Part shown: piece after piece, positions 1-64,000 of the stretch
Layout of the letters: every line of letters starts with the position of its first letter
How positions within the stretch are numbered: the stretch's first letter is position 1
NCBI RefSeq assembly: GCF_016735595.1
Contig: NZ_JAERRB010000005.1
Location: 372,001 to 436,000 of the forward strand
Direction of reading: 5' to 3'
Length of the DNA: 64,000 nucleotides
Origin: Chryseolinea lacunae
GTDB lineage: Bacteria; Bacteroidota; Bacteroidia; Cytophagales; Cyclobacteriaceae
The notes under the pieces: model-generated
Database searches by the model: none
Seen by the model: the letters and a program-made list of their open reading frames with translations, nothing else
Told to the model about the DNA's origin: nothing
Program-made: the position numbers and the translations under genes

Positions 1-930
1 GTCGGCGGGAATCACTTTGGCGGCGTCTACAATAAGGTTGCATATTTCTTCGGGTGTTTCCACGCGTGGGTTCAGCACGTCGGTCACTCCCAGGAACACA
101 CGTTGTCCGGGCTTCAACGATTTTTTGATGGCGGCCAGCACGCCGGCCTTGTCTTTTTCGCCTGCATATTCCAGATAGAAATTTGTGGCGTGCAGTTCGA
201 ACAGCAGGGGAAGCAAATCGCCATAGGGCACGTCGGCACTGTGTGTTGAATCGTGATCGCCCCCAGGGCATGAGTGCACACCCAGTCGCTTGCGTTCATC
301 TGCTGTGAAACGGTCGAGCACCTGGTTGTTAAGATCAATAAACATCTTGAGCAACCCTTTGGACGGATCGAGCTTGATGGCCAGACGCGCTTCTGTGAAA
401 TCGATCTGAACATTGTAGGCGCCATTGTTCAAACACTTCCGGATGTCGGCTTCAGCTTCGTTCACCAGGTCGGCGATAAACTGTTCGCGCGTGTAGCCGG
501 CAATGCCCTCCTGCGGATAGAGCAGGCTGATGGCCGACGCCGAGATCACCGCCTGCTTCACGGGAAGTTTGGTGAGTGTTTTCGCTTTGTCGAGATAGCT
601 GTTGGCATATTGCTGATAGCGAAACGCACCGGCCGTGAGCTTTGGAAGCTGACGTGTGTGGCCATCGGCAAACGGAATCACCACGCCTCCCGGCGCAAGC
701 TCTTTCATGCCCGAGATGGGATAGGTAACAAAGCTTGGCTTCGACTGCTCACCGTCGCTGATGACGGGCGAGCCTGTTTGCTCGAACAGCTGAATGGTTT
801 CGGCCAGTGCCTTGTCGGTGAGCCGCGACAGTTCCTGGACGTTTATCTCTCCTTTCGAAAACGCGCCAAGCGCCTGAACAAGATAGGCCGGCCGTGGCAC
901 GCTGCCGATGGGTTCGGTTGGTATTTTCAT
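1..930 (-). CDS. MetE-like cobalamin-independent methionine synthase family protein (partial)
   Basis: Open reading frame of 310 codons running off the left edge, so the C-terminus is missing. The start is the ATG at 930 (MKIPTEPIGSVPRP). The protein resembles the C-terminal catalytic half of MetE: residues ~219-230 read HSCPGGDHDSTH, the position where family members place zinc-binding His/Cys before a substrate segment. It lacks the N-terminal MetE half, as do the stand-alone family members of the YxjG/YxjH type. Such proteins transfer a methyl group to a thiol, but the donor and acceptor here cannot be told from sequence. It lies 28 bases downstream of the AhpD-like gene on the same strand, suggesting one transcript. 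The family call is firm; the exact substrate is unknown. Confidence 0.85.
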   Translation of the reverse strand, partial: MKIPTEPIGSVPRPAYLVQALGAFSKGEINVQELSRLTDKALAETIQLFEQTGSPVISDGEQSKPSFVTYPISGMKELAPGGVVIPFADGHTRQLPKLTAGAFRYQQYANSYLDKAKTLTKLPVKQAVISASAISLLYPQEGIAGYTREQFIADLVNEAEADIRKCLNNGAYNVQIDFTEARLAIKLDPSKGLLKMFIDLNNQVLDRFTADERKRLGVHSCPGGDHDSTHSADVPYGDLLPLLFELHATNFYLEYAGEKDKAGVLAAIKKSLKPGQRVFLGVTDVLNPRVETPEEICNLIVDAAKVIPAD

Positions 931-958
931 GATGTTGTGGATAAGGCGTTATAAAAAA

Positions 959-1498
959 CTAGAACGACATATAGCCTTGCTTGGCCAGCTTTTCGCCCAT
1001 GGGCATATAGGCTTCGTTGTTGGGTGGCGCCCAGGTTCCGAGTCCATCCACGTAGCGGTTATACATGCAGAAGGCGGCGGCGATCAGCACGGTGTCGTGA
1101 ATCTCGCGATCGGTGGCGCCTTCGCTGCGGGCCGCGGCAATGTCAGCTTCCGTTACTTTCTTTCCTCCTTGCTGAACATGCGCGGCAATGTTGAGCAATG
1201 TGCGCAGCTTGGGCGACACCTGGGTCTTCACAAAACCCAGTTTGATGTCGTCGATGAAGTTGGCGTCTTTGTTCAGGTGGGCCGCTGCCGCTGCACCGTG
1301 CGATGAGTGACAGAAATGACAATCGTTTTTATAAGAAACATACGACGCTATCATTTCGCGCTCGCCGCTGGTGAGCGTGGACTCGCCACGCAACAATATT
1401 TCCGCCAACGCGCTGAGGGGTTGACCGGTTTCTTTTCTGTAGTCCAGCAAACCTACGATGCCGGGAAGCTGGTCGTTGAGCAATTGAATGTGTGCCAT
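959..1498 (-). CDS. AhpD-like / carboxymuconolactone decarboxylase family peroxidase-related protein
   Basis: 179 residues from the ATG at 1498 (MAHIQLLNDQ). An upstream in-frame extension to 1615 exists, but the alignable part begins at the internal ATG. Residues 60-67 read CHFCHSSH, the CxxCxxxH redox motif of the AhpD/CMD family, followed by the helical bundle typical of these proteins. The family uses the cysteine pair for peroxide or alkylhydroperoxide reduction. The protein has no signal peptide and is probably cytoplasmic. It sits directly upstream of the MetE-like gene; a thiol oxidoreductase beside a zinc-thiol methyltransferase hints at a shared sulfur or oxidative-stress role, which is inference. 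Confidence 0.85.
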   Translation of the reverse strand: MAHIQLLNDQLPGIVGLLDYRKETGQPLSALAEILLRGESTLTSGEREMIASYVSYKNDCHFCHSSHGAAAAAHLNKDANFIDDIKLGFVKTQVSPKLRTLLNIAAHVQQGGKKVTEADIAAARSEGATDREIHDTVLIAAAFCMYNRYVDGLGTWAPPNNEAYMPMGEKLAKQGYMSF

Positions 1499-1713
1499 AA
1501 GGGTATGATGTTTTGGTTGTTCAATAATTTGTATAGAGAAATGTGCGACGACATGAATGATCTTCATAGACTGCATGAACATATCCAGCAACAAAGCCGG
1601 CATATATCTCTGCAAACATGAGTATCAGGAAAGAAATGCAAAACGCTGAACATCGAACACATTTGTATCATCGTTCAGAAATGTTAACGAGCGGCGTTCG
1701 CCGATGCGTTTGC

Positions 1714-2259
1714 TCAGGCGAGAAGGTCAGGAGGTGGTGTCAACACAGGCAGGTCGCGAGTTGACAGGTTTGTGTGGATCACGGTGCCGAACAACATCGC
1801 CACGCTATGGTGCTGTGACGTCGGCAGCGAAGGTGATGCGGGCAAGTAGTCTTTGATAAGACCACTCAGCAATTTTAATGTCTTTTGTGACGCCGACGGA
1901 ATGTCGCACGAAAGTTTGATGAAGTCGGTCATGGCGGCGTGAAGCTGGCGTTCCTTGTGGTCTTTGATGCAGACAACATACAGGGTGTCCATCGCTAGTT
2001 TTTGTTTCACCAGCGTGAAGAATTCGCCGTGGTGTTCGAACGTGCCCGTCGCGCGCTCATAGTCGGGGTTGAAGGTGTTGTAGGGAACGGCGAGCGGAAC
2101 TTTGATGGTGATGGTTTCGTCGGCGGTGTAGGTTTCGCTGTCGAGGCGCTGGGCCATTTCCATTCGTGCCTGATAGCGCAACGCCCAGAACATGGGGTGG
2201 TATCCTATCACGTTGAATAGGAACACGCTTAACAGGACAATGGAAAGGAAACGCTTCAA
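1714..2259 (-). CDS. Small exported protein of unknown function
   Basis: 181 residues starting MKRFLSIVLLSVFLF, a hydrophobic N-terminus that is either a signal peptide or a membrane anchor. No cysteine lipobox is visible. The mature part contains a segment around residues 50-100 (NPDYERATGTFEHHGEFFTL) and a Pro/His/Ser-rich tail. I do not recognise a domain. It lies about 70 bases downstream of the AI-2E-family permease on the same strand, so the two may be co-transcribed. The reading frame looks genuine because of its start, its length and its clean placement between neighbours. Confidence 0.6.
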   Translation of the reverse strand: MKRFLSIVLLSVFLFNVIGYHPMFWALRYQARMEMAQRLDSETYTADETITIKVPLAVPYNTFNPDYERATGTFEHHGEFFTLVKQKLAMDTLYVVCIKDHKERQLHAAMTDFIKLSCDIPSASQKTLKLLSGLIKDYLPASPSLPTSQHHSVAMLFGTVIHTNLSTRDLPVLTPPPDLLA

Positions 2260-2331
2260 ATGTTGATGAGGGTGATTGGATTACGTAGTTATGGAAATAA
2301 TTCAAAAAATCAAAACTCCCCCACCAACAAC

Positions 2332-3396
2332 TCATTTGTTTGGTGGTGTGTTTGTGCCAAGGATCATGGAGATGGTTTTCCAGGCGGGGTTTTGGTCGGC
2401 AATGAGTTTGGCGATGCCGGCGAAGGGAACAAAAAGGATCATGCCAGCCATGCCCCAAAGCATGCCACCGGCAAAGATGACGAGGAGCATCACCAGCGTG
2501 TTCACGTTGAGGCGACTGCTCACGGCGATGGGAAATATGATGTTGGCTTCGAGGTATTGCACCAGGGTGAAGATACCGACCACACCCAGCGGGTACCAGA
2601 TTGAATCGAAGGTGATCCAGGCCATGGCCATGGGCAACAGCGAACCGGCAACGATGCCCACATAAGGAACTATGGTGAGTATGGCCGCGATGAAACCGAA
2701 CAAGATGGCGTGTGGTATGCCCAGCAGCAACAACCCGATGCTGTTGAGCGTGCCCACAATCAAATACACGATCACCATGCCCTTCACAAAATTATAGTAG
2801 GTGCCGATAGACAAGGAAATGATCTTCACCAAATGCTCGCGCTGTTGTGCTGGGAAGATGCGCGCCAACACGTCCATCCAATAGCGACGGTAGTACAGGA
2901 TGAGCACGGCATATACCGGAATCAACACCAGCAACAAAAGCGAAAACGCCGAGGCCGTGACCGTACTCTGAATGACGCGGAACAAATTGCTTCCCGACTG
3001 TGCCGAGAGTTTGCCTATAATATTTTTTTGTTGTTCCGGCCCAATACCAAGACCTTCGTCAAGCAGGTAACGCACATCGGCCAACGCCTGCTGAAACTTG
3101 GCCTGCAACGACGGCCATTCGTTGAGAAACGAAATGAACTGACTTGCCAGCAACACCATGAGCAGGATGCCGAACACCAACAGCAACGAAAGCGAAATCG
3201 CGATGGCGGTGGCCCGACCAAAACCCTTTGTTTCCAGCCACTGGCAAACAGGATACAGAATAAAACTGATGAGCAACGCGAAGCTTACGGGGATGAAAAG
3301 GTCTCTGCCCACATACAGAATCACGCCGGCATACACCACCAGTTGAATGTAATACAGCGGTGTGGATTTTGAACGAGCCGGGTTTTCAGTTTGCAT
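2332..3396 (-). CDS. AI-2E family (PerM/UPF0118) transporter
   Basis: 354 residues from the ATG at 3396 (MQTENPARSKSTPLYY). The frame can extend to 3540, but the extension is not family-like. The N-terminus carries closely spaced hydrophobic segments (about residues 17-95), then a soluble stretch (about 100-150, LNEWPSLQAKFQQALAD), then further membrane segments including LIPVYAVLILYYRR and FGFIAAILTIVPYVGIVAG. This is the usual PerM/TqsA arrangement, and the length is normal. Family members export small molecules or ions; the substrate cannot be predicted. The next gene on this strand is the small exported protein. The divergent neighbour is the esterase at 3598. Confidence 0.85.
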   Translation of the reverse strand: MQTENPARSKSTPLYYIQLVVYAGVILYVGRDLFIPVSFALLISFILYPVCQWLETKGFGRATAIAISLSLLLVFGILLMVLLASQFISFLNEWPSLQAKFQQALADVRYLLDEGLGIGPEQQKNIIGKLSAQSGSNLFRVIQSTVTASAFSLLLLVLIPVYAVLILYYRRYWMDVLARIFPAQQREHLVKIISLSIGTYYNFVKGMVIVYLIVGTLNSIGLLLLGIPHAILFGFIAAILTIVPYVGIVAGSLLPMAMAWITFDSIWYPLGVVGIFTLVQYLEANIIFPIAVSSRLNVNTLVMLLVIFAGGMLWGMAGMILFVPFAGIAKLIADQNPAWKTISMILGTNTPPNK

Positions 3397-3545
3397 GGCG
3401 CAACCTAAGCTTCCGGTGGAATGAAATTCCTGATTAAAATCGTGTTTGAAGGTGACAAAGATCAGTTTTTCGGTGAACGATGGTGTGTCTCTATGCACCT
3501 TTGAGATCAGATGAGTTTCCCGGATATTTGGAGCTGCCAACTTCG

Positions 3546-3578
3546 TTTGCTGCCCGACCAGACGAATTTGTATCTTGG
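3546..3578 (+). promoter_or_regulatory. Candidate Bacteroidota promoter for the esterase gene
   Basis: TTTG at 3546-3549 and TATCTTGG at 3571-3578 are separated by 21 bases. This matches the form TTTG-N19-21-TAnnTTTG with one mismatch. The start codon at 3598 follows about 20 bases after the -7 element. Sequence match only; no transcript evidence. Confidence 0.45.
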
Positions 3579-3597
3579 TGTTTCAATCCAACGCACA

Positions 3598-4467
3598 ATG
3601 ACCGCACGTTATCTTCTTGTTGCCGCACTGTTTTTCACTCACGTTCTCAGCACCGTTGCTCAACACACTGCTCCCTACAAATCCACACCCAGCGAGGTCG
3701 TCACGCTCGCGTCAAAAATATTGAAAGAAGATCGTCAGATTTTCATTCACGTTCCCAAGCGGGATTCATCGAACCTGAACAAACGTTTTCCGGTGCTTTA
3801 TCTTATGGATGGCGAAAGTCATTTCGATATGCTGGCGCAGTATGCCGACTACCTGGGGCGCTGGGATGTGGAAGCCATTCCGCCCATGATTGTGGTGGGC
3901 ATTGTGAACACAAAACGCACACGCGACCTCACGCCGACCGAAAGCATCACCAACTATTTTGGAAAGCCCGACACGGCGGCTGTCTCGTGGATGAAACCCA
4001 GCGGCGGCAACAAGGCGTTCCTGCAATTCATCCGCGATGAGCTCATGCCCTACGTCAACACACACTACAAAACACAACCCTTCTCCATATTTGCCGGCCA
4101 TTCGTTTGGCGGACTTGCATCGGTGCATTGCCTGCTCACCCAGCCGAATCTGTTCGACGCCTACATCGCCGTCAGTCCTTCGTTCTGGTGGGACAACGAT
4201 TATGTGCTGAAACTTGCCGACAAAACCCTGAAGCCCGGAACCACACTCACTAAAACCATTTTCTATAGCGACGCCAGCGAAGGTGTGGCCGACAACAGCA
4301 CCTACCACACCAACCTGCTCAAGTTCGATGCACTGCTCACAGAACACGCACCAAAAGGTCTCTCCCACCAATACAAATACTACCCCGCCGAAACTCACAT
4401 GACCTCTCCCGTGGTGGCGTATTTTGACGGGCTTCGTTTTATCTTCAAAGATTGGAAATCGCGCTAG
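3598..4467 (+). CDS. Secreted alpha/beta-hydrolase, putative esterase (enterochelin esterase-like family)
   Basis: 289 residues from the ATG at 3598, chosen because it begins a clear signal peptide (MTARYLLVAALFF, cleaved near VAQ). The serine nucleophile lies in GHSFGG (about residue 165). A late His sits in PAETHMTS and acidic candidates lie between them, giving the Ser-Asp-His order of the esterase D/IroE-like family. SFWWDND is also typical of this family. The enzyme probably hydrolyses ester bonds in the periplasm; candidate substrates include siderophore or polysaccharide esters, but the window does not say which. It is transcribed divergently from the permease and followed by the ankyrin gene 63 bases later. 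Confidence 0.85.
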   Translation: MTARYLLVAALFFTHVLSTVAQHTAPYKSTPSEVVTLASKILKEDRQIFIHVPKRDSSNLNKRFPVLYLMDGESHFDMLAQYADYLGRWDVEAIPPMIVVGIVNTKRTRDLTPTESITNYFGKPDTAAVSWMKPSGGNKAFLQFIRDELMPYVNTHYKTQPFSIFAGHSFGGLASVHCLLTQPNLFDAYIAVSPSFWWDNDYVLKLADKTLKPGTTLTKTIFYSDASEGVADNSTYHTNLLKFDALLTEHAPKGLSHQYKYYPAETHMTSPVVAYFDGLRFIFKDWKSR

Positions 4468-4530
4468 GCACATGCGTGACGAATATGCATTCAGGCCGCA
4501 GTTCCCTTTTTAAAATATTTACCATCCGCG

Positions 4531-5748
4531 ATGAATGAACTCAGCTTCCCACTTGGCGCCTATCTTCAACTAAAAGACAACATTGCCTCCATCCGGGAGC
4601 AACTCGACGAAGAGACGGCGAGCTGGCAGCGCGTTCGAAATATGGTCGCGGAGCGAAAACGCTTTTCCCTTGACGAACAATTTAAAGCGGCATTCGAGAC
4701 GCTTGCACAACTCGACCTCCATGCGTCGGCCATTGACTTGCGTAAGATCCTGCAAAGCCTTCGGGAATTGGTGCACGACGGCGCATCGGCCGAGCGGCTG
4801 GGCAACGATGAACTGGGCACCTACAACCTGGCCATGTTCATTCAAAACATTCCCGCGCTGAAAGGCAAGGACAGTCTTGACACGGCCACCGAAATAGTGC
4901 GACTCTCGCTGGTGGCCAATGCCGACCTTGTGCGTCAGAAAGCGTATGCCGGCAACGGCGGTGCCAACACGCTGGAATGGCTCTGCATGTACCTCGGTGC
5001 AGGTGTCACCTCCACGAGCTACCTCCGCGACATCGACCAATACAAATGCTGCCACACACTATTTGCGTGGGTTCTTGAAAAAAATCACACGGAAGACTCA
5101 GGCGCCAACGTAAACCCATTCACACTTTACATCACGTGCGTGAGAGACTCGCCGGGGTTGAAAGAATTGCAGGAGAGAGCAATCCTGAGGATGATCTGCC
5201 TGGGATTGTCGCCCTTCTCGGACAATGGTGTTTATCAATCCGTTTCGTTCTTCAACCGGCTTGCTGCTATTGACGTGCGCTGGCTCACCCTGCTCTTCCC
5301 GTATGAAAGCGAACACGTGAGCCACTACGTGCGCGTGGTCACAAAACACACAACCCCTGCGGTGGTGAAAGACCTGCTCAACTGCTACACCAGCAACACC
5401 AAATACCGGAAACACTTCCGGGCTTTTTTCTCGCTTCGCCCCCACTGGCTCCTGCACTACATTGTCGACACTACCCCGGAGCTAATCTTCAACCTCGTAA
5501 AGAGAAACGAAAGCGATTTGATAACCCCTTTCCTAAAAAATTTCAAAACCCAGATGACGCGTCTCCGGGACCAGAACGGAAACACATTGCTGCACCACGC
5601 CGTGTTGTCGCGGGCGCGCGTAGAACACACCGTCGAACTCCTGTTGAACGCGAAGCTCTCGCCTCACGAAAAAAACAACAACGGGCAGACGCCTGCTGAG
5701 CTTGCACTTCTGCACAAAAAAGACAATTTAACAAAACGCTTTACGTAA
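4531..5748 (+). CDS. Ankyrin-repeat protein with long helical N-terminal region
   Basis: 405 residues, start ATG at 4531 (MNELSFPLGAYLQLKD). No signal peptide, so it is likely cytoplasmic. Roughly residues 1-330 are Leu-rich and probably all-helical, with no domain I can name. The C-terminus (about 345-405) holds two ankyrin-like units: one around NGNTLLHHAVLSRA and one around NNNGQTPAELALLHKK. The ankyrin part points to protein-protein binding. It follows the esterase on the same strand with a short gap but has no obvious functional link. Base use does not look foreign. Confidence 0.7.
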   Translation: MNELSFPLGAYLQLKDNIASIREQLDEETASWQRVRNMVAERKRFSLDEQFKAAFETLAQLDLHASAIDLRKILQSLRELVHDGASAERLGNDELGTYNLAMFIQNIPALKGKDSLDTATEIVRLSLVANADLVRQKAYAGNGGANTLEWLCMYLGAGVTSTSYLRDIDQYKCCHTLFAWVLEKNHTEDSGANVNPFTLYITCVRDSPGLKELQERAILRMICLGLSPFSDNGVYQSVSFFNRLAAIDVRWLTLLFPYESEHVSHYVRVVTKHTTPAVVKDLLNCYTSNTKYRKHFRAFFSLRPHWLLHYIVDTTPELIFNLVKRNESDLITPFLKNFKTQMTRLRDQNGNTLLHHAVLSRARVEHTVELLLNAKLSPHEKNNNGQTPAELALLHKKDNLTKRFT

Positions 5749-5941
5749 CTTATTCGAACGACATCCCAACTCAAAAAAACGTTGTAGACAAGTCTCCTGT
5801 CGCTTTATCAGACCGAGTATGATCCTGCTCTTCATTATCCTGGAAAAAGCCACAACGGGCCAATTTCCAGAATGACGGCCCAAAAAACTAAAGCCACCCA
5901 TTCTGTGTTGTGGTGCCAGGCACGCAGCCCGACCACGCTTT

Positions 5942-5974
5942 TTTGCTGTCCGGAAAATAAAATCGTTAGTTTTG
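5942..5974 (+). promoter_or_regulatory. Consensus Bacteroidota promoter for the ECF sigma gene
   Basis: TTTG at 5942-5945, a 21-base spacer, then TAGTTTTG at 5967-5974, an exact match to TAnnTTTG. A start site near 5981 would give a leader of about 28 bases before the ATG at 6009, which also supports that start over the upstream in-frame one. The 260 bases between the ankyrin gene and the sigma gene hold nothing else I can name. Confidence 0.6.
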
Positions 5975-6008
5975 GGTGATTGCTGCACGCCGCACGGTAT
6001 TAAACGTC

Positions 6009-6557
6009 ATGATTCCTGAAAACCACATGCTCGACGAACTCCGAAAACGCGACAATGCCGCCTACAACCTGCTCTACACGTTTTATTATCCCGGCATAGA
6101 AAGCTTTGTCCGCAAAAACAGCGGCACCAAAGCCGACGCGCAGGACATTTTTCAGGAAACCATTCTGGTGCTTCTCGAAAAAGTGCCAAAGGAAGATTTC
6201 ATGCTCACCTCATCCATCAAGACCTACATCACTGCTGTGGCCCACAACCTGTGGCTGAAACGCCTGCGCGACGCCAAACGTGTGCTGCCGCTGGCCATCG
6301 ACTATGAACTGGAAGACATGACGCTTTCGGAATTTGAACAACACGAAGAACGCCTGCGCAGCAAGAACGTCATGAAACGCCTCTTCGAACGCCTCACCCG
6401 CCACTGTGTGATCTTTCTCACAAAAACATTTCTATCCGGTGCCTCACGCGAAATGCTGGTGGAAGCCATGGGCTATAAAAACCCGCACACGTTCGACAAT
6501 CAGAAATATAAATGCCTGGAACAAGCGCGTAAAAATTATTCGAAGAACGACGGGTGA
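6009..6557 (+). CDS. ECF-type RNA polymerase sigma factor
   Basis: 182 residues from the ATG at 6009 (MIPENHMLDELRKRDN). Region 2 covers about residues 20-90, with the core-binding helix DAQDIFQETILVLLEK and the -10-recognition segment around SIKTYITAVAHNLWLKRLR. Region 4 lies in the C-terminal third (SREMLVEAMGYKN, then a recognition helix). The size is normal for ECF sigma factors. No FecR or zinc-finger anti-sigma gene adjoins it. The next gene, 49 bases downstream, is a peroxiredoxin-like protein, so a redox-related regulon is possible but unproven. Confidence 0.9.
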   Translation: MIPENHMLDELRKRDNAAYNLLYTFYYPGIESFVRKNSGTKADAQDIFQETILVLLEKVPKEDFMLTSSIKTYITAVAHNLWLKRLRDAKRVLPLAIDYELEDMTLSEFEQHEERLRSKNVMKRLFERLTRHCVIFLTKTFLSGASREMLVEAMGYKNPHTFDNQKYKCLEQARKNYSKNDG

Positions 6558-6606
6558 TTGGAAGGGTGGTCCGGGTATTATACCCAAATCGCTATCTGAT
6601 TATCGT

Positions 6607-7146
6607 ATGAAACTTATCCAAAATCAAACCGCTCCCGCCCTGCGCGTGGTCGACGTCAACGGAAAAATAATTGATCTTCAATCGCTGCGCGGACAAAAAG
6701 TTTACCTCAGCTTCGAACGCAACGCCGGCTGCCCGGTGTGCAACCTCCGCACCCACGATCTTTTGAACCACGCATCCCTCTTCCGCGACAACCAGGTGGT
6801 GGTGGCCATGGTCTATGAATCACCTGTGGCCCGCATGAAAGAATATCTGGGCGACAAAACGTATCCCTTTCATTTCATATCCGATCCAGACAACATGCTC
6901 TACAACACCTATGGTGTGGAACGCTCGTTGCTGAAAATGATGCGCAGCCTGGGCAACGGCCTGCTCGACAAAGTGAAGCGCGGTAAAAAACTTTTCGAAA
7001 AAGAATTCAAGCAAGACGGCAACGCCACACGAATCCCCGCCGAATTTATCATCGACGAAGCCGGAAAAATCAAGATGGCTCACTATGGAAAATTTGTCGG
7101 CGACCATGTGCCATTGGAAACGCTAAAGCAAATCATCACACGTTAA
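6607..7146 (+). CDS. Peroxiredoxin-like (AhpC/TSA family) protein
   Basis: 179 residues from the ATG at 6607 (MKLIQNQTAPALRVVD); the frame is open further upstream only because it overlaps the sigma gene. The fold is thioredoxin-like: FERNAGCPVCNLRTHDL at about residues 38-54 carries the CxxC at the peroxidatic position, and later strands include AEFIIDEAGKIKMAHYGK. The protein probably reduces peroxides with thiol donors in the cytoplasm, as there is no signal peptide. It lies just behind the sigma gene and ahead of a strong terminator, so the two form a likely two-gene operon. Confidence 0.85.
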   Translation: MKLIQNQTAPALRVVDVNGKIIDLQSLRGQKVYLSFERNAGCPVCNLRTHDLLNHASLFRDNQVVVAMVYESPVARMKEYLGDKTYPFHFISDPDNMLYNTYGVERSLLKMMRSLGNGLLDKVKRGKKLFEKEFKQDGNATRIPAEFIIDEAGKIKMAHYGKFVGDHVPLETLKQIITR

Positions 7147-7153
7147 CAACAGG

Positions 7154-7203
7154 CGCCGTGATCTAATTCTCAACAAGACATAGTATGATCACGGCGTTTT
7201 TTT
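7154..7203 (+). terminator. Rho-independent terminator after the peroxiredoxin gene
   Basis: A 10-bp perfect stem (CGCCGTGATC at 7154-7163 with GATCACGGCG at 7187-7196) encloses a 23-base loop and is followed at once by seven T residues. It sits 8 bases after the stop codon at 7146. Confidence 0.75.
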
Positions 7204-7271
7204 CCATGATTCCAGAATCATCTCACCACAGCCTGAGTCAGGATGTCAAATAATCAAAACGGCTAATAGAC

Positions 7272-8681
7272 TTATTTAACAGTCAACCGGTCAGCTTTCT
7301 CATCCGGTATTTTTAGATACGATCTTGATTTCCTTTTCTCCATGGCGGCAAGCTGGGCGTTTCCAAAATTTGTGCGATCGCCGGTAAACAGAACGCGCCA
7401 GATCTTTCCCTTCTTCGACTCCGACACATAGAGTGAGCCATCGGGTCCTTCTGATAATCCCATCGGTCGGTATTTGGCGTCGGCCATGCTGGCAATGGTG
7501 TCCACGCCGGCGAAGCCATCGGCAAAAACTTCCCAGTGGTCGGTTGGCTTTCCGTTCTCGAAAGGAACAAACGCCACGATGTAGCCCCCCTGCGGGTAGG
7601 GCGCGCGGTTGGTCGACCCGTGGAATGCAATGAAGGCGCCCTTCTTATAGCGCGCCGGAAACTGATCGCCTTTGTAGAACAGCAAATCGTTGGGCGCCCA
7701 ATGTGCCGGCAGTCCCATGAGCGGATCTTCATAGCCGGTAGCTTCCTTTTCGCCGTCGCCTCCATATTCGGGCGCGATCATTCGCTTGTGTTTAAAGGGA
7801 TCGTAGTATGTGTAGGGCCAGCCGAAGTCGCTGTCGTTTTTGATCTTCACAAACTCCTCTGCCGGGAGCACGGCGTTTTCCCATTCCGTGAAATGCAGCG
7901 GATCATGGCCCGACAAATAATCACGTCCATGCTGAACGGCATAGAGGCCACTGTCGGCTTCGTTCCACGCGATGGCCACAACACTCCTCAACCCGGTGGC
8001 ATACAACCGTCCATCCGACTGCGACTGTTGCAACTTGTTGGCATCAAACTGCCAGATGCCACCAAAGGCTTTTAATTGCTCGCAGGGATATTGTCCCTTC
8101 ACAAACTCCGTAGACTTGCCCGATACCGACGACCAATCTTCACACACATTGGTGGGCGCACTGAACGTGACATACATCGCCCCCTTGTTGTCGAACGCCA
8201 ACGATTTGGCATTGTGCCAGCGAAGCGGATAGGGATCGATGACAACGATTTCCGAATGACCATCGGGAATGAGGTTGGGCGGCGTCAGTTTTTGCCTGTA
8301 CACACGCAGCTCCGAACTGAAATAGATATAGCCGTTGTGAATGCGCATTTCGGTGGCAAAGCTTCCGTCGTTTTCATAGTCGCCAAAACGTTGGATGATG
8401 TCGGCACGGCCATCGTCGTTGGTATCGCGCAAGGCCACCGTTCCGGAATCGCGATCGATGATGCGCATTTTCACATAGATGTCGCCGTTGTCGTTCACGG
8501 CCAGGTGGCGCGTAAGGCCAAGGCTATCCACCACCACCAACGCTCCGAAGCCATCGGGCAAAATGAGCCCGCCGTTGTCGGCATCGGCTTTGGGCAGGGT
8601 GAATGTTTTCTTTTGTTGACAAGCGATCAAAACAATCGATAGTGCAAACAGCAAGAGGACTTGCCTGGTGAATGAGGTCAT
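7272..8681 (-). CDS. Sorbosone/glucose dehydrogenase-like beta-propeller lipoprotein
   Basis: 469 residues. The N-terminus MTSFTRQVLLLFALSIVLIAC is a lipoprotein signal with Cys21 as acceptor. The rest matches the soluble quinoprotein dehydrogenase/L-sorbosone dehydrogenase-like propeller family: an early segment LPDGFGALVVVDSLG, repeated blades with G-x-Y/L motifs, and the late LSEGPDGSLYVSESKKGKIWR. Family members oxidise sugars with PQQ or act in sugar sensing. I see no decisive PQQ-binding set, so catalysis is uncertain. It is transcribed divergently from GH140. Its 3' end is convergent with the peroxiredoxin gene. Confidence 0.75.
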   Translation of the reverse strand: MTSFTRQVLLLFALSIVLIACQQKKTFTLPKADADNGGLILPDGFGALVVVDSLGLTRHLAVNDNGDIYVKMRIIDRDSGTVALRDTNDDGRADIIQRFGDYENDGSFATEMRIHNGYIYFSSELRVYRQKLTPPNLIPDGHSEIVVIDPYPLRWHNAKSLAFDNKGAMYVTFSAPTNVCEDWSSVSGKSTEFVKGQYPCEQLKAFGGIWQFDANKLQQSQSDGRLYATGLRSVVAIAWNEADSGLYAVQHGRDYLSGHDPLHFTEWENAVLPAEEFVKIKNDSDFGWPYTYYDPFKHKRMIAPEYGGDGEKEATGYEDPLMGLPAHWAPNDLLFYKGDQFPARYKKGAFIAFHGSTNRAPYPQGGYIVAFVPFENGKPTDHWEVFADGFAGVDTIASMADAKYRPMGLSEGPDGSLYVSESKKGKIWRVLFTGDRTNFGNAQLAAMEKRKSRSYLKIPDEKADRLTVK

Positions 8682-9227
8682 CGTTACGCAATAGGTTTAG
8701 GTCGGATTGTAAATTTATAAAAACAACGGGCCATATCATAATGAAGGAGAGAACAACCAAACCTCTGCAGCGGCCTGATTTGTTTACCTCCTTCACAACA
8801 AGCCCACGGCTTCAGCGCTTGCCGTTTGCCTCATACTTCACCACCACAAAAGTTCTTCCACAGCCAGTCCATGAACCAGGCACGAACGATATATGGACGA
8901 TATATGGACGATATATGGACGAGTAAATTATCGCAACGTCCCATCAACACTGCGGTTGCGACGGTTCACAGGCACCGCCGCCGCATCCATTCGGTGAGCG
9001 CAAAAAGGAACACTAAAAGTTTCTGAAAAAGACAGAACTTCTCAGCCCGCACGTTGGCTGCGGGGGACCGCAATATTTTCGCCATCCATGCCGAAAAAAA
9101 ATTTAGTGTGGTAAAAACGGCACATTGGATCGCAATAAAGCTGGCAGGAAAAACCACGAAGAAAAACAATTTGCACCGAGTCAAACCTATGCCCATATTT
9201 AATATCGCTCTCGACCATAAACCCACT
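8682..9227. promoter_or_regulatory. Long divergent intergenic region
   Basis: 546 bases between the divergent sorbosone-dehydrogenase-like and GH140 genes. No convincing gene is present; the small frames here lack protein-like character. The only structure I can support is the 11-bp triplicate repeat listed separately. It presumably holds promoters for both neighbours, but no clean TAnnTTTG match was found. Confidence 0.4.
8886..8918. repeat. Three tandem 11-bp direct repeats (ACGATATATGG)
   Basis: Three identical head-to-tail copies of ACGATATATGG (8886-8896, 8897-8907, 8908-8918) followed by a partial ACGA. The period is close to one helical turn, so all copies face the same side of the DNA. 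They lie between two divergent genes, 205 bases from the sorbosone-dehydrogenase start and about 310 from the GH140 start. Confidence 0.9.
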
Positions 9228-10700
9228 ATGAAAACACCCTCCACCTTCGCCAGAATTTCGACAGGCATGCTCATGCTCTTGGTGCTGTGCACGGCAAAAG
9301 CACAGATTAAAGTAAGCGACAACGCCCGCTTCCTTGCCACGCACGACGGCAAACCCTTCTTCTGGTTGGGCGACACCGACTGGGAATTGTTTCACCGCCT
9401 CACGCGCGAAGAAGCCGAGGAATTTATTGCGATACGCAGCGAACAAGGCTACAACGTGTTGCAGGTGGTAGCCCTCGCCGAATTTAACGGCATTCGTCAA
9501 CCCAATCGCTATGGCGATGTGCCGTTGAACAATGAAGATCCCACACAGCTTTTGGAAACACCGGGCACCGATCCAAAGAGTGCCTACGAATATGATTATT
9601 GGGATCATGTTGACTTTGTTATCCGCGCCGCCGCCGCGAAAGGAATGTATATCGGCCTGCTGCCCACGTGGGGCGACAAGGTGACGCCGATGTGGGGCGA
9701 TGGTCCGAAAATCTTCAACGAGAAGAATGCAGAGGTCTATGGCGCCATGCTGGCAAAACGTTATGCAAAGGACTGGAACATTCTCTGGATTCTTGGCGGC
9801 GACCGTCCTGCTGTGTATACTTCCGAGCGCGAAGGCACCAGGAAGAACTATGACGATCGCAGCCTTTGGAAAGCCATGGCCAAGGGCATCGAAAGTGTGT
9901 TGGGCAAACAGGCGTTCATCACCTACCATCCGGCCGGAGGTTCCTTTTCCACATCGCAGCAGATACACGATGCCGCATGGCTCGACATGAATGCGTTTCA
10001 ATCCGGTCATGGTTCACGAGAGGCCGAAGCGTGGGACTATGTGACACGCGATCTCGCCCTCACGCCAACGAAACCAACACTCGACATGGAGCCTTGCTAT
10101 GAAGATCATCCCGTCAATCCCTGGGATGGAAAATGGACGCGTGCTTCGCGAGGCTACTTCACGGCCTACGATGTGCGTGCCCGCATCTATCGCGGTGTGT
10201 TTGCCGGAGCCTGCGGTGTCACCTATGGGCATCACCAGATCTGGCAATTCATGAACACGGCACTCAACCCTCCCATCAACCCCGGCGACACAATTATTCC
10301 CTGGCAAAAGGCCGCGCGCGCAGCAGGTGCAAGCGAGATGTTATACCTGAAAGATCTCATGCTGTCGCGACCGTATTTCAGTCGCATTCCCGACCAAACG
10401 CTCATCGCCTCCGCCACCGGCACAAACTATGTCGACAAGATTATTGCCACACGCGACAGCAACGGTGCCTATGCATTTGTTTATCTGCCCCAAAACAAAA
10501 CGGTGAAAATTAATCTTGGTAAGATTGGCGGCACCAGCAAAACCGTGTGGTGGTTCGATCCGCGAACGGGAAAAGCCGTCGCTGCAAAGCCTGCGAAGGG
10601 TAACAACACACAATCGTTCACACCGCCGCACGACGGAAAAGACTGGGTGCTTGTGATTGACGATGCTTCCAAAAAATTCCCGGCACCGGGCACGCACTAG
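9228..10700 (+). CDS. GH140-type glycoside hydrolase (DUF4038 + putative collagen-binding domain)
   Basis: 490 residues from the ATG at 9228, which opens a signal peptide (MKTPSTFARISTGMLMLLVLC, cleaved near AKAQ). Residues ~30-380 match the DUF4038 TIM barrel (FFWLGDTDWELFHRLTREEA; ILGGDRP; MEPCYEDHP). The last ~90 residues form the PF12904-type beta domain (VWWFDPRTGKA, DWVLVIDD). Characterised members are GH140 apiosidases that act on the apiose of rhamnogalacturonan II side chains; the substrate here is inferred from family. It acts in the periplasm or outside the cell. Its stop overlaps by 4 bases the stop of the convergent histidine kinase. Confidence 0.85.
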   Translation: MKTPSTFARISTGMLMLLVLCTAKAQIKVSDNARFLATHDGKPFFWLGDTDWELFHRLTREEAEEFIAIRSEQGYNVLQVVALAEFNGIRQPNRYGDVPLNNEDPTQLLETPGTDPKSAYEYDYWDHVDFVIRAAAAKGMYIGLLPTWGDKVTPMWGDGPKIFNEKNAEVYGAMLAKRYAKDWNILWILGGDRPAVYTSEREGTRKNYDDRSLWKAMAKGIESVLGKQAFITYHPAGGSFSTSQQIHDAAWLDMNAFQSGHGSREAEAWDYVTRDLALTPTKPTLDMEPCYEDHPVNPWDGKWTRASRGYFTAYDVRARIYRGVFAGACGVTYGHHQIWQFMNTALNPPINPGDTIIPWQKAARAAGASEMLYLKDLMLSRPYFSRIPDQTLIASATGTNYVDKIIATRDSNGAYAFVYLPQNKTVKINLGKIGGTSKTVWWFDPRTGKAVAAKPAKGNNTQSFTPPHDGKDWVLVIDDASKKFPAPGTH

Positions 10701-13700
10701 CCTGTGCCATACATTCGTGTGTCGGTGTCGACCCGGCGGCGTGCAAACGAGATGGAAAAGGCGGCACCCTTGCCCGGTTCGCTCTCGCACTGAATGTCGC
10801 CATCCATCGCGATCACAAATTTTTTCACGATAGACAGCCCCAGCCCGGTCGATGTTTCGTTGGCCGTGGGTCTGGCACTTAGCTTTTGAAATTTTCCAAA
10901 GAGCTTTTGTTTGTCTTCCACACTCAAGCCCGGGCCTTCGTCTCTGATTTCACAAACCACCTTGTCGGTGCTGGTGCGCAGGTTCACATACACGTTGCGA
11001 TCGAAAGGCGAAAATTTGATGGCGTTGGAGAGCAGGTTTTCCACCACCTGCTCAAGATAAACTTTGTCGCCGCTCACATACCCTCCGGGGTCGATATTTT
11101 TCACAATCGAAATTCGCTTCTTCATGGCCTCGTGCCTGTAGCGATCGGCCACGGTGTTGCAAATGTCGGAGAGGTTCACGTCTTCCAGTGTCAGATTAAG
11201 TTTCCGTGAGTCGATGGCATTCACGTCCAGAATTTTCACGATCATAGAGTCGAGGCGCTCAACGCTGGTTCCCATGAGGTTCAGATAGGTTTTCGTTTCA
11301 TCGTCGGCCTGACTGTTCATTCTCACCAGCGAGATCAATCCCGTTATTTGCTGCAAGGGGTTTCGGAGGTCGTGGGCCACGATGCCAATCAGGTTATTTT
11401 TTTCAAGATTCAGTTGAATGAGCTCTTCGTTGCTGATGCGCAGTTCGTTTGTGCGCGCGTCGATGAGCCTTTGCATGGCGTGGCTTTTCTTTCTGTTGCG
11501 TGCATTCACGCCAACAAACGTCAATACCACCAGCACCGCGGCGGCCACCAAACACAGACCAAAAAACCACCACCGTTGCCAGAAGGGTTTGGCAATCGTG
11601 AAATGAAGGTGCGAAGAATTGCTCCACACAAAGGGACCATTCTTTTTTGCGCGCACTTCCACCGTGTGAGCGCCGGCAGTCAGGCCCGAAAAATGAAGTT
11701 CCGTTGCCGAAGTCGTGGCCCATGCTTCGCCGGGAACAATGCGGTATTGAAAGATCACTTCATTTTCAGGAAACGTGATGGACGAAACGTGGATAGACAA
11801 AAAGCTGCCATAGTCAATTTGGGTGTCGCCGCGCAGGCTTGCGTTTTTTCCATTCACACGCACCTGGGTGAATTGTGGCGCGGATGTTTTGCTCAACACC
11901 GTTAGCGGCCGCGTGCTATAGCACAATCCCTTTGCCGTGCCGACCCAAACGTTTTCGCAACGGTCCACAAAAAGTCCGCGCGGCGTGATGGTGTTCGACA
12001 ACAATCCTGAACTTTCATTAAACAAGTCGGTTGTGCCGGCGATGCGATCAAACAACGCCATGCCGAATGCGTTGGCAACCAAAAGTTTGTTTCCCGCGTA
12101 GGTGTGAATGGCTTTCACCGGCAACTGGGCAAAGCGTTGGCCCAGGTCTACTTTATGGAGTTGAAGGCCGTCATATTTCAATAGTCCCTCTGAGGTGGCT
12201 AGCCAGAGCAGGTCGTCGGGGGTAACCACAAAATCAGTCACATTAAAATCAGGATGCATAGCAAAAGTCACCGGCACACTCGCGTTGTGAAACACCGTGT
12301 CGGCGCGGCCTTTGAAGAAAAGATAACTCGCCTTTCCTGCCGACGCCACATACATACCCCTGTTACCTTCGCGAATCATATTGACAACACCCGAGCGCCC
12401 CAGAGGAATGTTAAATTGCCGCAGCACCAGATCCTTGCCGATGCCATACACCTTCGGACTGCCCGGAACGGTGAGCCAGATTGTTCCGGCAGCATCGCGC
12501 GTGAGCGTGGTCACAAAGCGACCGTGGGCGCTCAGGTCATATTGTTTTTTTATTTTTTGTCCGGTCAGCAGGAACACTTTGAATGCGTTGGCCACCCACA
12601 GACCTTCCTCTGTGAAGACCACTGATTGAAAGTAGCCCGAAGGAATATCGAGCACGACCGTGTTCTTTTTTGTAGCGCGATCGAAGGCATACAATGTGCG
12701 CCGTGTGGCATAGTAGACTATGCCCGCTGCAGCATCCTCGGCAATACACTCAATGAAGTCCGACACATTCTCGTCGGTTCCGCGAAACAGGTTTTCCTTC
12801 ATCACCACCAATCCATCGTTTCCGGAAATCCAAAGATCATCTTCTTTGCTACGGTAAACGTGGTTGATGTTGTTGATGGGATACGAAATGGCTGTGAACG
12901 TGCCGTTGTCGAGATTCGCCATGAAATGTTTGTTGCTGCGTGTGGCCACAAAATACGTGTCGCCGTGAAGCTCGCGAACAAACGACACAAGGGAGATGCC
13001 AAGCACGAGCTTGGGTGCTTTAACGCCACCTGCTTCGGGAAGATCGGCCCGATACACGCCGTCGGATGCGCCGATCACGAGCGTGTTGTTCACAACGGAC
13101 ACAAACTCTACGCCGGCCGGAAACTTCAGGTCAACGCTCTCAAATTCGTCGTATCGCGCATTGTATCGAAACACGTTGCCCTGCAGAGACGTGATGAACA
13201 GCGTGTGGCGTTTGTCTTCGAAGAATGAAAACGCTCTCAAAAATTGTGTCGACCGGTTGGCGATGTCAAACCCGAAGCGCTTCAGTGTTTTGCCGCGAAG
13301 CCGCACTACGGCTTGCGACTCGCTCACCCACAGGTCGCCTTGAATGTCTTCGAAAAGAAGTTTGGGATAAGAAAGACATGTGTCGTTTGCAATGCGCGCC
13401 ACGGGGCACAGGCTTTTAAAGGAAACGGTGTCGCCGCGGTTCTGAATTTCGACGAGGTCGAGATCGCTATACGCCAGGAGCCTGCCGTTGCGGGTAGTGA
13501 AAAAACCTTTTGCGTAGTCGCCGTGTATGGCATCGCGATAGGTAGTAAAATTAACGCCGTCGTATTTAGCGATGCCCTGGTCGGTGGCGATCCAGAAATA
13601 GCCGAGCGCATCCTGCGTGCAGCCTTTCACAATATCGCTGGGCAGGCCTTCGTCTACACGGTACTTTTTAAAGAAGTACTCCTGTGCCGTTACAGCAATA

Positions 13701-13741
13701 GGGAGCTGTAAAAGCATCAAAAGAATGATGCATTTAGTCAC
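10697..13741 (-). CDS. Periplasmic beta-propeller sensor histidine kinase
   Basis: 1014 residues. Signal peptide (cleaved near AVTAQ), then about 620 residues of Reg_prop-type propeller repeats (EGLPSDIVKGCTQDALGYFW, DDLWLATSEGLLKYDG, ENVWVGTAKGLCY), a Y_Y_Y domain near 655-720, one membrane helix near 725-748, and a kinase core. The H-box histidine is His790 in VAHDLRNPLQQ; the N-box NLLSNAIKF is near 902-910, the G1 box DEGPG near 934 and GLGL near 966. It should autophosphorylate after sensing a periplasmic ligand. Unlike hybrid HTCS regulators it has no receiver or AraC domain, and no response regulator is next to it. Confidence 0.9.
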   Translation of the reverse strand: MTKCIILLMLLQLPIAVTAQEYFFKKYRVDEGLPSDIVKGCTQDALGYFWIATDQGIAKYDGVNFTTYRDAIHGDYAKGFFTTRNGRLLAYSDLDLVEIQNRGDTVSFKSLCPVARIANDTCLSYPKLLFEDIQGDLWVSESQAVVRLRGKTLKRFGFDIANRSTQFLRAFSFFEDKRHTLFITSLQGNVFRYNARYDEFESVDLKFPAGVEFVSVVNNTLVIGASDGVYRADLPEAGGVKAPKLVLGISLVSFVRELHGDTYFVATRSNKHFMANLDNGTFTAISYPINNINHVYRSKEDDLWISGNDGLVVMKENLFRGTDENVSDFIECIAEDAAAGIVYYATRRTLYAFDRATKKNTVVLDIPSGYFQSVVFTEEGLWVANAFKVFLLTGQKIKKQYDLSAHGRFVTTLTRDAAGTIWLTVPGSPKVYGIGKDLVLRQFNIPLGRSGVVNMIREGNRGMYVASAGKASYLFFKGRADTVFHNASVPVTFAMHPDFNVTDFVVTPDDLLWLATSEGLLKYDGLQLHKVDLGQRFAQLPVKAIHTYAGNKLLVANAFGMALFDRIAGTTDLFNESSGLLSNTITPRGLFVDRCENVWVGTAKGLCYSTRPLTVLSKTSAPQFTQVRVNGKNASLRGDTQIDYGSFLSIHVSSITFPENEVIFQYRIVPGEAWATTSATELHFSGLTAGAHTVEVRAKKNGPFVWSNSSHLHFTIAKPFWQRWWFFGLCLVAAAVLVVLTFVGVNARNRKKSHAMQRLIDARTNELRISNEELIQLNLEKNNLIGIVAHDLRNPLQQITGLISLVRMNSQADDETKTYLNLMGTSVERLDSMIVKILDVNAIDSRKLNLTLEDVNLSDICNTVADRYRHEAMKKRISIVKNIDPGGYVSGDKVYLEQVVENLLSNAIKFSPFDRNVYVNLRTSTDKVVCEIRDEGPGLSVEDKQKLFGKFQKLSARPTANETSTGLGLSIVKKFVIAMDGDIQCESEPGKGAAFSISFARRRVDTDTRMYGTG

Positions 13742-13984
13742 AAGTCTAGTAATGGATGGGCTCTTCTAAGATATGAAAACTTGGGGGGACCTATACCGGA
13801 AAAGGCGTCTTTTTTTTTGCCGGGCGCGGGTCTTGGTTGTCGTGTGAACGCCGGAAAATCGTATTTCATTGACGCACCTGCAAAACTGATCTGCTGAAAA
13901 TACTAGTATCTGATGCTATGGTGAAAGCCTGATTTTATGAGATATTTGGCGATTCAAAAAATTCCATTTCGAAATAGCAACGAC

Positions 13985-15220
13985 ATGCCCAAACAACCCG
14001 GTTTCACCACCACCATTCTTCATTCAGACCGACTGCGCAAGCCCGAATTCGGAGCCCTGCACCAACCGATTCACACGGCCGTCACCTGGGGCTACGAAAA
14101 TGTGAACGACCTCATCAACGTGTTCCAGAACAAGCAAAAGGGTTTTGCCTACTCCCGGCAAGGCAACCCGACGGTGGCGGCTCTTGAGCAGAAAGTGACA
14201 CAAATGGAAAATGGCCGCGACAGCGTTGCGTTCTCTACGGGCATGGCCGCCATCTCCGCCACCCTGCTGGCATTGATCCGGGCGGGTGACCACATCATCG
14301 CCAGCAGCTTTCTTTTTGGAAACACACGCAACTTCTTTCACACCCTGATGGGCATTGGCATTGAAGTGTCTTTTGTGGACGCCACAAAAGTTGCCAACGT
14401 GGTGGCGGCTCACCAACCCAATACGAAAATGGTGTTTGTAGAAACCATTGCCAACCCCGTGACACAGATCCCAGACCTGGTGGCCATCGGCGATTTTTGC
14501 AAGACAAACAAACTCCTCTACATCGTCGACAACACCATGACGTCGCCCTACCTGTTCAAGCCCATCAACGTCAACGCAAGCCTCGTCATCAATTCGCTCA
14601 CAAAATACATCGGTGGACATGGCAACGCGCTCGGCGGATGTGTGACTGACACGGGCCTGTTCGACTGGATCGGTTTTCCCAACATTGCCACCACCTTCCG
14701 AAACCAGATTGCCCCTGCACAGCAAGGCCTTGTTCAGATCAGAAAGCTAGGCTTGCGCGACGCCGGCGGAACCCTTTCGCCCGAAGCGGCGCATAGCATT
14801 TCTGTAGGCGCCGAAACGTTGGCCCTCCGGCTCCAGCGCACATGCGCAAATGCCCAAACCCTGGCAAACTATCTTGCACAACACCCCAAGGTTGAACGTG
14901 TGAACTATCCCGGCCTGAAAAGTCATCCGCAGCACGATCGCGCAGCAACACTCTTCACCGGGTTTGGTGGATTGATAAGCTTCGCCCTGAAAGAAGGCGT
15001 TGACTACCTGTCGGTGTTGAACAAACTAAAAATCGTGATCAAGTCAAGCAACCTGGGCGACACACGCACGCTGGCGATACCGGTGGCCCAGACCATTTTC
15101 TTCGAACTCGGTCCCCAACGCCGAGCAGAAATGAACATCCCCGAGTCGCTCATCCGACTTTCGACCGGCATTGAAGATGTGGACGATCTGCTGGAAGATT
15201 TTCGCCAGGCGTTAGAGTAG
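13985..15220 (+). CDS. Cystathionine gamma-synthase/methionine gamma-lyase family PLP enzyme
   Basis: 411 residues from the ATG at 13985 (MPKQPGFTTTILHSD), preferred over an upstream ATG whose extension is not family-like. PLP contacts visible are YSRQGNPT (56-63), STGMAAI (84-90), Asp182 in VDNTMTSPYL and the Schiff-base Lys207 in NSLTKYIGGHG. The length is normal for the Cys/Met metabolism PLP family. It could act as a gamma-synthase, a sulfhydrylase or a gamma-lyase; the sequence motifs seen do not separate these. It is a monocistronic gene ahead of a bidirectional terminator. Cytoplasmic. Confidence 0.85.
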   Translation: MPKQPGFTTTILHSDRLRKPEFGALHQPIHTAVTWGYENVNDLINVFQNKQKGFAYSRQGNPTVAALEQKVTQMENGRDSVAFSTGMAAISATLLALIRAGDHIIASSFLFGNTRNFFHTLMGIGIEVSFVDATKVANVVAAHQPNTKMVFVETIANPVTQIPDLVAIGDFCKTNKLLYIVDNTMTSPYLFKPINVNASLVINSLTKYIGGHGNALGGCVTDTGLFDWIGFPNIATTFRNQIAPAQQGLVQIRKLGLRDAGGTLSPEAAHSISVGAETLALRLQRTCANAQTLANYLAQHPKVERVNYPGLKSHPQHDRAATLFTGFGGLISFALKEGVDYLSVLNKLKIVIKSSNLGDTRTLAIPVAQTIFFELGPQRRAEMNIPESLIRLSTGIEDVDDLLEDFRQALE

Positions 15221-15257
15221 TGTATACAAAAACAAAGGCCCGAAGATATCCGCGTCG

Positions 15258-15289
15258 CCGCATAGTCTGCCACCCCGGCGACTATGCGG
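15258..15289. repeat. Perfect 10-bp inverted repeat downstream of the PLP enzyme
   Basis: CCGCATAGTC at 15258-15267 and GACTATGCGG at 15280-15289 surround a 12-base loop. No T-tract follows, so it is not a standard terminator. It lies 38 bases after the PLP gene stop and about 40 bases before the terminator hairpin. Confidence 0.6.
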
Positions 15290-15326
15290 ACTTTGGAACG
15301 AAACTGTACAACGGTCTTGTAAAACA

Positions 15327-15369
15327 AAAGGCCCGCTCCGAATATCGGGGCGGGCCTTTATTTTTTTTT
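15327..15369. terminator. Bidirectional rho-independent terminator
   Basis: A GC-rich stem of 10 bp (AAAGGCCCGC at 15327-15336 with GCGGGCCTTT at 15350-15359) is followed on the plus strand by a nearly pure T run to 15369 and on the minus strand by TTTTG. It sits between convergent genes ending at 15220 and 15377 and can serve both. Confidence 0.85.
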
Positions 15370-15376
15370 GCTACAG

Positions 15377-16885
15377 TTAGTAGTTTAATTTTTCCAACCT
15401 GTTGTCGATGCGTTTTTCTTTCTTAAAGTATTCGCTCACCATCACATAGCCCTCCTTGGCGGGATAAACATAATATTCTGTCGACGACCGCGTGAGGGGA
15501 AGCTTGTCGACAGCGAACACTTTTTCGGGGGTGTAGATCACGGAGCCGAGCACGTTCTTGGCTTTCTGTCCTTTCTCGCGATCGTAGTTGATGTAGTTCA
15601 CGACAAACGTGTTTTTGTCTGCCGACGTTTGCAGGAATTGAAAGTCGAATGCGTTCATCGATTTGGCCACATAGGAAAGCATTTTTGCCGACGCTATGAT
15701 GAAGCCTTGCGGGAACGTGAAGGCGTTCTTGTCTTTCTCGAACACGTGCAGTTTCTTGATGCTGAAGTCGGCGTCGAACTGAAACACCACGAGGTTGTAG
15801 ACCAGGATACGCATACCTGTCATGGGGTTGCCGCCTCTTCTGTATTGCTCGCCAATGGCAAAGATCTGGCCATCGCTGGTGCGCACAAAATCGTGGAAGA
15901 GAATGTTGGTATCTTCAAACGTTTCTTTGTCTTTGGCGGCCACCAGTTTGTTGATGTCGGCGGTCCACGAGTTGGTCCGTTCCGATACTATTTTTCCTTT
16001 CATATCCACCACCACGGCAATGAAACCCTGGCTTTGGTTCTTGATCACGTTCTCGTTCTTGTCGAAATATTCGCCAAAGATGGTGAACTGCTGCTTGGCC
16101 TTGTCGAAGAAGACTTTGGCCAGCATCATTTTATACTTGGTCGATTCCATCGGAATGCGGAAAACGGTTTTTCCGTCGCCGATGTTTTGTACCAACAGGT
16201 CGATGTCGATGTCGCTCGAAAGCACGGACGTTCTTTTGATGATGGTAGACCCCACATACTGCTCATCCTGAAAAGCTTCCATAGCCGTTTCGAAGTCAAA
16301 CTTATCGTCGGGGCCGAATGAAGTCCATGAACGTTTCATGGTGTTGTCATAAAACTCCACTTCAAAATCGCTCTTCGATTCCTCCTTGATGCCATAGTAC
16401 ATAAAACCTTTGTTGGGCACAGCAATCAAAAACGACTGCATCGGTTCATGTCCCTGGGCGATGTAGGCATACATCGCGTTTGCATATTTGTTCTTCAGGG
16501 TCTTGGTAACCTTATTGGTTTCCTTCAACGTGCGGTCATAACCAATGATCTCCAGCGTTCTTTCGCGCATGTCATAAAACAAAAATCCAAACGCTTCACC
16601 GTTGAACGAGGCATCCATGAGCAAATAGGAATTGGGCCGCACGATGTTAACAGAATTGATCTCGCGCAGATTTTCATCCGTTACGCTCAACATGTAGTTG
16701 TTGTTCTTGCGATCTTGTTTCTCAAGATTGTAGAACGTGTAGTATCCTTTCACCTGGCCGTTCTGCAGAATGGCGCCGGTGTTTCTCACTTTCACATCGC
16801 CCGTCACGGTTTTGCTTAGTGTTTGGGCGGTGGCCGTCTGCCACAAACATCCGATGAGGCATAACAGAAAAATTGATTTCTTCAT
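15377..16885 (-). CDS. Secreted protein of unknown function (possible DUF6770 family)
   Basis: 502 residues with a signal peptide (MKKSIFLLCLIGCLWQ, cleaved near TATAQ). The mature protein is rich in beta-type segments with recurring FxxD/YF patterns (YTFYNLEKQDRKNNNYML, FTIFGEYFDKNENVI, QIFAIGEQYRRGG), suggesting a beta-propeller-like fold. I recall similar Bacteroidota proteins under DUF6770, but that label is from memory and tentative. No catalytic motif is visible. It lies 47 bases downstream of the M48 peptidase gene and ends at a terminator, so the pair is probably one operon. Confidence 0.65.
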   Translation of the reverse strand: MKKSIFLLCLIGCLWQTATAQTLSKTVTGDVKVRNTGAILQNGQVKGYYTFYNLEKQDRKNNNYMLSVTDENLREINSVNIVRPNSYLLMDASFNGEAFGFLFYDMRERTLEIIGYDRTLKETNKVTKTLKNKYANAMYAYIAQGHEPMQSFLIAVPNKGFMYYGIKEESKSDFEVEFYDNTMKRSWTSFGPDDKFDFETAMEAFQDEQYVGSTIIKRTSVLSSDIDIDLLVQNIGDGKTVFRIPMESTKYKMMLAKVFFDKAKQQFTIFGEYFDKNENVIKNQSQGFIAVVVDMKGKIVSERTNSWTADINKLVAAKDKETFEDTNILFHDFVRTSDGQIFAIGEQYRRGGNPMTGMRILVYNLVVFQFDADFSIKKLHVFEKDKNAFTFPQGFIIASAKMLSYVAKSMNAFDFQFLQTSADKNTFVVNYINYDREKGQKAKNVLGSVIYTPEKVFAVDKLPLTRSSTEYYVYPAKEGYVMVSEYFKKEKRIDNRLEKLNY

Positions 16886-16932
16886 AATTTTAAAACGTTG
16901 GATAGGTTAAGTATTGATAGGTATATGAGGGA

Positions 16933-18366
16933 TCATTTCATCTTCGACAAATATCTGCCCTGTGGAAAGTTGGCGATGTATTCGGTTTTGATCTTGCCCG
17001 GATCGCTCTGACTCACTTCTGTTTTACTGCTGAGCCAACAGGCGTAGAGCAAATCTTCCTGCACCCCAAAGCGCTCGCGTTGCGTGCTGGAATAATAATA
17101 CGACAACGAGGCCAGTTCCATCAGCCGCAGCGTGTGCACAAACGACAAATAGCGATCGTAGTTCTCTTCGAAACGGGCATCGGGCAGTGACAACACTTTG
17201 CCCAACTCATGATTTTTCTGATACCAGTAAAGCTGATAGAGTCCCTGGCCAATCATGGCGTGCACATAGGCATTTTCCGGATAACGCTCTGCCAGCGCGA
17301 GATACAAAAACAACCCGCGACCATAGTTTCCAAAATGATATCTCGACACAGCAATTTCAAACTCGCTGCGACGACGCATTGCATCGCTTTGTTCCGTCCC
17401 ATAGTCGATTGCTTTTCGGTTAGCCCCTTGGGCCGTGAGCAGTTGACGCTTGATAGCCACAATGCGCCTGGTGCAGCTGGGGTGCGTGTGCAAACTGTCG
17501 GCATCCTCGTTAGCATGCCAGGTGTTCGACGGTGCATAGGTCAACCAGCGCTCTTTGAAGGGATAGGCTTTGAAGTCGAAATGTTTTCGCAGGTCCAGGT
17601 TGGTGCGGAAGGGTTCCACGTCGGCGCTGTCCAGAATTTCGAGTGTGCGCACCGGGGCTTGCAGGTCGTAGGTGGTGTTGAGATAGTAGCGCAGGGCCAG
17701 CGAGTCGGCTTCAAATTCCTTGTCGCGACCGTGGCGGGTAATGGACATGCCGAATGAGCCTACCAGTTTGGTGAGGCGTGTGTACTGCCCAAACTCGTTT
17801 TTCTCAATTTCCTTCACCTTCTTTTTTGTTTCGGGGTCGAAAAGAAACCGCGCCACTTCAGCGGCCTTGAGATCGGAATGGTGTGTGTGGTAGTGAGCCA
17901 GCTCGTGACACAGCACAAACGCCACCTGCGCCTCGGTCTCCATACGCGACAACAGGCCGAGTGTGAACGCAATGGTGCCCTCGCCATAGCTCATGGCGTT
18001 GACGGCCTCGCTGCGGTGAGCATAGACTTTTGTTTCGCGCGGCAACGCCGGGTTGGCCGCATAGATGTTATTAAGTACAGACTGCAGGTAGGGCGACAGT
18101 GTTTCGTCTGTCAGAATATAATCTTCGTTGAACTGGTCGATCACAAAGTTGGCGCGCTTGTCATACAACTCCTTGATGTAGTTGCTTACTTCTTTTGAAG
18201 GCTCGGCAACGCGAGCTTTGTCGGCCGCCAGTTTGGCCTTCAGCGTGGCAAGTGTGGCGGGCGGAATGGTGTCCTGCAACGGGGCCGGAACATAGTTTTT
18301 TTCAAATTGAGCAACGGCTACACCCCAGACCAGGCACGTGAGGAGCGTCAAACAAAAACCTTTCAT
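16933..18366 (-). CDS. Exported M48 family metalloprotease
   Basis: 477 residues. Signal peptide MKGFCLTLLTCLVWGVAVAQ. The zinc motif HELAH is at residues 154-158, and the third ligand is probably the Glu in KEFEADSLALRYY near 219, the normal M48 spacing. The C-terminal ~200 residues look helical and TPR-like (YHFGNYGRGLFLYLALAERY, NAYVHAMIGQGLYQLYWYQ). It resembles periplasmic BepA/LoiP-type peptidases involved in outer-membrane protein quality control. That role is inference. It is the first gene of a likely two-gene unit with the secreted protein at 15377. Confidence 0.85.
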   Translation of the reverse strand: MKGFCLTLLTCLVWGVAVAQFEKNYVPAPLQDTIPPATLATLKAKLAADKARVAEPSKEVSNYIKELYDKRANFVIDQFNEDYILTDETLSPYLQSVLNNIYAANPALPRETKVYAHRSEAVNAMSYGEGTIAFTLGLLSRMETEAQVAFVLCHELAHYHTHHSDLKAAEVARFLFDPETKKKVKEIEKNEFGQYTRLTKLVGSFGMSITRHGRDKEFEADSLALRYYLNTTYDLQAPVRTLEILDSADVEPFRTNLDLRKHFDFKAYPFKERWLTYAPSNTWHANEDADSLHTHPSCTRRIVAIKRQLLTAQGANRKAIDYGTEQSDAMRRRSEFEIAVSRYHFGNYGRGLFLYLALAERYPENAYVHAMIGQGLYQLYWYQKNHELGKVLSLPDARFEENYDRYLSFVHTLRLMELASLSYYYSSTQRERFGVQEDLLYACWLSSKTEVSQSDPGKIKTEYIANFPQGRYLSKMK

Positions 18367-18988
18367 CGGGGGTATGGAACAAACGTTAATAGCGGTCTAA
18401 AAATAATATTTTTTTCCTGCTCACGGAAGGATGTACTAAAATAGACACTTTCGGCGGATTGGACGCCTATTCAGCCTTATCTCCTTCTGCCTTACTTTTT
18501 GCGATTGCCTTTTCAAGGAGCGCATTCATGGATTGCAACAGCACCAAATTGTTCTTTTTACGAGCTTAGACGAGAATAGCGTTGATTTTTTATGGCCCTT
18601 GTCCAAGCGATCGTATGGCACGAATTTGCACTCCACGGCTTCAAAAAAACGACTCCCTAGAACTGAAGTTCCCAATCACTCCTGGAAGCCTGGTCGATAT
18701 TCGGCTTCACAAATCCGATTTGCTCGAATCCGGCGCGACCACAAGTTTTTTCACAACCAATAACCTTTCCGTTGGCTTTTCCGTATTGGAGTGGAATGAC
18801 ATCAAAACAGCCTGCCCTCCGCTGCCACCATTGTAGAATTTATTCGGCAAAAACGTTTCACTGGGTAACATATTCATCACGGTAAAACCAGCTAGTGCCT
18901 CTGCGTTGTTTTTTTTATGGCTATCGCGTCCTTCCAGCGTGGCACGGATTTGTCTTTGACCCTCTCTATACATAAAACCCTCTACTAC
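18367..18988. other. Gene-poor stretch, possibly containing decayed coding sequence
   Basis: 622 bases between the M48 gene and a small exported protein gene. On the minus strand a frame ending at about 18476 translates to a charged, protein-like tail (NALLEKAIAKSKAEGDKAE then stop), but it is closed upstream within about 35 codons. Fragments in other minus-strand frames further upstream (for example VECKFVPYDRLDKGHKKST) are also interrupted. This pattern could be a degraded gene, but I cannot name one and do not call it firmly. Confidence 0.3.
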
Positions 18989-19357
18989 ATGAAACTCTCT
19001 CTTTTACTCATTGCCGGAAGCCTTTTCGCGACCACTTCCTATGCCCAATTGGCTTCTAACGTAAAGCAAAACGAGAAATCTCCAAAAGAAAACAGCGATC
19101 GTATGGAACGCACCCATTCAGATGATATCGCGTCAGAAGATGAAGCAGAATACAGCAGCCGTACGCGCATCAAGGCCAACGAAGCTCCGGAGTCGCTGAG
19201 AAAGACGCTTCAGGGCGCGGAATATAAAGGTTGGGAAAATGCGCACCTGTTCCGTCGCGCCGGCAACGGTGGTTACATCCTGGAAATCTACACCCGCGGC
19301 GAAGTTCACTCCTATCGTTTCAACAACGCAGGCAAGATGACACGACACACACGTTAG
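18989..19357 (+). CDS. Small exported PepSY-like protein
   Basis: 122 residues from the ATG at 18989, which opens a signal peptide (MKLSLLLIAGSLFATTSYAQ). The mature part has an acidic linker and then a compact domain of about 60 residues (APESLRKTLQGAEYKGWENA ... GYILEIYTRGEVHSYRFNN), which resembles the PepSY-like/BLIP-like fold of many small Bacteroidota periplasmic proteins. Such domains bind proteins or peptides; no enzyme function is expected. An ATG at 18917 gives a longer form without a signal peptide and is less likely. It is not obviously in an operon. Confidence 0.7.
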   Translation: MKLSLLLIAGSLFATTSYAQLASNVKQNEKSPKENSDRMERTHSDDIASEDEAEYSSRTRIKANEAPESLRKTLQGAEYKGWENAHLFRRAGNGGYILEIYTRGEVHSYRFNNAGKMTRHTR

Positions 19358-19395
19358 TAGCCCATCGTCCGGAAGTGATATAAAAAAAAATATGA

Positions 19396-19440
19396 TAGCA
19401 ATGGTGTGTGTGTTTTGTGCACACACCAAACACATTGCTA
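19396..19440. repeat. Nested inverted repeat upstream of the GlcNAc operon
   Basis: An outer pair TAGCAAT (19396-19402) / ATTGCTA (19434-19440) encloses an inner pair GGTGTGTG (19403-19410) / CACACACC (19420-19427). It starts 39 bases after the stop of the small exported gene. It could form an mRNA hairpin without a clean T-tract, or serve as a DNA operator for the operon starting at 19591. Confidence 0.5.
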
Positions 19441-19451
19441 ACTGTTGTGAT

Positions 19452-19512
19452 GCCGGTGTGACCGGCCATCTTCAATCGATGCCGCGTCAACATGTGTGTT
19501 TGTCGCACACAT
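19452..19512. repeat. Two further short hairpins in the same intergenic region
   Basis: GCCGG-TGTGA-CCGGC at 19452-19466, and ATGTGTG (19492-19498) paired with CACACAT (19506-19512). The TGTGTG/CACACA theme repeats that of the preceding inverted repeat. Position just upstream of the nag promoter suggests regulation, but this is inference. Confidence 0.4.
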
Positions 19513-19517
19513 AATCC

Positions 19518-19551
19518 TTTGCTGATTTTGTTTTGCATTTTGTTACATTCG
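19518..19551 (+). promoter_or_regulatory. Candidate promoter of the GlcNAc operon
   Basis: TTTG at 19518-19521 and TACATTCG at 19544-19551, spaced by 22 bases, approximate TTTG-N19-21-TAnnTTTG with one mismatch and a slightly long spacer. The permease ATG at 19591 follows 39 bases later. Confidence 0.35.
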
Positions 19552-19590
19552 TCCTGAACGGTTTTCGACTTCTGCCTTCATGAACGATCA

Positions 19591-20967
19591 ATGAACAAAC
19601 CTGCAGCAACAGTACAGGCTGGCTCCATCAGCAGCCGGGATATGTATTTTTCTATCCTGATTGTGGGCGGGCTCTTCTTCATCTTCGGGTTCGTTACCTG
19701 GATCAACGCCATCCTCATCCCCTACTTCAAAATTGCCTGCGAGCTCACCAACTTTCAATCGTATCTGGTGGCGTTCGCGTTCTACATCTCCTATTTCGTG
19801 ATGGCCATTCCCTCGTCGTTGCTCCTGAAGCGCACGGGGTTTAAAGCCGGCATGATGATCGGCTTTTTCACCATGGCCCTTGGCGCGTTCATCTTTGTTC
19901 CATCGGCGTTGACAAGAACCTACGAATTGTTTCTGATGGGCTTGTTCACCATCGGCATCGGCCTGGCCATTCTGCAAACGGCGGCCAATCCCTACATCAC
20001 CATTCTGGGTCCGAAAGAAAGGGCAGCACAGCGTTTCAGCATCATGGGCATCTGCAACAAAGCCGCGGGCATTCTCGCACCGTTGTTGTTGGCAGCGGTC
20101 ATTCTTCGCGCCACCGACAACGACATGGTGGCCCAACTGCCCGGCATGACCGCATCGCAGAAAGACGCTGCGCTCGACGAATTTATTGAACGCGTCATTC
20201 CTCCTTATGTCATTGTGGGCATCGTGCTGGTGGCACTGGGGTTTCTGGTTCGGATCTCTCCGCTGCCGGAAATCAATACCGACGAAAGCGATGACAGCGT
20301 GGAGACGAACACCAGTCGTTCACGTGTTGTCGAAATTTTCCGGTTCCCTCAACTGGTGCTGGGCGCCGTGGCAATCTTTTTTCACGTGGGTGCGCAGGTG
20401 ATTGCTGTCGACACCATTGTGGGCTATGCGGGATCCATGCAGCTTTCGCTATCCGAAGCCAAGGTGTTTCCTTCGTACACACTCTTTGCCCAGATCTGCG
20501 GCTACCTGTTGGGGGTGACACTAATCCCCAAAATAATCACCCAGGTGAGGGCTCTTCAGTGCTGCACCATGCTTGGCGTAGTGTTCACCTTCTTGATTAT
20601 CTACACCCATGGACACGTTCGCGTGCTGGGGCATACGACAGACATCTCGTTGTGGTTTGTTGTGCTGCTGGGCTTTGCCAATTCGATGATTTGGGCCGGA
20701 CTGTGGCCGCTGGCCCTCGATGGCGTGGGGCGCTTCATAAAAACCGGTGCTGCCCTCATGATTATGGGACTGTCTGGCAATGCCATCCTTCCGCTCGTCT
20801 ACGGCTACTATGCCGATCACTATGACCTGCGCACGGCCTATTGGATTTTGTTGCCTTGCTACCTCTATTTGGTATTCTATGCTACGTACGGATACCGACT
20901 GCGACGGTGGAGCATGTCACTGGCCACTACACCAACAACACCTGAAAACGCTTCGATAGATTCATGA
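19591..20967 (+). CDS. nagP: Sugar MFS transporter (FHS family), probable N-acetylglucosamine permease
   Basis: 458 residues with about 12 hydrophobic segments; no cleaved signal is needed. The sequence matches the fucose/glucose/galactose:H+ symporter group: FFIFGFVTWINAILIPYFK near residues 27-45, AILQTAANPYITILGPKERA near 127-146, and NSMIWAGLWPLALDGVGRF in the C-terminal half. It is the first gene of a tight operon; its stop overlaps the nagA start by 4 bases (ATGA). That context makes N-acetylglucosamine the likely substrate, as for NagP. The symbol rests on context more than on sequence alone. Confidence 0.85.
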   Translation: MNKPAATVQAGSISSRDMYFSILIVGGLFFIFGFVTWINAILIPYFKIACELTNFQSYLVAFAFYISYFVMAIPSSLLLKRTGFKAGMMIGFFTMALGAFIFVPSALTRTYELFLMGLFTIGIGLAILQTAANPYITILGPKERAAQRFSIMGICNKAAGILAPLLLAAVILRATDNDMVAQLPGMTASQKDAALDEFIERVIPPYVIVGIVLVALGFLVRISPLPEINTDESDDSVETNTSRSRVVEIFRFPQLVLGAVAIFFHVGAQVIAVDTIVGYAGSMQLSLSEAKVFPSYTLFAQICGYLLGVTLIPKIITQVRALQCCTMLGVVFTFLIIYTHGHVRVLGHTTDISLWFVVLLGFANSMIWAGLWPLALDGVGRFIKTGAALMIMGLSGNAILPLVYGYYADHYDLRTAYWILLPCYLYLVFYATYGYRLRRWSMSLATTPTTPENASIDS

Positions 20968-22157
20968 ACACCGAGAGACTGAAAATTATCAACGGCAAAA
21001 TCATTACACCCTTCCGCATTTTGCAAGGCGGCACTGTGCTGGTGGCCAATGGAAAAATTGAAGCCCTTTCGCAGGGCGACATCGAAGCCGGCGATGCACA
21101 GGTCATCGACGCAAAAGGAAACTATGTGGCCCCGGGTTTCATCGACATACATGTGCACGGCGGTGGCGGGCACGACTTTATGGACAACAGCCTGACCGCC
21201 TTCCTGGAAATTGCCAAACTTCATGCACGCCACGGCACCACGGCACTCACCCCCACCACACTCACCGCCGAAAAGCGCGACCTGATCCAAACACTCGAGT
21301 TATATGATCAGGCCCATCGCGAAAATACGCAAGGCGCTCAGTTCATCGGCATGCACCTTGAAGGCCCCTATTTTGCTCTGAACCAACGCGGCGCCCAGGA
21401 CCCACGTTACATCCGCGATCCCGATCCGGAAGAATACAAAGCCCTGGTGCCCCACTTTCCGTCTATCAAGCGATGGAGTGCCGCGCCGGAATTGAAAGGC
21501 GCGCTGGACTTTGGCCACTACATGCGCACACATGGCGTGTTGCCCGCCATCGCCCACACCGACGCGCTTTATGACGACGTGCTCGAAGCTTTCGAAAAAG
21601 GATACACACACGTCACCCATCTTTACTCCTGCATGAACGGCGTGGTTCGACGCAATGCGTTCCGCTATGCGGGTGTAGTAGAGAGTGCTTACCTCATGGA
21701 TGAAATGACCGTGGAGATCATCGCCGATGGCATTCACGTGCCGGCGCCGCTGTTGAAGCTGGTCTACAAAATCAAAGGTCCCGACAAGGTAGCGCTCATC
21801 ACCGACGCCATGCGCGCTGCAGGCATGCCTCCCGGCGAAAGCATTCTGGGAAGCCTCACCGGCGGCCTGAAGGTGATTGTGGAAGACGATGTGGCCAAAC
21901 TGCCCGATCGCAGCTCCTTTGCCGGAAGCGTGGCCACGGCCGACCGATTGGTCCGCAACATGGTGACACTGGCCGATGTGCCCCTGACCGACGCCGTGCG
22001 CATGATGACCAGCACACCGGCCGCCATCATGGGCATCGAAAAAACAAAGGGCAAGCTCGAACAGGGAATGGATGCCGACATCATAATTTTTGATGCGTCC
22101 ATCTCGGTAGACACGACCATTGTTGGAGGGCGGATCATATTCCGCAAAGAGGCGTAA
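20964..22157 (+). CDS. nagA: N-acetylglucosamine-6-phosphate deacetylase
   Basis: 397 residues. It hydrolyses GlcNAc-6-phosphate to glucosamine-6-phosphate and acetate in the cytoplasm. Seen in sequence: the amidohydrolase HxH at His63/His65 (DIHVHGGGGHDF), the metal-binding Glu in MHLEGPYF near 133, His residues in AIAHTDA and HLYSCMNG, and the catalytic Asp in LITDAMRAAG near 276. The length is normal. Its start overlaps the permease stop (ATGA), indicating translational coupling. The deaminase-like gene follows 67 bases later. Confidence 0.93.
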   Translation: MNTERLKIINGKIITPFRILQGGTVLVANGKIEALSQGDIEAGDAQVIDAKGNYVAPGFIDIHVHGGGGHDFMDNSLTAFLEIAKLHARHGTTALTPTTLTAEKRDLIQTLELYDQAHRENTQGAQFIGMHLEGPYFALNQRGAQDPRYIRDPDPEEYKALVPHFPSIKRWSAAPELKGALDFGHYMRTHGVLPAIAHTDALYDDVLEAFEKGYTHVTHLYSCMNGVVRRNAFRYAGVVESAYLMDEMTVEIIADGIHVPAPLLKLVYKIKGPDKVALITDAMRAAGMPPGESILGSLTGGLKVIVEDDVAKLPDRSSFAGSVATADRLVRNMVTLADVPLTDAVRMMTSTPAAIMGIEKTKGKLEQGMDADIIIFDASISVDTTIVGGRIIFRKEA

Positions 22158-22224
22158 GGAAATCATTTCCACGACAACCACTAAACATCACTACGTACAC
22201 CGGACTCAATTCCGGAGCATAAAA

Positions 22225-22995
22225 ATGTTTTTAAAAATGAACGCGACACAAATCGACAAACTCATCGTCAGAAAATATGCGACACGGTTAGCCATGGGTC
22301 AGGCAGCAGCACAAGCTGTGAGCGAACGCATTACTGATTTGCTGCAGTCGAAAGACACTATTAACATGATCTTTGCCGCAGCACCTTCGCAGAATGAATT
22401 TCTCGAGGCCCTTCGCAGCGATAACACCATTGATTGGAAACGCATCAACGCCTTTCACATGGACGAGTATGTGGGCCTGCCCGAAGATGCCCCGCAGCGA
22501 TTTGCAAATTTCCTGAAACTAAAAATCTTTGACGCGATGCCGTTTCGCGCCGTTCACTACCTGAATGGCAACGCACCCGATCCGGCTGCCGAATGCACGC
22601 GTTACGAAACCCTGCTCAACAAAATGCCCGCAGACATTGTGTGCATGGGCATTGGAGAAAACACACACATCGCATTCAACGATCCACACGTGGCCGACTT
22701 CAATGACACACACCTTGTGAAGGTTGTGGACCTGGACATGGAGTGCCGTCAACAACAAGTGAACGACGCATGCTTCGCGGTGCTTGAGCAAGTTCCCACC
22801 CACGCGCTCACACTCACTGTGCCCGCCCTGGTGAGGGCTGCGTACATCTTTTGCATGGTGCCTGGAGAAAAGAAAGCAAATGCCGTGTACCACACGCTGC
22901 ACGAGCACATCGGCGAACGTTATCCGTCCACCATCCTGCGCACACATGGCAACGCCACGCTCTATGTGGATGCCGACAGCGCGGCCAGAATATAA
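22225..22995 (+). CDS. Glucosamine-6-phosphate deaminase-like protein (NagB family, variant active site)
   Basis: 256 residues from the ATG at 22225; a second ATG at 22237 is also possible. The family's FHMDEYVGL motif is present (Asp80, Glu81), and the second motif reads GIGENTHIAFNDP (144-154). Compared with classical NagB (GxDGHIAFNEP), the Asp is Asn146 and the Glu is Asp153, while His148 is kept. Context between nagA and GH20 strongly suggests conversion of glucosamine-6-P to fructose-6-P and ammonia. The altered residues place it in a divergent NagB-like subgroup, so its activity should be treated as probable rather than proven. Confidence 0.8.
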   Translation: MFLKMNATQIDKLIVRKYATRLAMGQAAAQAVSERITDLLQSKDTINMIFAAAPSQNEFLEALRSDNTIDWKRINAFHMDEYVGLPEDAPQRFANFLKLKIFDAMPFRAVHYLNGNAPDPAAECTRYETLLNKMPADIVCMGIGENTHIAFNDPHVADFNDTHLVKVVDLDMECRQQQVNDACFAVLEQVPTHALTLTVPALVRAAYIFCMVPGEKKANAVYHTLHEHIGERYPSTILRTHGNATLYVDADSAARI

Positions 22996-23017
22996 TAACA
23001 ACCCGAAATCAACAACC

Positions 23018-24565
23018 ATGCGAATTTTTCCAGCGACGCTCTTCTTGCTTGTCCTTGCCTTCTGCGCTTCGGCACAGACCAACACGAAAGATTTCACCGT
23101 AAAAGGTTTTCACCTCGATCTGCGCATCCAGGTTATGTCGCCCGATGCGCTGAAGGATTTTGCGCTGCGGCTGAGCCGGAGTGGCATCAACACGCTGATC
23201 ATGGAATGGGAAGGAACGTATCCTTTTGAAAAACATCCCCTCATTGCCAACCGCTATGCCTACAGCAAAGCGGAAGTCACTTCCTTTGTGAGCTATTGTA
23301 AGAGCCTTGGCCTCGACGTGATTCCGCTGCAGCAAAGTTTTGGCCATGTAGAATACATCTTGCGACACCCGCGCTACAAGGACCTGCGCGAAGATCAGAA
23401 AGACTATTCGCAGGTGTGTCCTTTGAAAACAGAACTGAACCGCGAACTCTTTAATGATCTGTTTACGGAACTTGTCTCTACACATCCTTCCAACTATTTC
23501 CACATCGGTGGCGACGAAACCTATTTGCTGGGTCACTGCGATCAATGTCGCTTGAAATCGGAGAAAGAAGGAAAGTCCAAACTCTATATTGATCACATCA
23601 AAATGCTGGCAGAGCTCGTGATCCGTCTGGGCAAACGCCCTGTGTTGTGGGCCGACATTGCGCTTAAGTATCCCGAAGCCCTGAAGTCGCTTCCACCTGA
23701 GACGTTGTTTATTGATTGGAACTATGGCTGGGAGATGAACCGGTTTGGCGATCATCAAAAATTGATGGACAGCGGCTTCGAGATTTGGGGCGCACCCTCG
23801 CTTCGCAGCCATCCCGACAACTATTTCCTGACGCAGTGGCAAAAACATTTCAGGAACATTCGCGACTTTGTTCCGGCAGCCCGACAGTTGGGCTATTCGG
23901 GCATCGTGATGACATCGTGGTCCACCTCGGGCATCTACTCACCGGTTTTTGAAACAAGCAACGACATTGTGGACCTCTATGCCATACGGCATGTGTATCC
24001 GCTCAGCGGTTTCTCCCTGTTGCTGTCCGCCTACACAGAGAGTCTGAAGTCGACGGCACCGCTGGACATTCCTGCCTTTGTTCAAAAATATGGAAACGAA
24101 ACCTACGGTTTCAGTAAGGACCAATCGCTCAAATTCTGGAATGCCTTGCGGACCGCTCCCTATGAAATACAACAAGGCCAGGTGCAAGGCCCCACAACCA
24201 TGTCGGTTCAAAACGTGCTGGACAGCGCCGCGCTGGCAGCCCGGTGGCTTCGCGAACTGACGCCATCAAAAAACAAAGACGAGTTCGAACACTACCGCCT
24301 CATGGCCGACATCCGCGTGCACTATCTGGACTATCAGCGCATCGAGAAACAAGTGAACAAGCCAGCGTTCACACAAAAAGATTTTCCGGATGTTCTGAAA
24401 CAACTGAAAAGTTTAATCGTCCAGTCGGAGAATCTCAATCAACGTTTTGTCGCGCTCAACAAAGCTTATCTTCACCCCGGAGAAATGGATGTAGAGAATG
24501 TTTTGCGGATTGACAAGGCAAAACTTCTGTATGCCCGTTTGTCCAGACAACGCCTCTCGAAATAA
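23018..24565 (+). CDS. Secreted GH20 family beta-N-acetylhexosaminidase
   Basis: 515 residues from the ATG at 23018, which begins a signal peptide (MRIFPATLFLLVLAFCASAQ). The barrel shows the GH20 substrate-assisted pair Asp166-Glu167 in FHIGGDETYLLG, an early strand LDLRIQVMSPDALKDF, QSFGHVEYILRHPRY and the Trp-containing LFIDWNYGWEMNRFG. There is no N-terminal GH20b domain, so it belongs to the compact type. It should release terminal GlcNAc or GalNAc in the periplasm, feeding the permease and NagA encoded upstream. The start lies 22 bases after the deaminase stop. Confidence 0.85.
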   Translation: MRIFPATLFLLVLAFCASAQTNTKDFTVKGFHLDLRIQVMSPDALKDFALRLSRSGINTLIMEWEGTYPFEKHPLIANRYAYSKAEVTSFVSYCKSLGLDVIPLQQSFGHVEYILRHPRYKDLREDQKDYSQVCPLKTELNRELFNDLFTELVSTHPSNYFHIGGDETYLLGHCDQCRLKSEKEGKSKLYIDHIKMLAELVIRLGKRPVLWADIALKYPEALKSLPPETLFIDWNYGWEMNRFGDHQKLMDSGFEIWGAPSLRSHPDNYFLTQWQKHFRNIRDFVPAARQLGYSGIVMTSWSTSGIYSPVFETSNDIVDLYAIRHVYPLSGFSLLLSAYTESLKSTAPLDIPAFVQKYGNETYGFSKDQSLKFWNALRTAPYEIQQGQVQGPTTMSVQNVLDSAALAARWLRELTPSKNKDEFEHYRLMADIRVHYLDYQRIEKQVNKPAFTQKDFPDVLKQLKSLIVQSENLNQRFVALNKAYLHPGEMDVENVLRIDKAKLLYARLSRQRLSK

Positions 24566-24566
24566 C

Positions 24567-25475
24567 ATGTTAAAAATAGGAATCATCGGTCTGGGCGACA
24601 TTGCCCGCAAGGCATACCTGCCCGTCATCAGCACGCGGAATGTTGAGGTTCATCTTTGCACCCGAAACGAAACACAGCTTGTCGAGACTGGTGCACGCTA
24701 CCGGCTCAACCATCTCCATCGTACGGTTGACTCGCTCATTCAAAGCGGAATCGCAGGAGCATTTGTGCACACGGCCACCGATTCGCACGATGCCCTTGTG
24801 GAGCAACTGCTGATGCACAACATTCACGTTTATGTTGACAAACCCGTTAGCTATCACTATGCCGCTGCCGAACGCCTGACCGAATTGGCGCGAACAAACA
24901 ACTTGCTGCTTCATGTGGGATTTAATCGCCGGTTCGCGCCCGCCTATCAATATGCACGGGAGCTTCCATCGCCCAACGTCATCACACTCCAGAAAAACCG
25001 GCGGGCACTGCCGGGCGCGATTCGCACTTTCATTTTTGACGACTTCATTCATGTGGTCGACACCCTCTTGTTTTTGTTTCCTCACCCCATCGACAAAATG
25101 ATTGTGAACGGCAAAAAGAAAGACGGACTACTCTACCACGTGGTCGTGCAATTTGTCGCCACCGACGGCACCACGGCGATAGGAATCATGAACCGCGACA
25201 GCGGCACTGTGGAAGAACGCCTGGAGATTGCCAACGCCGACGAAAAACGCGTGGTCGTTAATGTCACGGATGTGACGGCTTATCGCGATCGCCAGGAGAC
25301 ACGCCATGTTCGCGACGACTGGGAGCCCACCTTGCACAAGCGAGGGTTCGATCAGATCGTTGATCACTTCCTGCACGCACTGGAATCAAAGCCACCTTAT
25401 CCACCTGCGAACCCAGACTACCTGCTATCGCACAAAATCTGTGAACAGATCGTGGAACAACTGGAGCGATCATAG
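24567..25475 (+). CDS. Gfo/Idh/MocA family oxidoreductase
   Basis: 302 residues from the ATG at 24567, right after the GH20 stop at 24565. The Rossmann motif is GIIGLGDIARKAYLP at the N-terminus, followed by DKPVSYHYAAAERL with the family's lysine in the EKP/DKP motif and GFNRRFAPAYQYA. It is an NAD(P)-dependent sugar oxidoreductase or related enzyme, cytoplasmic. As the last gene of the GlcNAc operon it may modify an amino sugar or its derivative; the substrate is not deducible. Its C-terminal domain is shorter than in the Tat-exported homologue at 27259. Confidence 0.85.
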   Translation: MLKIGIIGLGDIARKAYLPVISTRNVEVHLCTRNETQLVETGARYRLNHLHRTVDSLIQSGIAGAFVHTATDSHDALVEQLLMHNIHVYVDKPVSYHYAAAERLTELARTNNLLLHVGFNRRFAPAYQYARELPSPNVITLQKNRRALPGAIRTFIFDDFIHVVDTLLFLFPHPIDKMIVNGKKKDGLLYHVVVQFVATDGTTAIGIMNRDSGTVEERLEIANADEKRVVVNVTDVTAYRDRQETRHVRDDWEPTLHKRGFDQIVDHFLHALESKPPYPPANPDYLLSHKICEQIVEQLERS

Positions 25476-25502
25476 TCACAGGCAATTTCATCCTTCCATG
25501 TT

Positions 25503-25514
25503 GTGACGCGTCAC
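25503..25514. promoter_or_regulatory. 12-bp perfect palindrome GTGACGCGTCAC
   Basis: Perfect dyad 28 bases after the GlcNAc operon's last stop codon. It may be a protein-binding site for the following region or part of an untranslated tail. It has no T-tract. Confidence 0.5.
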
Positions 25515-25533
25515 TTGACCATTATTTACCAAT

Positions 25534-25568
25534 GATTTTCTTCCGGTGATTTTCTTCCGGTGATTTTC
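25534..25568. repeat. 14-bp tandem repeat GATTTTCTTCCGGT (2.5 copies)
   Basis: Copies at 25534-25547 and 25548-25561, plus GATTTTC at 25562-25568. They lie in the 226-base space between the convergent Gfo/Idh gene and the hypothetical gene ending at 25702. No gene is visible in this space. Confidence 0.85.
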
Positions 25569-25701
25569 GCCCTACAGAATTATCTCGTCCACCACAGCTT
25601 ATGCACCCGACACAAGCGACTGATTCGAGACTATTGCAAGCGATTGACGGACTCTCATCCTTGTGGTTTGGCGTGAGAAGAATTCGTGATGATCTGCGTG
25701 G

Positions 25702-26112
25702 TCACGACAATACTCTATACGGTATCTCGTATTGTTTCAAAAAAGTCTCCACGTATATCCACTCGGTCTTCCAGATGTTGAAGGTATATTCATCATTGTC
25801 GTCGGCTCCTTCAATGTCGGCAGATTCTTCGCTGGTGTAGCGCTGGAGGTGCTCGAGGTTTGCACGGCGCAACCCTTTCTTCACCACGGCCACGGGCTGG
25901 TAGTAACTTTTATCATCACCCGAAACGAACCTATCCAAATCCGAAATCGACCGCACCCACTGCACCACCGTGTTCCGCTCATCTTCCGGCAATGCGGCAC
26001 AGAGCTCACGCAAGGCCTTTGCTGCACGGATCAGCTTGTGTCCTGAGCGTTGCGTAGTTACCGCATCGACAAATTCTACTTTATGAACTCTTATTTCTTC
26101 TGGTGTAGGCAT
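25702..26112 (-). CDS. Hypothetical protein, small and acidic
   Basis: 136 residues, ATG at 26112 (MPTPEEIRVHKVEFVDAV). No signal peptide. A helical-looking N-terminal two thirds contains KLIRAAKALRELCAALPEDE and WVRSISDLDRFVSGDD, and the tail is acidic (EESADIEGADDNDEYTF). I recognise no domain. The frame is isolated, convergent with the GlcNAc operon and divergent from the small exported protein at 26376. It looks like a real gene from its start context and amino acid composition only. Confidence 0.5.
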   Translation of the reverse strand: MPTPEEIRVHKVEFVDAVTTQRSGHKLIRAAKALRELCAALPEDERNTVVQWVRSISDLDRFVSGDDKSYYQPVAVVKKGLRRANLEHLQRYTSEESADIEGADDNDEYTFNIWKTEWIYVETFLKQYEIPYRVLS

Positions 26113-26375
26113 GTGTGGTGATTTGATGTGAACGGCGCCCGTAAAAGTACGGTAATTATCTCATCTATAAGTTTAAATTTGTCTTCAGGCAAAAAGATGA
26201 CTATTACTACTGTATTTCATAGAAGTTACAGAAGTTACAGTCGACAAACGCGCCGCAGGTGCTCACAACCGCCATAGCCACGGAAAATGCATGCTTCGCG
26301 TGAGCCGTAAACAATACCACTATGCCTTTATACTATGCCCCCGATCGGAACGTTCCCCTTGTCGTAATGGCGACT

Positions 26376-26936
26376 ATGAAAGCAACACTCCCTCTACTTA
26401 TCTTTTCATTGCTATGCCGCTGTGCCTGCGCACAGAACATCGATAGCGTGACCGTCTCAAACGCCAACACGTCCCGGCTTTCACTTCAACATACTTCCAT
26501 GCCTTCGCTAAACGCTGCACATGCCGCGGACAAGTGGGCGATTGTCAGCAAAGGCAATATCAGCATCAAAACACACGGCTTGTCTTTGTCGGCGCTTGAA
26601 ACCGAAATCACCGATCTGGAATCGCGCGAATGTGACGCGGTGCGAAAACGAGATACGCTGATGTTGATGAGGCTCTGGTCGAGAGACTTCACGCTACAGG
26701 AAAAACAAGATGAAATTATCAACAGTAAAAATGGTCTGCCAAACTACATTTCGCTCACACGAATGATCGAGACTATTACCATTCTTGACAACAACACCGT
26801 GTCGACATCCGGATTCGAGTTGTTCAGAGAAATCAGGGCCGACCGAAAAAGCAACCCGGAAGAAACCAGAAAGTACTTCCACATCTGGACAAGAAAAAAC
26901 GACCTCTGGAAACTGACAACAAAACGAGCCGGTTGA
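26376..26936 (+). CDS. Exported SnoaL/DUF4440-like (NTF2 superfamily) protein
   Basis: 186 residues from the ATG at 26376, which starts a signal peptide (MKATLPLLIFSLLCRCACAQ); earlier in-frame ATGs at 26322 and 26367 are possible. The C-terminal ~125 residues follow the NTF2-like pattern: an opening helix ETEITDLESRECDAVRKRDT, LMRLWSRDFTLQ, then strands ending in YFHIWTRKNDLWKLTTKRA. The family covers binding proteins and diverse enzymes, so no function is assigned. Isolated gene; the divergent neighbour is the hypothetical protein at 25702. A tandem AGAAGTTAC pair lies near 26221 in the upstream gap. Confidence 0.7.
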   Translation: MKATLPLLIFSLLCRCACAQNIDSVTVSNANTSRLSLQHTSMPSLNAAHAADKWAIVSKGNISIKTHGLSLSALETEITDLESRECDAVRKRDTLMLMRLWSRDFTLQEKQDEIINSKNGLPNYISLTRMIETITILDNNTVSTSGFELFREIRADRKSNPEETRKYFHIWTRKNDLWKLTTKRAG

Positions 26937-27258
26937 CTTTGTCGAGTGCTATGACCATAGCCATGCACCACGCGCTTCATGACGATTTTTTATCACCTCT
27001 CCCCTACAACGTAAAATCAAAAAGTCAAAATCGCCAATGCCCTCAGGTTTCACTGTAACCGATGGTGGAATTTTTATGCATTCAACTGCGCTTGCAACAA
27101 GTTGCATACAATTTTTTATTAGATTTGGTTTGACCGGTGGTACATGTTGTGTTCCTGCTGTACACTCCTCCTTTTCCCTATCAACGATCATTGACAGCAA
27201 TCATGTTCACGGGTCAACACAAGTGAAACGATTTGTCAGCCTTCCCAATCAAAAGTTT
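26937..27258. promoter_or_regulatory. Upstream region of the Tat-exported oxidoreductase with palindrome and -7 element
   Basis: 322 bases without a gene. It contains the dyad TGCAAC-AA-GTTGCA at 27093-27106, then an exact TAnnTTTG match (TAGATTTG) at 27120-27127. No TTTG is found at the normal distance; the palindrome occupies the -33 region instead, so it is a candidate operator overlapping the promoter. Confidence 0.35.
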
Positions 27259-28647
27259 ATGCAACAAAAAAACAAGATCGGCCGGAGAGCATTTATCACG
27301 AAGTCGGCCAAAGGCATTGTGTCAACATCGGCCTTGCTTGGTGCTTTCCCCTCCATAGTGCCTGCCTCGGTCTTTGGAAAAAACGCGCCCAGCAATCGCA
27401 TCAACGTTGGAGTGATCGGCACCGGCCGCATTGCGCTCACGCACGACATGCCCGGCACCATCAAGTTTGACAACGCCCGTATCATGGCCGTGTGCGACCC
27501 CGATAGCGTCCGCGCCAACAACGCAAAGAAGTTTGTGAACGACTTCTATACCAAAAAAACCGGCAAGACCTACGACGGCGTGGCCGTCTATGAAAACTAT
27601 AAAGACCTGTTGCAAAACAAAGATGTTGACGCCGTCATCATCACCACACCCGACCATTGGCACGCTCCCATCGCGGTGCACGCGGCGCGTGCGGGCAAAG
27701 ACATTTACATGGAAAAGCCTGCGTCGCTCACCATTGAAGAAGGACGCATCATGAGCGACGCCGTCTATCACACGGGGCGCATTCTGCAAGTGGGAAGCCA
27801 GCAACGATCGATGCCGCAGTTTCGCTACGCCGCCGAGCTCGTGCGCAACGGCCGCATCGGACAATTAAAAACCGTTACGGTGGGTTTGCCCGGCGATCCC
27901 AGCGGCGAGGCCGAACCGGAAATGCCTATTCCCAAAAGTCTGAACTACGACCTGTGGCTGGGCACAACGCCCGAAGTATACTACACCGAGAAACGCGTGC
28001 ACCCACAGGCCGACCTAAGCCGGCCCGGCTGGCTTCGCTGCGAACAATTTGGCGCCGGCATGATCACCGGCTGGGGCTCGCACCACATCGACTGCTCGCA
28101 TTGGGCCATGGACACGGAACATACCGGCCCCATTGAAGTTTGGGGCAAAGCAGAATTTCCGAAGTCGGGTTTATGGGATGTGCACGGCCTCTTCAAAACA
28201 GAAGCCCTCTATGCCAACGGCGTGAAAATGATTGTGGGCAATGAATTTGAAAACGGCATCCGCTTCGAAGGCACCGAAGGATGGATCTTCGTGACGCGCG
28301 GCGACTATGCCGTTACCTCCAGCGACCCAGTGGCAAAGAAACCCAGCAAGGCACTAACGGCCAGCGATCCAAAGATCATTACATCGGCAATCGGCCCCAC
28401 AGAGATTCATTTGTACGAAAGCAGCGACCACCACGGCAATTGGCTTGACAGCATTAAGTCGCGCAAGCAACCCATCGCTCCTGTGGAAGTAGGCCACCGC
28501 TCGTGTTCCACCTGCCTGATTCATCATGTGGTGATGAAGCTGGGAAGAAAAGCATATTGGGATCCGGCCAAAGAGCGCTTCAAGAATGACGATGAAGCAA
28601 ATGCCATGCTGTCGCGGCCGCAGCGGCATCCGTATTTGATTGGGTAG
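27259..28647 (+). CDS. Tat-exported Gfo/Idh/MocA family oxidoreductase
   Basis: 462 residues from the ATG at 27259. The N-terminus has a twin-arginine signal (KIGRRAFITKSAKGIVSTSA). The NAD(P)-binding motif is VGVIGTGRIALTHDMP, and EKPASLTIEEG carries the family's lysine. The C-terminal domain contains GWGSHHIDCSHWAMD and NPxx-type repeats common in the periplasmic glycan-processing members of Planctomycetes and Bacteroidota. These proteins fold with cofactor before export and act on sugars or glycans. The earlier in-frame start at 27037 adds an unlikely leader. It is a single gene, convergent with the TlpA gene across a terminator. Confidence 0.88.
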   Translation: MQQKNKIGRRAFITKSAKGIVSTSALLGAFPSIVPASVFGKNAPSNRINVGVIGTGRIALTHDMPGTIKFDNARIMAVCDPDSVRANNAKKFVNDFYTKKTGKTYDGVAVYENYKDLLQNKDVDAVIITTPDHWHAPIAVHAARAGKDIYMEKPASLTIEEGRIMSDAVYHTGRILQVGSQQRSMPQFRYAAELVRNGRIGQLKTVTVGLPGDPSGEAEPEMPIPKSLNYDLWLGTTPEVYYTEKRVHPQADLSRPGWLRCEQFGAGMITGWGSHHIDCSHWAMDTEHTGPIEVWGKAEFPKSGLWDVHGLFKTEALYANGVKMIVGNEFENGIRFEGTEGWIFVTRGDYAVTSSDPVAKKPSKALTASDPKIITSAIGPTEIHLYESSDHHGNWLDSIKSRKQPIAPVEVGHRSCSTCLIHHVVMKLGRKAYWDPAKERFKNDDEANAMLSRPQRHPYLIG

Positions 28648-28677
28648 TCCGCCAGGCAATTCCCGGCTAACATAAGG

Positions 28678-28711
28678 GGAACAGATCTGTGACATACAGA
28701 TCCGTTCCTTT
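28678..28711. terminator. Bidirectional terminator hairpin
   Basis: GGAACAGATCTG (28678-28689) pairs with CAGATCCGTTCC (28697-28708) with one mismatch and a 7-base loop, followed by TTTAT. It lies between convergent stop codons at 28647 and 28749. Confidence 0.6.
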
Positions 28712-28748
28712 ATCCAGACAACGTTCTATACTAAACCGCCCTTTGTGG

Positions 28749-29813
28749 CTAATGAAAAATTTCTTCCAGCTTTTTGGCAAGCTCTTCGCCGCGCAAGTTG
28801 CGTGCTATGATTTTTCCCTGGGGATCGATTAAGAAGTTGGCGGGAATGGCACGCACGCCATACTGCACTGCGGCTTCGTTGTTCCATCCTTTCAGATCAG
28901 AAACGTGTGCCCAGGGCAGGCCGTCTTTTTCGATGGCTTTTTTCCACTTGGTGGCGTTGTCGTCCAATGAAACACCCAGCACCTGGAAGCCTTTGTCTTT
29001 ATAGAGCTCATACTCCTTTTTCAGGTTGGGGTTCTCCTGGCGACAAGGTCCACACCAGCTGGCCCAGAATTCCAGCAACACATAGTTGCCCTTGTAAGAC
29101 GAAAGGCTCACCGTTTTTCCGTCGAGGTCGGTTTGTTTAAAGTCGATGAAGCCGTTCCCAACTTTGGTTTTCTTCAGGTTCTCTATGCGTGCCACAATCT
29201 CCGCTGCTTTCTCTGTCTTCTTCAGGTTTGCATCCAGGCCGTTGTAGATGTTGGTTGCTTCATCAAGATTGTCTTCGCCCACCCAATTCAACAGCTCGTT
29301 GAGGCTTGCATAGCTTTTGGGATGGGTGAGCACAAATTGTTTGCGCAGATCTTTTTCGCTGTTGTAAAGACTGTCGGCTTCTTTCTTAGCTTTTTCGCTT
29401 TGTGTGTAGAGGGCCGTCACCTTGTTGCGCAGCACCTGCACACCGTCTTCCAGCACTGTGAAATCATTCTGTGCCGGAGAGCCGGAAACTTTCAGGTTTG
29501 TTAAGGCATCGGAAGTGCCTTCCACTTTCATCGGCAGGTTTTCGATGTAGAACACTTTCTGAAACCGGGCTTCGGGCGAATAGATAATGCCCATGGTAGG
29601 TTCAGCACCAACTTTGCCCTTGAACGAAAACGTTCCGTTCTTCACCAGGCATGAGTCAAAACTTTCCACACCCTTCACCTGGTAGCGCATGTACATGTAT
29701 TTTACGCTGAGGCCTTTTATGGAACCGGCCAGCGTGAAGCCTTTTTGTGCATAGAGCGACGATGTCGCCAAGGTCAGCACAACCAGGCAGGTGATTTTGA
29801 TAATTTTATGCAT
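28749..29813 (-). CDS. DUF4369-TlpA family thioredoxin-like protein
   Basis: 354 residues from the ATG at 29813 (MHKIIKITCLVVLTLATSSLYAQ, signal peptide). An upstream TTG at 29825 is in frame but unnecessary. Residues ~24-115 fit the DUF4369 N-terminal domain (FTLAGSIKGLSVKYMYMRY), then a helical linker, then a thioredoxin domain with WCGPC (Cys254, Cys257). The protein is a periplasmic thiol-disulfide oxidoreductase. It follows the trypsin-like protease on the same strand with a 39-base gap, so the two may be co-expressed, possibly for handling disulfides in proteins being degraded. Confidence 0.88.
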   Translation of the reverse strand: MHKIIKITCLVVLTLATSSLYAQKGFTLAGSIKGLSVKYMYMRYQVKGVESFDSCLVKNGTFSFKGKVGAEPTMGIIYSPEARFQKVFYIENLPMKVEGTSDALTNLKVSGSPAQNDFTVLEDGVQVLRNKVTALYTQSEKAKKEADSLYNSEKDLRKQFVLTHPKSYASLNELLNWVGEDNLDEATNIYNGLDANLKKTEKAAEIVARIENLKKTKVGNGFIDFKQTDLDGKTVSLSSYKGNYVLLEFWASWCGPCRQENPNLKKEYELYKDKGFQVLGVSLDDNATKWKKAIEKDGLPWAHVSDLKGWNNEAAVQYGVRAIPANFLIDPQGKIIARNLRGEELAKKLEEIFH

Positions 29814-29852
29814 AGTGTATTTCAAGGGTTAGTGATTCAGTATATGTGATTG

Positions 29853-30710
29853 TTAACGAACGATCAGCGCGCGTATGCGCGTGGTGGGAATGGCTTCTTT
29901 TGAAACCATTTGCACATTCTGATCGGAGTGATAGAGCGCACGCGATGCCGACACCACGCCAATCACTTCGCCATGATTGTTGATGACGGGGCCACCGCTG
30001 GAGCCCTGGGCAAAGTCGGCCGTAACGCTCATCTTCTCGCCGCCGTCGCGCGCATACAATCGCGAAACGTTTCCTTTAGTGAACGAGTAATACATGGAGT
30101 GCGGGTGCGAGATGATGCTCGCCTCTTCTCCCACCACCGGCTCGGCCAGGGGCATGGGCACAAACTTTTTGCCACCGCCGTCAATTCTAAAGATGGCGAT
30201 ATCGTCTTTCAGGCTGGCGGCCAATACTTCTACTATGGGATACACATTTCCATCGGCGTCCATCACCACGTGGGCCAGGTCGGTGTCGTGGTTGCTTTGG
30301 TTGGACCGGAAGATGTGATAGCTCGTCACAGCAATGCCTTCTTCAGCAATAATAAATCCGGAGGCAGACCGCGCATGGTCGTTGGGGCAATTGGGACATT
30401 TGTATAGCGTGCCCACAATCAACACACTTTTACGACAGCGGTCATAAACGTTGACATAGTTTTCTCGTGTGCGTTGCGGCTTCAAGTCAACCCGGCAGGA
30501 GATGCGCTGCAGTTGTTCTTCCAACACATTCAACTTTGGCACCTTTTGATTGTCCATGAGCTTGCGGGCACCGGATTCGAGCTGCTGGTATACTTTCTCG
30601 TCTTCAATGGTGCCCTGGCTAAACGCATAGGTGGTGGTCTGTGCACAGGCAGGTTCCATCAGCATAAACAACGTCAGTGCTACAGCGCACGTTCCTAAAA
30701 CTTTCATCAT
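29853..30710 (-). CDS. Exported trypsin-like serine protease (S1 family)
   Basis: 285 residues from the ATG at 30710, chosen because MMKVLGTCAVALTLFMLMEP opens the signal peptide; an ATG at 30746 is also in frame. The catalytic triad is visible as His132 (TSYHIF), Asp169/170 (LKDDIAIF) and Ser238 (GSSGGPV), in the normal HtrA/S1C order. There is no PDZ domain. A CPNC cysteine pair (105-108) just before the protease domain is unusual. It lies after the terminator that closes the PUL enzyme genes, so it belongs to a separate or read-through transcript with the TlpA gene. Confidence 0.85.
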   Translation of the reverse strand: MMKVLGTCAVALTLFMLMEPACAQTTTYAFSQGTIEDEKVYQQLESGARKLMDNQKVPKLNVLEEQLQRISCRVDLKPQRTRENYVNVYDRCRKSVLIVGTLYKCPNCPNDHARSASGFIIAEEGIAVTSYHIFRSNQSNHDTDLAHVVMDADGNVYPIVEVLAASLKDDIAIFRIDGGGKKFVPMPLAEPVVGEEASIISHPHSMYYSFTKGNVSRLYARDGGEKMSVTADFAQGSSGGPVINNHGEVIGVVSASRALYHSDQNVQMVSKEAIPTTRIRALIVR

Positions 30711-30765
30711 AACTTTTATACTTGCAAAAAATGACACATACTTCATCGGAGGCGATAGAGCTTAA

Positions 30766-30855
30766 AAAAACAAGGTCCGGAGTCACACTACTATTTAACC
30801 TAAATAAACTCGTATGGGACTTTACTCTACTTATCAACATCCGGCCTTGTTTTTA
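30766..30855 (-). terminator. Long-loop intrinsic terminator after the PUL fucosidase
   Basis: On the minus strand TAAAAACAAGGCCGG (30855-30841) pairs with CCGGACCTTGTTTTT (30780-30766) apart from one bulged base, ending in a run of seven T. The loop is about 60 bases. It lies 64 bases after the GH29 stop. Confidence 0.55.
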
Positions 30856-30918
30856 AATATGTATACTAAGCGGGGTCTATCCCTAAACAACCGACTAACT
30901 TTATTATCGCTCTTCCGG

Positions 30919-32355
30919 CTAACGTCTTTCATCGTAAAGCCCCACTTCCGCCAACGCTGGCGCACCGTTAAATTCGTCGATCGTGATGCGTAGTCGTTCG
31001 CCCCACACACGATCAAAGCGATGCACGTTAAATTTTCCTTTGCTCTCTGCGGCCAGCAGAAGTTTCCAGGTTCCGTTGCTGTAGTATTCGATACGATACG
31101 TTTTCACGTGGGCATCGCTCTCCATCACGGTGACGGTGTTGAACGGTTTTTCGCCCTGCAGATTCACTTCCCACCACGGTTTTTTCACGGTAGGGTTCGA
31201 GATCCACGCCGTGGAAAAATCGTCGTCGTTGGCAAAATCCATAATCCACATGTCGTCGCTCCAGCTGCTTCGGGTGGGTTGATGTTTGGCTATGTTGGAT
31301 GAGATGATGGGGTGCGCTGTTGTGGGAAGTTTCGCCGTGGTGGTTGCGGGCTTCCAGCGTTTGCCAATTTCCTTTAGCGCCGCCACGGCATTGTCGTCTA
31401 TCAACCCGTCGCGGTTCGGGGCAACGTTCAGGATAAAATTGCAATGAGTCATGTTGAAGGGAATAATATTTTCGTCCACCAGCTTCGCCGCGTCCTTCAC
31501 CGGCTCGTGCGGGAACCGCGTCTTCCAAAACCAGCTGCTGTTGATGGGCAAACACGACAAGGCCGGGAGGCGATTGGTTTCGCGGGCGATGTGCTGACCC
31601 GCGCCCTGTTCGTATGATTTTATGTCGGTATAGAACAGCGCCTCTGCGGGATACTTCGCCGCATTCAGATCCATGACCAGGCAGTTGGGCTGGAGCGATT
31701 TGATGAGACCATAGATTTCTTCGAACGGAATGTCATCGTAAGAGATGCGCGACCAGGGTGCGTCCCACCCGTCTATTATCAGGGCGCTGATGTCGCCATA
31801 GTTTGTGAGCAGCTCCGTCAGTTGTTCCTTCACCAGCGTGATATGGTTTGGGGTGATCTGGTGTGGGCGCAGGTTGTGGTGCGTGTCGAGTATGGAGTAG
31901 TAGAGCATCACTTTCAGACCGTTGGCACGGAAAGCGTTCACATATTCGCGCACAATGTCTTTCTTCACGGGGCTGTTCATCACCGAGTAGTTGGTGGTCT
32001 TGGTGTCCCAGATGGCAAAGCCACTGTGATGTTTTGTGGTGAGACAACCGTATTGCATGTTGGCTGCCTTTGCTGTTTTGGCCCACTGGTCGCAACTGAG
32101 CTTCGTTGGATTGAAGATTGCCGGCGATGCTTCGGGATCGGCCCAATCCTGATCGAGGTAGGTGGGGATATTAAAGTGAATGAACATTCCAAAGCGAAGG
32201 TCCACAAATTCCTGTTGCAACTGACTCAGCGCTCTGGGCTCCTGCCGCTGCGCCTGTGCACCAATCGCTAAAACGAACAATATCAGGGCAGACATTCCCT
32301 TCCTGATGGACTGTGGTATACGGACGCTTACTGAGGTTTTAGTAGAATATTTCAT
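30919..32355 (-). CDS. Secreted GH29 alpha-L-fucosidase with C-terminal F5/8 type C domain
   Basis: 478 residues from the ATG at 32355; an ATG at 32295 directly before the hydrophobic core (MSALILFVLAIGAQAQ) is an alternative. The catalytic barrel holds RFGMFIHFNIPTYLDQDW, the substrate-site TTKHHSGF (about 106-112) and the nucleophile Asp195 in LIIDGWDAPW. The last ~130 residues are discoidin-like (WISNPTVKKPWWEVNL, YRIEYYSNGTWKLL). It should remove alpha-linked fucose from glycans. It is the last enzyme gene of the PUL before the terminator and follows the peptidase gene by 49 bases. Confidence 0.9.
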   Translation of the reverse strand: MKYSTKTSVSVRIPQSIRKGMSALILFVLAIGAQAQRQEPRALSQLQQEFVDLRFGMFIHFNIPTYLDQDWADPEASPAIFNPTKLSCDQWAKTAKAANMQYGCLTTKHHSGFAIWDTKTTNYSVMNSPVKKDIVREYVNAFRANGLKVMLYYSILDTHHNLRPHQITPNHITLVKEQLTELLTNYGDISALIIDGWDAPWSRISYDDIPFEEIYGLIKSLQPNCLVMDLNAAKYPAEALFYTDIKSYEQGAGQHIARETNRLPALSCLPINSSWFWKTRFPHEPVKDAAKLVDENIIPFNMTHCNFILNVAPNRDGLIDDNAVAALKEIGKRWKPATTTAKLPTTAHPIISSNIAKHQPTRSSWSDDMWIMDFANDDDFSTAWISNPTVKKPWWEVNLQGEKPFNTVTVMESDAHVKTYRIEYYSNGTWKLLLAAESKGKFNVHRFDRVWGERLRITIDEFNGAPALAEVGLYDERR

Positions 32356-32404
32356 GATTACTTTTTTCGTAGGTGACAATGTGTGTTCCGCTGTCACGGC
32401 ATCA

Positions 32405-33091
32405 TCAATTTTTATGGACACTAAACACGGGATTGCTGGTTTCGTATTCCAGCCACAGGTCGTCGACGGTCCGGTTGGTTTCGTCGCGCCATGTTTTCTC
32501 CGAATACGTGCCCGCGCGCATGGCCGCGTCGATAGCTTTCACAATGCCAGGCCGTATATTTTGTTCCAGCCAAACAAAGAAGCGCGCGGTGACGCGGTAG
32601 CCGTGACTGTAGTGCTGCCCCGCCTTGAACGGCGGCAACGACCAACCAGCCCCGGCGTTGTCGACACCAAACGTGTAGCGCACATAGTCGGCAATGCCCT
32701 CGGTGATCCACAGCGGTTCATACTTCGGATAATCCTGAATGACGTGCATGATCTCGTGCGTAACAATATCAATGTCGCTGGCATAGTGGTGAAGCCATTG
32801 AGCCCCATAGTGCGTAACGCAGCCATAAGCTTCGCCCACGCCGTGGTAGGCCGTGTCTACCTGAAACACCACGGCACGGCAAGCGTTAACATTATACTCC
32901 TTGGCCAATACGGGATACAACTCAAAAAACGTTTTTATCATGCGGGCACGCAACCGGCCATCCAAGGTCGAGTCGTTGCTGATGAAGGTGAGCGAAAAGC
33001 CTTTGCGTTCCAGCACCTCATCGCCTTGCGCGGCCACGAACAAGGGGCACAACGTGAGCAACAGATAACCAAGCCAAACAACTTTATTCAT
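32405..33091 (-). CDS. Basic secretory family (BSP) putative zinc peptidase
   Basis: 228 residues from the ATG at 33091 (MNKVVWLGYLLLTLCPLFVAAQ, signal peptide). The zinc site is HEIMH at residues 112-116, with the third ligand probably Glu131 in WITEGIADYVRYTFG. That arrangement and the segment CRAVVFQVDTAYHGVGEAYG fit the plant-type basic secretory protein family (PF04450), predicted proteases in clan MA. It lies between GH47 and GH29 in the PUL, pointing to breakdown of glycoprotein backbones. The longer start at 33142 overlaps nothing useful and lacks a signal peptide at its end. Confidence 0.85.
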   Translation of the reverse strand: MNKVVWLGYLLLTLCPLFVAAQGDEVLERKGFSLTFISNDSTLDGRLRARMIKTFFELYPVLAKEYNVNACRAVVFQVDTAYHGVGEAYGCVTHYGAQWLHHYASDIDIVTHEIMHVIQDYPKYEPLWITEGIADYVRYTFGVDNAGAGWSLPPFKAGQHYSHGYRVTARFFVWLEQNIRPGIVKAIDAAMRAGTYSEKTWRDETNRTVDDLWLEYETSNPVFSVHKN

Positions 33092-33138
33092 AACACTTTT
33101 TGCAAACGGGTTTAGAAATTTGAGCACACACTTGATTG

Positions 33139-34566
33139 TCAATTCTTCAATAAAATCTCATCCACAACCTTCTGATCCAGCAAGCTCTTGCGAAACGTGT
33201 GGGCTTCGGTGTTAAACACGTGGTCTTCAAAGTTGAAGGTGCCCGCGTCTTCCGAGAACAGCAGGTAGAAATATTTCATAGTCTCCGCAAAAAAGAACGT
33301 AGCCAGTGCGTCGCCCTGTTGTTTGGTGACCACATTGTCTACTTTGGTATAGGCCACATCGGTACGGCAATATTTTTCGATGTCGTCGAAATATTTTTCG
33401 GCCATGCGTTTATACTTTTCATTTTTGGTAAAATGATAGAGGTAGTAGGCCGATTCAACAATTTCCGGATTGAGGTCGTAGGTATGGCTTTCAATGATTG
33501 CGGTCTTGTAGTTATAGGCCATCGGTTCCAGTCCATATTTGTTCCAGAGCCAGTCCCAGGTGGTTTGAAATTTCTCGGCTTCAGGCAGATATCCTCCCAC
33601 GGCCAGCGTGGCGGGATAGAAAGCATCGTATAGTGTCACATTGCCTCCTGCACGTGCGCCGGTGTGCATGTCTACGGGGCCATACCACACCAGTCCGTCT
33701 TTTTCTTCGGGCATGTTTTTCTGAACGGCTGCGGCGGTCACATCCCACATGGCTTTCATGTCCGGGTCCTTAAACAGCAGCCAGGTCTTGATCATGTATT
33801 CATAATACGAATCCGATCCGGCGCTGATGCTGCTTTTGCCGCTGAGCCAGTCGCCACTGTTGATGTGAATGAAGTCGCCAATGAGGTCGCGCTCCGAGCG
33901 CCGGTCGAACATCGCCTGCATGGCCTGTTTTGCTTTCTTGTAATAGATGGGGTCGCGGGTGTAGTAGCTGAGCAGTCCAAACTCCAGCGTATACGTTCCA
34001 GCCCCTGCCGGCCCTGCACCGTCGCCACTCACGGCACCGGTGTGAAGATTTACGGAAGCATAGGGAATGCCCGTGGTGGAATTGAAGGCGGGCAACAACC
34101 GGTCGCCAAAATCTTTTGCCTTCGCCAGTATTTTTGGATTGGTTGTGTATTGATACATGGACAAAAGCCCGCCCAGCACCCGGATGTTTGTTTCAAACAC
34201 CGACACCGAAATATCCTTGTTGAAGTTTAATGTCTCCACATACAATTCCACCTCTTTCGCTTCCTCGTCCAGCCCCATCACCCGCAGCGTGCTGTAGGCA
34301 TCGATGGGCGAAATAGCCAGGGGCACATCATACCAGTTGCTTCCTGTTTTTGTTAATGGATTAAACTCATCCATACCCCAGGCATATCGCTTATATCCTT
34401 CCCACGCCCGCAGCGTTTCGCTTTTCACGCGGGCCGCGCGATCATCTGTTGTTACATCTACATTTGTTTCCTCGCTGCAAGCAAACGCCACGGAGCATAA
34501 CAACACGCCCGATGCACACCATTTCATTAGCAGCGTGTTCCGAAGACCGGCCAAGGTTCGTGTCAT
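33139..34566 (-). CDS. GH47 family alpha-1,2-mannosidase lipoprotein
   Basis: 475 residues, lipoprotein signal with Cys30 (VAFAC). The sequence carries the diagnostic GH47 segments in order: YAWGMDEFNPLT (61-72), SPIDAYSTLRVMGL (86-99), FETNIRVLGGLLSMY (124-138), SDSYYEYMIKTW (251-262), LNPEIVESAYYL (365-376) and VFNTEAH (450-456). The acidic residues expected for catalysis are all present (Glu125, Asp252, Glu368), as is the calcium-binding Thr453. The family inverts alpha-1,2-mannose bonds of N-glycans and is mainly eukaryotic. It follows the HEVGH lipoprotein by 5 bases. Its length is normal for the catalytic domain. Confidence 0.93.
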   Translation of the reverse strand: MTRTLAGLRNTLLMKWCASGVLLCSVAFACSEETNVDVTTDDRAARVKSETLRAWEGYKRYAWGMDEFNPLTKTGSNWYDVPLAISPIDAYSTLRVMGLDEEAKEVELYVETLNFNKDISVSVFETNIRVLGGLLSMYQYTTNPKILAKAKDFGDRLLPAFNSTTGIPYASVNLHTGAVSGDGAGPAGAGTYTLEFGLLSYYTRDPIYYKKAKQAMQAMFDRRSERDLIGDFIHINSGDWLSGKSSISAGSDSYYEYMIKTWLLFKDPDMKAMWDVTAAAVQKNMPEEKDGLVWYGPVDMHTGARAGGNVTLYDAFYPATLAVGGYLPEAEKFQTTWDWLWNKYGLEPMAYNYKTAIIESHTYDLNPEIVESAYYLYHFTKNEKYKRMAEKYFDDIEKYCRTDVAYTKVDNVVTKQQGDALATFFFAETMKYFYLLFSEDAGTFNFEDHVFNTEAHTFRKSLLDQKVVDEILLKN

Positions 34567-34571
34567 CGTTG

Positions 34572-35528
34572 CTAGTAGTTAACGTTTGGAAAGTCTTCTT
34601 GCGCCTGCATGAATTGCGCCTCATAGTCGTCTGACCAGCCAAAGGCAAGTGTGGCTTGTTCCTTCAGGTTCACACCGGCCGCGCCACTCCAGAAATGAAT
34701 GAACTCTCCCATGTTCATGCCCCGGTCATAGAGGCTGTAGGTTCCCGTGTCATCTTTGTGTGTGGGGAAATTCTTTGACAGCAACACAAAAAACTCGTTG
34801 AGCACTTTGCTCCCGCCATACTTGCTGTAGATGGGATAGAACCAGTCGCGAAACCAATGCGTGCCCGGCCGTGGATACACATCGCTGGTGGCCATGCAGA
34901 TGTCGTAGGTGAGTTTGGCTTCTGTGTTCATGCCAATGCCTTTGTATACATCGTAGGTATAAATCTCGCACCACTTGCTGTCGCCCCATATGCCAAACGC
35001 GGGAGATTCGCGAATACCTTTCGATCCGCCTTCCACAATGTGACCCACCTCGTGTATGGGAATGCCGTAGCTGTCATATTCATCTTTCCACGACGTGTTG
35101 CCGTCGCGTCCCGACCCATTGTCTATCGCGTTTCGGTTTCCGTGGCTGGCATCCAGGTAGGATGCCGGATGACCACCCGAATATTTGTTGGCGTGCATGA
35201 TGCAGTAAAGCCGGTTCTCTTTTCCAAAATCGCCGTACACCGACTTCGTATAGCGCCAAACCTTGGGCAACAGCGCATCCATCCATTTCTGTGAGAAGTC
35301 CATGTCTTCATCAAAATAGATGGCCACATCGTCGTCGTAGTAGACCCGTTGCAGCAGCATGTCGTGTTTGTCTTTGCCCGTGCCCCAATCTTCCTGCCAC
35401 GTCTTCGACGGTGCACCCGGCGGGTCAATTTCTTCTTCAATTATTTCAGCATCCTTTCCGCCACATCCGCTCAGCATCGACAAGCAGAGCAGAAAAAAAC
35501 TATACATGACCGACTTCATTGCTTTCAT
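34572..35528 (-). CDS. Lipoprotein with HEVGH metal-binding motif, putative secreted metallopeptidase
   Basis: 318 residues, lipobox MLSGC with Cys22. The centre holds HEVGH (His159, Glu160, His163) in YGIPIHEVGHIVEGGSKG, followed by WGDSKWCEIYTYD whose acidic residues near 183-188 could be a third ligand. The C-terminal part (TLAFGWSDDYEAQF) is compact. I cannot match it to a named peptidase family; it might be a divergent zincin related to the basic secretory protein two genes downstream. It starts the enzyme part of the PUL and is closely coupled to GH47. Metallopeptidase activity is inferred from the motif only. Confidence 0.75.
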   Translation of the reverse strand: MKAMKSVMYSFFLLCLSMLSGCGGKDAEIIEEEIDPPGAPSKTWQEDWGTGKDKHDMLLQRVYYDDDVAIYFDEDMDFSQKWMDALLPKVWRYTKSVYGDFGKENRLYCIMHANKYSGGHPASYLDASHGNRNAIDNGSGRDGNTSWKDEYDSYGIPIHEVGHIVEGGSKGIRESPAFGIWGDSKWCEIYTYDVYKGIGMNTEAKLTYDICMATSDVYPRPGTHWFRDWFYPIYSKYGGSKVLNEFFVLLSKNFPTHKDDTGTYSLYDRGMNMGEFIHFWSGAAGVNLKEQATLAFGWSDDYEAQFMQAQEDFPNVNY

Positions 35529-35644
35529 ATTTATGTTTTTGATTTCGTTAAAACCGTATATAAACGCTGTTTATGTTTTTCAGACAATGCATTCCCGGCA
35601 ACAGCTTTCGCCATTGAAAAAATGCATCAGAACAAAAGGTAAAT

Positions 35645-35668
35645 CACCCTGTCGCAGGCGACAGGGTG
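35645..35668 (-). promoter_or_regulatory. Strong hairpin between the PUL lipoprotein genes and enzyme genes
   Basis: A perfect 10-bp stem (CACCCTGTCG / CGACAGGGTG) with a 4-base loop sits 8 bases after the PKD-like gene stop. On the minus strand it is followed by ATTTACCTTTTGTT, a weak T-tract. It may act as an attenuator or RNA-stability element setting expression of susCD versus the enzymes. The 148-base gap here is the longest within the susC-to-GH29 gene run. Confidence 0.55.
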
Positions 35669-35676
35669 CATGTGTT

Positions 35677-37092
35677 TTATCTGCGGATGACGATGTCGAT
35701 CGGGTTGCCAGGAATGTTCCCGACTTTTTTCAACAGGTCGCCATATTTGCCGGCGCTCACGTCCATGTAGTAGAGCGCACCTTCCACACCTGCCACCAGC
35801 AAATCATTGTCAATCAGCTTGAGCATGGTGATGTTTTTGCCTCCGAAATCCTGTTCAATGCGCTGCAGATCTTGGTTCAGCGGATTGTAGCGATAAATGT
35901 TGCTACCCGACGTGAAGTAGATGATCTCCAGGAAAGAGCCTTGCCATTTGGTGTTGGCGTCCACCAGGTTCGAGCCCGAAAACACACGATACGATTTCGG
36001 GAAGATCATGCCGGGCACATGCATGAACTTTGCTTCCTGAAGCGTGCCATCGGTGTTGCGGAAGAACGCATAGGTCGACTCGCCCGTCAGCATTTGCATA
36101 TACACCAGCTCCTTGCCGATGGCCTTGGGGTTGAAGTCAACGCCTTCATCGCTCATCACCTCGTATTGCGCACCGGCATAATCACCGACCGCACCAAACT
36201 GCACAAACTGTTGCCGGTTAACGTCGAAGCCCAGATAATGCGAACCGGCATAGATGAAGTTGTCGGATATCTTATAGTCTCCGGGCATGGCATCGCCAAA
36301 TTTTCCAAACACCGGGCTGAACGGCGCCGTTGTGTAAGCACCGATATAGAGTTTCCCGTTGATGACGCCGGTGGGCACATTGGCACCGTGACGCACCAGC
36401 GATCCCATTTGAATCTGTTTGGGTTCGGTGAAGAAATTTTCGGCGAGGTATCGCTTCCGGAACAAGGTGCTCAAACTCAACATCACGCCGGGTTTGTCGG
36501 GCTCGCCGCACAACACAAAATAATTATTATACCAATCCTGCGAAGGCACAGCTTCAATGCTAAACAACTGCAGCGGTTTGTGTGGCAACGGCTCGCCATG
36601 CAACGCTTCATAGATGTTGGCCTGAACGGTTTCGTCTGGTTTCACAAAGGCCAGTTGCGCCACACCGCCCACGTCGCTCAGCACCAGTGTGCCCTTCGTG
36701 AATTCGGAACGCACTTCGATCTTAAACGGAAAGAAATATTTCATTCCGTTTGACTTATCGGTCACAATAAACTTGGCGCTGTAGGTCGACTCTTTCAGGT
36801 GACAGACAATATTGAGATTCTTTCCGTCGTAGAACTCCTCGCGAAGGTCAACAGGATTTGAGATGTCCCACTTGTATTCCATCTGGTCGGTGGCCGACAG
36901 CGAATGTTTCACCGTGGGACGGATGATGAGACTGTCGCCGACAAAGGCTACGATCTTCACCTGCATGCCGGTGACGATGGGCTCTTCTACTTCGTTATAG
37001 GTATAGTTCCCCAGATCGTTGTAGCACGAGGTCAATGCCATGAGACCGAAGAACAGCAGAGATGCAAAACTTTTTTTCATGATTGACTGCAT
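35677..37092 (-). CDS. PKD-like family lipoprotein of the PUL
   Basis: 471 residues. The ATG at 37092 is preferred because it overlaps the preceding stop as TAATG; a second ATG at 37080 starts MKKSFASLLFFGLMALTSC, the lipoprotein signal. The N-terminus (YTYNEVEEPIVTG) and PKD-like beta segments (residues ~45-130) match the PKD-like lipoproteins usually found with SusC, SusD and DUF4843. The remainder shows propeller-like repeats (QLFSIEAVPSQDWYNNYFVL, EIIYFTSGSNIYRYN). It probably binds glycan or protein at the cell surface. Confidence 0.82.
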   Translation of the reverse strand: MQSIMKKSFASLLFFGLMALTSCYNDLGNYTYNEVEEPIVTGMQVKIVAFVGDSLIIRPTVKHSLSATDQMEYKWDISNPVDLREEFYDGKNLNIVCHLKESTYSAKFIVTDKSNGMKYFFPFKIEVRSEFTKGTLVLSDVGGVAQLAFVKPDETVQANIYEALHGEPLPHKPLQLFSIEAVPSQDWYNNYFVLCGEPDKPGVMLSLSTLFRKRYLAENFFTEPKQIQMGSLVRHGANVPTGVINGKLYIGAYTTAPFSPVFGKFGDAMPGDYKISDNFIYAGSHYLGFDVNRQQFVQFGAVGDYAGAQYEVMSDEGVDFNPKAIGKELVYMQMLTGESTYAFFRNTDGTLQEAKFMHVPGMIFPKSYRVFSGSNLVDANTKWQGSFLEIIYFTSGSNIYRYNPLNQDLQRIEQDFGGKNITMLKLIDNDLLVAGVEGALYYMDVSAGKYGDLLKKVGNIPGNPIDIVIRR

Positions 37093-38009
37093 TAGTGGTT
37101 GATGGTTATGGGCTTGCCCTTTTCGTCGATAAAGTAATATTCACCATCCTCCTGGCTCTTTTTCAGCAAATACTTCTTTGCCGGATTGGCTTCGGTGTGA
37201 AGAAAGAAGGTGTCGTCTCCATTATCCGTGAGCACATACCCTTTGTCATTTTCAGCCACCCAGTCGAAGGGAAAGACCAGCAACGCCTTTAGCTTCTCGA
37301 TCAGGTAAAGATTATAGGGTATCTGGTATTGATTCTCACCATCATAGTTGGCCACCAAGTCGATGTTGCCTACGGCGATGATATAGAGGGCGTGCTTGGT
37401 GCGAGAGTAGCTTGCCAGTTCGCCTTGCCAGAGTGTCCACCACAACGGTTTTTCGAGTCGGTTGGAGAACATGATCGCCGTCTCGGATTTTCGCGCAACG
37501 TCCACACTAAAATCTTCGGTGGATGCGAGTTTAAGGTTGATGAACAGGCTTTGTGAATCAAGCTTTGCATCGGTGTTATAGAGGATGACGGGAACCCACG
37601 TCTGACCTGAGTCGGCCGGCAGGGTATACGATTCCAGCAACGGCTGATAGTGCACCGAAGATTCGGCCGTCGTCTTTTTAGACGTAACAACGACTTTAAA
37701 CTTCCGGTCGTGATGAACGCGTGTGCCCGAGAGCGAAACCGGCACATACACGGTGTCGGTGGTCTTCTCCGGCGTGAGAGCAAACGTGTAAGACAAAACA
37801 CTGTCGCGCTTGTCGAGCTTTTTGTCCTTGATTTCCTCTTCCGACAGTCCCACTTCCTTGCTGGAGCCAAAGTATACATTATCCGCGCTGGAATACTTCA
37901 GCGGTTCGTCCGCATTGCAGGCAAACAGCAGGGTCATGAGCAGCATGCATCCTGCACGCCATCCGTTCGACAGCGTCATGCGGGTATTTATAGTGTTATG
38001 TAAAATCAT
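37092..38009 (-). CDS. DUF4843 domain lipoprotein of the PUL
   Basis: 305 residues from the ATG at 38009; the internal ATG at 37979 (MTLSNGWRAGCMLLMTLLFAC) is the alternative and carries the lipobox. Key segments are DNVYFGSSKEVGLSEEEIKD, LSYTFALTPEKTTDTVYVPV and a C-terminal region with WWTLWQGELASYSRTKHALY, typical of DUF4843 proteins that follow SusD. The role is surface glycan binding or support of the SusCD complex (inference from context). It begins 12 bases after the susD stop and ends in a TAATG overlap with the next gene. Confidence 0.82.
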   Translation of the reverse strand: MILHNTINTRMTLSNGWRAGCMLLMTLLFACNADEPLKYSSADNVYFGSSKEVGLSEEEIKDKKLDKRDSVLSYTFALTPEKTTDTVYVPVSLSGTRVHHDRKFKVVVTSKKTTAESSVHYQPLLESYTLPADSGQTWVPVILYNTDAKLDSQSLFINLKLASTEDFSVDVARKSETAIMFSNRLEKPLWWTLWQGELASYSRTKHALYIIAVGNIDLVANYDGENQYQIPYNLYLIEKLKALLVFPFDWVAENDKGYVLTDNGDDTFFLHTEANPAKKYLLKKSQEDGEYYFIDEKGKPITINH

Positions 38010-38021
38010 GTGTTGATGTTT

Positions 38022-39527
38022 TTAGTTGCCTGAAAACTGAATCTCATCGTCTGGCAGTGGCAATACAAAAATCTGACTGGAAGGGCCATAGGTTTCCGTG
38101 CCACTTTGGTTGATTACCGGTCTGTTCAGTCGCTTGTAGAAATAGAACAGTTGCCCTTCTGCAAACAATTCTTTCCGGTATTCCTTCGACAGTTTGGTGT
38201 AGAAGAATTCCGGGTCATACTCGCCGTGAATTTCATAGAGTCCACCAATACCGCGGTTCAGTCGCACCTCGTTAAAATAGCGCCACGCTCTTTCGCTGTC
38301 GGAGTTGAACACGCATTCGGCAGCGATGTAATACATCTCGCTGAGGCGTATGGCCGGTGCCATAATGGTATGCATATTTCCGTCGTTGCTGCGTTTGTAT
38401 TTCTCCAGCGACACCGTAGTGCCCTGGCTGGCGAATTTAAACCACTGTTTGTAGCGCAGATCTTCCGCACCTTCTGCGGCCACTTCATAGATGAAGTCGC
38501 ATGAGTTTTGTTTCAGTGTGAGGCCAATGCTTCCCCGCTGAAATCGATCCGACAGGGCGCCGGTGTAATTGGGAATCTCCCATCCAAAAATCAGTTCCTT
38601 ATACAGGATGCGGTCTTTCTTGGCTTCGTCTACTGCGGCGAAGTCGTTGGGTTCGGTCCACGGAAATTTCTTCGAAGCAATAACCGTCTCGGCGTTGGTC
38701 AATGCATTTTCTTTGTCGCCCTTATACAGGTAGGCACGTGCTAATGCACCGCACACACCATAAAAATTAAGGCGATGACGTCTGTTTCGTAAAAACAGGG
38801 CGCCGGCTTCTTCGTTCGAGCCATCGTCGGGAAGTGTGTTGCCATCGTCGCCATCGAAGGTATAGCCCACCACATAGGCGCCGTTCAGAATGGGATCGGA
38901 ACTGCGCAACAAGTCTTTGGCGTTGTTCAGGTCGGCGAGGATGCTGTCGAGCGCCGCAGCCACGGTAACTTTCTGAACAACCTTATTGCTGTAGCGGGTC
39001 ACATAGGGAATACTTTCAGCTGTGGGCCCCACGGCATACGACGGTGCAAACATTCTCAGCAGATCGAGGTGCAGATAGCCGCGCAACGCCAGGGCCTCAC
39101 CTTTCACGATCAGATAATTGTCGCCTGTGAAAATATTCTCACGGGCATCGATGTTCTCCAGAATCAGGTTGCAGTTGCCAATGGCACCGTAGAGTCCGAT
39201 CCATGCGGCATCTCTCCGTTTCACAAAATCCTTGTCTTTGTAATTGTACTGCGCGGTCTGCTCATAAGGGAATAGCGTGTTGGTCACGTCTACCACGTCG
39301 TAGTTTTGAGCCATCACATCCAGGAAACCAAAGGTCAGTTCGTTGCCGTAGAGTTCGGGTTTGATGCAGCGCGAATACACGCCGTTCAACGCCTCCAGGA
39401 AACCTTCTTCGGTCTGGAACAAACTTTCCCTGTCCACTTCAGACTGTGGCTTGATGTCGAGGTAATCACCACAGGAAGCGAGTGCCACCAGAGCAAAAAT
39501 CCATATTGCATACTTTCTCATGATCAT
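38022..39527 (-). CDS. SusD/RagB family nutrient-binding outer membrane lipoprotein
   Basis: 501 residues. Lipoprotein signal MIMRKYAIWIFALVALASC, with a second ATG at 39521. The N-terminal DYLDIKPQSEVDRESLFQTEEGFLEALNGVY and the TPR-like helices with ALRGYLHLDLLRMFAPSY are hallmarks of SusD. The tail ends RPVINQSGTETYGPSSQIFVLPLPDDEIQFSGN, also typical. It caps the SusC channel and binds oligosaccharide or glycopeptide ligand at the cell surface. The start lies 6 bases after susC, so the two are co-translated. Confidence 0.95.
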   Translation of the reverse strand: MIMRKYAIWIFALVALASCGDYLDIKPQSEVDRESLFQTEEGFLEALNGVYSRCIKPELYGNELTFGFLDVMAQNYDVVDVTNTLFPYEQTAQYNYKDKDFVKRRDAAWIGLYGAIGNCNLILENIDARENIFTGDNYLIVKGEALALRGYLHLDLLRMFAPSYAVGPTAESIPYVTRYSNKVVQKVTVAAALDSILADLNNAKDLLRSSDPILNGAYVVGYTFDGDDGNTLPDDGSNEEAGALFLRNRRHRLNFYGVCGALARAYLYKGDKENALTNAETVIASKKFPWTEPNDFAAVDEAKKDRILYKELIFGWEIPNYTGALSDRFQRGSIGLTLKQNSCDFIYEVAAEGAEDLRYKQWFKFASQGTTVSLEKYKRSNDGNMHTIMAPAIRLSEMYYIAAECVFNSDSERAWRYFNEVRLNRGIGGLYEIHGEYDPEFFYTKLSKEYRKELFAEGQLFYFYKRLNRPVINQSGTETYGPSSQIFVLPLPDDEIQFSGN

Positions 39528-39533
39528 CTGAGG

Positions 39534-42500
39534 TTAGAATCTTGACTGAAGTGAAAATGTTACCATGCGCGCAAACGGATACTCAATGCCACGTTCCATG
39601 GTCACGGCCGACCATCGCCAGGGATCGTTCATGGTCACGGTGAAGCGAAGCATTTGCATGGCCAACTTCTGCGTAATGAAACGCGGTGTTTCATACGAGA
39701 GCGCCAACGTGCGCAGCTCGATCACATCGTCGGCCTGAATGAAGCGAGAGCTGGCCTTGGTCGGATTCTGGTCGGCAATGTTCTTGAAGAACACCTGGTC
39801 GCCGGGCTGTTTCCAGCGCTGGTCCAGCACACGCTGATCCACGTTGTAGCGGGGGTCGGCATTCTCCACACGATCGATCAGTGTCTGGTTGTATACATCA
39901 CCTCCCCACCGGGTGTAGAAGCTGAGCATCAACATGAAGTTCCGGTAAGAAATGTTGGTACCGAAAAATCCTTCTACCTTGGGGCTTGAGTTTCCAACGG
40001 CCACTATGTCTTTCACATCATAGTCGTAGGTGAGCGAGCCATCCTTCTTCATAAAAATCTCTTTGCCGTTTTCGGGGTCAATGCCCAGCGAACGCACAGC
40101 ATAGATGGTGTTCAGTGACTGACCTTCCTGGAAACGCAACAGCGGAACACTCTGGTAGTCTTCTTCGATCTGCTTTTCATCGGCCTCGTCGTTATATTTT
40201 TTCAGCGAGTTGGCGATGCGGCGGATTTTGTTTTCGTTGTGCACCAGGTTGGACGTAATGTTTACCGTCCAGTCTTTGGCGCGCACCACGTTGGCCATGA
40301 AGTTGAGTTCAAAGCCGGTGTTCTGCATCTGTCCCAGGTTGTCTTTGTAGGCGAGATATCCCAGCGAGGGTGGCACCACAATGTCGGCCAGCAAGTCGTC
40401 GGTGATCTTATAATAATAGCGCGGCGACACCATGATGCGGTTGTTGAACAACGTAGCATCAATGCCTACGTCATAGTTGTGCGTGCGTTGCCACCGGAGG
40501 TTTTCGTTTCCATAGCCCATGGGTTCCACGCCAATGCCGGTAGAATACCAGTCGTTAAAATACTGATAGGTGGTTTGTGCCTGGTAGGCCGGGAACGCCA
40601 CAACACCGGTGAGGCCCGTGCTGGCGCGCAGCTTCAACTGGTCGATGTAGGTTGCTCCCGACAGGAAATCTTCCTTGTGCAGGTTCCAGCCAATGCCCGT
40701 TGCCCAAAACGGCGCCACCTTGTTGTCGGTGCCGAACTTCGACGAGCCATCAAGACGCGCCGCCACATCGAGCAGATATTTGTTGTCATAAGAATAGTTG
40801 ACGCTCAGAAAACCAGACGCCAGGCGCTCGTGTATGTAGATACCCGTTGGCGGGTCGTCGCTGTAGCGGTTGGCAAAGTCGATGTTGGGAAAGCGGTCGT
40901 TGGAATATCCCAGCGCCACAAACTTTTTGAAGTCCGAACGATAGTCGCGGAAGTTGCCACCCAGCGACGCATTCAGAAAGTGCTTGCCCAGTTCCTTGTT
41001 GTAGGAAAGCACGGCGTTTCCGTCGAGTGTAAATTCGCCCGTTGTGCCAAACGTATACTCACCGCGTTTCTTCGGGTCGGTCTCCGTCTGGTATTCGTTG
41101 CGGAAAGGCGATTTGAAAATGTCGGTAGTGGCATCATACTTCGTGAAATTCAAAAGCCCACGCAAGGTCAACCCGTTGGTGATGTTCCACACGGTCGAGA
41201 ATGAATTAATGATCTGTGTATAGGCCGACTGGTTTTTGCTGTTGAGGGTGGCGTCATACAACGGGTTCAGCACACCGCTTGTGATCAGCGAATTCTGGTT
41301 GTCCACCGTTCCGCGGGTTACCCAGCTGTCGACTTCGCGGATGATGTTTCCCTTCTCATCACGTTTGAGGTAATAGGGATTCATGCGCACATAGTCGGCA
41401 AAGTTTCCGTAGGGCGACTCTGTCGATTTCACAAAGTTCACCGACAGGTCGTTAGAGAAAAGAAGCTTGTCGTTGAGGTTGTGTATAAGCTTGATGTCGC
41501 CGCCATACCGTTTCCGTCCCGAGCTTTTCATCACGCCGGGCAACTGGTGATTGTAGGCCGTAAGGGCATAGCGCGTGGCCTTTGATCCGCCTTGTATGCT
41601 CAGTGAGTTTTTATGACCGATGGCCGTCTCTACTGGTTCAGAAAGCCAGTAAGTGTCGACCCCCGACAATACACTTTTCTTTTTGTTATAGTACAGCTCG
41701 TCAAACTCTCCCTGGCTCAGTGTCGATTGTAACACATTCGCATCATAGAGGCCGGCCAGTCGTTCGTATTCCAGTTTATCGGAAGCGTTCAACACGTTGT
41801 AGACCGAGAGGTCGGGACCTGTAACGTTCATTTCATAATTGTAGAACAATTGTAGTTTTCCCTCCTCCGGCTTGTGGGTGGTAATGACCAGCACGCCGTT
41901 GGCTGCACGCGAACCATACACGGCCGTAGCGGCAGCATCTTTGAGCAAGGTGACCGACGCCACGCGATTGATGTCCAGGTCGTAGATGGTTTGAAGCGTC
42001 ACCTCAAAGCCGTCCAGGATGAACGTGGGCAGGTTTGGGTTGCTCTGCAAGCCGTTCTTGTTCAGCTTGTCGATGTCGCCCGCGCTCGAAGGCAATCCGG
42101 AAGCGCCACGCACGTTGATGTCGGGCAGCTTGTTGGGGTTTGATCCAAACGCGTTGTTCTGAATAACTTTGAACGACGGATCGTAGGCCTGAATACTTTG
42201 AAAGATGTTCACCGGGTTCACTTTCTTAAGGTCCTCGCCCGACACGGTGATGGCCGTGCCCGTGAAACTTTCCTTGCGAATTTCCTGGTAGCCGGTGATG
42301 ACCACTTCCTTCAACGCCGAAATGTTTTCTTCCATCGACACATCAATGGTGGTGCGACCGTCAACGGCAATTTCGTAGGTGGCAAAGCCGATAAACGAAA
42401 ACAGCAGCACATCGCCTTCGGCCGTTTCCAGCGTGTATTTTCCGTTCACATCCGTGGCCGTGCCCCGCATGGTGTTTTTGATGAGCACGTTCACACCAGG

Positions 42501-42959
42501 CATAGCCTGCCGCGTCGTGGCATCTACCACGGTGCCGCTAACGGCGTGGGCGATCCAGCGTTCGGCGTTCATACTGCCCTGGCTCTTGTCGGCCACCAGA
42601 TTGTCTTCGGCCTTGAACAGCAGAATGTGATTGTTCACCAGGTTGAAGCCAATGCCTAGCGGCTTGAGCATGTTGTCCAACACATCTTTGAGTTGTGCCT
42701 GTGAAACCTGGATGGAGACTTTTTCCAGGACCGGGATAGCCGAAGGGCTATATACAAATTTTACATTCACTTGTTTTTGGATCTCCGTCAGCACCTGACG
42801 GACTTCGGTGTCGGTCACCGCGAGGGACACCGGCTTTTCCAGCATCGATTGTGCGCTGGCGGTCAATGCGAGGCACGCGCCCAGCCATGCCAGGAAAAAT
42901 TTCGCACGCATAGCCATCCTTGTTGTTTTAAGAAAAACAACAAATTGTTTTTTTTCCAT
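39534..42959 (-). CDS. SusC/RagA family TonB-dependent transporter with STN domain
   Basis: 1141 residues from the ATG at 42959. Signal peptide ends near TASAQ (37). Residues ~44-115 form an STN (secretin/TonB N-terminus) domain (VSLAVTDTEVRQVLTEIQKQ), then a carboxypeptidase-regulatory-like domain (SGTVVDATTRQAMPGVNV), the plug (EVVITGYQEIRKESFTG, SVTLLKDAAATAVYGSRAANG) and a large barrel. The STN domain is the signature of transporters that signal through FecR anti-sigma factors, and such a gene lies directly upstream. It imports glycan or glycopeptide across the outer membrane. Confidence 0.95.
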   Translation of the reverse strand: MEKKQFVVFLKTTRMAMRAKFFLAWLGACLALTASAQSMLEKPVSLAVTDTEVRQVLTEIQKQVNVKFVYSPSAIPVLEKVSIQVSQAQLKDVLDNMLKPLGIGFNLVNNHILLFKAEDNLVADKSQGSMNAERWIAHAVSGTVVDATTRQAMPGVNVLIKNTMRGTATDVNGKYTLETAEGDVLLFSFIGFATYEIAVDGRTTIDVSMEENISALKEVVITGYQEIRKESFTGTAITVSGEDLKKVNPVNIFQSIQAYDPSFKVIQNNAFGSNPNKLPDINVRGASGLPSSAGDIDKLNKNGLQSNPNLPTFILDGFEVTLQTIYDLDINRVASVTLLKDAAATAVYGSRAANGVLVITTHKPEEGKLQLFYNYEMNVTGPDLSVYNVLNASDKLEYERLAGLYDANVLQSTLSQGEFDELYYNKKKSVLSGVDTYWLSEPVETAIGHKNSLSIQGGSKATRYALTAYNHQLPGVMKSSGRKRYGGDIKLIHNLNDKLLFSNDLSVNFVKSTESPYGNFADYVRMNPYYLKRDEKGNIIREVDSWVTRGTVDNQNSLITSGVLNPLYDATLNSKNQSAYTQIINSFSTVWNITNGLTLRGLLNFTKYDATTDIFKSPFRNEYQTETDPKKRGEYTFGTTGEFTLDGNAVLSYNKELGKHFLNASLGGNFRDYRSDFKKFVALGYSNDRFPNIDFANRYSDDPPTGIYIHERLASGFLSVNYSYDNKYLLDVAARLDGSSKFGTDNKVAPFWATGIGWNLHKEDFLSGATYIDQLKLRASTGLTGVVAFPAYQAQTTYQYFNDWYSTGIGVEPMGYGNENLRWQRTHNYDVGIDATLFNNRIMVSPRYYYKITDDLLADIVVPPSLGYLAYKDNLGQMQNTGFELNFMANVVRAKDWTVNITSNLVHNENKIRRIANSLKKYNDEADEKQIEEDYQSVPLLRFQEGQSLNTIYAVRSLGIDPENGKEIFMKKDGSLTYDYDVKDIVAVGNSSPKVEGFFGTNISYRNFMLMLSFYTRWGGDVYNQTLIDRVENADPRYNVDQRVLDQRWKQPGDQVFFKNIADQNPTKASSRFIQADDVIELRTLALSYETPRFITQKLAMQMLRFTVTMNDPWRWSAVTMERGIEYPFARMVTFSLQSRF

Positions 42960-43139
42960 ACCTTTAAATAAGTTTTGTTGCAGATGATGTTCTCGACAAA
43001 ACACTGCCCTTCCAAGAGCAGGTTAAGCGCTGGCGGTGTTCGTGCATCGTCAGCGTTTTCTATTTAAGGGCTATGTGTGTTCGTAGATGTTAGCGTTCAT
43101 AGGTTCTTCAGGTTTAGGTTTATACATTATATTAGGTGG

Positions 43140-44165
43140 TCATGGATTGCAATGCCCTCCGCGAATGACGATGGAGGTTTCCTGCACGGCATAGGTCGCG
43201 CTGACGGACCTGCACACCAGGTCAAGGCTGGTGTATACATCCAGGCCTGTCAAATCTCCCGTAAAGGTGCAGTGGGTTATGGTCGCTTGCTCCAGTGACA
43301 TGGGAATGTTGTAGGTGCGCGCCAGGCGATCAAACACTTCGGCCACAGATTCTGCAGCGAAGTTGACATCCACAGCCACTACTTCTTCGGTCACCGGCTT
43401 GGGCACGGCCACCAACGACACATTGAGTTCTTCGGTGTCGGGCAGATAAACAACCCGTTGATTTGGGGTGAGCGCTATGCTCTTTTCGAGCGGAAGAATG
43501 CGTTGAATGAAGCGCGCCTTTTCGTTGCGAACCACAATAACTTTCCCGGAGGTCACAGAAACTTCACTTTGCTTATTGGCACCGTTGGCCTTGATGGTGA
43601 AACTGGTGCCCACCACTTGTGTGATGAGGTTATCGCTGAAAACATAGAACGGCTTCGTCCGGTCTTTGGCGACCTGGAAAAAAGCTTCGCCACGCAGAGT
43701 CACTTCTCGCTTTGCGCCGGTGAACGCAACGGGATAGGTCAATGATGCGCCGGGTTGAAGCGTTACCTTGCTGCCATCTTTCAATACAATTTCCAAAGGC
43801 GATTGCGACTCATTGGTGCGTTCCACAATGTCGCGTTGCACCGTGGCCACAAAGGCAGGCTCGATGGCCGGTACACGCACAACGTAGGCCACCACACACA
43901 AAATTCCGATCAGCGAAGCAGCGATGGCCAGGGCAGGCCACAGGGTTCTGACCTTGGCGGGCACAACCGGTGTTTCTTTTCCCATCCTGGACTGAAGTGC
44001 CGTCCAAAGCCTTTCGTCCATGCGGTTCAATTCGTGCGCATCGGGCCCCTCAAGCTCTTCGTCGTCGAGCAGCCCATACCATTGCTCAACAATGCGCTTC
44101 TCCGCTTCAGAACATTTTCCTTCCTGATAGCGCTCTAATAGTCGATGGAATGCTTCGCGGCTCAT
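43140..44165 (-). CDS. FecR-family anti-sigma factor
   Basis: 341 residues, ATG at 44165. The cytoplasmic N-terminus (about 1-70) resembles the sigma-binding region. One membrane helix lies at about 74-95 (LWPALAIAASLIGILCVV). The periplasmic FecR domain has LKDGSKVTLQPGASLTYP, KREVTLRGEAFFQVAKD and TQVVGTSFTIKA. The C-terminal ~75 residues form the DUF4974/STN-like part (FDRLARTYNIPMSLEQATI), which should contact the STN domain of SusC. It lies between the ECF sigma gene and susC, completing a trans-envelope signalling module. Confidence 0.93.
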   Translation of the reverse strand: MSREAFHRLLERYQEGKCSEAEKRIVEQWYGLLDDEELEGPDAHELNRMDERLWTALQSRMGKETPVVPAKVRTLWPALAIAASLIGILCVVAYVVRVPAIEPAFVATVQRDIVERTNESQSPLEIVLKDGSKVTLQPGASLTYPVAFTGAKREVTLRGEAFFQVAKDRTKPFYVFSDNLITQVVGTSFTIKANGANKQSEVSVTSGKVIVVRNEKARFIQRILPLEKSIALTPNQRVVYLPDTEELNVSLVAVPKPVTEEVVAVDVNFAAESVAEVFDRLARTYNIPMSLEQATITHCTFTGDLTGLDVYTSLDLVCRSVSATYAVQETSIVIRGGHCNP

Positions 44166-44298
44166 AGAAATAAACTTGGTGGTTTTTAAAGGCTATGTAG
44201 CGAAAGTGGTACCCCACCCCTAAACGGGTGTTAACAATTTTTTAACAACTTTCTTTGTCAGCAGGGAATAACGTTTGCGGTAGGCAAACACGCAAAGG

Positions 44299-44880
44299 TC
44301 ACAGCAGGTTGATGAAGATCAACCCGGCAACAAAATAGTCTTTCAGGTGAAGACGCATAATTTTAAGAGACTGGGTGATGTGATACTCCACAGCCTTTTC
44401 GGATATGTCGAGATCTTTGGCGATCTCTTTAACGGTTCGATTTTCGAAACGACTCAGCCGAAACACCACGCCCGTCTTGTGAGGCAACAATTCAATTCCT
44501 TTCTCGATGGCTTCCGACAGATCGCTTAGCATGGTGATCTCCTCGGTGGTGTGGGTAATGGTTTGATTATTCCCCTGCACATAGTTGACATACTTCTCGT
44601 GCACCATCTGCACCTTATAGTAGTTGATGATGCTGAACTTAATCGCGCCAAACAGCCACGATTGCAAATTCAGGATGGCGTGTTCACGTCGGCGCTCCCA
44701 CAAGCTCAAAAACAGATTCTGCACCAGCTCTTCTGCCGGCTCCTTGCTTTTCACTTTCCTATAGGCAACCCAGAAGACTTCCTTCCAATAGCGGTCATAA
44801 ATTTCACGAAACGCCACCTCGTCCTCGTGCTGTGTCACGAGGTTCAAGAGTTGTTCATCCTGAAGGTTTGCGTAGATCAT
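44299..44880 (-). CDS. ECF sigma factor controlling the PUL
   Basis: 193 residues, ATG at 44880 (MIYANLQDEQLLNLVTQ). Region 2 includes EVAFREIYDRYWKEVFWVAYRKV and EPAEELVQNLFLSLWERR; region 4 includes FRLSRFENRTVKEIAKDLDISEKAVEY, with the recognition helix. This is the normal form of Bacteroidota PUL-type ECF sigma factors. Its anti-sigma factor is the FecR protein encoded 133 bases downstream. When SusC binds ligand, released sigma should transcribe the susC operon. Confidence 0.93.
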   Translation of the reverse strand: MIYANLQDEQLLNLVTQHEDEVAFREIYDRYWKEVFWVAYRKVKSKEPAEELVQNLFLSLWERRREHAILNLQSWLFGAIKFSIINYYKVQMVHEKYVNYVQGNNQTITHTTEEITMLSDLSEAIEKGIELLPHKTGVVFRLSRFENRTVKEIAKDLDISEKAVEYHITQSLKIMRLHLKDYFVAGLIFINLL

Positions 44881-44896
44881 GAAGTTTACCTGGGGT

Positions 44897-44929
44897 TAAA
44901 TTTATAGAAAAAAAAAGCGCATCGTCAAA
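44897..44929 (-). promoter_or_regulatory. Candidate promoter of the PUL sigma gene
   Basis: On the minus strand TTTG (44929-44926), a 21-base spacer, and TAAATTTA (44904-44897) match TTTG-N19-21-TAnnTTTG with one mismatch. The sigma ATG follows 16 bases later, giving a very short leader. The rest of the 295-base divergent gap up to the desaturase shows no gene. Confidence 0.4.
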
Positions 44930-45175
44930 TTTTCTCCGGCATCCTGAAATAAACACCGTGTAATCGTTTCCTGAAATCCAAAAAAACCAAAGGATAACCG
45001 GCCGCAACCGATTCCAGAAAAATTATCTCGATTTTCTCTGAACAAAAATATCTACGAGGCGTGCGAACCACGCAGACATTTTCAGTTGCGCGAGCTAATG
45101 ATTTCTAAATCCCAATTGAAAGTTTGATTCCCGGTGATTTGCATCGGTGGGTATGAGGTAACAAATTCGCTCAGA

Positions 45176-46066
45176 ATGTCGGATTTGCGAGGTGCTATTT
45201 CATACTTACATCTCCATTTTGACAACAGCATCCGTTTGAACAGCACCTCACCGACTCAACGCCCCACCCTTGCAGAATTAGGCTTCGATCTCCTCAACTT
45301 GTCGAGCACGAAGTTGCTGCTGACCATTGGACAGCCGTTGCTATTTTTTGTGCTCTACTTCATTTTCGGTGCCCGCTACTATTGGTTGCCAGGTATCATT
45401 TGCGCCATGGGGCTGAGCTTCACCACCTACGGCTCCACATCGCACGACCTGGTGCATGCGAACCTGAAAATCAACCAGAGACTGAATGAATGGCTCTTGT
45501 TCTTTTTTGAAGCGATCACGTTTCGAAGTGGACATGCCTATAAATTAAGTCACCTCTATCATCACAAGCGCTATTCCCACGACGACGACGTGGAAGGTGC
45601 CGCCGCACGTATGCCGTTGTTTCGCGCACTGGTTGAAGGATTTATCTTTCAAGTCAAGATATACGTATGGGCACTCTCAAGGCGGAACAGCAAATATCAT
45701 CAATGGATTGTGGTGGAAGGAATTGTTGTGATCACGTTGGCAATGTTCTGTGTATTTTCCATTCCCTATACATACGTCCCGTTCGTGTACCTATGCCTGA
45801 TGGTAGCCGGAAGCTGGATTATTCCGCTGGTTACTTCCTATCTGGTGCATACGCCCGCGGGCGAAACAGACCTTCATCAAACACGTCTGTTCCGCGGGAA
45901 GTTTTTTTCCCTGATTGCTTTTGATCACCTCTATCACCTGGAGCATCACCTCTACCCAATGGTGCCACACAAAAACTGGCCCGAGTTGGCCAAACGATTG
46001 GATCATTACTTCGATGCTCAGGGGATACGACCGCTTACGTTGCCAGGCATATCCAAAAATCAATAG
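45176..46066 (+). CDS. Membrane fatty acid desaturase family protein
   Basis: 296 residues from the ATG at 45176; a GTG at 45134 is in frame but gives no family sequence. Three histidine boxes are present: HDLVH (90-94), HLYHHKRYSH (126-135) and HLYHLEHHLYP near the C-terminus, the classic diiron pattern of membrane desaturases/hydroxylases. Hydrophobic segments lie near 48-85, 104-115 and 185-230. The substrate could be an acyl chain, sphingolipid or carotenoid. The next gene begins 5 bases later, so the duplicated membrane protein is likely its partner. Confidence 0.88.
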   Translation: MSDLRGAISYLHLHFDNSIRLNSTSPTQRPTLAELGFDLLNLSSTKLLLTIGQPLLFFVLYFIFGARYYWLPGIICAMGLSFTTYGSTSHDLVHANLKINQRLNEWLLFFFEAITFRSGHAYKLSHLYHHKRYSHDDDVEGAAARMPLFRALVEGFIFQVKIYVWALSRRNSKYHQWIVVEGIVVITLAMFCVFSIPYTYVPFVYLCLMVAGSWIIPLVTSYLVHTPAGETDLHQTRLFRGKFFSLIAFDHLYHLEHHLYPMVPHKNWPELAKRLDHYFDAQGIRPLTLPGISKNQ

Positions 46067-46071
46067 AACTC

Positions 46072-47016
46072 ATGGATCGAAGAACTCTGACAGAAGCAAT
46101 TTTAGGTGACGGACGATTCCTGTTAATTTTTGTCAGCCTCATTTTGGTGTTGGCTGGTTTGTTTGTGATCGTGCAAAGTTTAACGGGCCACTTTCTTCCT
46201 CACGACGTTGCCTATCTTGGGCTTGATGCACAGCAATTGTCGCAGTTCAATAACGGCACGATTACAGGCTTTATGTTTCATGACCGCATATCGTTTGGTG
46301 GTTCGATTATAGCCGTGGGATTTTTGTATATGTGGATGGCTGAGTTTCCCCTAAAGAACAAGGAAGCATGGGCTTGGTACATTTTTGCATTTTCCGGACT
46401 GATCGGTTTTGGCAGTTTCCTGACCTACCTTGGTTATGGCTATCTCGATTCTTGGCACGGCATGGCAACACTGCTATTAATGCCGTTTTTTATCGTCGGT
46501 CTGGTTCGCTCGCATGCGCTGATAAAAACAGATGGTGCCATCAAGGACATGTTGTTGCCTGGCGAAAAATTTCGTTGGAAGTCTACCTATGGAGTGGGTA
46601 AGATTCTTCTGCTGGTAACCTCCGTTGGAATGTTTCTGGCTGGTGTAGTCATTATGATTGTGGGAATGACCACCGTGTTCGTGCCACAAGACCTCGAGTA
46701 CATGTCTATCACCGTGTGTGGGCTGGACGAGGTGAATAGCAAACTCAAGCCTTTGATCGCACACGACCGGGCTGCCTTTGGCGGTGGCTTGGCAACCATC
46801 GGCCTGCTCTACTTCTTTATTATTCGTAGAGCCACGCCCGTGATCAATCTCTGGCAAATCACTGCCGTGTCCATGGGTGTTGGTTTTGCTTCGGCTATCG
46901 GTGTGCACTACTTGATTGGCTACAGAGATCTTTCACATTTAATGCCCGCCTATGTGGGTGCGGGCATGAGCATGGTTGGGTTGGCGCTTACCTACAGCCG
47001 CATGAAAAAAGGTTGA
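46072..47016 (+). CDS. Polytopic membrane protein with internal duplication, function unknown
   Basis: 314 residues. The protein is a tandem repeat: residues ~41-147 align with ~203-309 at an offset of about 161. Matching motifs are FLPHD/FVPQD (41/203), HDRISFGG/HDRAAFGG (70-77/231-238), GFLYMW/GLLYFF and a second His in each half (129/289). Each half appears to have three or four membrane helices. The conserved His-Asp-Arg and His residues in the same place of both halves suggest metal, haem or proton handling. It is coupled to the desaturase gene (5-base gap). I do not recognise a named family. Confidence 0.75.
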   Translation: MDRRTLTEAILGDGRFLLIFVSLILVLAGLFVIVQSLTGHFLPHDVAYLGLDAQQLSQFNNGTITGFMFHDRISFGGSIIAVGFLYMWMAEFPLKNKEAWAWYIFAFSGLIGFGSFLTYLGYGYLDSWHGMATLLLMPFFIVGLVRSHALIKTDGAIKDMLLPGEKFRWKSTYGVGKILLLVTSVGMFLAGVVIMIVGMTTVFVPQDLEYMSITVCGLDEVNSKLKPLIAHDRAAFGGGLATIGLLYFFIIRRATPVINLWQITAVSMGVGFASAIGVHYLIGYRDLSHLMPAYVGAGMSMVGLALTYSRMKKG

Positions 47017-47292
47017 ACCAGGAACTTGACTTCATCGTCTTACAACGGTATCGGTATTGGTGATTTGAGATGGATTGCGTTCCCGTTTTTTTCCGGCTTG
47101 TCAACAAAATTCCATCGTTCCCCGCGAGCAACCCAGACCAGCCAGGTAAGGTATATTCTGTTACAATGGCTCCATTTCCTGATAAGTGGTGCCCATTGTT
47201 TTTTCATTTGCCCTATCTTAGGTCACGCATTCAAAGCCCCCAAATTGAAAGTCTCTACACAGCATTCTATCCTACACCTCGTTTCGAAAAGT

Positions 47293-49719
47293 TTGCCTGG
47301 CAAACGCTCGGTAGGCATTGTCGTTTTTGCTTCACTCCTGCTATCTGCGCTGGTGGGCCATGCCCAAAACAAAGGCACGGTGAAAGGTCAGGTGGTCGAT
47401 TCACTTTCTGCACTGCCGCTTGGTTATGCCAGCATTGCCATTCATGCGGTGGGCGACAACAAGCTCATCAATGGAAACCTCACCGACGAGCAGGGGAAAT
47501 TCACCATCGAAGTGCCCCGAGGTCAGTATTATGCCGTGATCAATTTTGTTGGCTATGGTGCTTCTCAAAGCAATCCATTCACCGTTTCTTCGGATGTTTT
47601 GCATGTGGACCTGGGAACGCTGTTCATAAAACCCAAAGTAGATGTGCTTCAGGAAGTGGTGGTGCAGGCCCAAAAAAGTTCGATGGAACTGTCGCTCGAC
47701 AAGAAGATCTTCAACGTGGGACAAGACCTGGCCAACAGCGGCGGCACGGCGTCTGACATTTTGATGAACATCCCTTCAGTGGCGGTGGACCCGGAAGGTA
47801 ATGTGAAATTGAGAGGCAGCGACAACGTGAAAATATTAATCGACGGCAAGCCCTCGGGTTTAGTAAGTTTTAAAGGCGGCGCCGGCCTGCAACAGTTGCA
47901 AGCCAGCATGATTGAGCGGGTTGAAGTGATCACAAACCCGTCGGCGCGCTATGAGGCCGAAGGTTTAGGGGGGATCATTAACATTGTGCTGAAGAAGGAA
48001 AAGAACGAGGGCTTCAATGGCTCTATCGATGTGATTACGGGCCATCCCACAAACTATGGCCTGGCTGCCAACCTAAACTACCGGCGCAAAAAAATAAACT
48101 TCTTTATCAACTACGGCTTTGCTTATCGCGATCAGCCGGGCAGAAGTTCCATGTACCAGGAAACCTACGTAAACGACACCACCTTCATTCTCGATCAAAC
48201 CAACCAATCGACAATGAAAGGACTCAACAACAACATTCGCGGAGGCATCGACTACTATTTTTCAGAAAAAAGCATCCTCACCGGCTCATATCTTTTCAGA
48301 AGAAGCGATGCCAAACGCCTCACCGACATTGTGTATAAGGACTACCTGTTTTCCAAAGACCACATGGTAGACTACTCCACGCGCCGCCAGGATGAAACCG
48401 AAGCAGAGCCCAACTCCGAATATTCACTGATCTATAAAAAAATCTTCCCGGGCAAAGGACACGAGTTGCTCACAGAAGTGAAGTATCTCGACAACTGGGA
48501 AAGCTCCGACCAAACCTTCACACAACATTTCTTCCAACCCGACGGAACGGAAGATGCTTCGCAGGCCATCCTCCAAAAATCGCTGAACGACGAAAGCGAG
48601 AAACAATTCCTGGTTCAGGTAGACTACACGCGGCCCATTGCCAAAGAAGGAAAGCTGGAAGGCGGCTTCCGCAGAAGCGACAGAAACATGATCAACGACT
48701 ACGTGGTGACACAACAAAATCCAGACGGCAGCTTCTCTGTGGTGGGCGATCTGGACAACATCTTTTATTATGACGAAACCATCACCGCGGCCTATGGAAT
48801 TCTCGGCAACAAATCGAAATGGTTCTCCTACCAGGCAGGCCTTCGCGCCGAGTGGACCGATGTGAAAACGACGTTGCAGAAAACCAGCGAAGTGAATCCA
48901 CGCAAATACAACAATCTTTTCCCCAGCGTGCACGTCACCTTTGCCCTACCGAAAGAAAACAGTTTGCAGCTGAGCTATAGCCGCCGGGTGCGACGTCCTT
49001 TCTACAACGACCTCAGCCCCTTCATGACCTATTCGGATAGCCGGAATTATTTCAGTGGCAACCCCGATCTCAACCCCGAGTTCAGCAATGTGATTGAAGT
49101 GGGACACATGAAATATTTTGAAAGCGGTTCGTTGTCGTCGTCGTTGTATAGCCGGAGCACAAACGACAAAATAGATCAGATCAGGATCGTCGATGAAAAC
49201 GGCAATGCCACCACCATGCCGCGCAATTTGCTCTCCGAAAAAGCTTACGGCCTGGAAGTATCGGGCACGTTCGACATCACCAAATGGTGGAAGTTCGACG
49301 CGAACGCTAACTTCTTCTATGCCAGCGTGGACGGCAGCAACATCGAGAGTGGCTATAAAACCACCACCTACAGCTGGTTCGCCCGGCAAACATCGCGCTT
49401 TTCCCTTCCCGCGAACATTGACTTTCAATTGCGCATGAACTATGAAGCACCCCAGAAGACCGTGCAGGGAAGCCGGAAAGCGCTAAAGTATATGGATGTG
49501 TCGTTCAGCAAAGACATCTTCAAAGGAAAGGGCACCCTCAACCTCAACATCCTTGACGTTTTCAATTCCCGCATCCAACGCAGCGTGGCCGAAGGCGAAA
49601 TCTTCTACAGCGACCGTAGCAACCAATTCCGCCGAAGACAAATCAACCTGGCCGTAAGCTACCGGATCAACCGCGTGAAATCGGCACGGAAACAACGTGA
49701 GGAAACGGTGGCGGATTGA
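47293..49719 (+). CDS. TonB-dependent receptor / outer membrane beta-barrel protein
   Basis: About 808 residues if translation starts at the TTG at 47293, which gives a clean signal peptide (LPGKRSVGIVVFASLLLSAL, cleaved near GHAQ). There is no in-frame ATG ahead of the mature protein; a TTG at 47245 is the other option. Domains: carboxypeptidase-regulatory-like repeat (GTVKGQVVDSLSALPLGYAS), plug (EVVVQAQKSSMELSLDKKIF; LRGSDNVKILIDGKPSG; IERVEVITNPSARYEAEG) and a barrel of the PF14905 type (NLFPSVHVTFALPKENSLQL; SGNPDLNPEFSNVIEVGH). It is not paired with a SusD gene. Substrate unknown. Confidence 0.85.
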   Translation: MPGKRSVGIVVFASLLLSALVGHAQNKGTVKGQVVDSLSALPLGYASIAIHAVGDNKLINGNLTDEQGKFTIEVPRGQYYAVINFVGYGASQSNPFTVSSDVLHVDLGTLFIKPKVDVLQEVVVQAQKSSMELSLDKKIFNVGQDLANSGGTASDILMNIPSVAVDPEGNVKLRGSDNVKILIDGKPSGLVSFKGGAGLQQLQASMIERVEVITNPSARYEAEGLGGIINIVLKKEKNEGFNGSIDVITGHPTNYGLAANLNYRRKKINFFINYGFAYRDQPGRSSMYQETYVNDTTFILDQTNQSTMKGLNNNIRGGIDYYFSEKSILTGSYLFRRSDAKRLTDIVYKDYLFSKDHMVDYSTRRQDETEAEPNSEYSLIYKKIFPGKGHELLTEVKYLDNWESSDQTFTQHFFQPDGTEDASQAILQKSLNDESEKQFLVQVDYTRPIAKEGKLEGGFRRSDRNMINDYVVTQQNPDGSFSVVGDLDNIFYYDETITAAYGILGNKSKWFSYQAGLRAEWTDVKTTLQKTSEVNPRKYNNLFPSVHVTFALPKENSLQLSYSRRVRRPFYNDLSPFMTYSDSRNYFSGNPDLNPEFSNVIEVGHMKYFESGSLSSSLYSRSTNDKIDQIRIVDENGNATTMPRNLLSEKAYGLEVSGTFDITKWWKFDANANFFYASVDGSNIESGYKTTTYSWFARQTSRFSLPANIDFQLRMNYEAPQKTVQGSRKALKYMDVSFSKDIFKGKGTLNLNILDVFNSRIQRSVAEGEIFYSDRSNQFRRRQINLAVSYRINRVKSARKQREETVAD

Positions 49720-49748
49720 TCGCACACCACCGAAACCTGCGGTTCTAC

Positions 49749-50522
49749 CTAGACCTGCGAATAAGGCGCGGGCACCAAAAAGGTGTTAGTAATCTTGGAA
49801 ATCGTATTTGCATACTGTGGATCGCCAACCAGTTTTTTCCATTCGGGATCGGCCACGAATGCAGACCATCCCTTGTCGCGTTCTTCCATGTTTTTGCAGG
49901 TGATCATGTATGTGAGGCGGGGTTGTCTGTCGCCGGCAATCACTTCGCCACAGAACACCGGGTTCAGTTTCGCTCTGCTGAAAATGGGAAACTCGCCGTC
50001 GTTAAACATCTTGATTTTTCTTCTTACGGCGTCTTCGCTATACCCCTCATAGGTTCTCAATTCAAATATCCGTTCGCCCGACGGCACAACCAGGGCAGGG
50101 AAACCATCAAAAGCAATCATCAGCGAAGACGTGAAGCGGGTGTATAAAGCTTTGTCGGCCGCTATGCTGTTATAGGCTGCGCTGTTTTTAATATAGTCCA
50201 CGTCTGCTTTCACTTTTGAATTTATGGTGAGGTAGCTATCAAGAGAAGAATAAGGCGCCAGCAAATAAAATTTACGGGGTTCCGAATGACTCCAGTCTTT
50301 AAACACGCCAACGGTTTTCACGCCATGTTTATTCAGTGCAGGAATAAGCGCCGTCTTAAGATACTCGTCCAGTTGCCCTTGGTCGGAACCAAAGCGCATC
50401 TCATATTCACGCCACTCATATACTTCTTTTTGGGATGGATCTTTTTCGCCCGCCCGGGCAGGATTGATGCTGACGGCCGCGGTAGCCACAAGTGAAGATT
50501 GGAGAAATTTTCTGCGTTGCAT
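49749..50522 (-). CDS. Exported NIPSNAP family protein
   Basis: 257 residues from the ATG at 50522 (MQRRKFLQSSLVATAAVSIN), a Tat-like or Sec signal with a twin-Arg. Two ferredoxin-like halves follow: VYEWREYEMRFGSDQGQLDEYL and IFELRTYEGYSEDAVRRKIKMF, the duplicated NIPSNAP pattern. FWAxW-like late segments (MEERDKGWSAFVADPEWKKL) also fit. Function is unknown; proteins of this type often occur in periplasmic glycan- or lipid-related loci. The gene is convergent with the outer-membrane receptor (29-base gap). The longer in-frame start at 50621 lacks a signal at its end. Confidence 0.82.
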   Translation of the reverse strand: MQRRKFLQSSLVATAAVSINPARAGEKDPSQKEVYEWREYEMRFGSDQGQLDEYLKTALIPALNKHGVKTVGVFKDWSHSEPRKFYLLAPYSSLDSYLTINSKVKADVDYIKNSAAYNSIAADKALYTRFTSSLMIAFDGFPALVVPSGERIFELRTYEGYSEDAVRRKIKMFNDGEFPIFSRAKLNPVFCGEVIAGDRQPRLTYMITCKNMEERDKGWSAFVADPEWKKLVGDPQYANTISKITNTFLVPAPYSQV

Positions 50523-50761
50523 AATGGTTATAGTTTTTAATAGATAAACGAATGCTGTGTGCGATGCTTCCATTACACTGTGAAGCCAATGACAAAATTC
50601 CTGCGCAAAAGATTTCCACACAGAAGAACTTTCAAAGATCTTAACAGAGAAACATAACGTTCTAAAATACCATATTTATCCCGAAATCCTTTTACCCTAT
50701 TCATGGGTATTTCAACGTGAAAAGGTGTGCCTGAGATATCGGTCAAAAACAAATTGGAGTG

Positions 50762-51655
50762 CTACTGGTCGTCTTCCTGCGGAGTATATTTCACAATTTC
50801 GTCGAGCTCCCGGGCAATGGTGCCCGTGATTTTGTCCAGCTCCTCCACTTCGTATTCCACCTTTTGTGTAAGCCATTTATAGTCGATGGTCTCCTCCAGG
50901 CGGATCAAACTGAGCAGTCCTAACATTCGCGCCACCGGGCCGCGCACCTGGTGGGCATTCGAAAACGAATAGCGAAGCAATTGTTCATAGTGCTTGCGCA
51001 ATTCTATCTCAAGATTCTTTTTGTCTGTAACGTTAATGTGGGTACCCAGCGTTACGTTGCCAACCGAACCATCGGGCTTGCGCAGCGTGCGGCCGCGTGA
51101 CAATATCCAAAGCCAGGAACCGTCTTTGTGACGCAATCGAAACACGTTTTCATACATACCCTTCGCCCCGCCTTTCACGTACTTTTCAAACTTGCCCGTG
51201 GCCGACTGAAAGTCATCCGGATGAAGCTGGCCGATCCAGGCGTCGTTCAGGTTTCGCTTTCGTGTTTGAAAAAATTCTTCCTCCGAAAATCCAAGCATGG
51301 TATAATATTCCGGGCTGCACCACAGGTAGCCGGTGTCCGAATGATACTCCCAGGCTCCCGTGAGCGAGACTGCGATAATGGAACGGTAGCGTTCTTCATT
51401 TTCATGTTGCACAATCTCTTCGGCATCGCGCGCTGTTTTAACCACCAGCATCAACCAAATTATATACGCGCAGCCGAGAACTGAAATCACAAAAAGAGTG
51501 ATCAACCCCATAGCCGAGTCTGGTGCATGTTTCAAGGCTACATAGAACAGCAAACATAAAGTCACCAGGATCATCAAAATTGCAGCAAGCAGTATGAATC
51601 TTAGCCATTTGCGTGTGCGTTGACGCCGGTGATGGGAGTTGGAAACAAGGTTCAT
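50762..51655 (-). CDS. Membrane PAS protein with DHp-like helix but no ATPase domain
   Basis: 297 residues. Two membrane helices at about 18-42 and 49-72, a PAS domain (PAS_3 type, about 88-205: GAWEYHSDTGYLWCSPEYY, FRLRHKDGSWLWILSRGRT) and a C-terminal helical pair with an H-box-like motif NAHQVRGPVARMLGLL (His235). The protein ends about 60 residues later, so the catalytic HATPase_c domain is absent. It could be phosphorylated in trans or act as a scaffold. No kinase or regulator adjoins it. The stop lies in AT-rich sequence that I found no trace of an ATPase domain beyond. Confidence 0.85.
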   Translation of the reverse strand: MNLVSNSHHRRQRTRKWLRFILLAAILMILVTLCLLFYVALKHAPDSAMGLITLFVISVLGCAYIIWLMLVVKTARDAEEIVQHENEERYRSIIAVSLTGAWEYHSDTGYLWCSPEYYTMLGFSEEEFFQTRKRNLNDAWIGQLHPDDFQSATGKFEKYVKGGAKGMYENVFRLRHKDGSWLWILSRGRTLRKPDGSVGNVTLGTHINVTDKKNLEIELRKHYEQLLRYSFSNAHQVRGPVARMLGLLSLIRLEETIDYKWLTQKVEYEVEELDKITGTIARELDEIVKYTPQEDDQ

Positions 51656-51997
51656 GGCAAAGGTGCCGCTAATTTAAAATCGGAGGACTAATATAGCCTT
51701 TTAAGGGCTTTTGCTCCAAGCTCAGACTTGGTTACGGCTGTCATGGCATTGATGCGTTTAGGAAATACAATACAAAATGCCCCCGGTTTGGGTAGGTCCG
51801 AACCCTTACATCCAAAATTTCTTCGGCGATATCCGGGCATGTGGTTTTTCTGACCACAGATCGATGCAGCCGCCACGAAGCCAACGTCGATAAAAATAGG
51901 CGAGCTATACAGACAAGTAAATTGAGCCCTGGAAGAAAGCAGCCAGACGACGCAATGGCTGACCTTTGTTGTCACAAATCAAAAACAATAACAAGCA
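51656..51997. other. Intergenic region upstream of the aldo/keto reductase
   Basis: 342 bases between the divergent PAS gene and the aldo/keto reductase. A minus-strand frame (51688-51975) is present but its translation is not protein-like. The only notable element is CTGACCTTTGTT at 51959-51970, also found upstream of the SDR gene. Confidence 0.35.
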
Positions 51998-52972
51998 ATG
52001 ACAACAACAATCAAAAAAATAGCACTGGGCAATAACGGCCCGCTGGTATCTAAACTAGGATTAGGCTGCATGCGCATGTCGTCCGTGTGGGGCAGCACGG
52101 CCAACGACGAAAGCGAAAGCATCGCTACCATTCACGAGGCGCTTGACCGTGGCATCAACTTTTTGAACACCGGCGACTTCTACGCGCACGGTCACAACGA
52201 AATGCTGGTGGGCCGCGCCATCAAAGGAAGAAGAGACGAGGCCTTCATCAGCGTTAAGTTTGGTGCCATCTTCTATGGCGGCCAATGGCTTGGGTTGGAC
52301 CTTCGCCCCAACTCCATCAAGAACTTTATCAACTATTCGCTGGTGCGTTTGGGCATCGACACCATTGATCTGTATCAGCCCTGCAGACTCGACAACAGTG
52401 TTCCTGTAGAAGATGTGATCGGCACAATAGCGGACCTCATCAAAGAAGGAAAGGTGCGTCACCTTGGCGTGTCCGAGATCAGTGCCGATCAACTGCGCAA
52501 GGCACACGCTGTGCACCCCGTCGCAGCATTGGAGATAGGCTATTCGTTGGCCGATCGCCAGATAGAAAGTGATCTTCTTCCAACCGCGAAAGAACTGGGC
52601 ATTGGGGTGGTCGCTTTTGCCAACACCGCCGAGGGGTTGCTGACCGGCGACATGAAGGCGCCGCTTGCTCCGGGAAGTTACCAAAATCACTTCTCACGCT
52701 TTCAAGGCGAAAACCTGATCAAGAATCTGGAAAAAGTTGAGGTCTTAAAACAGCTAGCCAAAGCAAAAGGATTCACGCCTACACAACTGGCAATTGCCTG
52801 GGTGAATGCGCAAGGCGGTCACATCATGCCCTTGGTTAGCATGGGCCGCAGATCGCGCCTGCCAGAAAACATACAGGCCACGGCTATCGAATTCACGACC
52901 GAAGAGATGAAAACTCTTAACACTCACTTTTCGCCCGGATCGATACTGGGCGGCACTTACCTGCAAAGATGA
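51998..52972 (+). CDS. Aldo/keto reductase
   Basis: 324 residues, ATG at 51998. NAD(P)H-dependent reduction of a carbonyl in the cytoplasm. Seen: the TIM-barrel start GLGCMRM, Asp60 and Tyr62 of the catalytic set (NTGDFYAHGHNE), Lys87 (ISVKFG) and the later YQPCRLDNSVP, where the usual catalytic His is replaced by Cys129. That substitution occurs in some members of this branch. The gene ends at a strong terminator and is followed by an AraC regulator, which may control it. Confidence 0.88.
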   Translation: MTTTIKKIALGNNGPLVSKLGLGCMRMSSVWGSTANDESESIATIHEALDRGINFLNTGDFYAHGHNEMLVGRAIKGRRDEAFISVKFGAIFYGGQWLGLDLRPNSIKNFINYSLVRLGIDTIDLYQPCRLDNSVPVEDVIGTIADLIKEGKVRHLGVSEISADQLRKAHAVHPVAALEIGYSLADRQIESDLLPTAKELGIGVVAFANTAEGLLTGDMKAPLAPGSYQNHFSRFQGENLIKNLEKVEVLKQLAKAKGFTPTQLAIAWVNAQGGHIMPLVSMGRRSRLPENIQATAIEFTTEEMKTLNTHFSPGSILGGTYLQR

Positions 52973-52976
52973 CGAT

Positions 52977-53004
52977 GGGGGCACAACGCCCCCTTCTGTT
53001 TTTT
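52977..53004 (+). terminator. Rho-independent terminator after the aldo/keto reductase
   Basis: GGGGGC (52977-52982), a 5-base loop, GCCCCC (52988-52993), then TTCTG and a T run. The stem begins just after the stop at 52972 and precedes the AraC gene. Confidence 0.75.
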
Positions 53005-53017
53005 ATATCTTTACATA

Positions 53018-53836
53018 ATGACAAATCCCAACGAAATAATCCCGGGAGTGCTTTTTTACTCCTATTTCTCTACTTCGCGAAAGGAGAAAGTGGGCTTTCT
53101 CTCTAACAACACCCTGGTGCTGCAGGTGTCGGGACACTTTACATTAGAGACCGCCGCACAGACCATTTCCATGAGCAGTGGTGAGATGTTGCTGATTGGG
53201 AAAAATCAACTGGGGCAAATCACCAAAACTCCTCTGCCTGGCGAATATTATGAAACGATCGTCATCTCACTAAGAGAAGATCTGCTCAGAAAGATTGCGC
53301 TTGAGGAACACCTTGCGGTGCAAGAAAAATATGTGGGGCCACCCAACATTCTCATTCCTTCCAATGAATTTCTGAAGGCCTATTTTCAATCGGTGATTCC
53401 ATACGTTCGCAACCCGGAAGAATCCATAACGAACGACATCGGCCTTTTGAAAGTGAAGGAAGCCGTGAAGTTGCTACTGCATGCCATGCCGCGGCTCAGC
53501 AGTGTGTTGTTTGACTTTTCGGAACCCCACAAGATCGATCTGGAAAAATTTATGGTCAGCCATTTTCACTATAACATTCCGGTTAAAGAATTTGCCGAGC
53601 TCACCGGAAGAAGCCTGGCGGGTTTCAAACGCGATTTCCAAAAAACATTCGGTATGGCTCCGCGACAATGGTTGCAGGAAAGGAGGCTGACAGAAGCCAA
53701 AAACCTCATCGACAACAAAAACAAAAAACCATCAGCCATCTATCTCGACCTGGGCTTCGAAAGCCTCTCCCATTTCTCAAATTCTTTTAAGAAGAAGTTT
53801 GGCAAGGCACCCACCGAAAAGTCAATTTCAGGGTAG
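53018..53836 (+). CDS. AraC family transcriptional regulator
   Basis: 272 residues, ATG at 53018. The N-terminal ~165 residues are a cupin-like effector domain of the ExsA/RhaR type (VLQVSGHFTLETAAQTI; GEMLLIGKNQLGQI). The C-terminal ~100 residues hold two helix-turn-helix motifs: FAELTGRSLAGFKRDFQKTF and AIYLDLGFESLSHFSNSFKK, the normal AraC signature. It sits right after the aldo/keto reductase terminator on the same strand and probably regulates that gene or the neighbouring detoxification genes. Confidence 0.9.
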   Translation: MTNPNEIIPGVLFYSYFSTSRKEKVGFLSNNTLVLQVSGHFTLETAAQTISMSSGEMLLIGKNQLGQITKTPLPGEYYETIVISLREDLLRKIALEEHLAVQEKYVGPPNILIPSNEFLKAYFQSVIPYVRNPEESITNDIGLLKVKEAVKLLLHAMPRLSSVLFDFSEPHKIDLEKFMVSHFHYNIPVKEFAELTGRSLAGFKRDFQKTFGMAPRQWLQERRLTEAKNLIDNKNKKPSAIYLDLGFESLSHFSNSFKKKFGKAPTEKSISG

Positions 53837-53903
53837 CGGCTTCGTCGTGGAAAGTGTAGGAATATCACATGCCTTTCGCGGAGCAACCCGTCACATAAGT
53901 CGA

Positions 53904-55760
53904 CTATTGTTTATTCCAGACATTGTTAGACTTGTCAATATCTGCATCAAAAGCATTACCCAACACAATCCGTTGAATCTGCTTTGCTGTTTTGATCTTA
54001 TAGACAACGGAATTGTTCCCCTTCGACCAACAGCCGATGTGTGATGAACGTTGTTCATGCGTGCCGTCCGAATATTCTATATCAAGATGAACGGGCGTGC
54101 TGCCCACTCCTGCTTTCTTTACTTCGATCACGTATTGCGATCCGCGATGCGTAACGTTTCCAATGGCCAGGTCGGGACGGATTTGATTATAAAACCAGTC
54201 CACCCAAAACCAACTAAGGTCCACGCCGGCCCCCGTGTTCATGCAATTGAAAAAGTCGTTTGGCGACGGGTGTTTGCCTTTCCAGTGAACGATAAAGTAT
54301 CGTAGCGCCTCCGAAAATTTTTCATCGCCCAACATGTCTTTCACATAGTGAAATCCAAGTGCAGGTTTCAGGTCTTTATTCGAAAATCTTGATTTGCGAT
54401 TCAGTTGGGGTGTGAGTGTAATGATCGGGTTGTCGTAGTCCGCGCCAGCCGTTTCATTAACTTCATTAATCTCGTAGTGTATAGGAACTTCAGGGGCAAT
54501 CAGGGGAGGCAGCGTGAATTCTGCCAGAGTTGCCAGACCCTCATCCATAAAGGAGTATTTGGTTTCATTGGTGCCCACATAGAACGGAAACAGTGTATGA
54601 AAAACTTCATGCGCCGTAAACTGCACAATCTGTTGTGCCTCTTCAAAGGGCAGGTTGTTCACCATCATGGGATATTCCATCGCATCAAGACCATCAAAAA
54701 TTGTGATGTGCGAATAGGGAAATACGACTTTTGGAAAAACATTGCGCATGGCCGATACGGTGCCCTTCGCATAGCCGACAACCGGTTCATATTGAATGTG
54801 ATCGGGATTATAAACTGCATCAACACGCACTCTTTTGTTTGCTGCCGAATCGACCAGCACACTGCCCGACTTCCAGATGTAGTGATTGCTGGTTGTGAAA
54901 GCTACATCGGGAACGTCGGTGGCTTCGAATATCCAGGTGTTTCGAACATTGCTTTTGCTGACAAAACCCGCAGCGATGTCTTCTTTTGTGATGATGTCGA
55001 CAATGCCGTCGCTCGTGCTTGCTTTCTCAATGCGTTGTATTTCCTTATCGTGAAGAACACTCCAGGCGTTTATCAGGTCGCCCGTACACCAAACCTGGTA
55101 GTCGCCCGGAACAGAAATTTCAACATGGAAGTCGCCATAGTCATTGTAAAATTCATCAAACCCCATGTAGGCATATTCATTCCACCCGTCTATGTCGTCA
55201 TAGACGGCAATGCGTGGAAAAAAATAGGCCACCACAAATGCCCCCGGATCTACCTGACCCGTTCGGATGAACGAGTGTTCATTTAACAGATAAGAATATT
55301 TCAAACTGACGCTGAGCTTGTTCCCAGGCAAAACAGTTACGCCCTGCACCGTCATATTTGTTCCGCGAATGGATATCTTTTTCGAGTCTATCGATTGGCC
55401 ATCTATCACAAGCGATTCTATGTCGACACCCTTGCCAAGATCACTGCCGGAAACAGGTTTGGCCCTGATCGATTCGGTTTTGTAGAGATTGGGGAAGAGT
55501 TTGAACACAACCTTCGAAAGTGTGTCGGGACTGTTGTTCAGATATTGAATATCAACATGCCCAGATAGTAAACGTGTTTCGGGAGAAAACTGTACGCGAA
55601 TGGAATAGTCAGCCCGATTTTGCCAATAGTTTTTTCCAGGCACCCCACTCCTATCCCTGACATGATCGCGATAGCTCTTCCTGAAATTGGTGGCAACGGG
55701 CAGTTGCGTTTGGGCCAGGCATTGCAGGCTGGCAAAGACAAGTAGGGCGATTCGGATCAT
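53904..55760 (-). CDS. Secreted M1 family metallopeptidase
   Basis: 618 residues. Signal peptide MIRIALLVFASLQCLAQ. The gluzincin site is HEVFH (His384, Glu385, His388) with Glu407 eighteen residues on (SFMDEGLATLAE), the exact HExxH-18-E spacing. The N-terminal half is beta-rich as in M1 enzymes (YSIRVQFSPETRLLSGHVDIQ). No GAMEN motif is seen: the equivalent region reads FDGLDAMEYPMM, so it is a divergent M1 member. It may cleave peptides in the periplasm. It is convergent with the AraC gene and independent of the upstream ABM genes. Confidence 0.85.
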   Translation of the reverse strand: MIRIALLVFASLQCLAQTQLPVATNFRKSYRDHVRDRSGVPGKNYWQNRADYSIRVQFSPETRLLSGHVDIQYLNNSPDTLSKVVFKLFPNLYKTESIRAKPVSGSDLGKGVDIESLVIDGQSIDSKKISIRGTNMTVQGVTVLPGNKLSVSLKYSYLLNEHSFIRTGQVDPGAFVVAYFFPRIAVYDDIDGWNEYAYMGFDEFYNDYGDFHVEISVPGDYQVWCTGDLINAWSVLHDKEIQRIEKASTSDGIVDIITKEDIAAGFVSKSNVRNTWIFEATDVPDVAFTTSNHYIWKSGSVLVDSAANKRVRVDAVYNPDHIQYEPVVGYAKGTVSAMRNVFPKVVFPYSHITIFDGLDAMEYPMMVNNLPFEEAQQIVQFTAHEVFHTLFPFYVGTNETKYSFMDEGLATLAEFTLPPLIAPEVPIHYEINEVNETAGADYDNPIITLTPQLNRKSRFSNKDLKPALGFHYVKDMLGDEKFSEALRYFIVHWKGKHPSPNDFFNCMNTGAGVDLSWFWVDWFYNQIRPDLAIGNVTHRGSQYVIEVKKAGVGSTPVHLDIEYSDGTHEQRSSHIGCWSKGNNSVVYKIKTAKQIQRIVLGNAFDADIDKSNNVWNKQ

Positions 55761-55925
55761 ATTAGTCAGGTTTCAAAACTAAACAAAACCCGGCCAGTTT
55801 TCACGGATGGAGGGCATGGAAAAACCACATCAAACGTGTTTGATGTGGCTCCACAGTTCATCGGGACCTTGCTTGTTCATGCCGGGCACCGGCCTTTCGA
55901 TTCAAATAGAAACACAAAGAAACAT

Positions 55926-56231
55926 TTAATCAAACGTCAGCTGCGTGGCCAGAACAACCTCGCGGTTTTCCAGCAAGGGTACAATTTTTTCCACAACAAG
56001 CTTTTGAAAATGTTCCGATTCACGGTGCCTCGTCACCGCCTCTTCGTCTGCATATCCTTCAAACAATAGAATGGTATTGGCGTCGGCATTGCTTTGATAG
56101 ACTTTGTAAACAAGGTTGCCCGCTTCTTTCGTGCTCTTTTCCGATACCTCCTTTAAGAGGGTCAACACGGTTTGCAACTGACCTTCTTTAACGCGCCATT
56201 TGGCAAATACATGCACTGGTTTTGATTTCAT
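55926..56231 (-). CDS. Antibiotic biosynthesis monooxygenase (ABM) domain protein
   Basis: 101 residues, ATG at 56231. Dimeric ferredoxin-like ABM fold: VFAKWRVKEGQLQTVLTLLKE, GNLVYKVYQSNADANTILLF and EGYADEEAVTRHRESEHFQK. It is a close paralogue of the next ABM gene, sharing length and the same motif order. These proteins oxidise or rearrange aromatic or quinone substrates, or act as stress proteins; the substrate is unknown. It is the last gene of a probable pfpI-ABM-ABM cluster, 58 bases after its paralogue. Confidence 0.85.
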   Translation of the reverse strand: MKSKPVHVFAKWRVKEGQLQTVLTLLKEVSEKSTKEAGNLVYKVYQSNADANTILLFEGYADEEAVTRHRESEHFQKLVVEKIVPLLENREVVLATQLTFD

Positions 56232-56289
56232 AGTCGTTTTGATTTTATAGATGTTAAGATTTATTTATCTGCTTTCCCGGCACGCGGCG

Positions 56290-56634
56290 CTACAACACCG
56301 GAACCCTCTGACGTAACGGAACACCCGGCAAAGCAAACATGAGCTGGGTGCCAACGATAACTTCGCGCTCCTTCAATAGTGCGGAAATTTCTCCCTCCAC
56401 CAGGTTTTGAGCGTGCTCCAACTGCAGGTGTTCCGCGAAGGCAGCTTCATCAATATAGCCTTCAAATATCAACAAGGTGTTGGGATCTGTTTTGCTCTGA
56501 TGTACTTTGTAGTACAGGTTGCCCGGTTCTTCAATACTTCTTCTTACTACTTCCACAAACAGGCTGAGCAATGCGTTCATCTGACCTTCTTTCACCTGCC
56601 ATTTTGTGAATACGTGAATTGTTTTCTTACTCAT
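56290..56634 (-). CDS. Antibiotic biosynthesis monooxygenase (ABM) domain protein, paralogue
   Basis: 114 residues from the ATG at 56634 (MSKKTIHVFTKWQVKEGQMN), which aligns with the paralogue's start; the frame extends upstream to 56715 without family sequence. The ABM motifs EEPGNLYYKVHQSKTDPNTL and FEGYIDEAAFAEHLQLEHAQ match the neighbouring copy. It has a longer C-terminal tail (FALPGVPLRQRVPVL). Tandem duplication within a probable electrophile-response cluster headed by the DJ-1-like gene. Confidence 0.85.
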   Translation of the reverse strand: MSKKTIHVFTKWQVKEGQMNALLSLFVEVVRRSIEEPGNLYYKVHQSKTDPNTLLIFEGYIDEAAFAEHLQLEHAQNLVEGEISALLKEREVIVGTQLMFALPGVPLRQRVPVL

Positions 56635-56770
56635 AAATCTTTCATTTAAAATTTCGAGTCGTCTATCCCACCTCAGCACCCCAATAGCAGAACGGTCATG
56701 AACGGATTGCCTCAAAACAACTCAGACGTTGCGCCAGTCCTTTTGAGACAACCCGATGGCATGCACCTTA

Positions 56771-57442
56771 TTATGCTTCCAGGATGGTGATCATCTTTTC
56801 GGCAACACCTTTGGCAGACGCGGGATTTTGACCGGTTACCAGGCGACCATCTGCAATGCTATTGGCAGACCATGGCGCGGCGGCGTGGAACTTTGCTCCC
56901 TGGTTGGTGAGTGCCGTCTGCAAATCGAATGGCACGTCGGGCCGCGCATAGTTATCTTCTTCTGCAGTGGTGAACGAAGCGATGTTCTTGCCGTTCACCA
57001 GGTATGATCCGTCGCTGAGTTTCACATTCAACAACGACACGGGACCGTGACAAACCGCTCCCACTACCGCCTTGCGATCGTAGGTTTCGGCAATGACTTT
57101 CTTAAGCAGTGGATTTTCGGGCATGTCTACCATCGGCGCCAGACCGCCTGGAACAAACACGGCATCATATCCTTTAACGTCCACATCCGAAAGTTTCACA
57201 GCCTTTTGCATGGCTGCCCATCCCTTTCCGGTTAAGAACGCAAGGTTGTCGGGATCGGACGCCAGGTGGAGCGCATCCAGATAGGGTGTGTCGCCGCTTA
57301 GGCTGGCAAAGTCAACCTGGTAGTTTGCCCTGTCAAATTCAGCATAAGGGTGGGCTACTTCAGGCAAAAAGGTACCAGTTCTTCTGTTGAATGGTCCAAT
57401 GGCATTTGCATTTGAAACGATAATCAGAATTTTCTTTTTCAT
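56771..57442 (-). CDS. DJ-1/PfpI family protein
   Basis: 223 residues, ATG at 57442. Class I glutamine amidotransferase-like fold with the nucleophile elbow GAVCHGPVSLL and FVPGGLAPMVDMPEN. The N-terminal NANAIGPFNRRTGTFLPEVAHPYAEF matches the glyoxalase III/chaperone-type (HchA-like) branch. Likely role: detoxifying methylglyoxal-type carbonyls, or a cysteine-based stress protein. It heads a cluster with two ABM genes. Two CRP-type palindromes lie upstream of its start, and the Crp/Fnr regulator gene ends at 57841. Confidence 0.88.
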   Translation of the reverse strand: MKKKILIIVSNANAIGPFNRRTGTFLPEVAHPYAEFDRANYQVDFASLSGDTPYLDALHLASDPDNLAFLTGKGWAAMQKAVKLSDVDVKGYDAVFVPGGLAPMVDMPENPLLKKVIAETYDRKAVVGAVCHGPVSLLNVKLSDGSYLVNGKNIASFTTAEEDNYARPDVPFDLQTALTNQGAKFHAAAPWSANSIADGRLVTGQNPASAKGVAEKMITILEA

Positions 57443-57561
57443 GGCTTTAAAATTTTAGGTGTTGATAAATGTTTGATTTGACTATTCTGAATTGAGCTCA
57501 ATTTCTTTCACAAAGTTGACGATCTGCACGGCGCTCGAGAAGGACGCGAGTCACCGTTTCG

Positions 57562-57579
57562 GTGTGACTGAAATCACAC
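57562..57579. promoter_or_regulatory. CRP/FNR-type palindrome GTGTGA-CTGAAA-TCACAC
   Basis: Perfect TGTGA-N6-TCACA dyad, extended by one pair on each side. It is 120 bases upstream of the pfpI-like start codon (57442). It is a candidate binding site for the Crp/Fnr protein encoded at 57841-58419. Confidence 0.65.
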
Positions 57580-57751
57580 GTCAGAGGGGACCACAGTTCC
57601 ATCGCAAAGACTCCTTCTTTAGCAGAGCCGATGCAGGAAATGAAAATCTGTTTTTGGTTGAGATGGCGTTTCATCGTTCGCTGTGTTTGATTGATGAATC
57701 AAAATTAGATCACAGCGATGCCTTGGACGAAGGAGGGAAATCACAAAAAAG

Positions 57752-57769
57752 GTGTGAGGGAAATCACAC
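57752..57769. promoter_or_regulatory. Second CRP/FNR-type palindrome GTGTGA-GGGAAA-TCACAC
   Basis: A second perfect TGTGA-N6-TCACA dyad with the same outer bases as the first, 190 bases further from the pfpI-like gene and 72 bases beyond the regulator's stop codon. An extra half-site (GGGAAATCACA) lies just before it. Confidence 0.65.
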
Positions 57770-57840
57770 TTTTAAAATGGTGGCCCGTTCATTTTGAAAT
57801 GAATCTGACAGGAATGGTGCGCTTGGGGCTTGCTGAGCGC

Positions 57841-58419
57841 TTAAGCCCGGTTCTCGGAATAGAGCCGGCTGAGCGTTTCGCGGCTTACGCCGAGGTATTC
57901 GGCAATGTATTTTTTGGGGATTTTCTGCATCATGTTTGGATACAGCTCCGCAAATTCCTCGTAGCGTTGTTGCGGCGTGCTGGACAACAGGGAGATGATT
58001 CTTCGTTGCTGACCTACATATCCGTTGGTGAGTTTGACTCTGAAAAAATGTTCCATCTTATGAAGATCGGCCGATAATTTTTCCCGACCATAAAGCGTGG
58101 TACTGAAGACTTCTCCGCTTTCCATGCATTCGATGTGCATGTTGGTTTTCTTCTGATGGAAATACGCGCCATAGTCCGACATCCACCAGTTCTGCTGTGC
58201 AAACTGAACAATGTGTTCTTTTCCATCCTTGTCAACATAAAACACACGGAAGATGCCCTTGGCTATACAATATTCATGTGTAGCCTGGTCGCCATCCTGC
58301 AGCAGGTATTGATGTTTTCGTACCTGCTTGAGTGTGAAGAATGTTTTGATGTAGTCAAACTCTTCATCTGTGACGGAAGTGATTTCTTCTATGTGCTTTC
58401 GCAATCTTTCCATATCCAA
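57841..58419 (-). CDS. Crp/Fnr family transcriptional regulator
   Basis: 192 residues, ATG at 58419. The cyclic-nucleotide-binding fold covers about 20-125 (LQDGDQATHEYCIAKGIFRVFYVDKDG; EHIVQFAQQNWWMSDYGAYF). The C-terminal HTH is KKYIAEYLGVSRETLSRLYSE, the usual Crp/Fnr recognition helix region. No Fe-S cysteine cluster is visible, so it is not a classical FNR. The two TGTGA-N6-TCACA palindromes downstream of this gene, in front of the pfpI-like cluster, make that cluster its likely target. Confidence 0.9.
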   Translation of the reverse strand: MDMERLRKHIEEITSVTDEEFDYIKTFFTLKQVRKHQYLLQDGDQATHEYCIAKGIFRVFYVDKDGKEHIVQFAQQNWWMSDYGAYFHQKKTNMHIECMESGEVFSTTLYGREKLSADLHKMEHFFRVKLTNGYVGQQRRIISLLSSTPQQRYEEFAELYPNMMQKIPKKYIAEYLGVSRETLSRLYSENRA

Positions 58420-58576
58420 TAATGCAAAAAGTCCGTTGTTCCTGAAATATGTCTCAACCAGATCAGCGTTCTTGTCCTCGCTTTTTCAACCCTTTTGCTA
58501 CACCGACATGGTTAAAATATTAGTAGTGCAATAAATCAACTATAATTTTTCATTCCGATCAGTTGCCCCTGCATAA

Positions 58577-60655
58577 TCAGTTTGTGACAACGTCCAGTTC
58601 CGCATAACCGACAGTATCATTGCCTTCGCTATTGCTCAACGCTTGAATCCTGACATAGCGCGCTTTCCTAGGCGCAAACGTCTTGACTTGCCACACGGGA
58701 TTGTTTTTGATGTTGGCGAATTCGCCGCTGTCAACCAGCGTCCATTCCTTGTTGTCGCTCGACATATAGAACCGGTAGGTGGTGATGATGCCGGGGCTCC
58801 ATGGGCTTTGATCGGGAAAGTATTTGAACCCGGATAGATTTTGTTCGCTGCCCAGGTCTATCGTTAGATCGACAGGAAGTCTTTTGTCTTTCGGTTGATG
58901 CCATGCCGTGTGAATGTCTCCGTCGAGCACGGCATAGGCCTTTTCGTCGCGCTCATCTACAATTTTCCAGTCTCTTCGGGGAAGGTCAAACTTTTCACCC
59001 GACACCGGGCTGCTCTTGCCACTCTCTTTATCGTGGGCAATGGCTTTCACTTCCAGCTTGCCCTGGGTTTGAAGGGGACCGGCATAGCGTGTTGACGCCG
59101 TGGTGGGTGTGCTTCCGTCGAGCGTGTAGTAAATGACCGATTCGGTGTCAACAGGAATGATGGCCACTTCGCCCGATTGTTTTCGCACAATTGCAGGTGC
59201 GTTCAGAATTTGTGGGGCATTATAGATGCCGATTTCGGAAATGACGGGGCAGCTTTTTGAGTCGGTGATGTTGACACGAACCTGTGTGGCGGCTACGGTG
59301 GGGAAACGAACGATACGTTTATATCCGATGGTGGTTGCCGTGGCCAGTGTCTTCCAGCTTCCATCAACCCATGCTTCCACGGTAAACGCTTTCACGCGTT
59401 GCCCCAGGCGGATAGGCTCCTGCAAAACAATGCGGTTAAAAGTCGTGGGTTTGCCAAGATCGATGGTTAAGGATGCTTTGGTGATTCCATCATCGACCGC
59501 CCAATAGGTGTCCTTCTTGTTATCGATCGCGTTGGAGGCGCCAAACATTTTTGCATTTCCCCGAACGTTGGAGGCCGAGGCTTTTGATTTCGCTGCGAGA
59601 TTAGTGGCAAACGCTTCTTTCACCGCCTGGGCAAATTCAAGCGCCGCTTTTTCATCGTTGGCATGAATGAGGCCATTGGGCATGATGGGAAAGTTGAGCA
59701 ACAACGTGGCATTGTGGCCAACGGAATTGTAGTAGATATCCATTAGCTGCGGCACTGTTTTCACTTTCAGATCTTCACTGGGATGATAGAACCATTCCGG
59801 CCTGATAGACGTGTTCACCTCTGCCGGCACCCAGGCATTTCCGTCTTCCAAACCAAAATGCAACATGTCGTATCCTACGTCTCCTTTGTCGTTCAGCAAA
59901 CTCCAGTTTGTTTCACCAACAGCACCGTCTTCAGTTCCTACCCAACGCAGATCGCCCCGGTCGCCGCCATCGTTCCAGATCACGATGTTGGGCTGAAGTT
60001 TTCGAATGAGGCTGTAGGTGTTGCTCCAGTCATAGTAAGTTTTGCGATCGATGGTGCGGGTCTCGTTCGCGCCACCGTAGTAGCCCGAGCCTCCATTGGC
60101 ACCGTCGAACCACACTTCGAATATCGGTCCGTAGTTGGTGAGCAGCTCGGTGAGCTGGTTGCGGAAATAGGTGATGTATTCCGGTTTTCCATAGTCCGCA
60201 TAATTTCTGTCCCAGGGCGAAAGATATAGCCCTAACGATAGTCCATATTCTTTGCAGGCATCGGCCATTTCGCGCACCACGTCGCCCTTGCCATTGCGCC
60301 ACGGCGCATTTTTTACCGAATACTCTGTGTATTTCGATGGCCAGAGACAAAAGCCACTATGATGTTTGGCGGTGAGTATGATTCCCTTCATGCCGGCCGC
60401 TTTGCAAATACGAGCCCATTGACGACAGTCTAATTTTTCAGGATTAAATAGTTTAATGTCCTCGCCCCCATAGCCCCACGACTGATCGGTATAGGTATTT
60501 AATGAAAAATGAACAAACGCATAAGACTCCATTTCCTGCCATCGCATCTGATTTTGTGTGGGAACCGGACCAACCGGCGCCGGGGCTTGCGTCTGGGCAA
60601 CGGAACTTTCCATAAAAAGCGAGGAGACCACAAGTCCCCAGAGGAATACTTTCAT
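58577..60655 (-). CDS. Secreted GH29 alpha-L-fucosidase with discoidin and chitobiase-C-type domains
   Basis: 692 residues. Signal peptide MKVFLWGLVVSSLFMESSVAQ. The GH29 barrel holds LTAKHHSGFCLWPS (95-108) and the nucleophile Asp184 in VWFDGANGG. After ~350 come an F5/8 type C domain (KASASNVRGNAKMFGASNAI), a chitobiase/hexosaminidase C-terminal-type segment (SVIYYTLDGSTPTTASTRYA) and a final F5/8 type C domain (GSEQNLSGFKYFPDQSPWSP). It removes alpha-fucose and is anchored to glycans by accessory domains. It is not part of the main PUL. Divergent from the SDR gene. Confidence 0.9.
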   Translation of the reverse strand: MKVFLWGLVVSSLFMESSVAQTQAPAPVGPVPTQNQMRWQEMESYAFVHFSLNTYTDQSWGYGGEDIKLFNPEKLDCRQWARICKAAGMKGIILTAKHHSGFCLWPSKYTEYSVKNAPWRNGKGDVVREMADACKEYGLSLGLYLSPWDRNYADYGKPEYITYFRNQLTELLTNYGPIFEVWFDGANGGSGYYGGANETRTIDRKTYYDWSNTYSLIRKLQPNIVIWNDGGDRGDLRWVGTEDGAVGETNWSLLNDKGDVGYDMLHFGLEDGNAWVPAEVNTSIRPEWFYHPSEDLKVKTVPQLMDIYYNSVGHNATLLLNFPIMPNGLIHANDEKAALEFAQAVKEAFATNLAAKSKASASNVRGNAKMFGASNAIDNKKDTYWAVDDGITKASLTIDLGKPTTFNRIVLQEPIRLGQRVKAFTVEAWVDGSWKTLATATTIGYKRIVRFPTVAATQVRVNITDSKSCPVISEIGIYNAPQILNAPAIVRKQSGEVAIIPVDTESVIYYTLDGSTPTTASTRYAGPLQTQGKLEVKAIAHDKESGKSSPVSGEKFDLPRRDWKIVDERDEKAYAVLDGDIHTAWHQPKDKRLPVDLTIDLGSEQNLSGFKYFPDQSPWSPGIITTYRFYMSSDNKEWTLVDSGEFANIKNNPVWQVKTFAPRKARYVRIQALSNSEGNDTVGYAELDVVTN

Positions 60656-60809
60656 CGTTAGATTTTTTTTCGAATATACGGATCAGAAGCTGATAACAAT
60701 GGCAAAATTCACTTCTCCCCATACTCAAAATGGATACAAAGTCCCTCAATTAGCACACACACCGGCGACGGCCACCACTGACCTTTGTTCTGTAAATCAT
60801 TAAAAAAAC

Positions 60810-61682
60810 ATGACACAGCAAAGCAAAACTAAAAAGGTCTGGTTCATCACCGGTTCATCGCGCGGCTTCGGTCGCGTTTGGACAGAGGCGGCCCTGCAAC
60901 GCGGGGACAAGGTTGTTGCCACGGCACGAAAGTTGGCCAGCATTGCCGACTTCAAAGAAAAGTATGGCGAAAACGTTCTCACCCTAGAACTTGACGTGAC
61001 CCAACCAGACCAGGTAAAAAAAGTAGTGGAGCAGGCACACGCACATTTCGGAAGGTTGGATATTGTGTTGAACAACGCAGGCTATTCGCTGGTTGGCACA
61101 ATTGAAGAAGCGAAGGCCGACGACATCCGGGCGCTCTACGAAACAAACGTTCTTGGCCCCGTTGCTGTTATTCAGGCGGCGTTGCCCTTGCTGCGCCAGC
61201 AGGGCGGTGGTCATATTGTGGGCACATCCAGCAACCTGGGGCATGTGACCCTGCCGGTTATTGGATACTACAGCTCTTCAAAATGGGCCTTTGAAGCCAT
61301 CCACGAAAGCCTGGCCGCGGAGGTAAAACAATTTGGCATTAAAGTAACCATCGTTGAACCCGGAGCCTATGCCACTGAATTTGGCAGCCCCGAGTCGCTG
61401 AAGTTTGCTGTGGGGCTCGATATTTATGGAGCGTTTAAGGCAAACTTTTTTGATCAACTCAAAGCACTGGAGCGCGGCGATCCCAACGCCACACCCGATG
61501 CACTGTTCCAAGTCGTAGACGCAGAAGAACCACCGCTGAGGTTCTTTCTGGGAAGTCAATGTTTAGCGTGGGTGCGCCGTGCCTACGACGAACGTTTGGC
61601 CGAGTGGGAAAAATGGGAAGAGGTTTCTAATTTGGCCCAGGGCAATCTTAGCGAGAAGGCCCTGAACAAGGATATTGTTTGA
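60810..61682 (+). CDS. Short-chain dehydrogenase/reductase (SDR)
   Basis: 290 residues, ATG at 60810. Classical SDR: the glycine motif TGSSRGFGRVW (14-24), the NNAG motif LNNAGYSL and the catalytic YxxxK in YYSSSKWAF near 150-158, with Ser in GTSSNLGHV. NAD(P)(H)-dependent oxidation or reduction of an alcohol/ketone; substrate unknown. The upstream region shares CTGACCTTTGTT (60778-60789) with the aldo/keto reductase gene. It is followed by an AraC gene after a 15-bp inverted repeat. Confidence 0.9.
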   Translation: MTQQSKTKKVWFITGSSRGFGRVWTEAALQRGDKVVATARKLASIADFKEKYGENVLTLELDVTQPDQVKKVVEQAHAHFGRLDIVLNNAGYSLVGTIEEAKADDIRALYETNVLGPVAVIQAALPLLRQQGGGHIVGTSSNLGHVTLPVIGYYSSSKWAFEAIHESLAAEVKQFGIKVTIVEPGAYATEFGSPESLKFAVGLDIYGAFKANFFDQLKALERGDPNATPDALFQVVDAEEPPLRFFLGSQCLAWVRRAYDERLAEWEKWEEVSNLAQGNLSEKALNKDIV

Positions 61683-61690
61683 CACAACAA

Positions 61691-61734
61691 AAGATGACAA
61701 CCGATGTTCGCGTTGCAAAATCGGTTGTCATCTT
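61691..61734. repeat. 15-bp perfect inverted repeat between SDR and AraC genes
   Basis: AAGATGACAACCGAT at 61691-61705 and ATCGGTTGTCATCTT at 61720-61734 flank a 14-base spacer. The T-tract after it on the plus strand is short (TTTTT at 61742 onward), so it could be a terminator for the SDR, an operator for the AraC gene starting at 61751, or both. Confidence 0.75.
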
Positions 61735-61750
61735 AAAATGATTTTTGAAA

Positions 61751-62692
61751 ATGAAAAAGGAAGAAAACACCCTGCATAAGTTCAATTCAATATCCGATGC
61801 ACACAAAGAGTTTGGCTTGCCCAAACCCAAACATCCGTTGATCAGCCTGCTCCATGGCAACGATGCAAATCCTCACTTCATTGAACCCTCCGGTTCTCAT
61901 GTGCTGAATTTTTATAAGATATCGTATAAACCCATGCTCAATGGGAAACTACGGTATGGGCTACATCACTATGATTTTGAAGGAGGCGGCCTGTTGTTCG
62001 CGGCACCCCATCAGATTATGGGAAGCAGTCACGAGAACAATAGCGAAACAACACCCTGCTCGATAGATTCGTCGGTCTACACCTTGTTGATCCATCCTGA
62101 TTTTTTGCTGAGCTATCCGTTGGCCAAAAAAATCAAACAGTACAATTATTTTTCCTATGCCGTCAACGAGGCACTGCACCTTTCGGAAGCAGAAAAAGAA
62201 ACCATCATCTCCGTTTTCAAAATGATTGAAACCGAGCTGAACAGCCGGATCGACGACTTTAGTCAGGATGTGGTTGTTTCGCAGATTGAAGTGCTGCTGA
62301 ACTTTGCCAATCGTTTCTACAAACGCCAGTTCATTACACGAAAGGCGGCGAACAACGACCTGCTGCAAAAGCTCGAAGAAATATTGATCGATTACTTTAA
62401 CAACGAAACGGCCCTGCGGTCGGGCGTGCCCACGGTTGCCTACCTTGCCGGGCAACTAAACCTGTCACCAAGCTACTTAAGCGATATGCTGCGTTCGCTC
62501 ACGGGCCGGAACGCACAACAACACATTCATGACAAAGTGATTGAAAAAGCGAAGGAGATACTGTCGACAACAAATCTATCGGTTGGTGAAGTTGCGTATG
62601 CGCTAGGGTTTGAATATTCACAGTCTTTCAGCAAACTGTTTAAGAGCAAGACCAACTTTTCGCCGCTGGAGTTCAGGCAACAGTTTAACTAA
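61751..62692 (+). CDS. AraC family transcriptional regulator
   Basis: 313 residues from the ATG at 61751 (MKKEENTLHKFNSISDAHKE); a TTG at 61745 would add two residues. The N-terminal ~195 residues form a cupin-type effector domain (YGLHHYDFEGGGLLFAAPHQ). The C-terminus has two HTH motifs: VAYLAGQLNLSPSYLSDMLRS and VGEVAYALGFEYSQSFSKLF, with NFSPLEFRQQ at the end, the normal AraC tail. It follows the SDR on the same strand and is probably its regulator, with the 15-bp inverted repeat as candidate site. Confidence 0.9.
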   Translation: MKKEENTLHKFNSISDAHKEFGLPKPKHPLISLLHGNDANPHFIEPSGSHVLNFYKISYKPMLNGKLRYGLHHYDFEGGGLLFAAPHQIMGSSHENNSETTPCSIDSSVYTLLIHPDFLLSYPLAKKIKQYNYFSYAVNEALHLSEAEKETIISVFKMIETELNSRIDDFSQDVVVSQIEVLLNFANRFYKRQFITRKAANNDLLQKLEEILIDYFNNETALRSGVPTVAYLAGQLNLSPSYLSDMLRSLTGRNAQQHIHDKVIEKAKEILSTTNLSVGEVAYALGFEYSQSFSKLFKSKTNFSPLEFRQQFN

Positions 62693-62718
62693 TCTCCCGA
62701 TGACGCGCGGTGAAATTA

Positions 62719-63153
62719 TTAAACCCGCACACCCAAAGTTTTTTTGTGCTTATGTTCTTCAGGCTCGGCCGGATACAGCAGGATCTGTTTCAACTGGTCA
62801 ATTTGCACCGGCTTGATGAATGATCTGATCTTATAGAGTTCATATCCGTCGAGGGGGATAGAATTTGGCGAGGTGCTGACCACAATGATCTGTATTTTTT
62901 CCTTGCCTGGGAAAACAAGCGTCCGAAAGGCTTGCAGAAATTCGCGGCCATCCATAGTGGGCATCTCTGCATCCAGGATAATATAGTCTGGGATTTGCTG
63001 CGCGCCCTCAATGCAGGTGTGGATGTCCTGAAGGCCTGCGGCCCCATCTTCAGCCATACGGATTTCCAGTCCCGGGTCTACTGCCAACAACAATCGTTGA
63101 TGCATGAAACGAAAAAATGGATCATCGTCGATCACAAGAATACTCTTTTTCAA
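62719..63153 (-). CDS. Single-domain response regulator
   Basis: 144 residues if the start is the TTG at 63153 (KKSILVIDDDPFFRF follows it); no ATG precedes the receiver domain, and another TTG at 63210 would add 19 residues. The receiver domain shows the acidic pocket IDDDP, the phospho-acceptor Asp in YIILDAEMPTMDG, Thr in VVSTSP and Lys in FIKPVQ. There is no output domain, so it is a CheY/Spo0F-like relay protein that passes or drains phosphate. No kinase adjoins it. The tail is charged (EPEEHKHKKTLGV). Confidence 0.85.
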   Translation of the reverse strand: MKKSILVIDDDPFFRFMHQRLLLAVDPGLEIRMAEDGAAGLQDIHTCIEGAQQIPDYIILDAEMPTMDGREFLQAFRTLVFPGKEKIQIIVVSTSPNSIPLDGYELYKIRSFIKPVQIDQLKQILLYPAEPEEHKHKKTLGVRV

Positions 63154-63495
63154 ATTAGTCGGCGACAGGGTTAGGTTGGGCAAAGGACTCGTCGAAATTC
63201 TAAGGTACAACGAATCGACCTATTTTGAAAGCCTGAAGCGCTTTTTCATTTCTGAGCACGTCTTCAAGTCAATTCCATTGCCGGGGCCATGAACAAAGAT
63301 GAAGGATCTTTTCCGTTTCAGCATGCCGATATGCTGGCTGCGGTCATCCTCTTGACACACGACACACCCTACCAACTCGCCTCCTTTGAAATCAACTGCC
63401 TGATGAGACTGGCGACTAACTCCAATAACCGAACACCGCGCGCGTTTTAAGATGACAGAGATCACCTTGCACCTTACCCATCATTCCCTGGCAAT
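63154..63495. other. Intergenic region, possible small ORF
   Basis: 342 bases between the response regulator and YtxH genes. A minus-strand frame with an internal AAAGGAGG and a TTG gives a short Lys-rich peptide (ending at 63220), but it has no ATG and no recognisable domain, so I do not call it as a gene. Confidence 0.3.
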
Positions 63496-63756
63496 TCACA
63501 CGTTCTCATCCGAATCTACAGTTTCTGCTTTTGAGTTCGTTCTGTTCTTTTTCATTCGGCACGACAGGGTGTCCATAAGTTCATCAAACTTCTCATCAAT
63601 TTTATCATTCACAGCATCGGCAAGGTCTTCGCCTTTCCGGACGATGGCTCTTCGTGTACGTGATCCTTTTTCGGGGGCTAATAAAATGCCCAATACGGCA
63701 CCGGCTGCAATACCAGCGACAATGCCCATCAATGCTTTTTTCGAATTCATGCTCAT
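63496..63756 (-). CDS. YtxH domain-containing protein
   Basis: 86 residues, ATG at 63756. One membrane helix (about 7-26, ALMGIVAGIAAGAVLGILLA) is followed by the family motif APEKGSRTRRAI, then a charged helical tail predicted to be coiled coil (DLADAVNDKIDEKFDELMD). YtxH proteins are small general-stress membrane proteins of unknown mechanism, common in Bacteroidota and Firmicutes. The next gene on this strand runs in from the right edge, so these may be co-expressed. Confidence 0.85.
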   Translation of the reverse strand: MSMNSKKALMGIVAGIAAGAVLGILLAPEKGSRTRRAIVRKGEDLADAVNDKIDEKFDELMDTLSCRMKKNRTNSKAETVDSDENV

Positions 63757-63832
63757 TTATAATTTTAATGTTTCAGATGAGGTTGGTTAACCGAACTGAC
63801 AATACGTTTTGTCAGCGTCTTTTTTGCACGGC

Positions 63833-64000
63833 CTATTTGCCGGATAGCATGTGCATTATCTTTTCCGTTCTGAGGATTTCTTCCGCAATCTGCATAAACG
63901 TTCTTTTCAGTAGCCTGTGACTTTTCAAGAAGGTCATCATCTCATTTTCCAGTTCTTCGTGATTGTGCTTGTAGAGCAGCTCATCTACATATTGAAATGG
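63833..64000 (-). CDS. Partial gene at the right edge, helical hypothetical protein
   Basis: The last 55 codons of a minus-strand frame that enters from beyond the window and stops at 63833. The sequence is strongly helical and charged (VDELLYKHNHEELENEMMTF ... LRTEKIMHMLSGK). It lies 76 bases before the YtxH start, so one transcript is likely. No domain can be named from the fragment. Confidence 0.6.
   Translation of the reverse strand, partial: PFQYVDELLYKHNHEELENEMMTFLKSHRLLKRTFMQIAEEILRTEKIMHMLSGK

Follow-up and report, generated by a model that had tools for sequence, protein, structure and literature searches.

The window, by which we mean the whole 64,000-nucleotide stretch of Chryseolinea lacunae DNA analysed here, carries a PUL whose genes are all open frames on one strand (minus). 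The first is an ECF sigma factor (44299..44880; TIGR02985, 4.9e-38), followed by a FecR-type anti-sigma factor (43140..44165; PF04773, 8e-14, and FecR_C) and a SusC-type TonB-dependent transporter (39534..43004; TIGR04056, 3.6e-189), the N-terminal STN domain of which (2.2e-07) fits a FecI/FecR-type switch. Next come a SusD-type surface lipoprotein (38022..39527; PF14322, 9e-19), a DUF4843 lipoprotein (37092..38009; PF16132, 1.1e-42) and a PKD_2 lipoprotein that is a candidate surface binding protein (35677..37092; PF16407, 2.3e-24). These are followed by a family-less HExxH lipoprotein with the motif HEVGH, here called pepX and a candidate gluzincin metallopeptidase (34572..35528), a GH47 alpha-mannosidase with a lipoprotein-like N-terminus (33139..34566; PF01532, 3e-108), a BSP-family zinc peptidase with the motif HEIMH...TEGIADY (32405..33142; PF04450, 7e-18) and a GH29 alpha-L-fucosidase with a C-terminal F5/8C domain (30919..32421; PF01120, 7e-46; PF00754, 8e-12). 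The operon is completed by a trypsin-like secreted serine protease (29853..30746; PF13365, 2.9e-23) and, as its last gene, a TlpA-like thioredoxin with DUF4369 (28749..29825; PF00578, 1.3e-28; PF14289). Signal peptides and lipoprotein signals were called by eye.

Adjacent susC and susD genes, CAZymes and a linked regulator, the hallmark of a PUL, are thus present according to Pfam and NCBIfam. The initial annotation had proposed a PUL with a sigma/anti-sigma pair, SusCD, two lipoproteins and a GH29, and profile assignment bears this out, the lipoproteins being the DUF4843 and PKD_2 proteins; it had also placed the locus at 30919-44880, an interval whose ten genes stand but which is too short. 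We extend the operon to 28749 because trypsin-like and TlpA homologs close related PULs; the gene beyond TlpA (27037-28647) is convergent. Scans for promoters (17 against 14.9 in shuffled sequence) and terminators (21 against 19.9) gave no more than shuffles do, and the operon limits are therefore based on strand, spacing and homologous loci. The genes overlap or abut in an operon-like manner, although the small overlaps are unsure because gene starts were taken as first-start-codon frames. Measured against their profiles the frames are full length, except that the Pfam match of BSP covers the C-terminal 127 of 207 profile positions, and similarly short matches occur in several homologs. A tRNA scan across the window found none.

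The assignment of 33139-34566 to GH47 in the initial annotation is upheld by a near-complete profile match (positions 4-454 of 455) and by the catalytic positions that are kept. E125, D252, E368 and T453 are invariant among 13 GH47 sequences and align with the closest solved relative, CkGH47 of Caulobacter K31 (6.6e-70); the Glu/Asp/Glu positions common to both enzymes (E125, D252 and E368 in the window) we take to be the catalytic acid/base residues, and T453 the Ca-binding threonine. The window enzyme belongs to a SusCD operon with peptidases; it differs from CkGH47 in its lipoprotein-like signal and in Tyr313, which replaces the leucine of CkGH47 and of human GH47s (Leu310, a position treated in PMC10685318). 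The same paper describes CkGH47 as active on alpha-1,2-mannobiose. In a quick tree of non-eukaryotic rows, the window GH47 falls within a 61-row branch of mostly Bacteroidota sequences, on an end branch of 1.34 and in no supported smaller group; given this long branch and Tyr313, its alpha-1,2 specificity is uncertain.

That GH47 enzymes are rare in bacteria is ruled out: of the 395 Bacteroidota genomes sampled, 32 (the window's own among them) carry a full-length GH47 gene, and there are at least 504 relatives among the 588 pattern matches listed. The setting of the window gene is less common. The neighborhoods of other GH47 genes were compared in 115 stretches, all of which contained GH47 and which represent 110 distinct loci, five contigs being present twice. 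A SusC-like gene lies near GH47 in 7 of the 110 distinct loci (the stretches differ in length), GH29 in 5 and GH92 in 23, in two of which it is fused to GH47; BSP, pepX, PKD_2 and DUF4843 gave no match above 40 bits around any of the 110, and the whole gene order of the window was not found in the 115 stretches. In three of the loci (L056, L062 and L068) longer frames overlap the GH47 frame.

Two proteins with peptidase-type zinc motifs had been noted in the locus, and since pepX has no profile match, only BSP belongs to a known family. The BSP assignment rests on PF04450 and on an HExxH...TEGxADY motif that is invariant in five aligned sequences. A known peptidase family for pepX was rejected: it has no match in Pfam up to E=1, M60 included, in NCBIfam up to 0.1 or among PDB sequences. 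Its H159, E160, H163, E166 and D183 are invariant in 11 aligned sequences, and D183 is perhaps the third zinc ligand. Its AF2 model (pLDDT 82.5) shows in Foldseek a weak likeness to M1/M30 peptidases (best E 1.9e-3, TM 0.46; none at or below 0.001). In the putative fucosidase, D217 and E260 are invariant (five aligned) and a leucine replaces the glutamate of solved relatives in the ETC/WEA motif; D217, E260 and this glutamate are presumably the GH29 catalytic positions.

The initial annotation saw the PUL as built around GH47, a view that the homologous loci do not support: five further loci of three genera (L091, L182, L183, L198 and L199) have the SusCD/DUF4843/PKD_2/trypsin/TlpA core but no GH47, so that it is GH47 that varies. 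Two of these loci are L198 and L199, from one genus of the window's family (genomes G156 and G177), which share the core from sigma factor to TlpA with the window and, taken with L200 and L201, read sigma-FecR-SusC-SusD-DUF4843-PKD_2-trypsin-TlpA-GH29-BSP-GH92-GH92. Their GH29 is 67-69% and their BSP 51-52% identical to those of the window; they carry two GH92 and no GH47, in contrast to the GH47 of the window, and no pepX on these stretches, and their GH29-BSP-GH92 block follows TlpA, whereas the mannosidase-BSP-GH29 block of the window precedes trypsin-TlpA. L182 and L183 have the order sigma-FecR-SusC-SusD-DUF4843-PKD_2-[BSP+trypsin fusion]-TlpA, and L091 the order pepX-SusC-SusD-DUF4843-PKD_2-trypsin-TlpA. 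Across the five loci the SusC orthologs are 56-59% identical (the L198 and L199 copies being incomplete on the stretch), and the trypsin-like ones 54-58%; the values for SusD, PKD_2 and TlpA-like orthologs are 51-56%, 39-49% and 53-56%. The PULs of L182/L183 begin with a sigma ortholog (61% identical), as do those of G156/G177 (249 bits each), and their FecR orthologs stand at 40% identity and at 296 and 280 bits, respectively. GH92 gave no match in the window's own genome, whereas each of ten comparison genomes has 3-12.

BSP genes are themselves linked to alpha-mannosidases. GH92 lies within 10 kb of BSP in 10 of 25 loci against 0.57 expected, the other 15 not being near GH92 (P = 7e-11, with loci treated as independent and genome sizes rounded). 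This count includes genomes of the same genus (G156/G177; G602/G615; G330/G273; G292/G403/G566/G450), and counting by genus gives 8 of 13. Within the phylum sample, whose selection did not depend on pepX, 7 of 14 BSP genes above 60 bits are within 10 kb of GH92. The 60-bit limit for a true BSP was chosen after two groups had been seen, at 65.7-167.1 and at no more than 29.7 bits, and the lower rows were excluded. BSP and pepX accompany two GH92 in L086 and L176, which come from lineages distant from each other. Among pepX loci, 6 of 13 have no BSP on the same stretch (one of them, L091, begins at the edge of its contig), and only 3 of 13 have a mannosidase there.

Taken together, gene content and homology suggest that the operon is probably a PUL directed at glycoprotein, both proteolytic and alpha-mannosidic, with GH47 in the role of GH92. 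The glycoprotein direction was already part of the initial annotation, and is favored by the GH92, GH29 and peptidases of the orthologous PULs and by BSP genes near or fused to alpha-mannosidases. Points on the other side are that the operon's Pfam hits include no ENGase or PNGase, that many BSP loci lie away from GH92 and many pepX loci have no BSP or mannosidase on the stretch, and that the GH47 has Tyr313 and a long branch and the GH29 the leucine noted above. SusD, DUF4843 and PKD_2 proteins would hold a mannosylated, partly fucosylated glycoprotein at the cell surface, where GH47 would take off alpha-1,2-mannose and pepX would cleave the protein chain. The glycopeptides may then be imported via SusC, with periplasmic BSP and the trypsin-like enzyme completing peptide digestion, TlpA reducing disulfides and GH29 taking off fucose, so that the locus would trim both mannose and fucose from N-glycans. 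The core itself would be a protein or glycoprotein PUL, which the related genus equips with two GH92, while the GH92-less genome of the window would use GH47.

A general uptake locus for any protein or peptide, of the RagAB type, with GH47 and GH29 as recent passengers of low value, is the strongest alternative and in our opinion an unlikely one. PMC11992087 describes peptide import by the SusCD-type RagAB. GH47 was not found in five congeners, and as far as the stretches show (for L091, as far as its contig does), the core of L182, L183 and L091 is free of glycosidases and has no mannosidase; the basic substrate may therefore be plain protein or peptide. Against this stand the recurrence of GH29, BSP and two alpha-mannosidases in the orthologous L198/L199 and a BSP-mannosidase linkage far beyond chance, one fusion included. 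Alpha-1,2-mannosides, the substrates of GH47, are also present in fungal mannoproteins, and a locus for these or for another fucose-bearing alpha-mannose polymer, with the glycan rather than the protein as main nutrient, deserves mention; yet the operon has three peptidase-type genes and one exo-mannosidase, its Pfam hits include neither GH76 nor GH99 nor any further endo-mannanase, and we consider this improbable. That the GH47/BSP/GH29 cluster is a rearranged, functionless remnant of an ancestral GH92 PUL is hardly credible, since its gene order unlike that of L198/L199, and the short GH29 open frame (83 aa) behind GH47 in Mucilaginibacter frigoritolerans (L106), are outweighed by full-length frames (the BSP match being partial), kept catalytic positions and operon-like overlaps or abutments.

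According to PMC11180146, PUL72 of B. thetaiotaomicron (with BT3987), directed at high-mannose N-glycan, shares SusCD, its own sigma/anti-sigma regulation and alpha-mannosidase with the window, but has a GH18 ENGase at the surface and three GH92 in the periplasm. The window operon has neither of these, and instead one GH47, one GH29 and three peptidase-type genes; Pfam assigned none of its genes to an ENGase (GH18/GH85) or a PNGase. The mucin O-glycoprotein PUL BT4240-50 of B. theta resembles the window in its surface metallopeptidase, SusCD and glycosidases, and surface proteolysis followed by SusCD glycopeptide import is the model proposed for it in PMC11992087; it uses an M60-like peptidase with GH2/GH109 on O-glycans, whereas the window has BSP, pepX and the trypsin-like enzyme with GH47/GH29.

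The two forms of the operon amount to a natural swap experiment, one uptake operon having two GH92 in one genus and one GH47 in a GH92-less genome. They suggest a role for BSP and a new HExxH family in glycoprotein digestion beside alpha-mannosidases in Bacteroidota, and point toward a peptidase-based bacterial N-glycoprotein route. Much more tentatively, and as a conjecture that we would not expect to hold in full, pepX, BSP and an alpha-mannosidase may form a hitherto undescribed Bacteroidota N-glycoprotein module, in which glycan-guided peptidases would cut near mannose-trimmed N-glycans and GH92 and GH47 would be interchangeable; if true, this route would need no ENGase or PNGase. For biotechnology, such loci are a source of bacterial GH47s and of candidate glycoprotein-specific peptidases. 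Direct assay targets are offered by four kinds of natural fusion, namely pepX-BSP (L090), BSP-GH92 (L195), BSP-trypsin (L182) and GH92-GH47 (L048 and L051).

Twelve consecutive minus-strand genes (44880 to 28749, from the window gene calls and family profile searches) encode, in order, an ECF sigma factor, FecR, SusC with an STN domain, SusD, DUF4843 and PKD_2 proteins, an HExxH lipoprotein (pepX, 34572–35528), GH47 (33139–34566), a BSP peptidase (32405–33142), a GH29 fucosidase with F5/8C (30919–32421), a trypsin-like protease and a TlpA-like thioredoxin. From SusC to GH29, neighbouring genes overlap or are separated by 5–148 bases. Two flanking genes delimit the run: a desaturase gene (start 45134), divergent to the operon, upstream and an oxidoreductase gene (end 28647), convergent to it, downstream. 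The initial annotation, which placed a glycoprotein-directed PUL built around a bacterial GH47 at 30919–44880, observed the locus correctly and its genes are present as described, but its interval left out the trypsin-like protease and TlpA-like genes (28749–30746), which belong to the operon.

The same core was found in five loci of three other genera. Two, from one genus in another family of the order (L182, L183), carry sigma, FecR, SusC (58% identical), SusD, DUF4843, PKD_2, BSP and trypsin fused as a single protein, and TlpA. In L091, whose contig starts just before pepX, so that the order is known from pepX onward, pepX lies upstream of SusC-SusD-DUF4843-PKD_2-trypsin-TlpA. The last two, from one genus of the window's own family (L198, L199), contain SusC-SusD-DUF4843-PKD_2-trypsin-TlpA, followed by GH29 (67–69% identical to that of the window), BSP (51–52%) and two GH92 genes; in the adjoining stretches (L200, L201) the PUL opens with sigma (249 bits), then FecR, then a full-length SusC. 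Full-length SusC proteins of these PULs match the window SusC at 1354–1458 bits; no other SusC-like protein of the compared stretches exceeds 266 bits. As related loci have the same core without GH47, GH47 is the variable part, and in L198 and L199 GH92 is the predicted alpha-mannosidase in its place.

Linkage between peptidases and mannosidases extends beyond these PULs. BSP genes, counted as matches above 60 bits, occur at 25 places in 20 genomes; 10 of these loci have a GH92 no more than 10 kb away, where 0.57 would be expected from GH92 density, and the other 15 do not. Such proximity is seen in 8 of the 13 genera with a BSP gene. BSP and GH92 form one 988-aa protein (L195:9485–12451), and a chain of fusions (pepX-BSP, BSP-GH92, GH92-GH47, BSP-trypsin) connects the kinds of peptidase and mannosidase that the window operon encodes. 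On this genomic evidence, peptidases and mannosidases belong together. The proposed glycoprotein target thus gains strong independent support from the homologous PULs and this linkage, while the idea of a locus built around GH47 gives way to that of a proteolytic SusCD system in which the mannosidases are interchangeable. The L195 fusion gene is preceded by a SusC-like gene, then one more frame.

The window GH47 matches its Pfam profile at 3e-108 over 451 of 455 positions, and its best solved relative is CkGH47 (6.6e-70). E125, D252, E368 and T453, invariant in an alignment of 13 bacterial sequences, align with the GH47 residues E121, D249 and E365 and with the family's Ca-binding Thr; by homology, fold and catalysts are those of GH47. 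Position 313 of the same alignment is Tyr in the window protein and four other rows and Leu in the other eight, and aligns with CkGH47 L310, a residue described as conserved in human GH47s (PMC10685318); a preference of the window enzyme for alpha-1,2 linkages is therefore less than certain. Full-length GH47 occurs in 5/196 sampled family genomes (one further genome with a weak partial match), 32/395 sampled phylum genomes (nine further with weak partial matches alone) and 1/6 genus genomes, the window's own being included in each and the only one in the genus. In Mucilaginibacter frigoritolerans, the gene directly after GH47 is a GH29 open frame just 83 aa long (L106:11384–11635).

A whole-genome search of the window's assembly, which is 100% complete, gave no GH92 match. 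Ten other genomes examined alongside it have 3–12 matches each; among five congeners, three have 1–4 and two none. GH92 was lost or never gained in the window's genome, and because of this absence GH47 is plausibly its stand-in there. As a general rule such replacement was rejected, since elsewhere GH92 also occurs near GH47, in the same genomes or fused to it. Of 110 distinct other GH47 loci, 23 have a GH92 in the surrounding sequence that was fetched, and many copies of GH92 occur in at least two of the three other family genomes with a strong GH47 match tested; counts in the family's GH47 genomes are 8 (G010), 17 (G049) and 9 (G059), G002 alone having none. Single proteins with N-terminal GH92 and C-terminal GH47 exist in two genomes (L048:382–3930, L051:7070–10600), suggesting that both enzymes can work on one substrate.

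The pepX gene is rarer than BSP, occurring in 7/196 family and 3/395 phylum genomes, the window's own included in both. In 7 of the 13 pepX loci examined (the window, L082, L086, L087, L088, L090 as a fusion, and L176) the fetched stretch also contains BSP, and in three it contains an alpha-mannosidase: the window (GH47), L086 and L176 (two GH92 each). As L086 belongs to the window's own family and L176 to another class of the phylum, the pepX-BSP-mannosidase association spans more than a single lineage. HExxH, E166 and D183 are invariant in 11 aligned sequences; no sequence match was found in Pfam, NCBIfam or PDB. In fold, its AlphaFold2 model (mean pLDDT 82.5) comes closest to M1 aminopeptidases and to the M30 peptidase lugdulysin, with all matches weaker than E 0.001. 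We take pepX to be a probable gluzincin that represents a new family, and infer peptidase activity for it. One 907-aa protein (L090:7732–10455) combines pepX and BSP with two F5/8C stretches and a tail for type IX secretion. The genomes carrying the GH92 version of the PUL also have a second SusC locus (L087, and L088 by like frames) that encodes pepX and BSP beside a CHU_C/fibronectin protein and a PorP/SprF-like one, which suggests that a related system is secreted by the type IX route.

Gene content, order, motifs and conserved neighbours are what the DNA itself offers on locus function. Judged by eye, GH47 and pepX have lipoprotein-like N-termini, and are therefore placed at the surface, where GH47 would trim the glycan and pepX would cut the chain before import through SusCD. 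BSP, GH29 and the trypsin-like enzyme, with signal peptides lacking a lipobox (also by eye), are for that reason placed in the periplasm, where they and TlpA, whose location is guessed from its family, might finish digestion. The closest published model is that of the B. theta O-glycoprotein PUL BT4240-50, in which an M60-like peptidase acts at the surface and SusCD is proposed to import glycopeptides (PMC11992087). The closest N-glycan PUL is B. theta PUL72, with an ENGase and three GH92 (PMC11180146), neither of which the window operon has; plant N-glycan breakdown is described with a keystone PNGase and a GH92 (PMC9522356). Neither a GH47 PUL nor a BSP-mannosidase system came up in the titles and abstract openings of the papers listed by a search of mostly open-access literature. 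Elsewhere in the window, away from the operon, lie M1-type (53904–55760) and M48-type (16933–18366) peptidase genes and a second GH29 fucosidase (58577–60655), which has two F5/8C stretches and, at its C-terminus, a domain of the chitobiase type.
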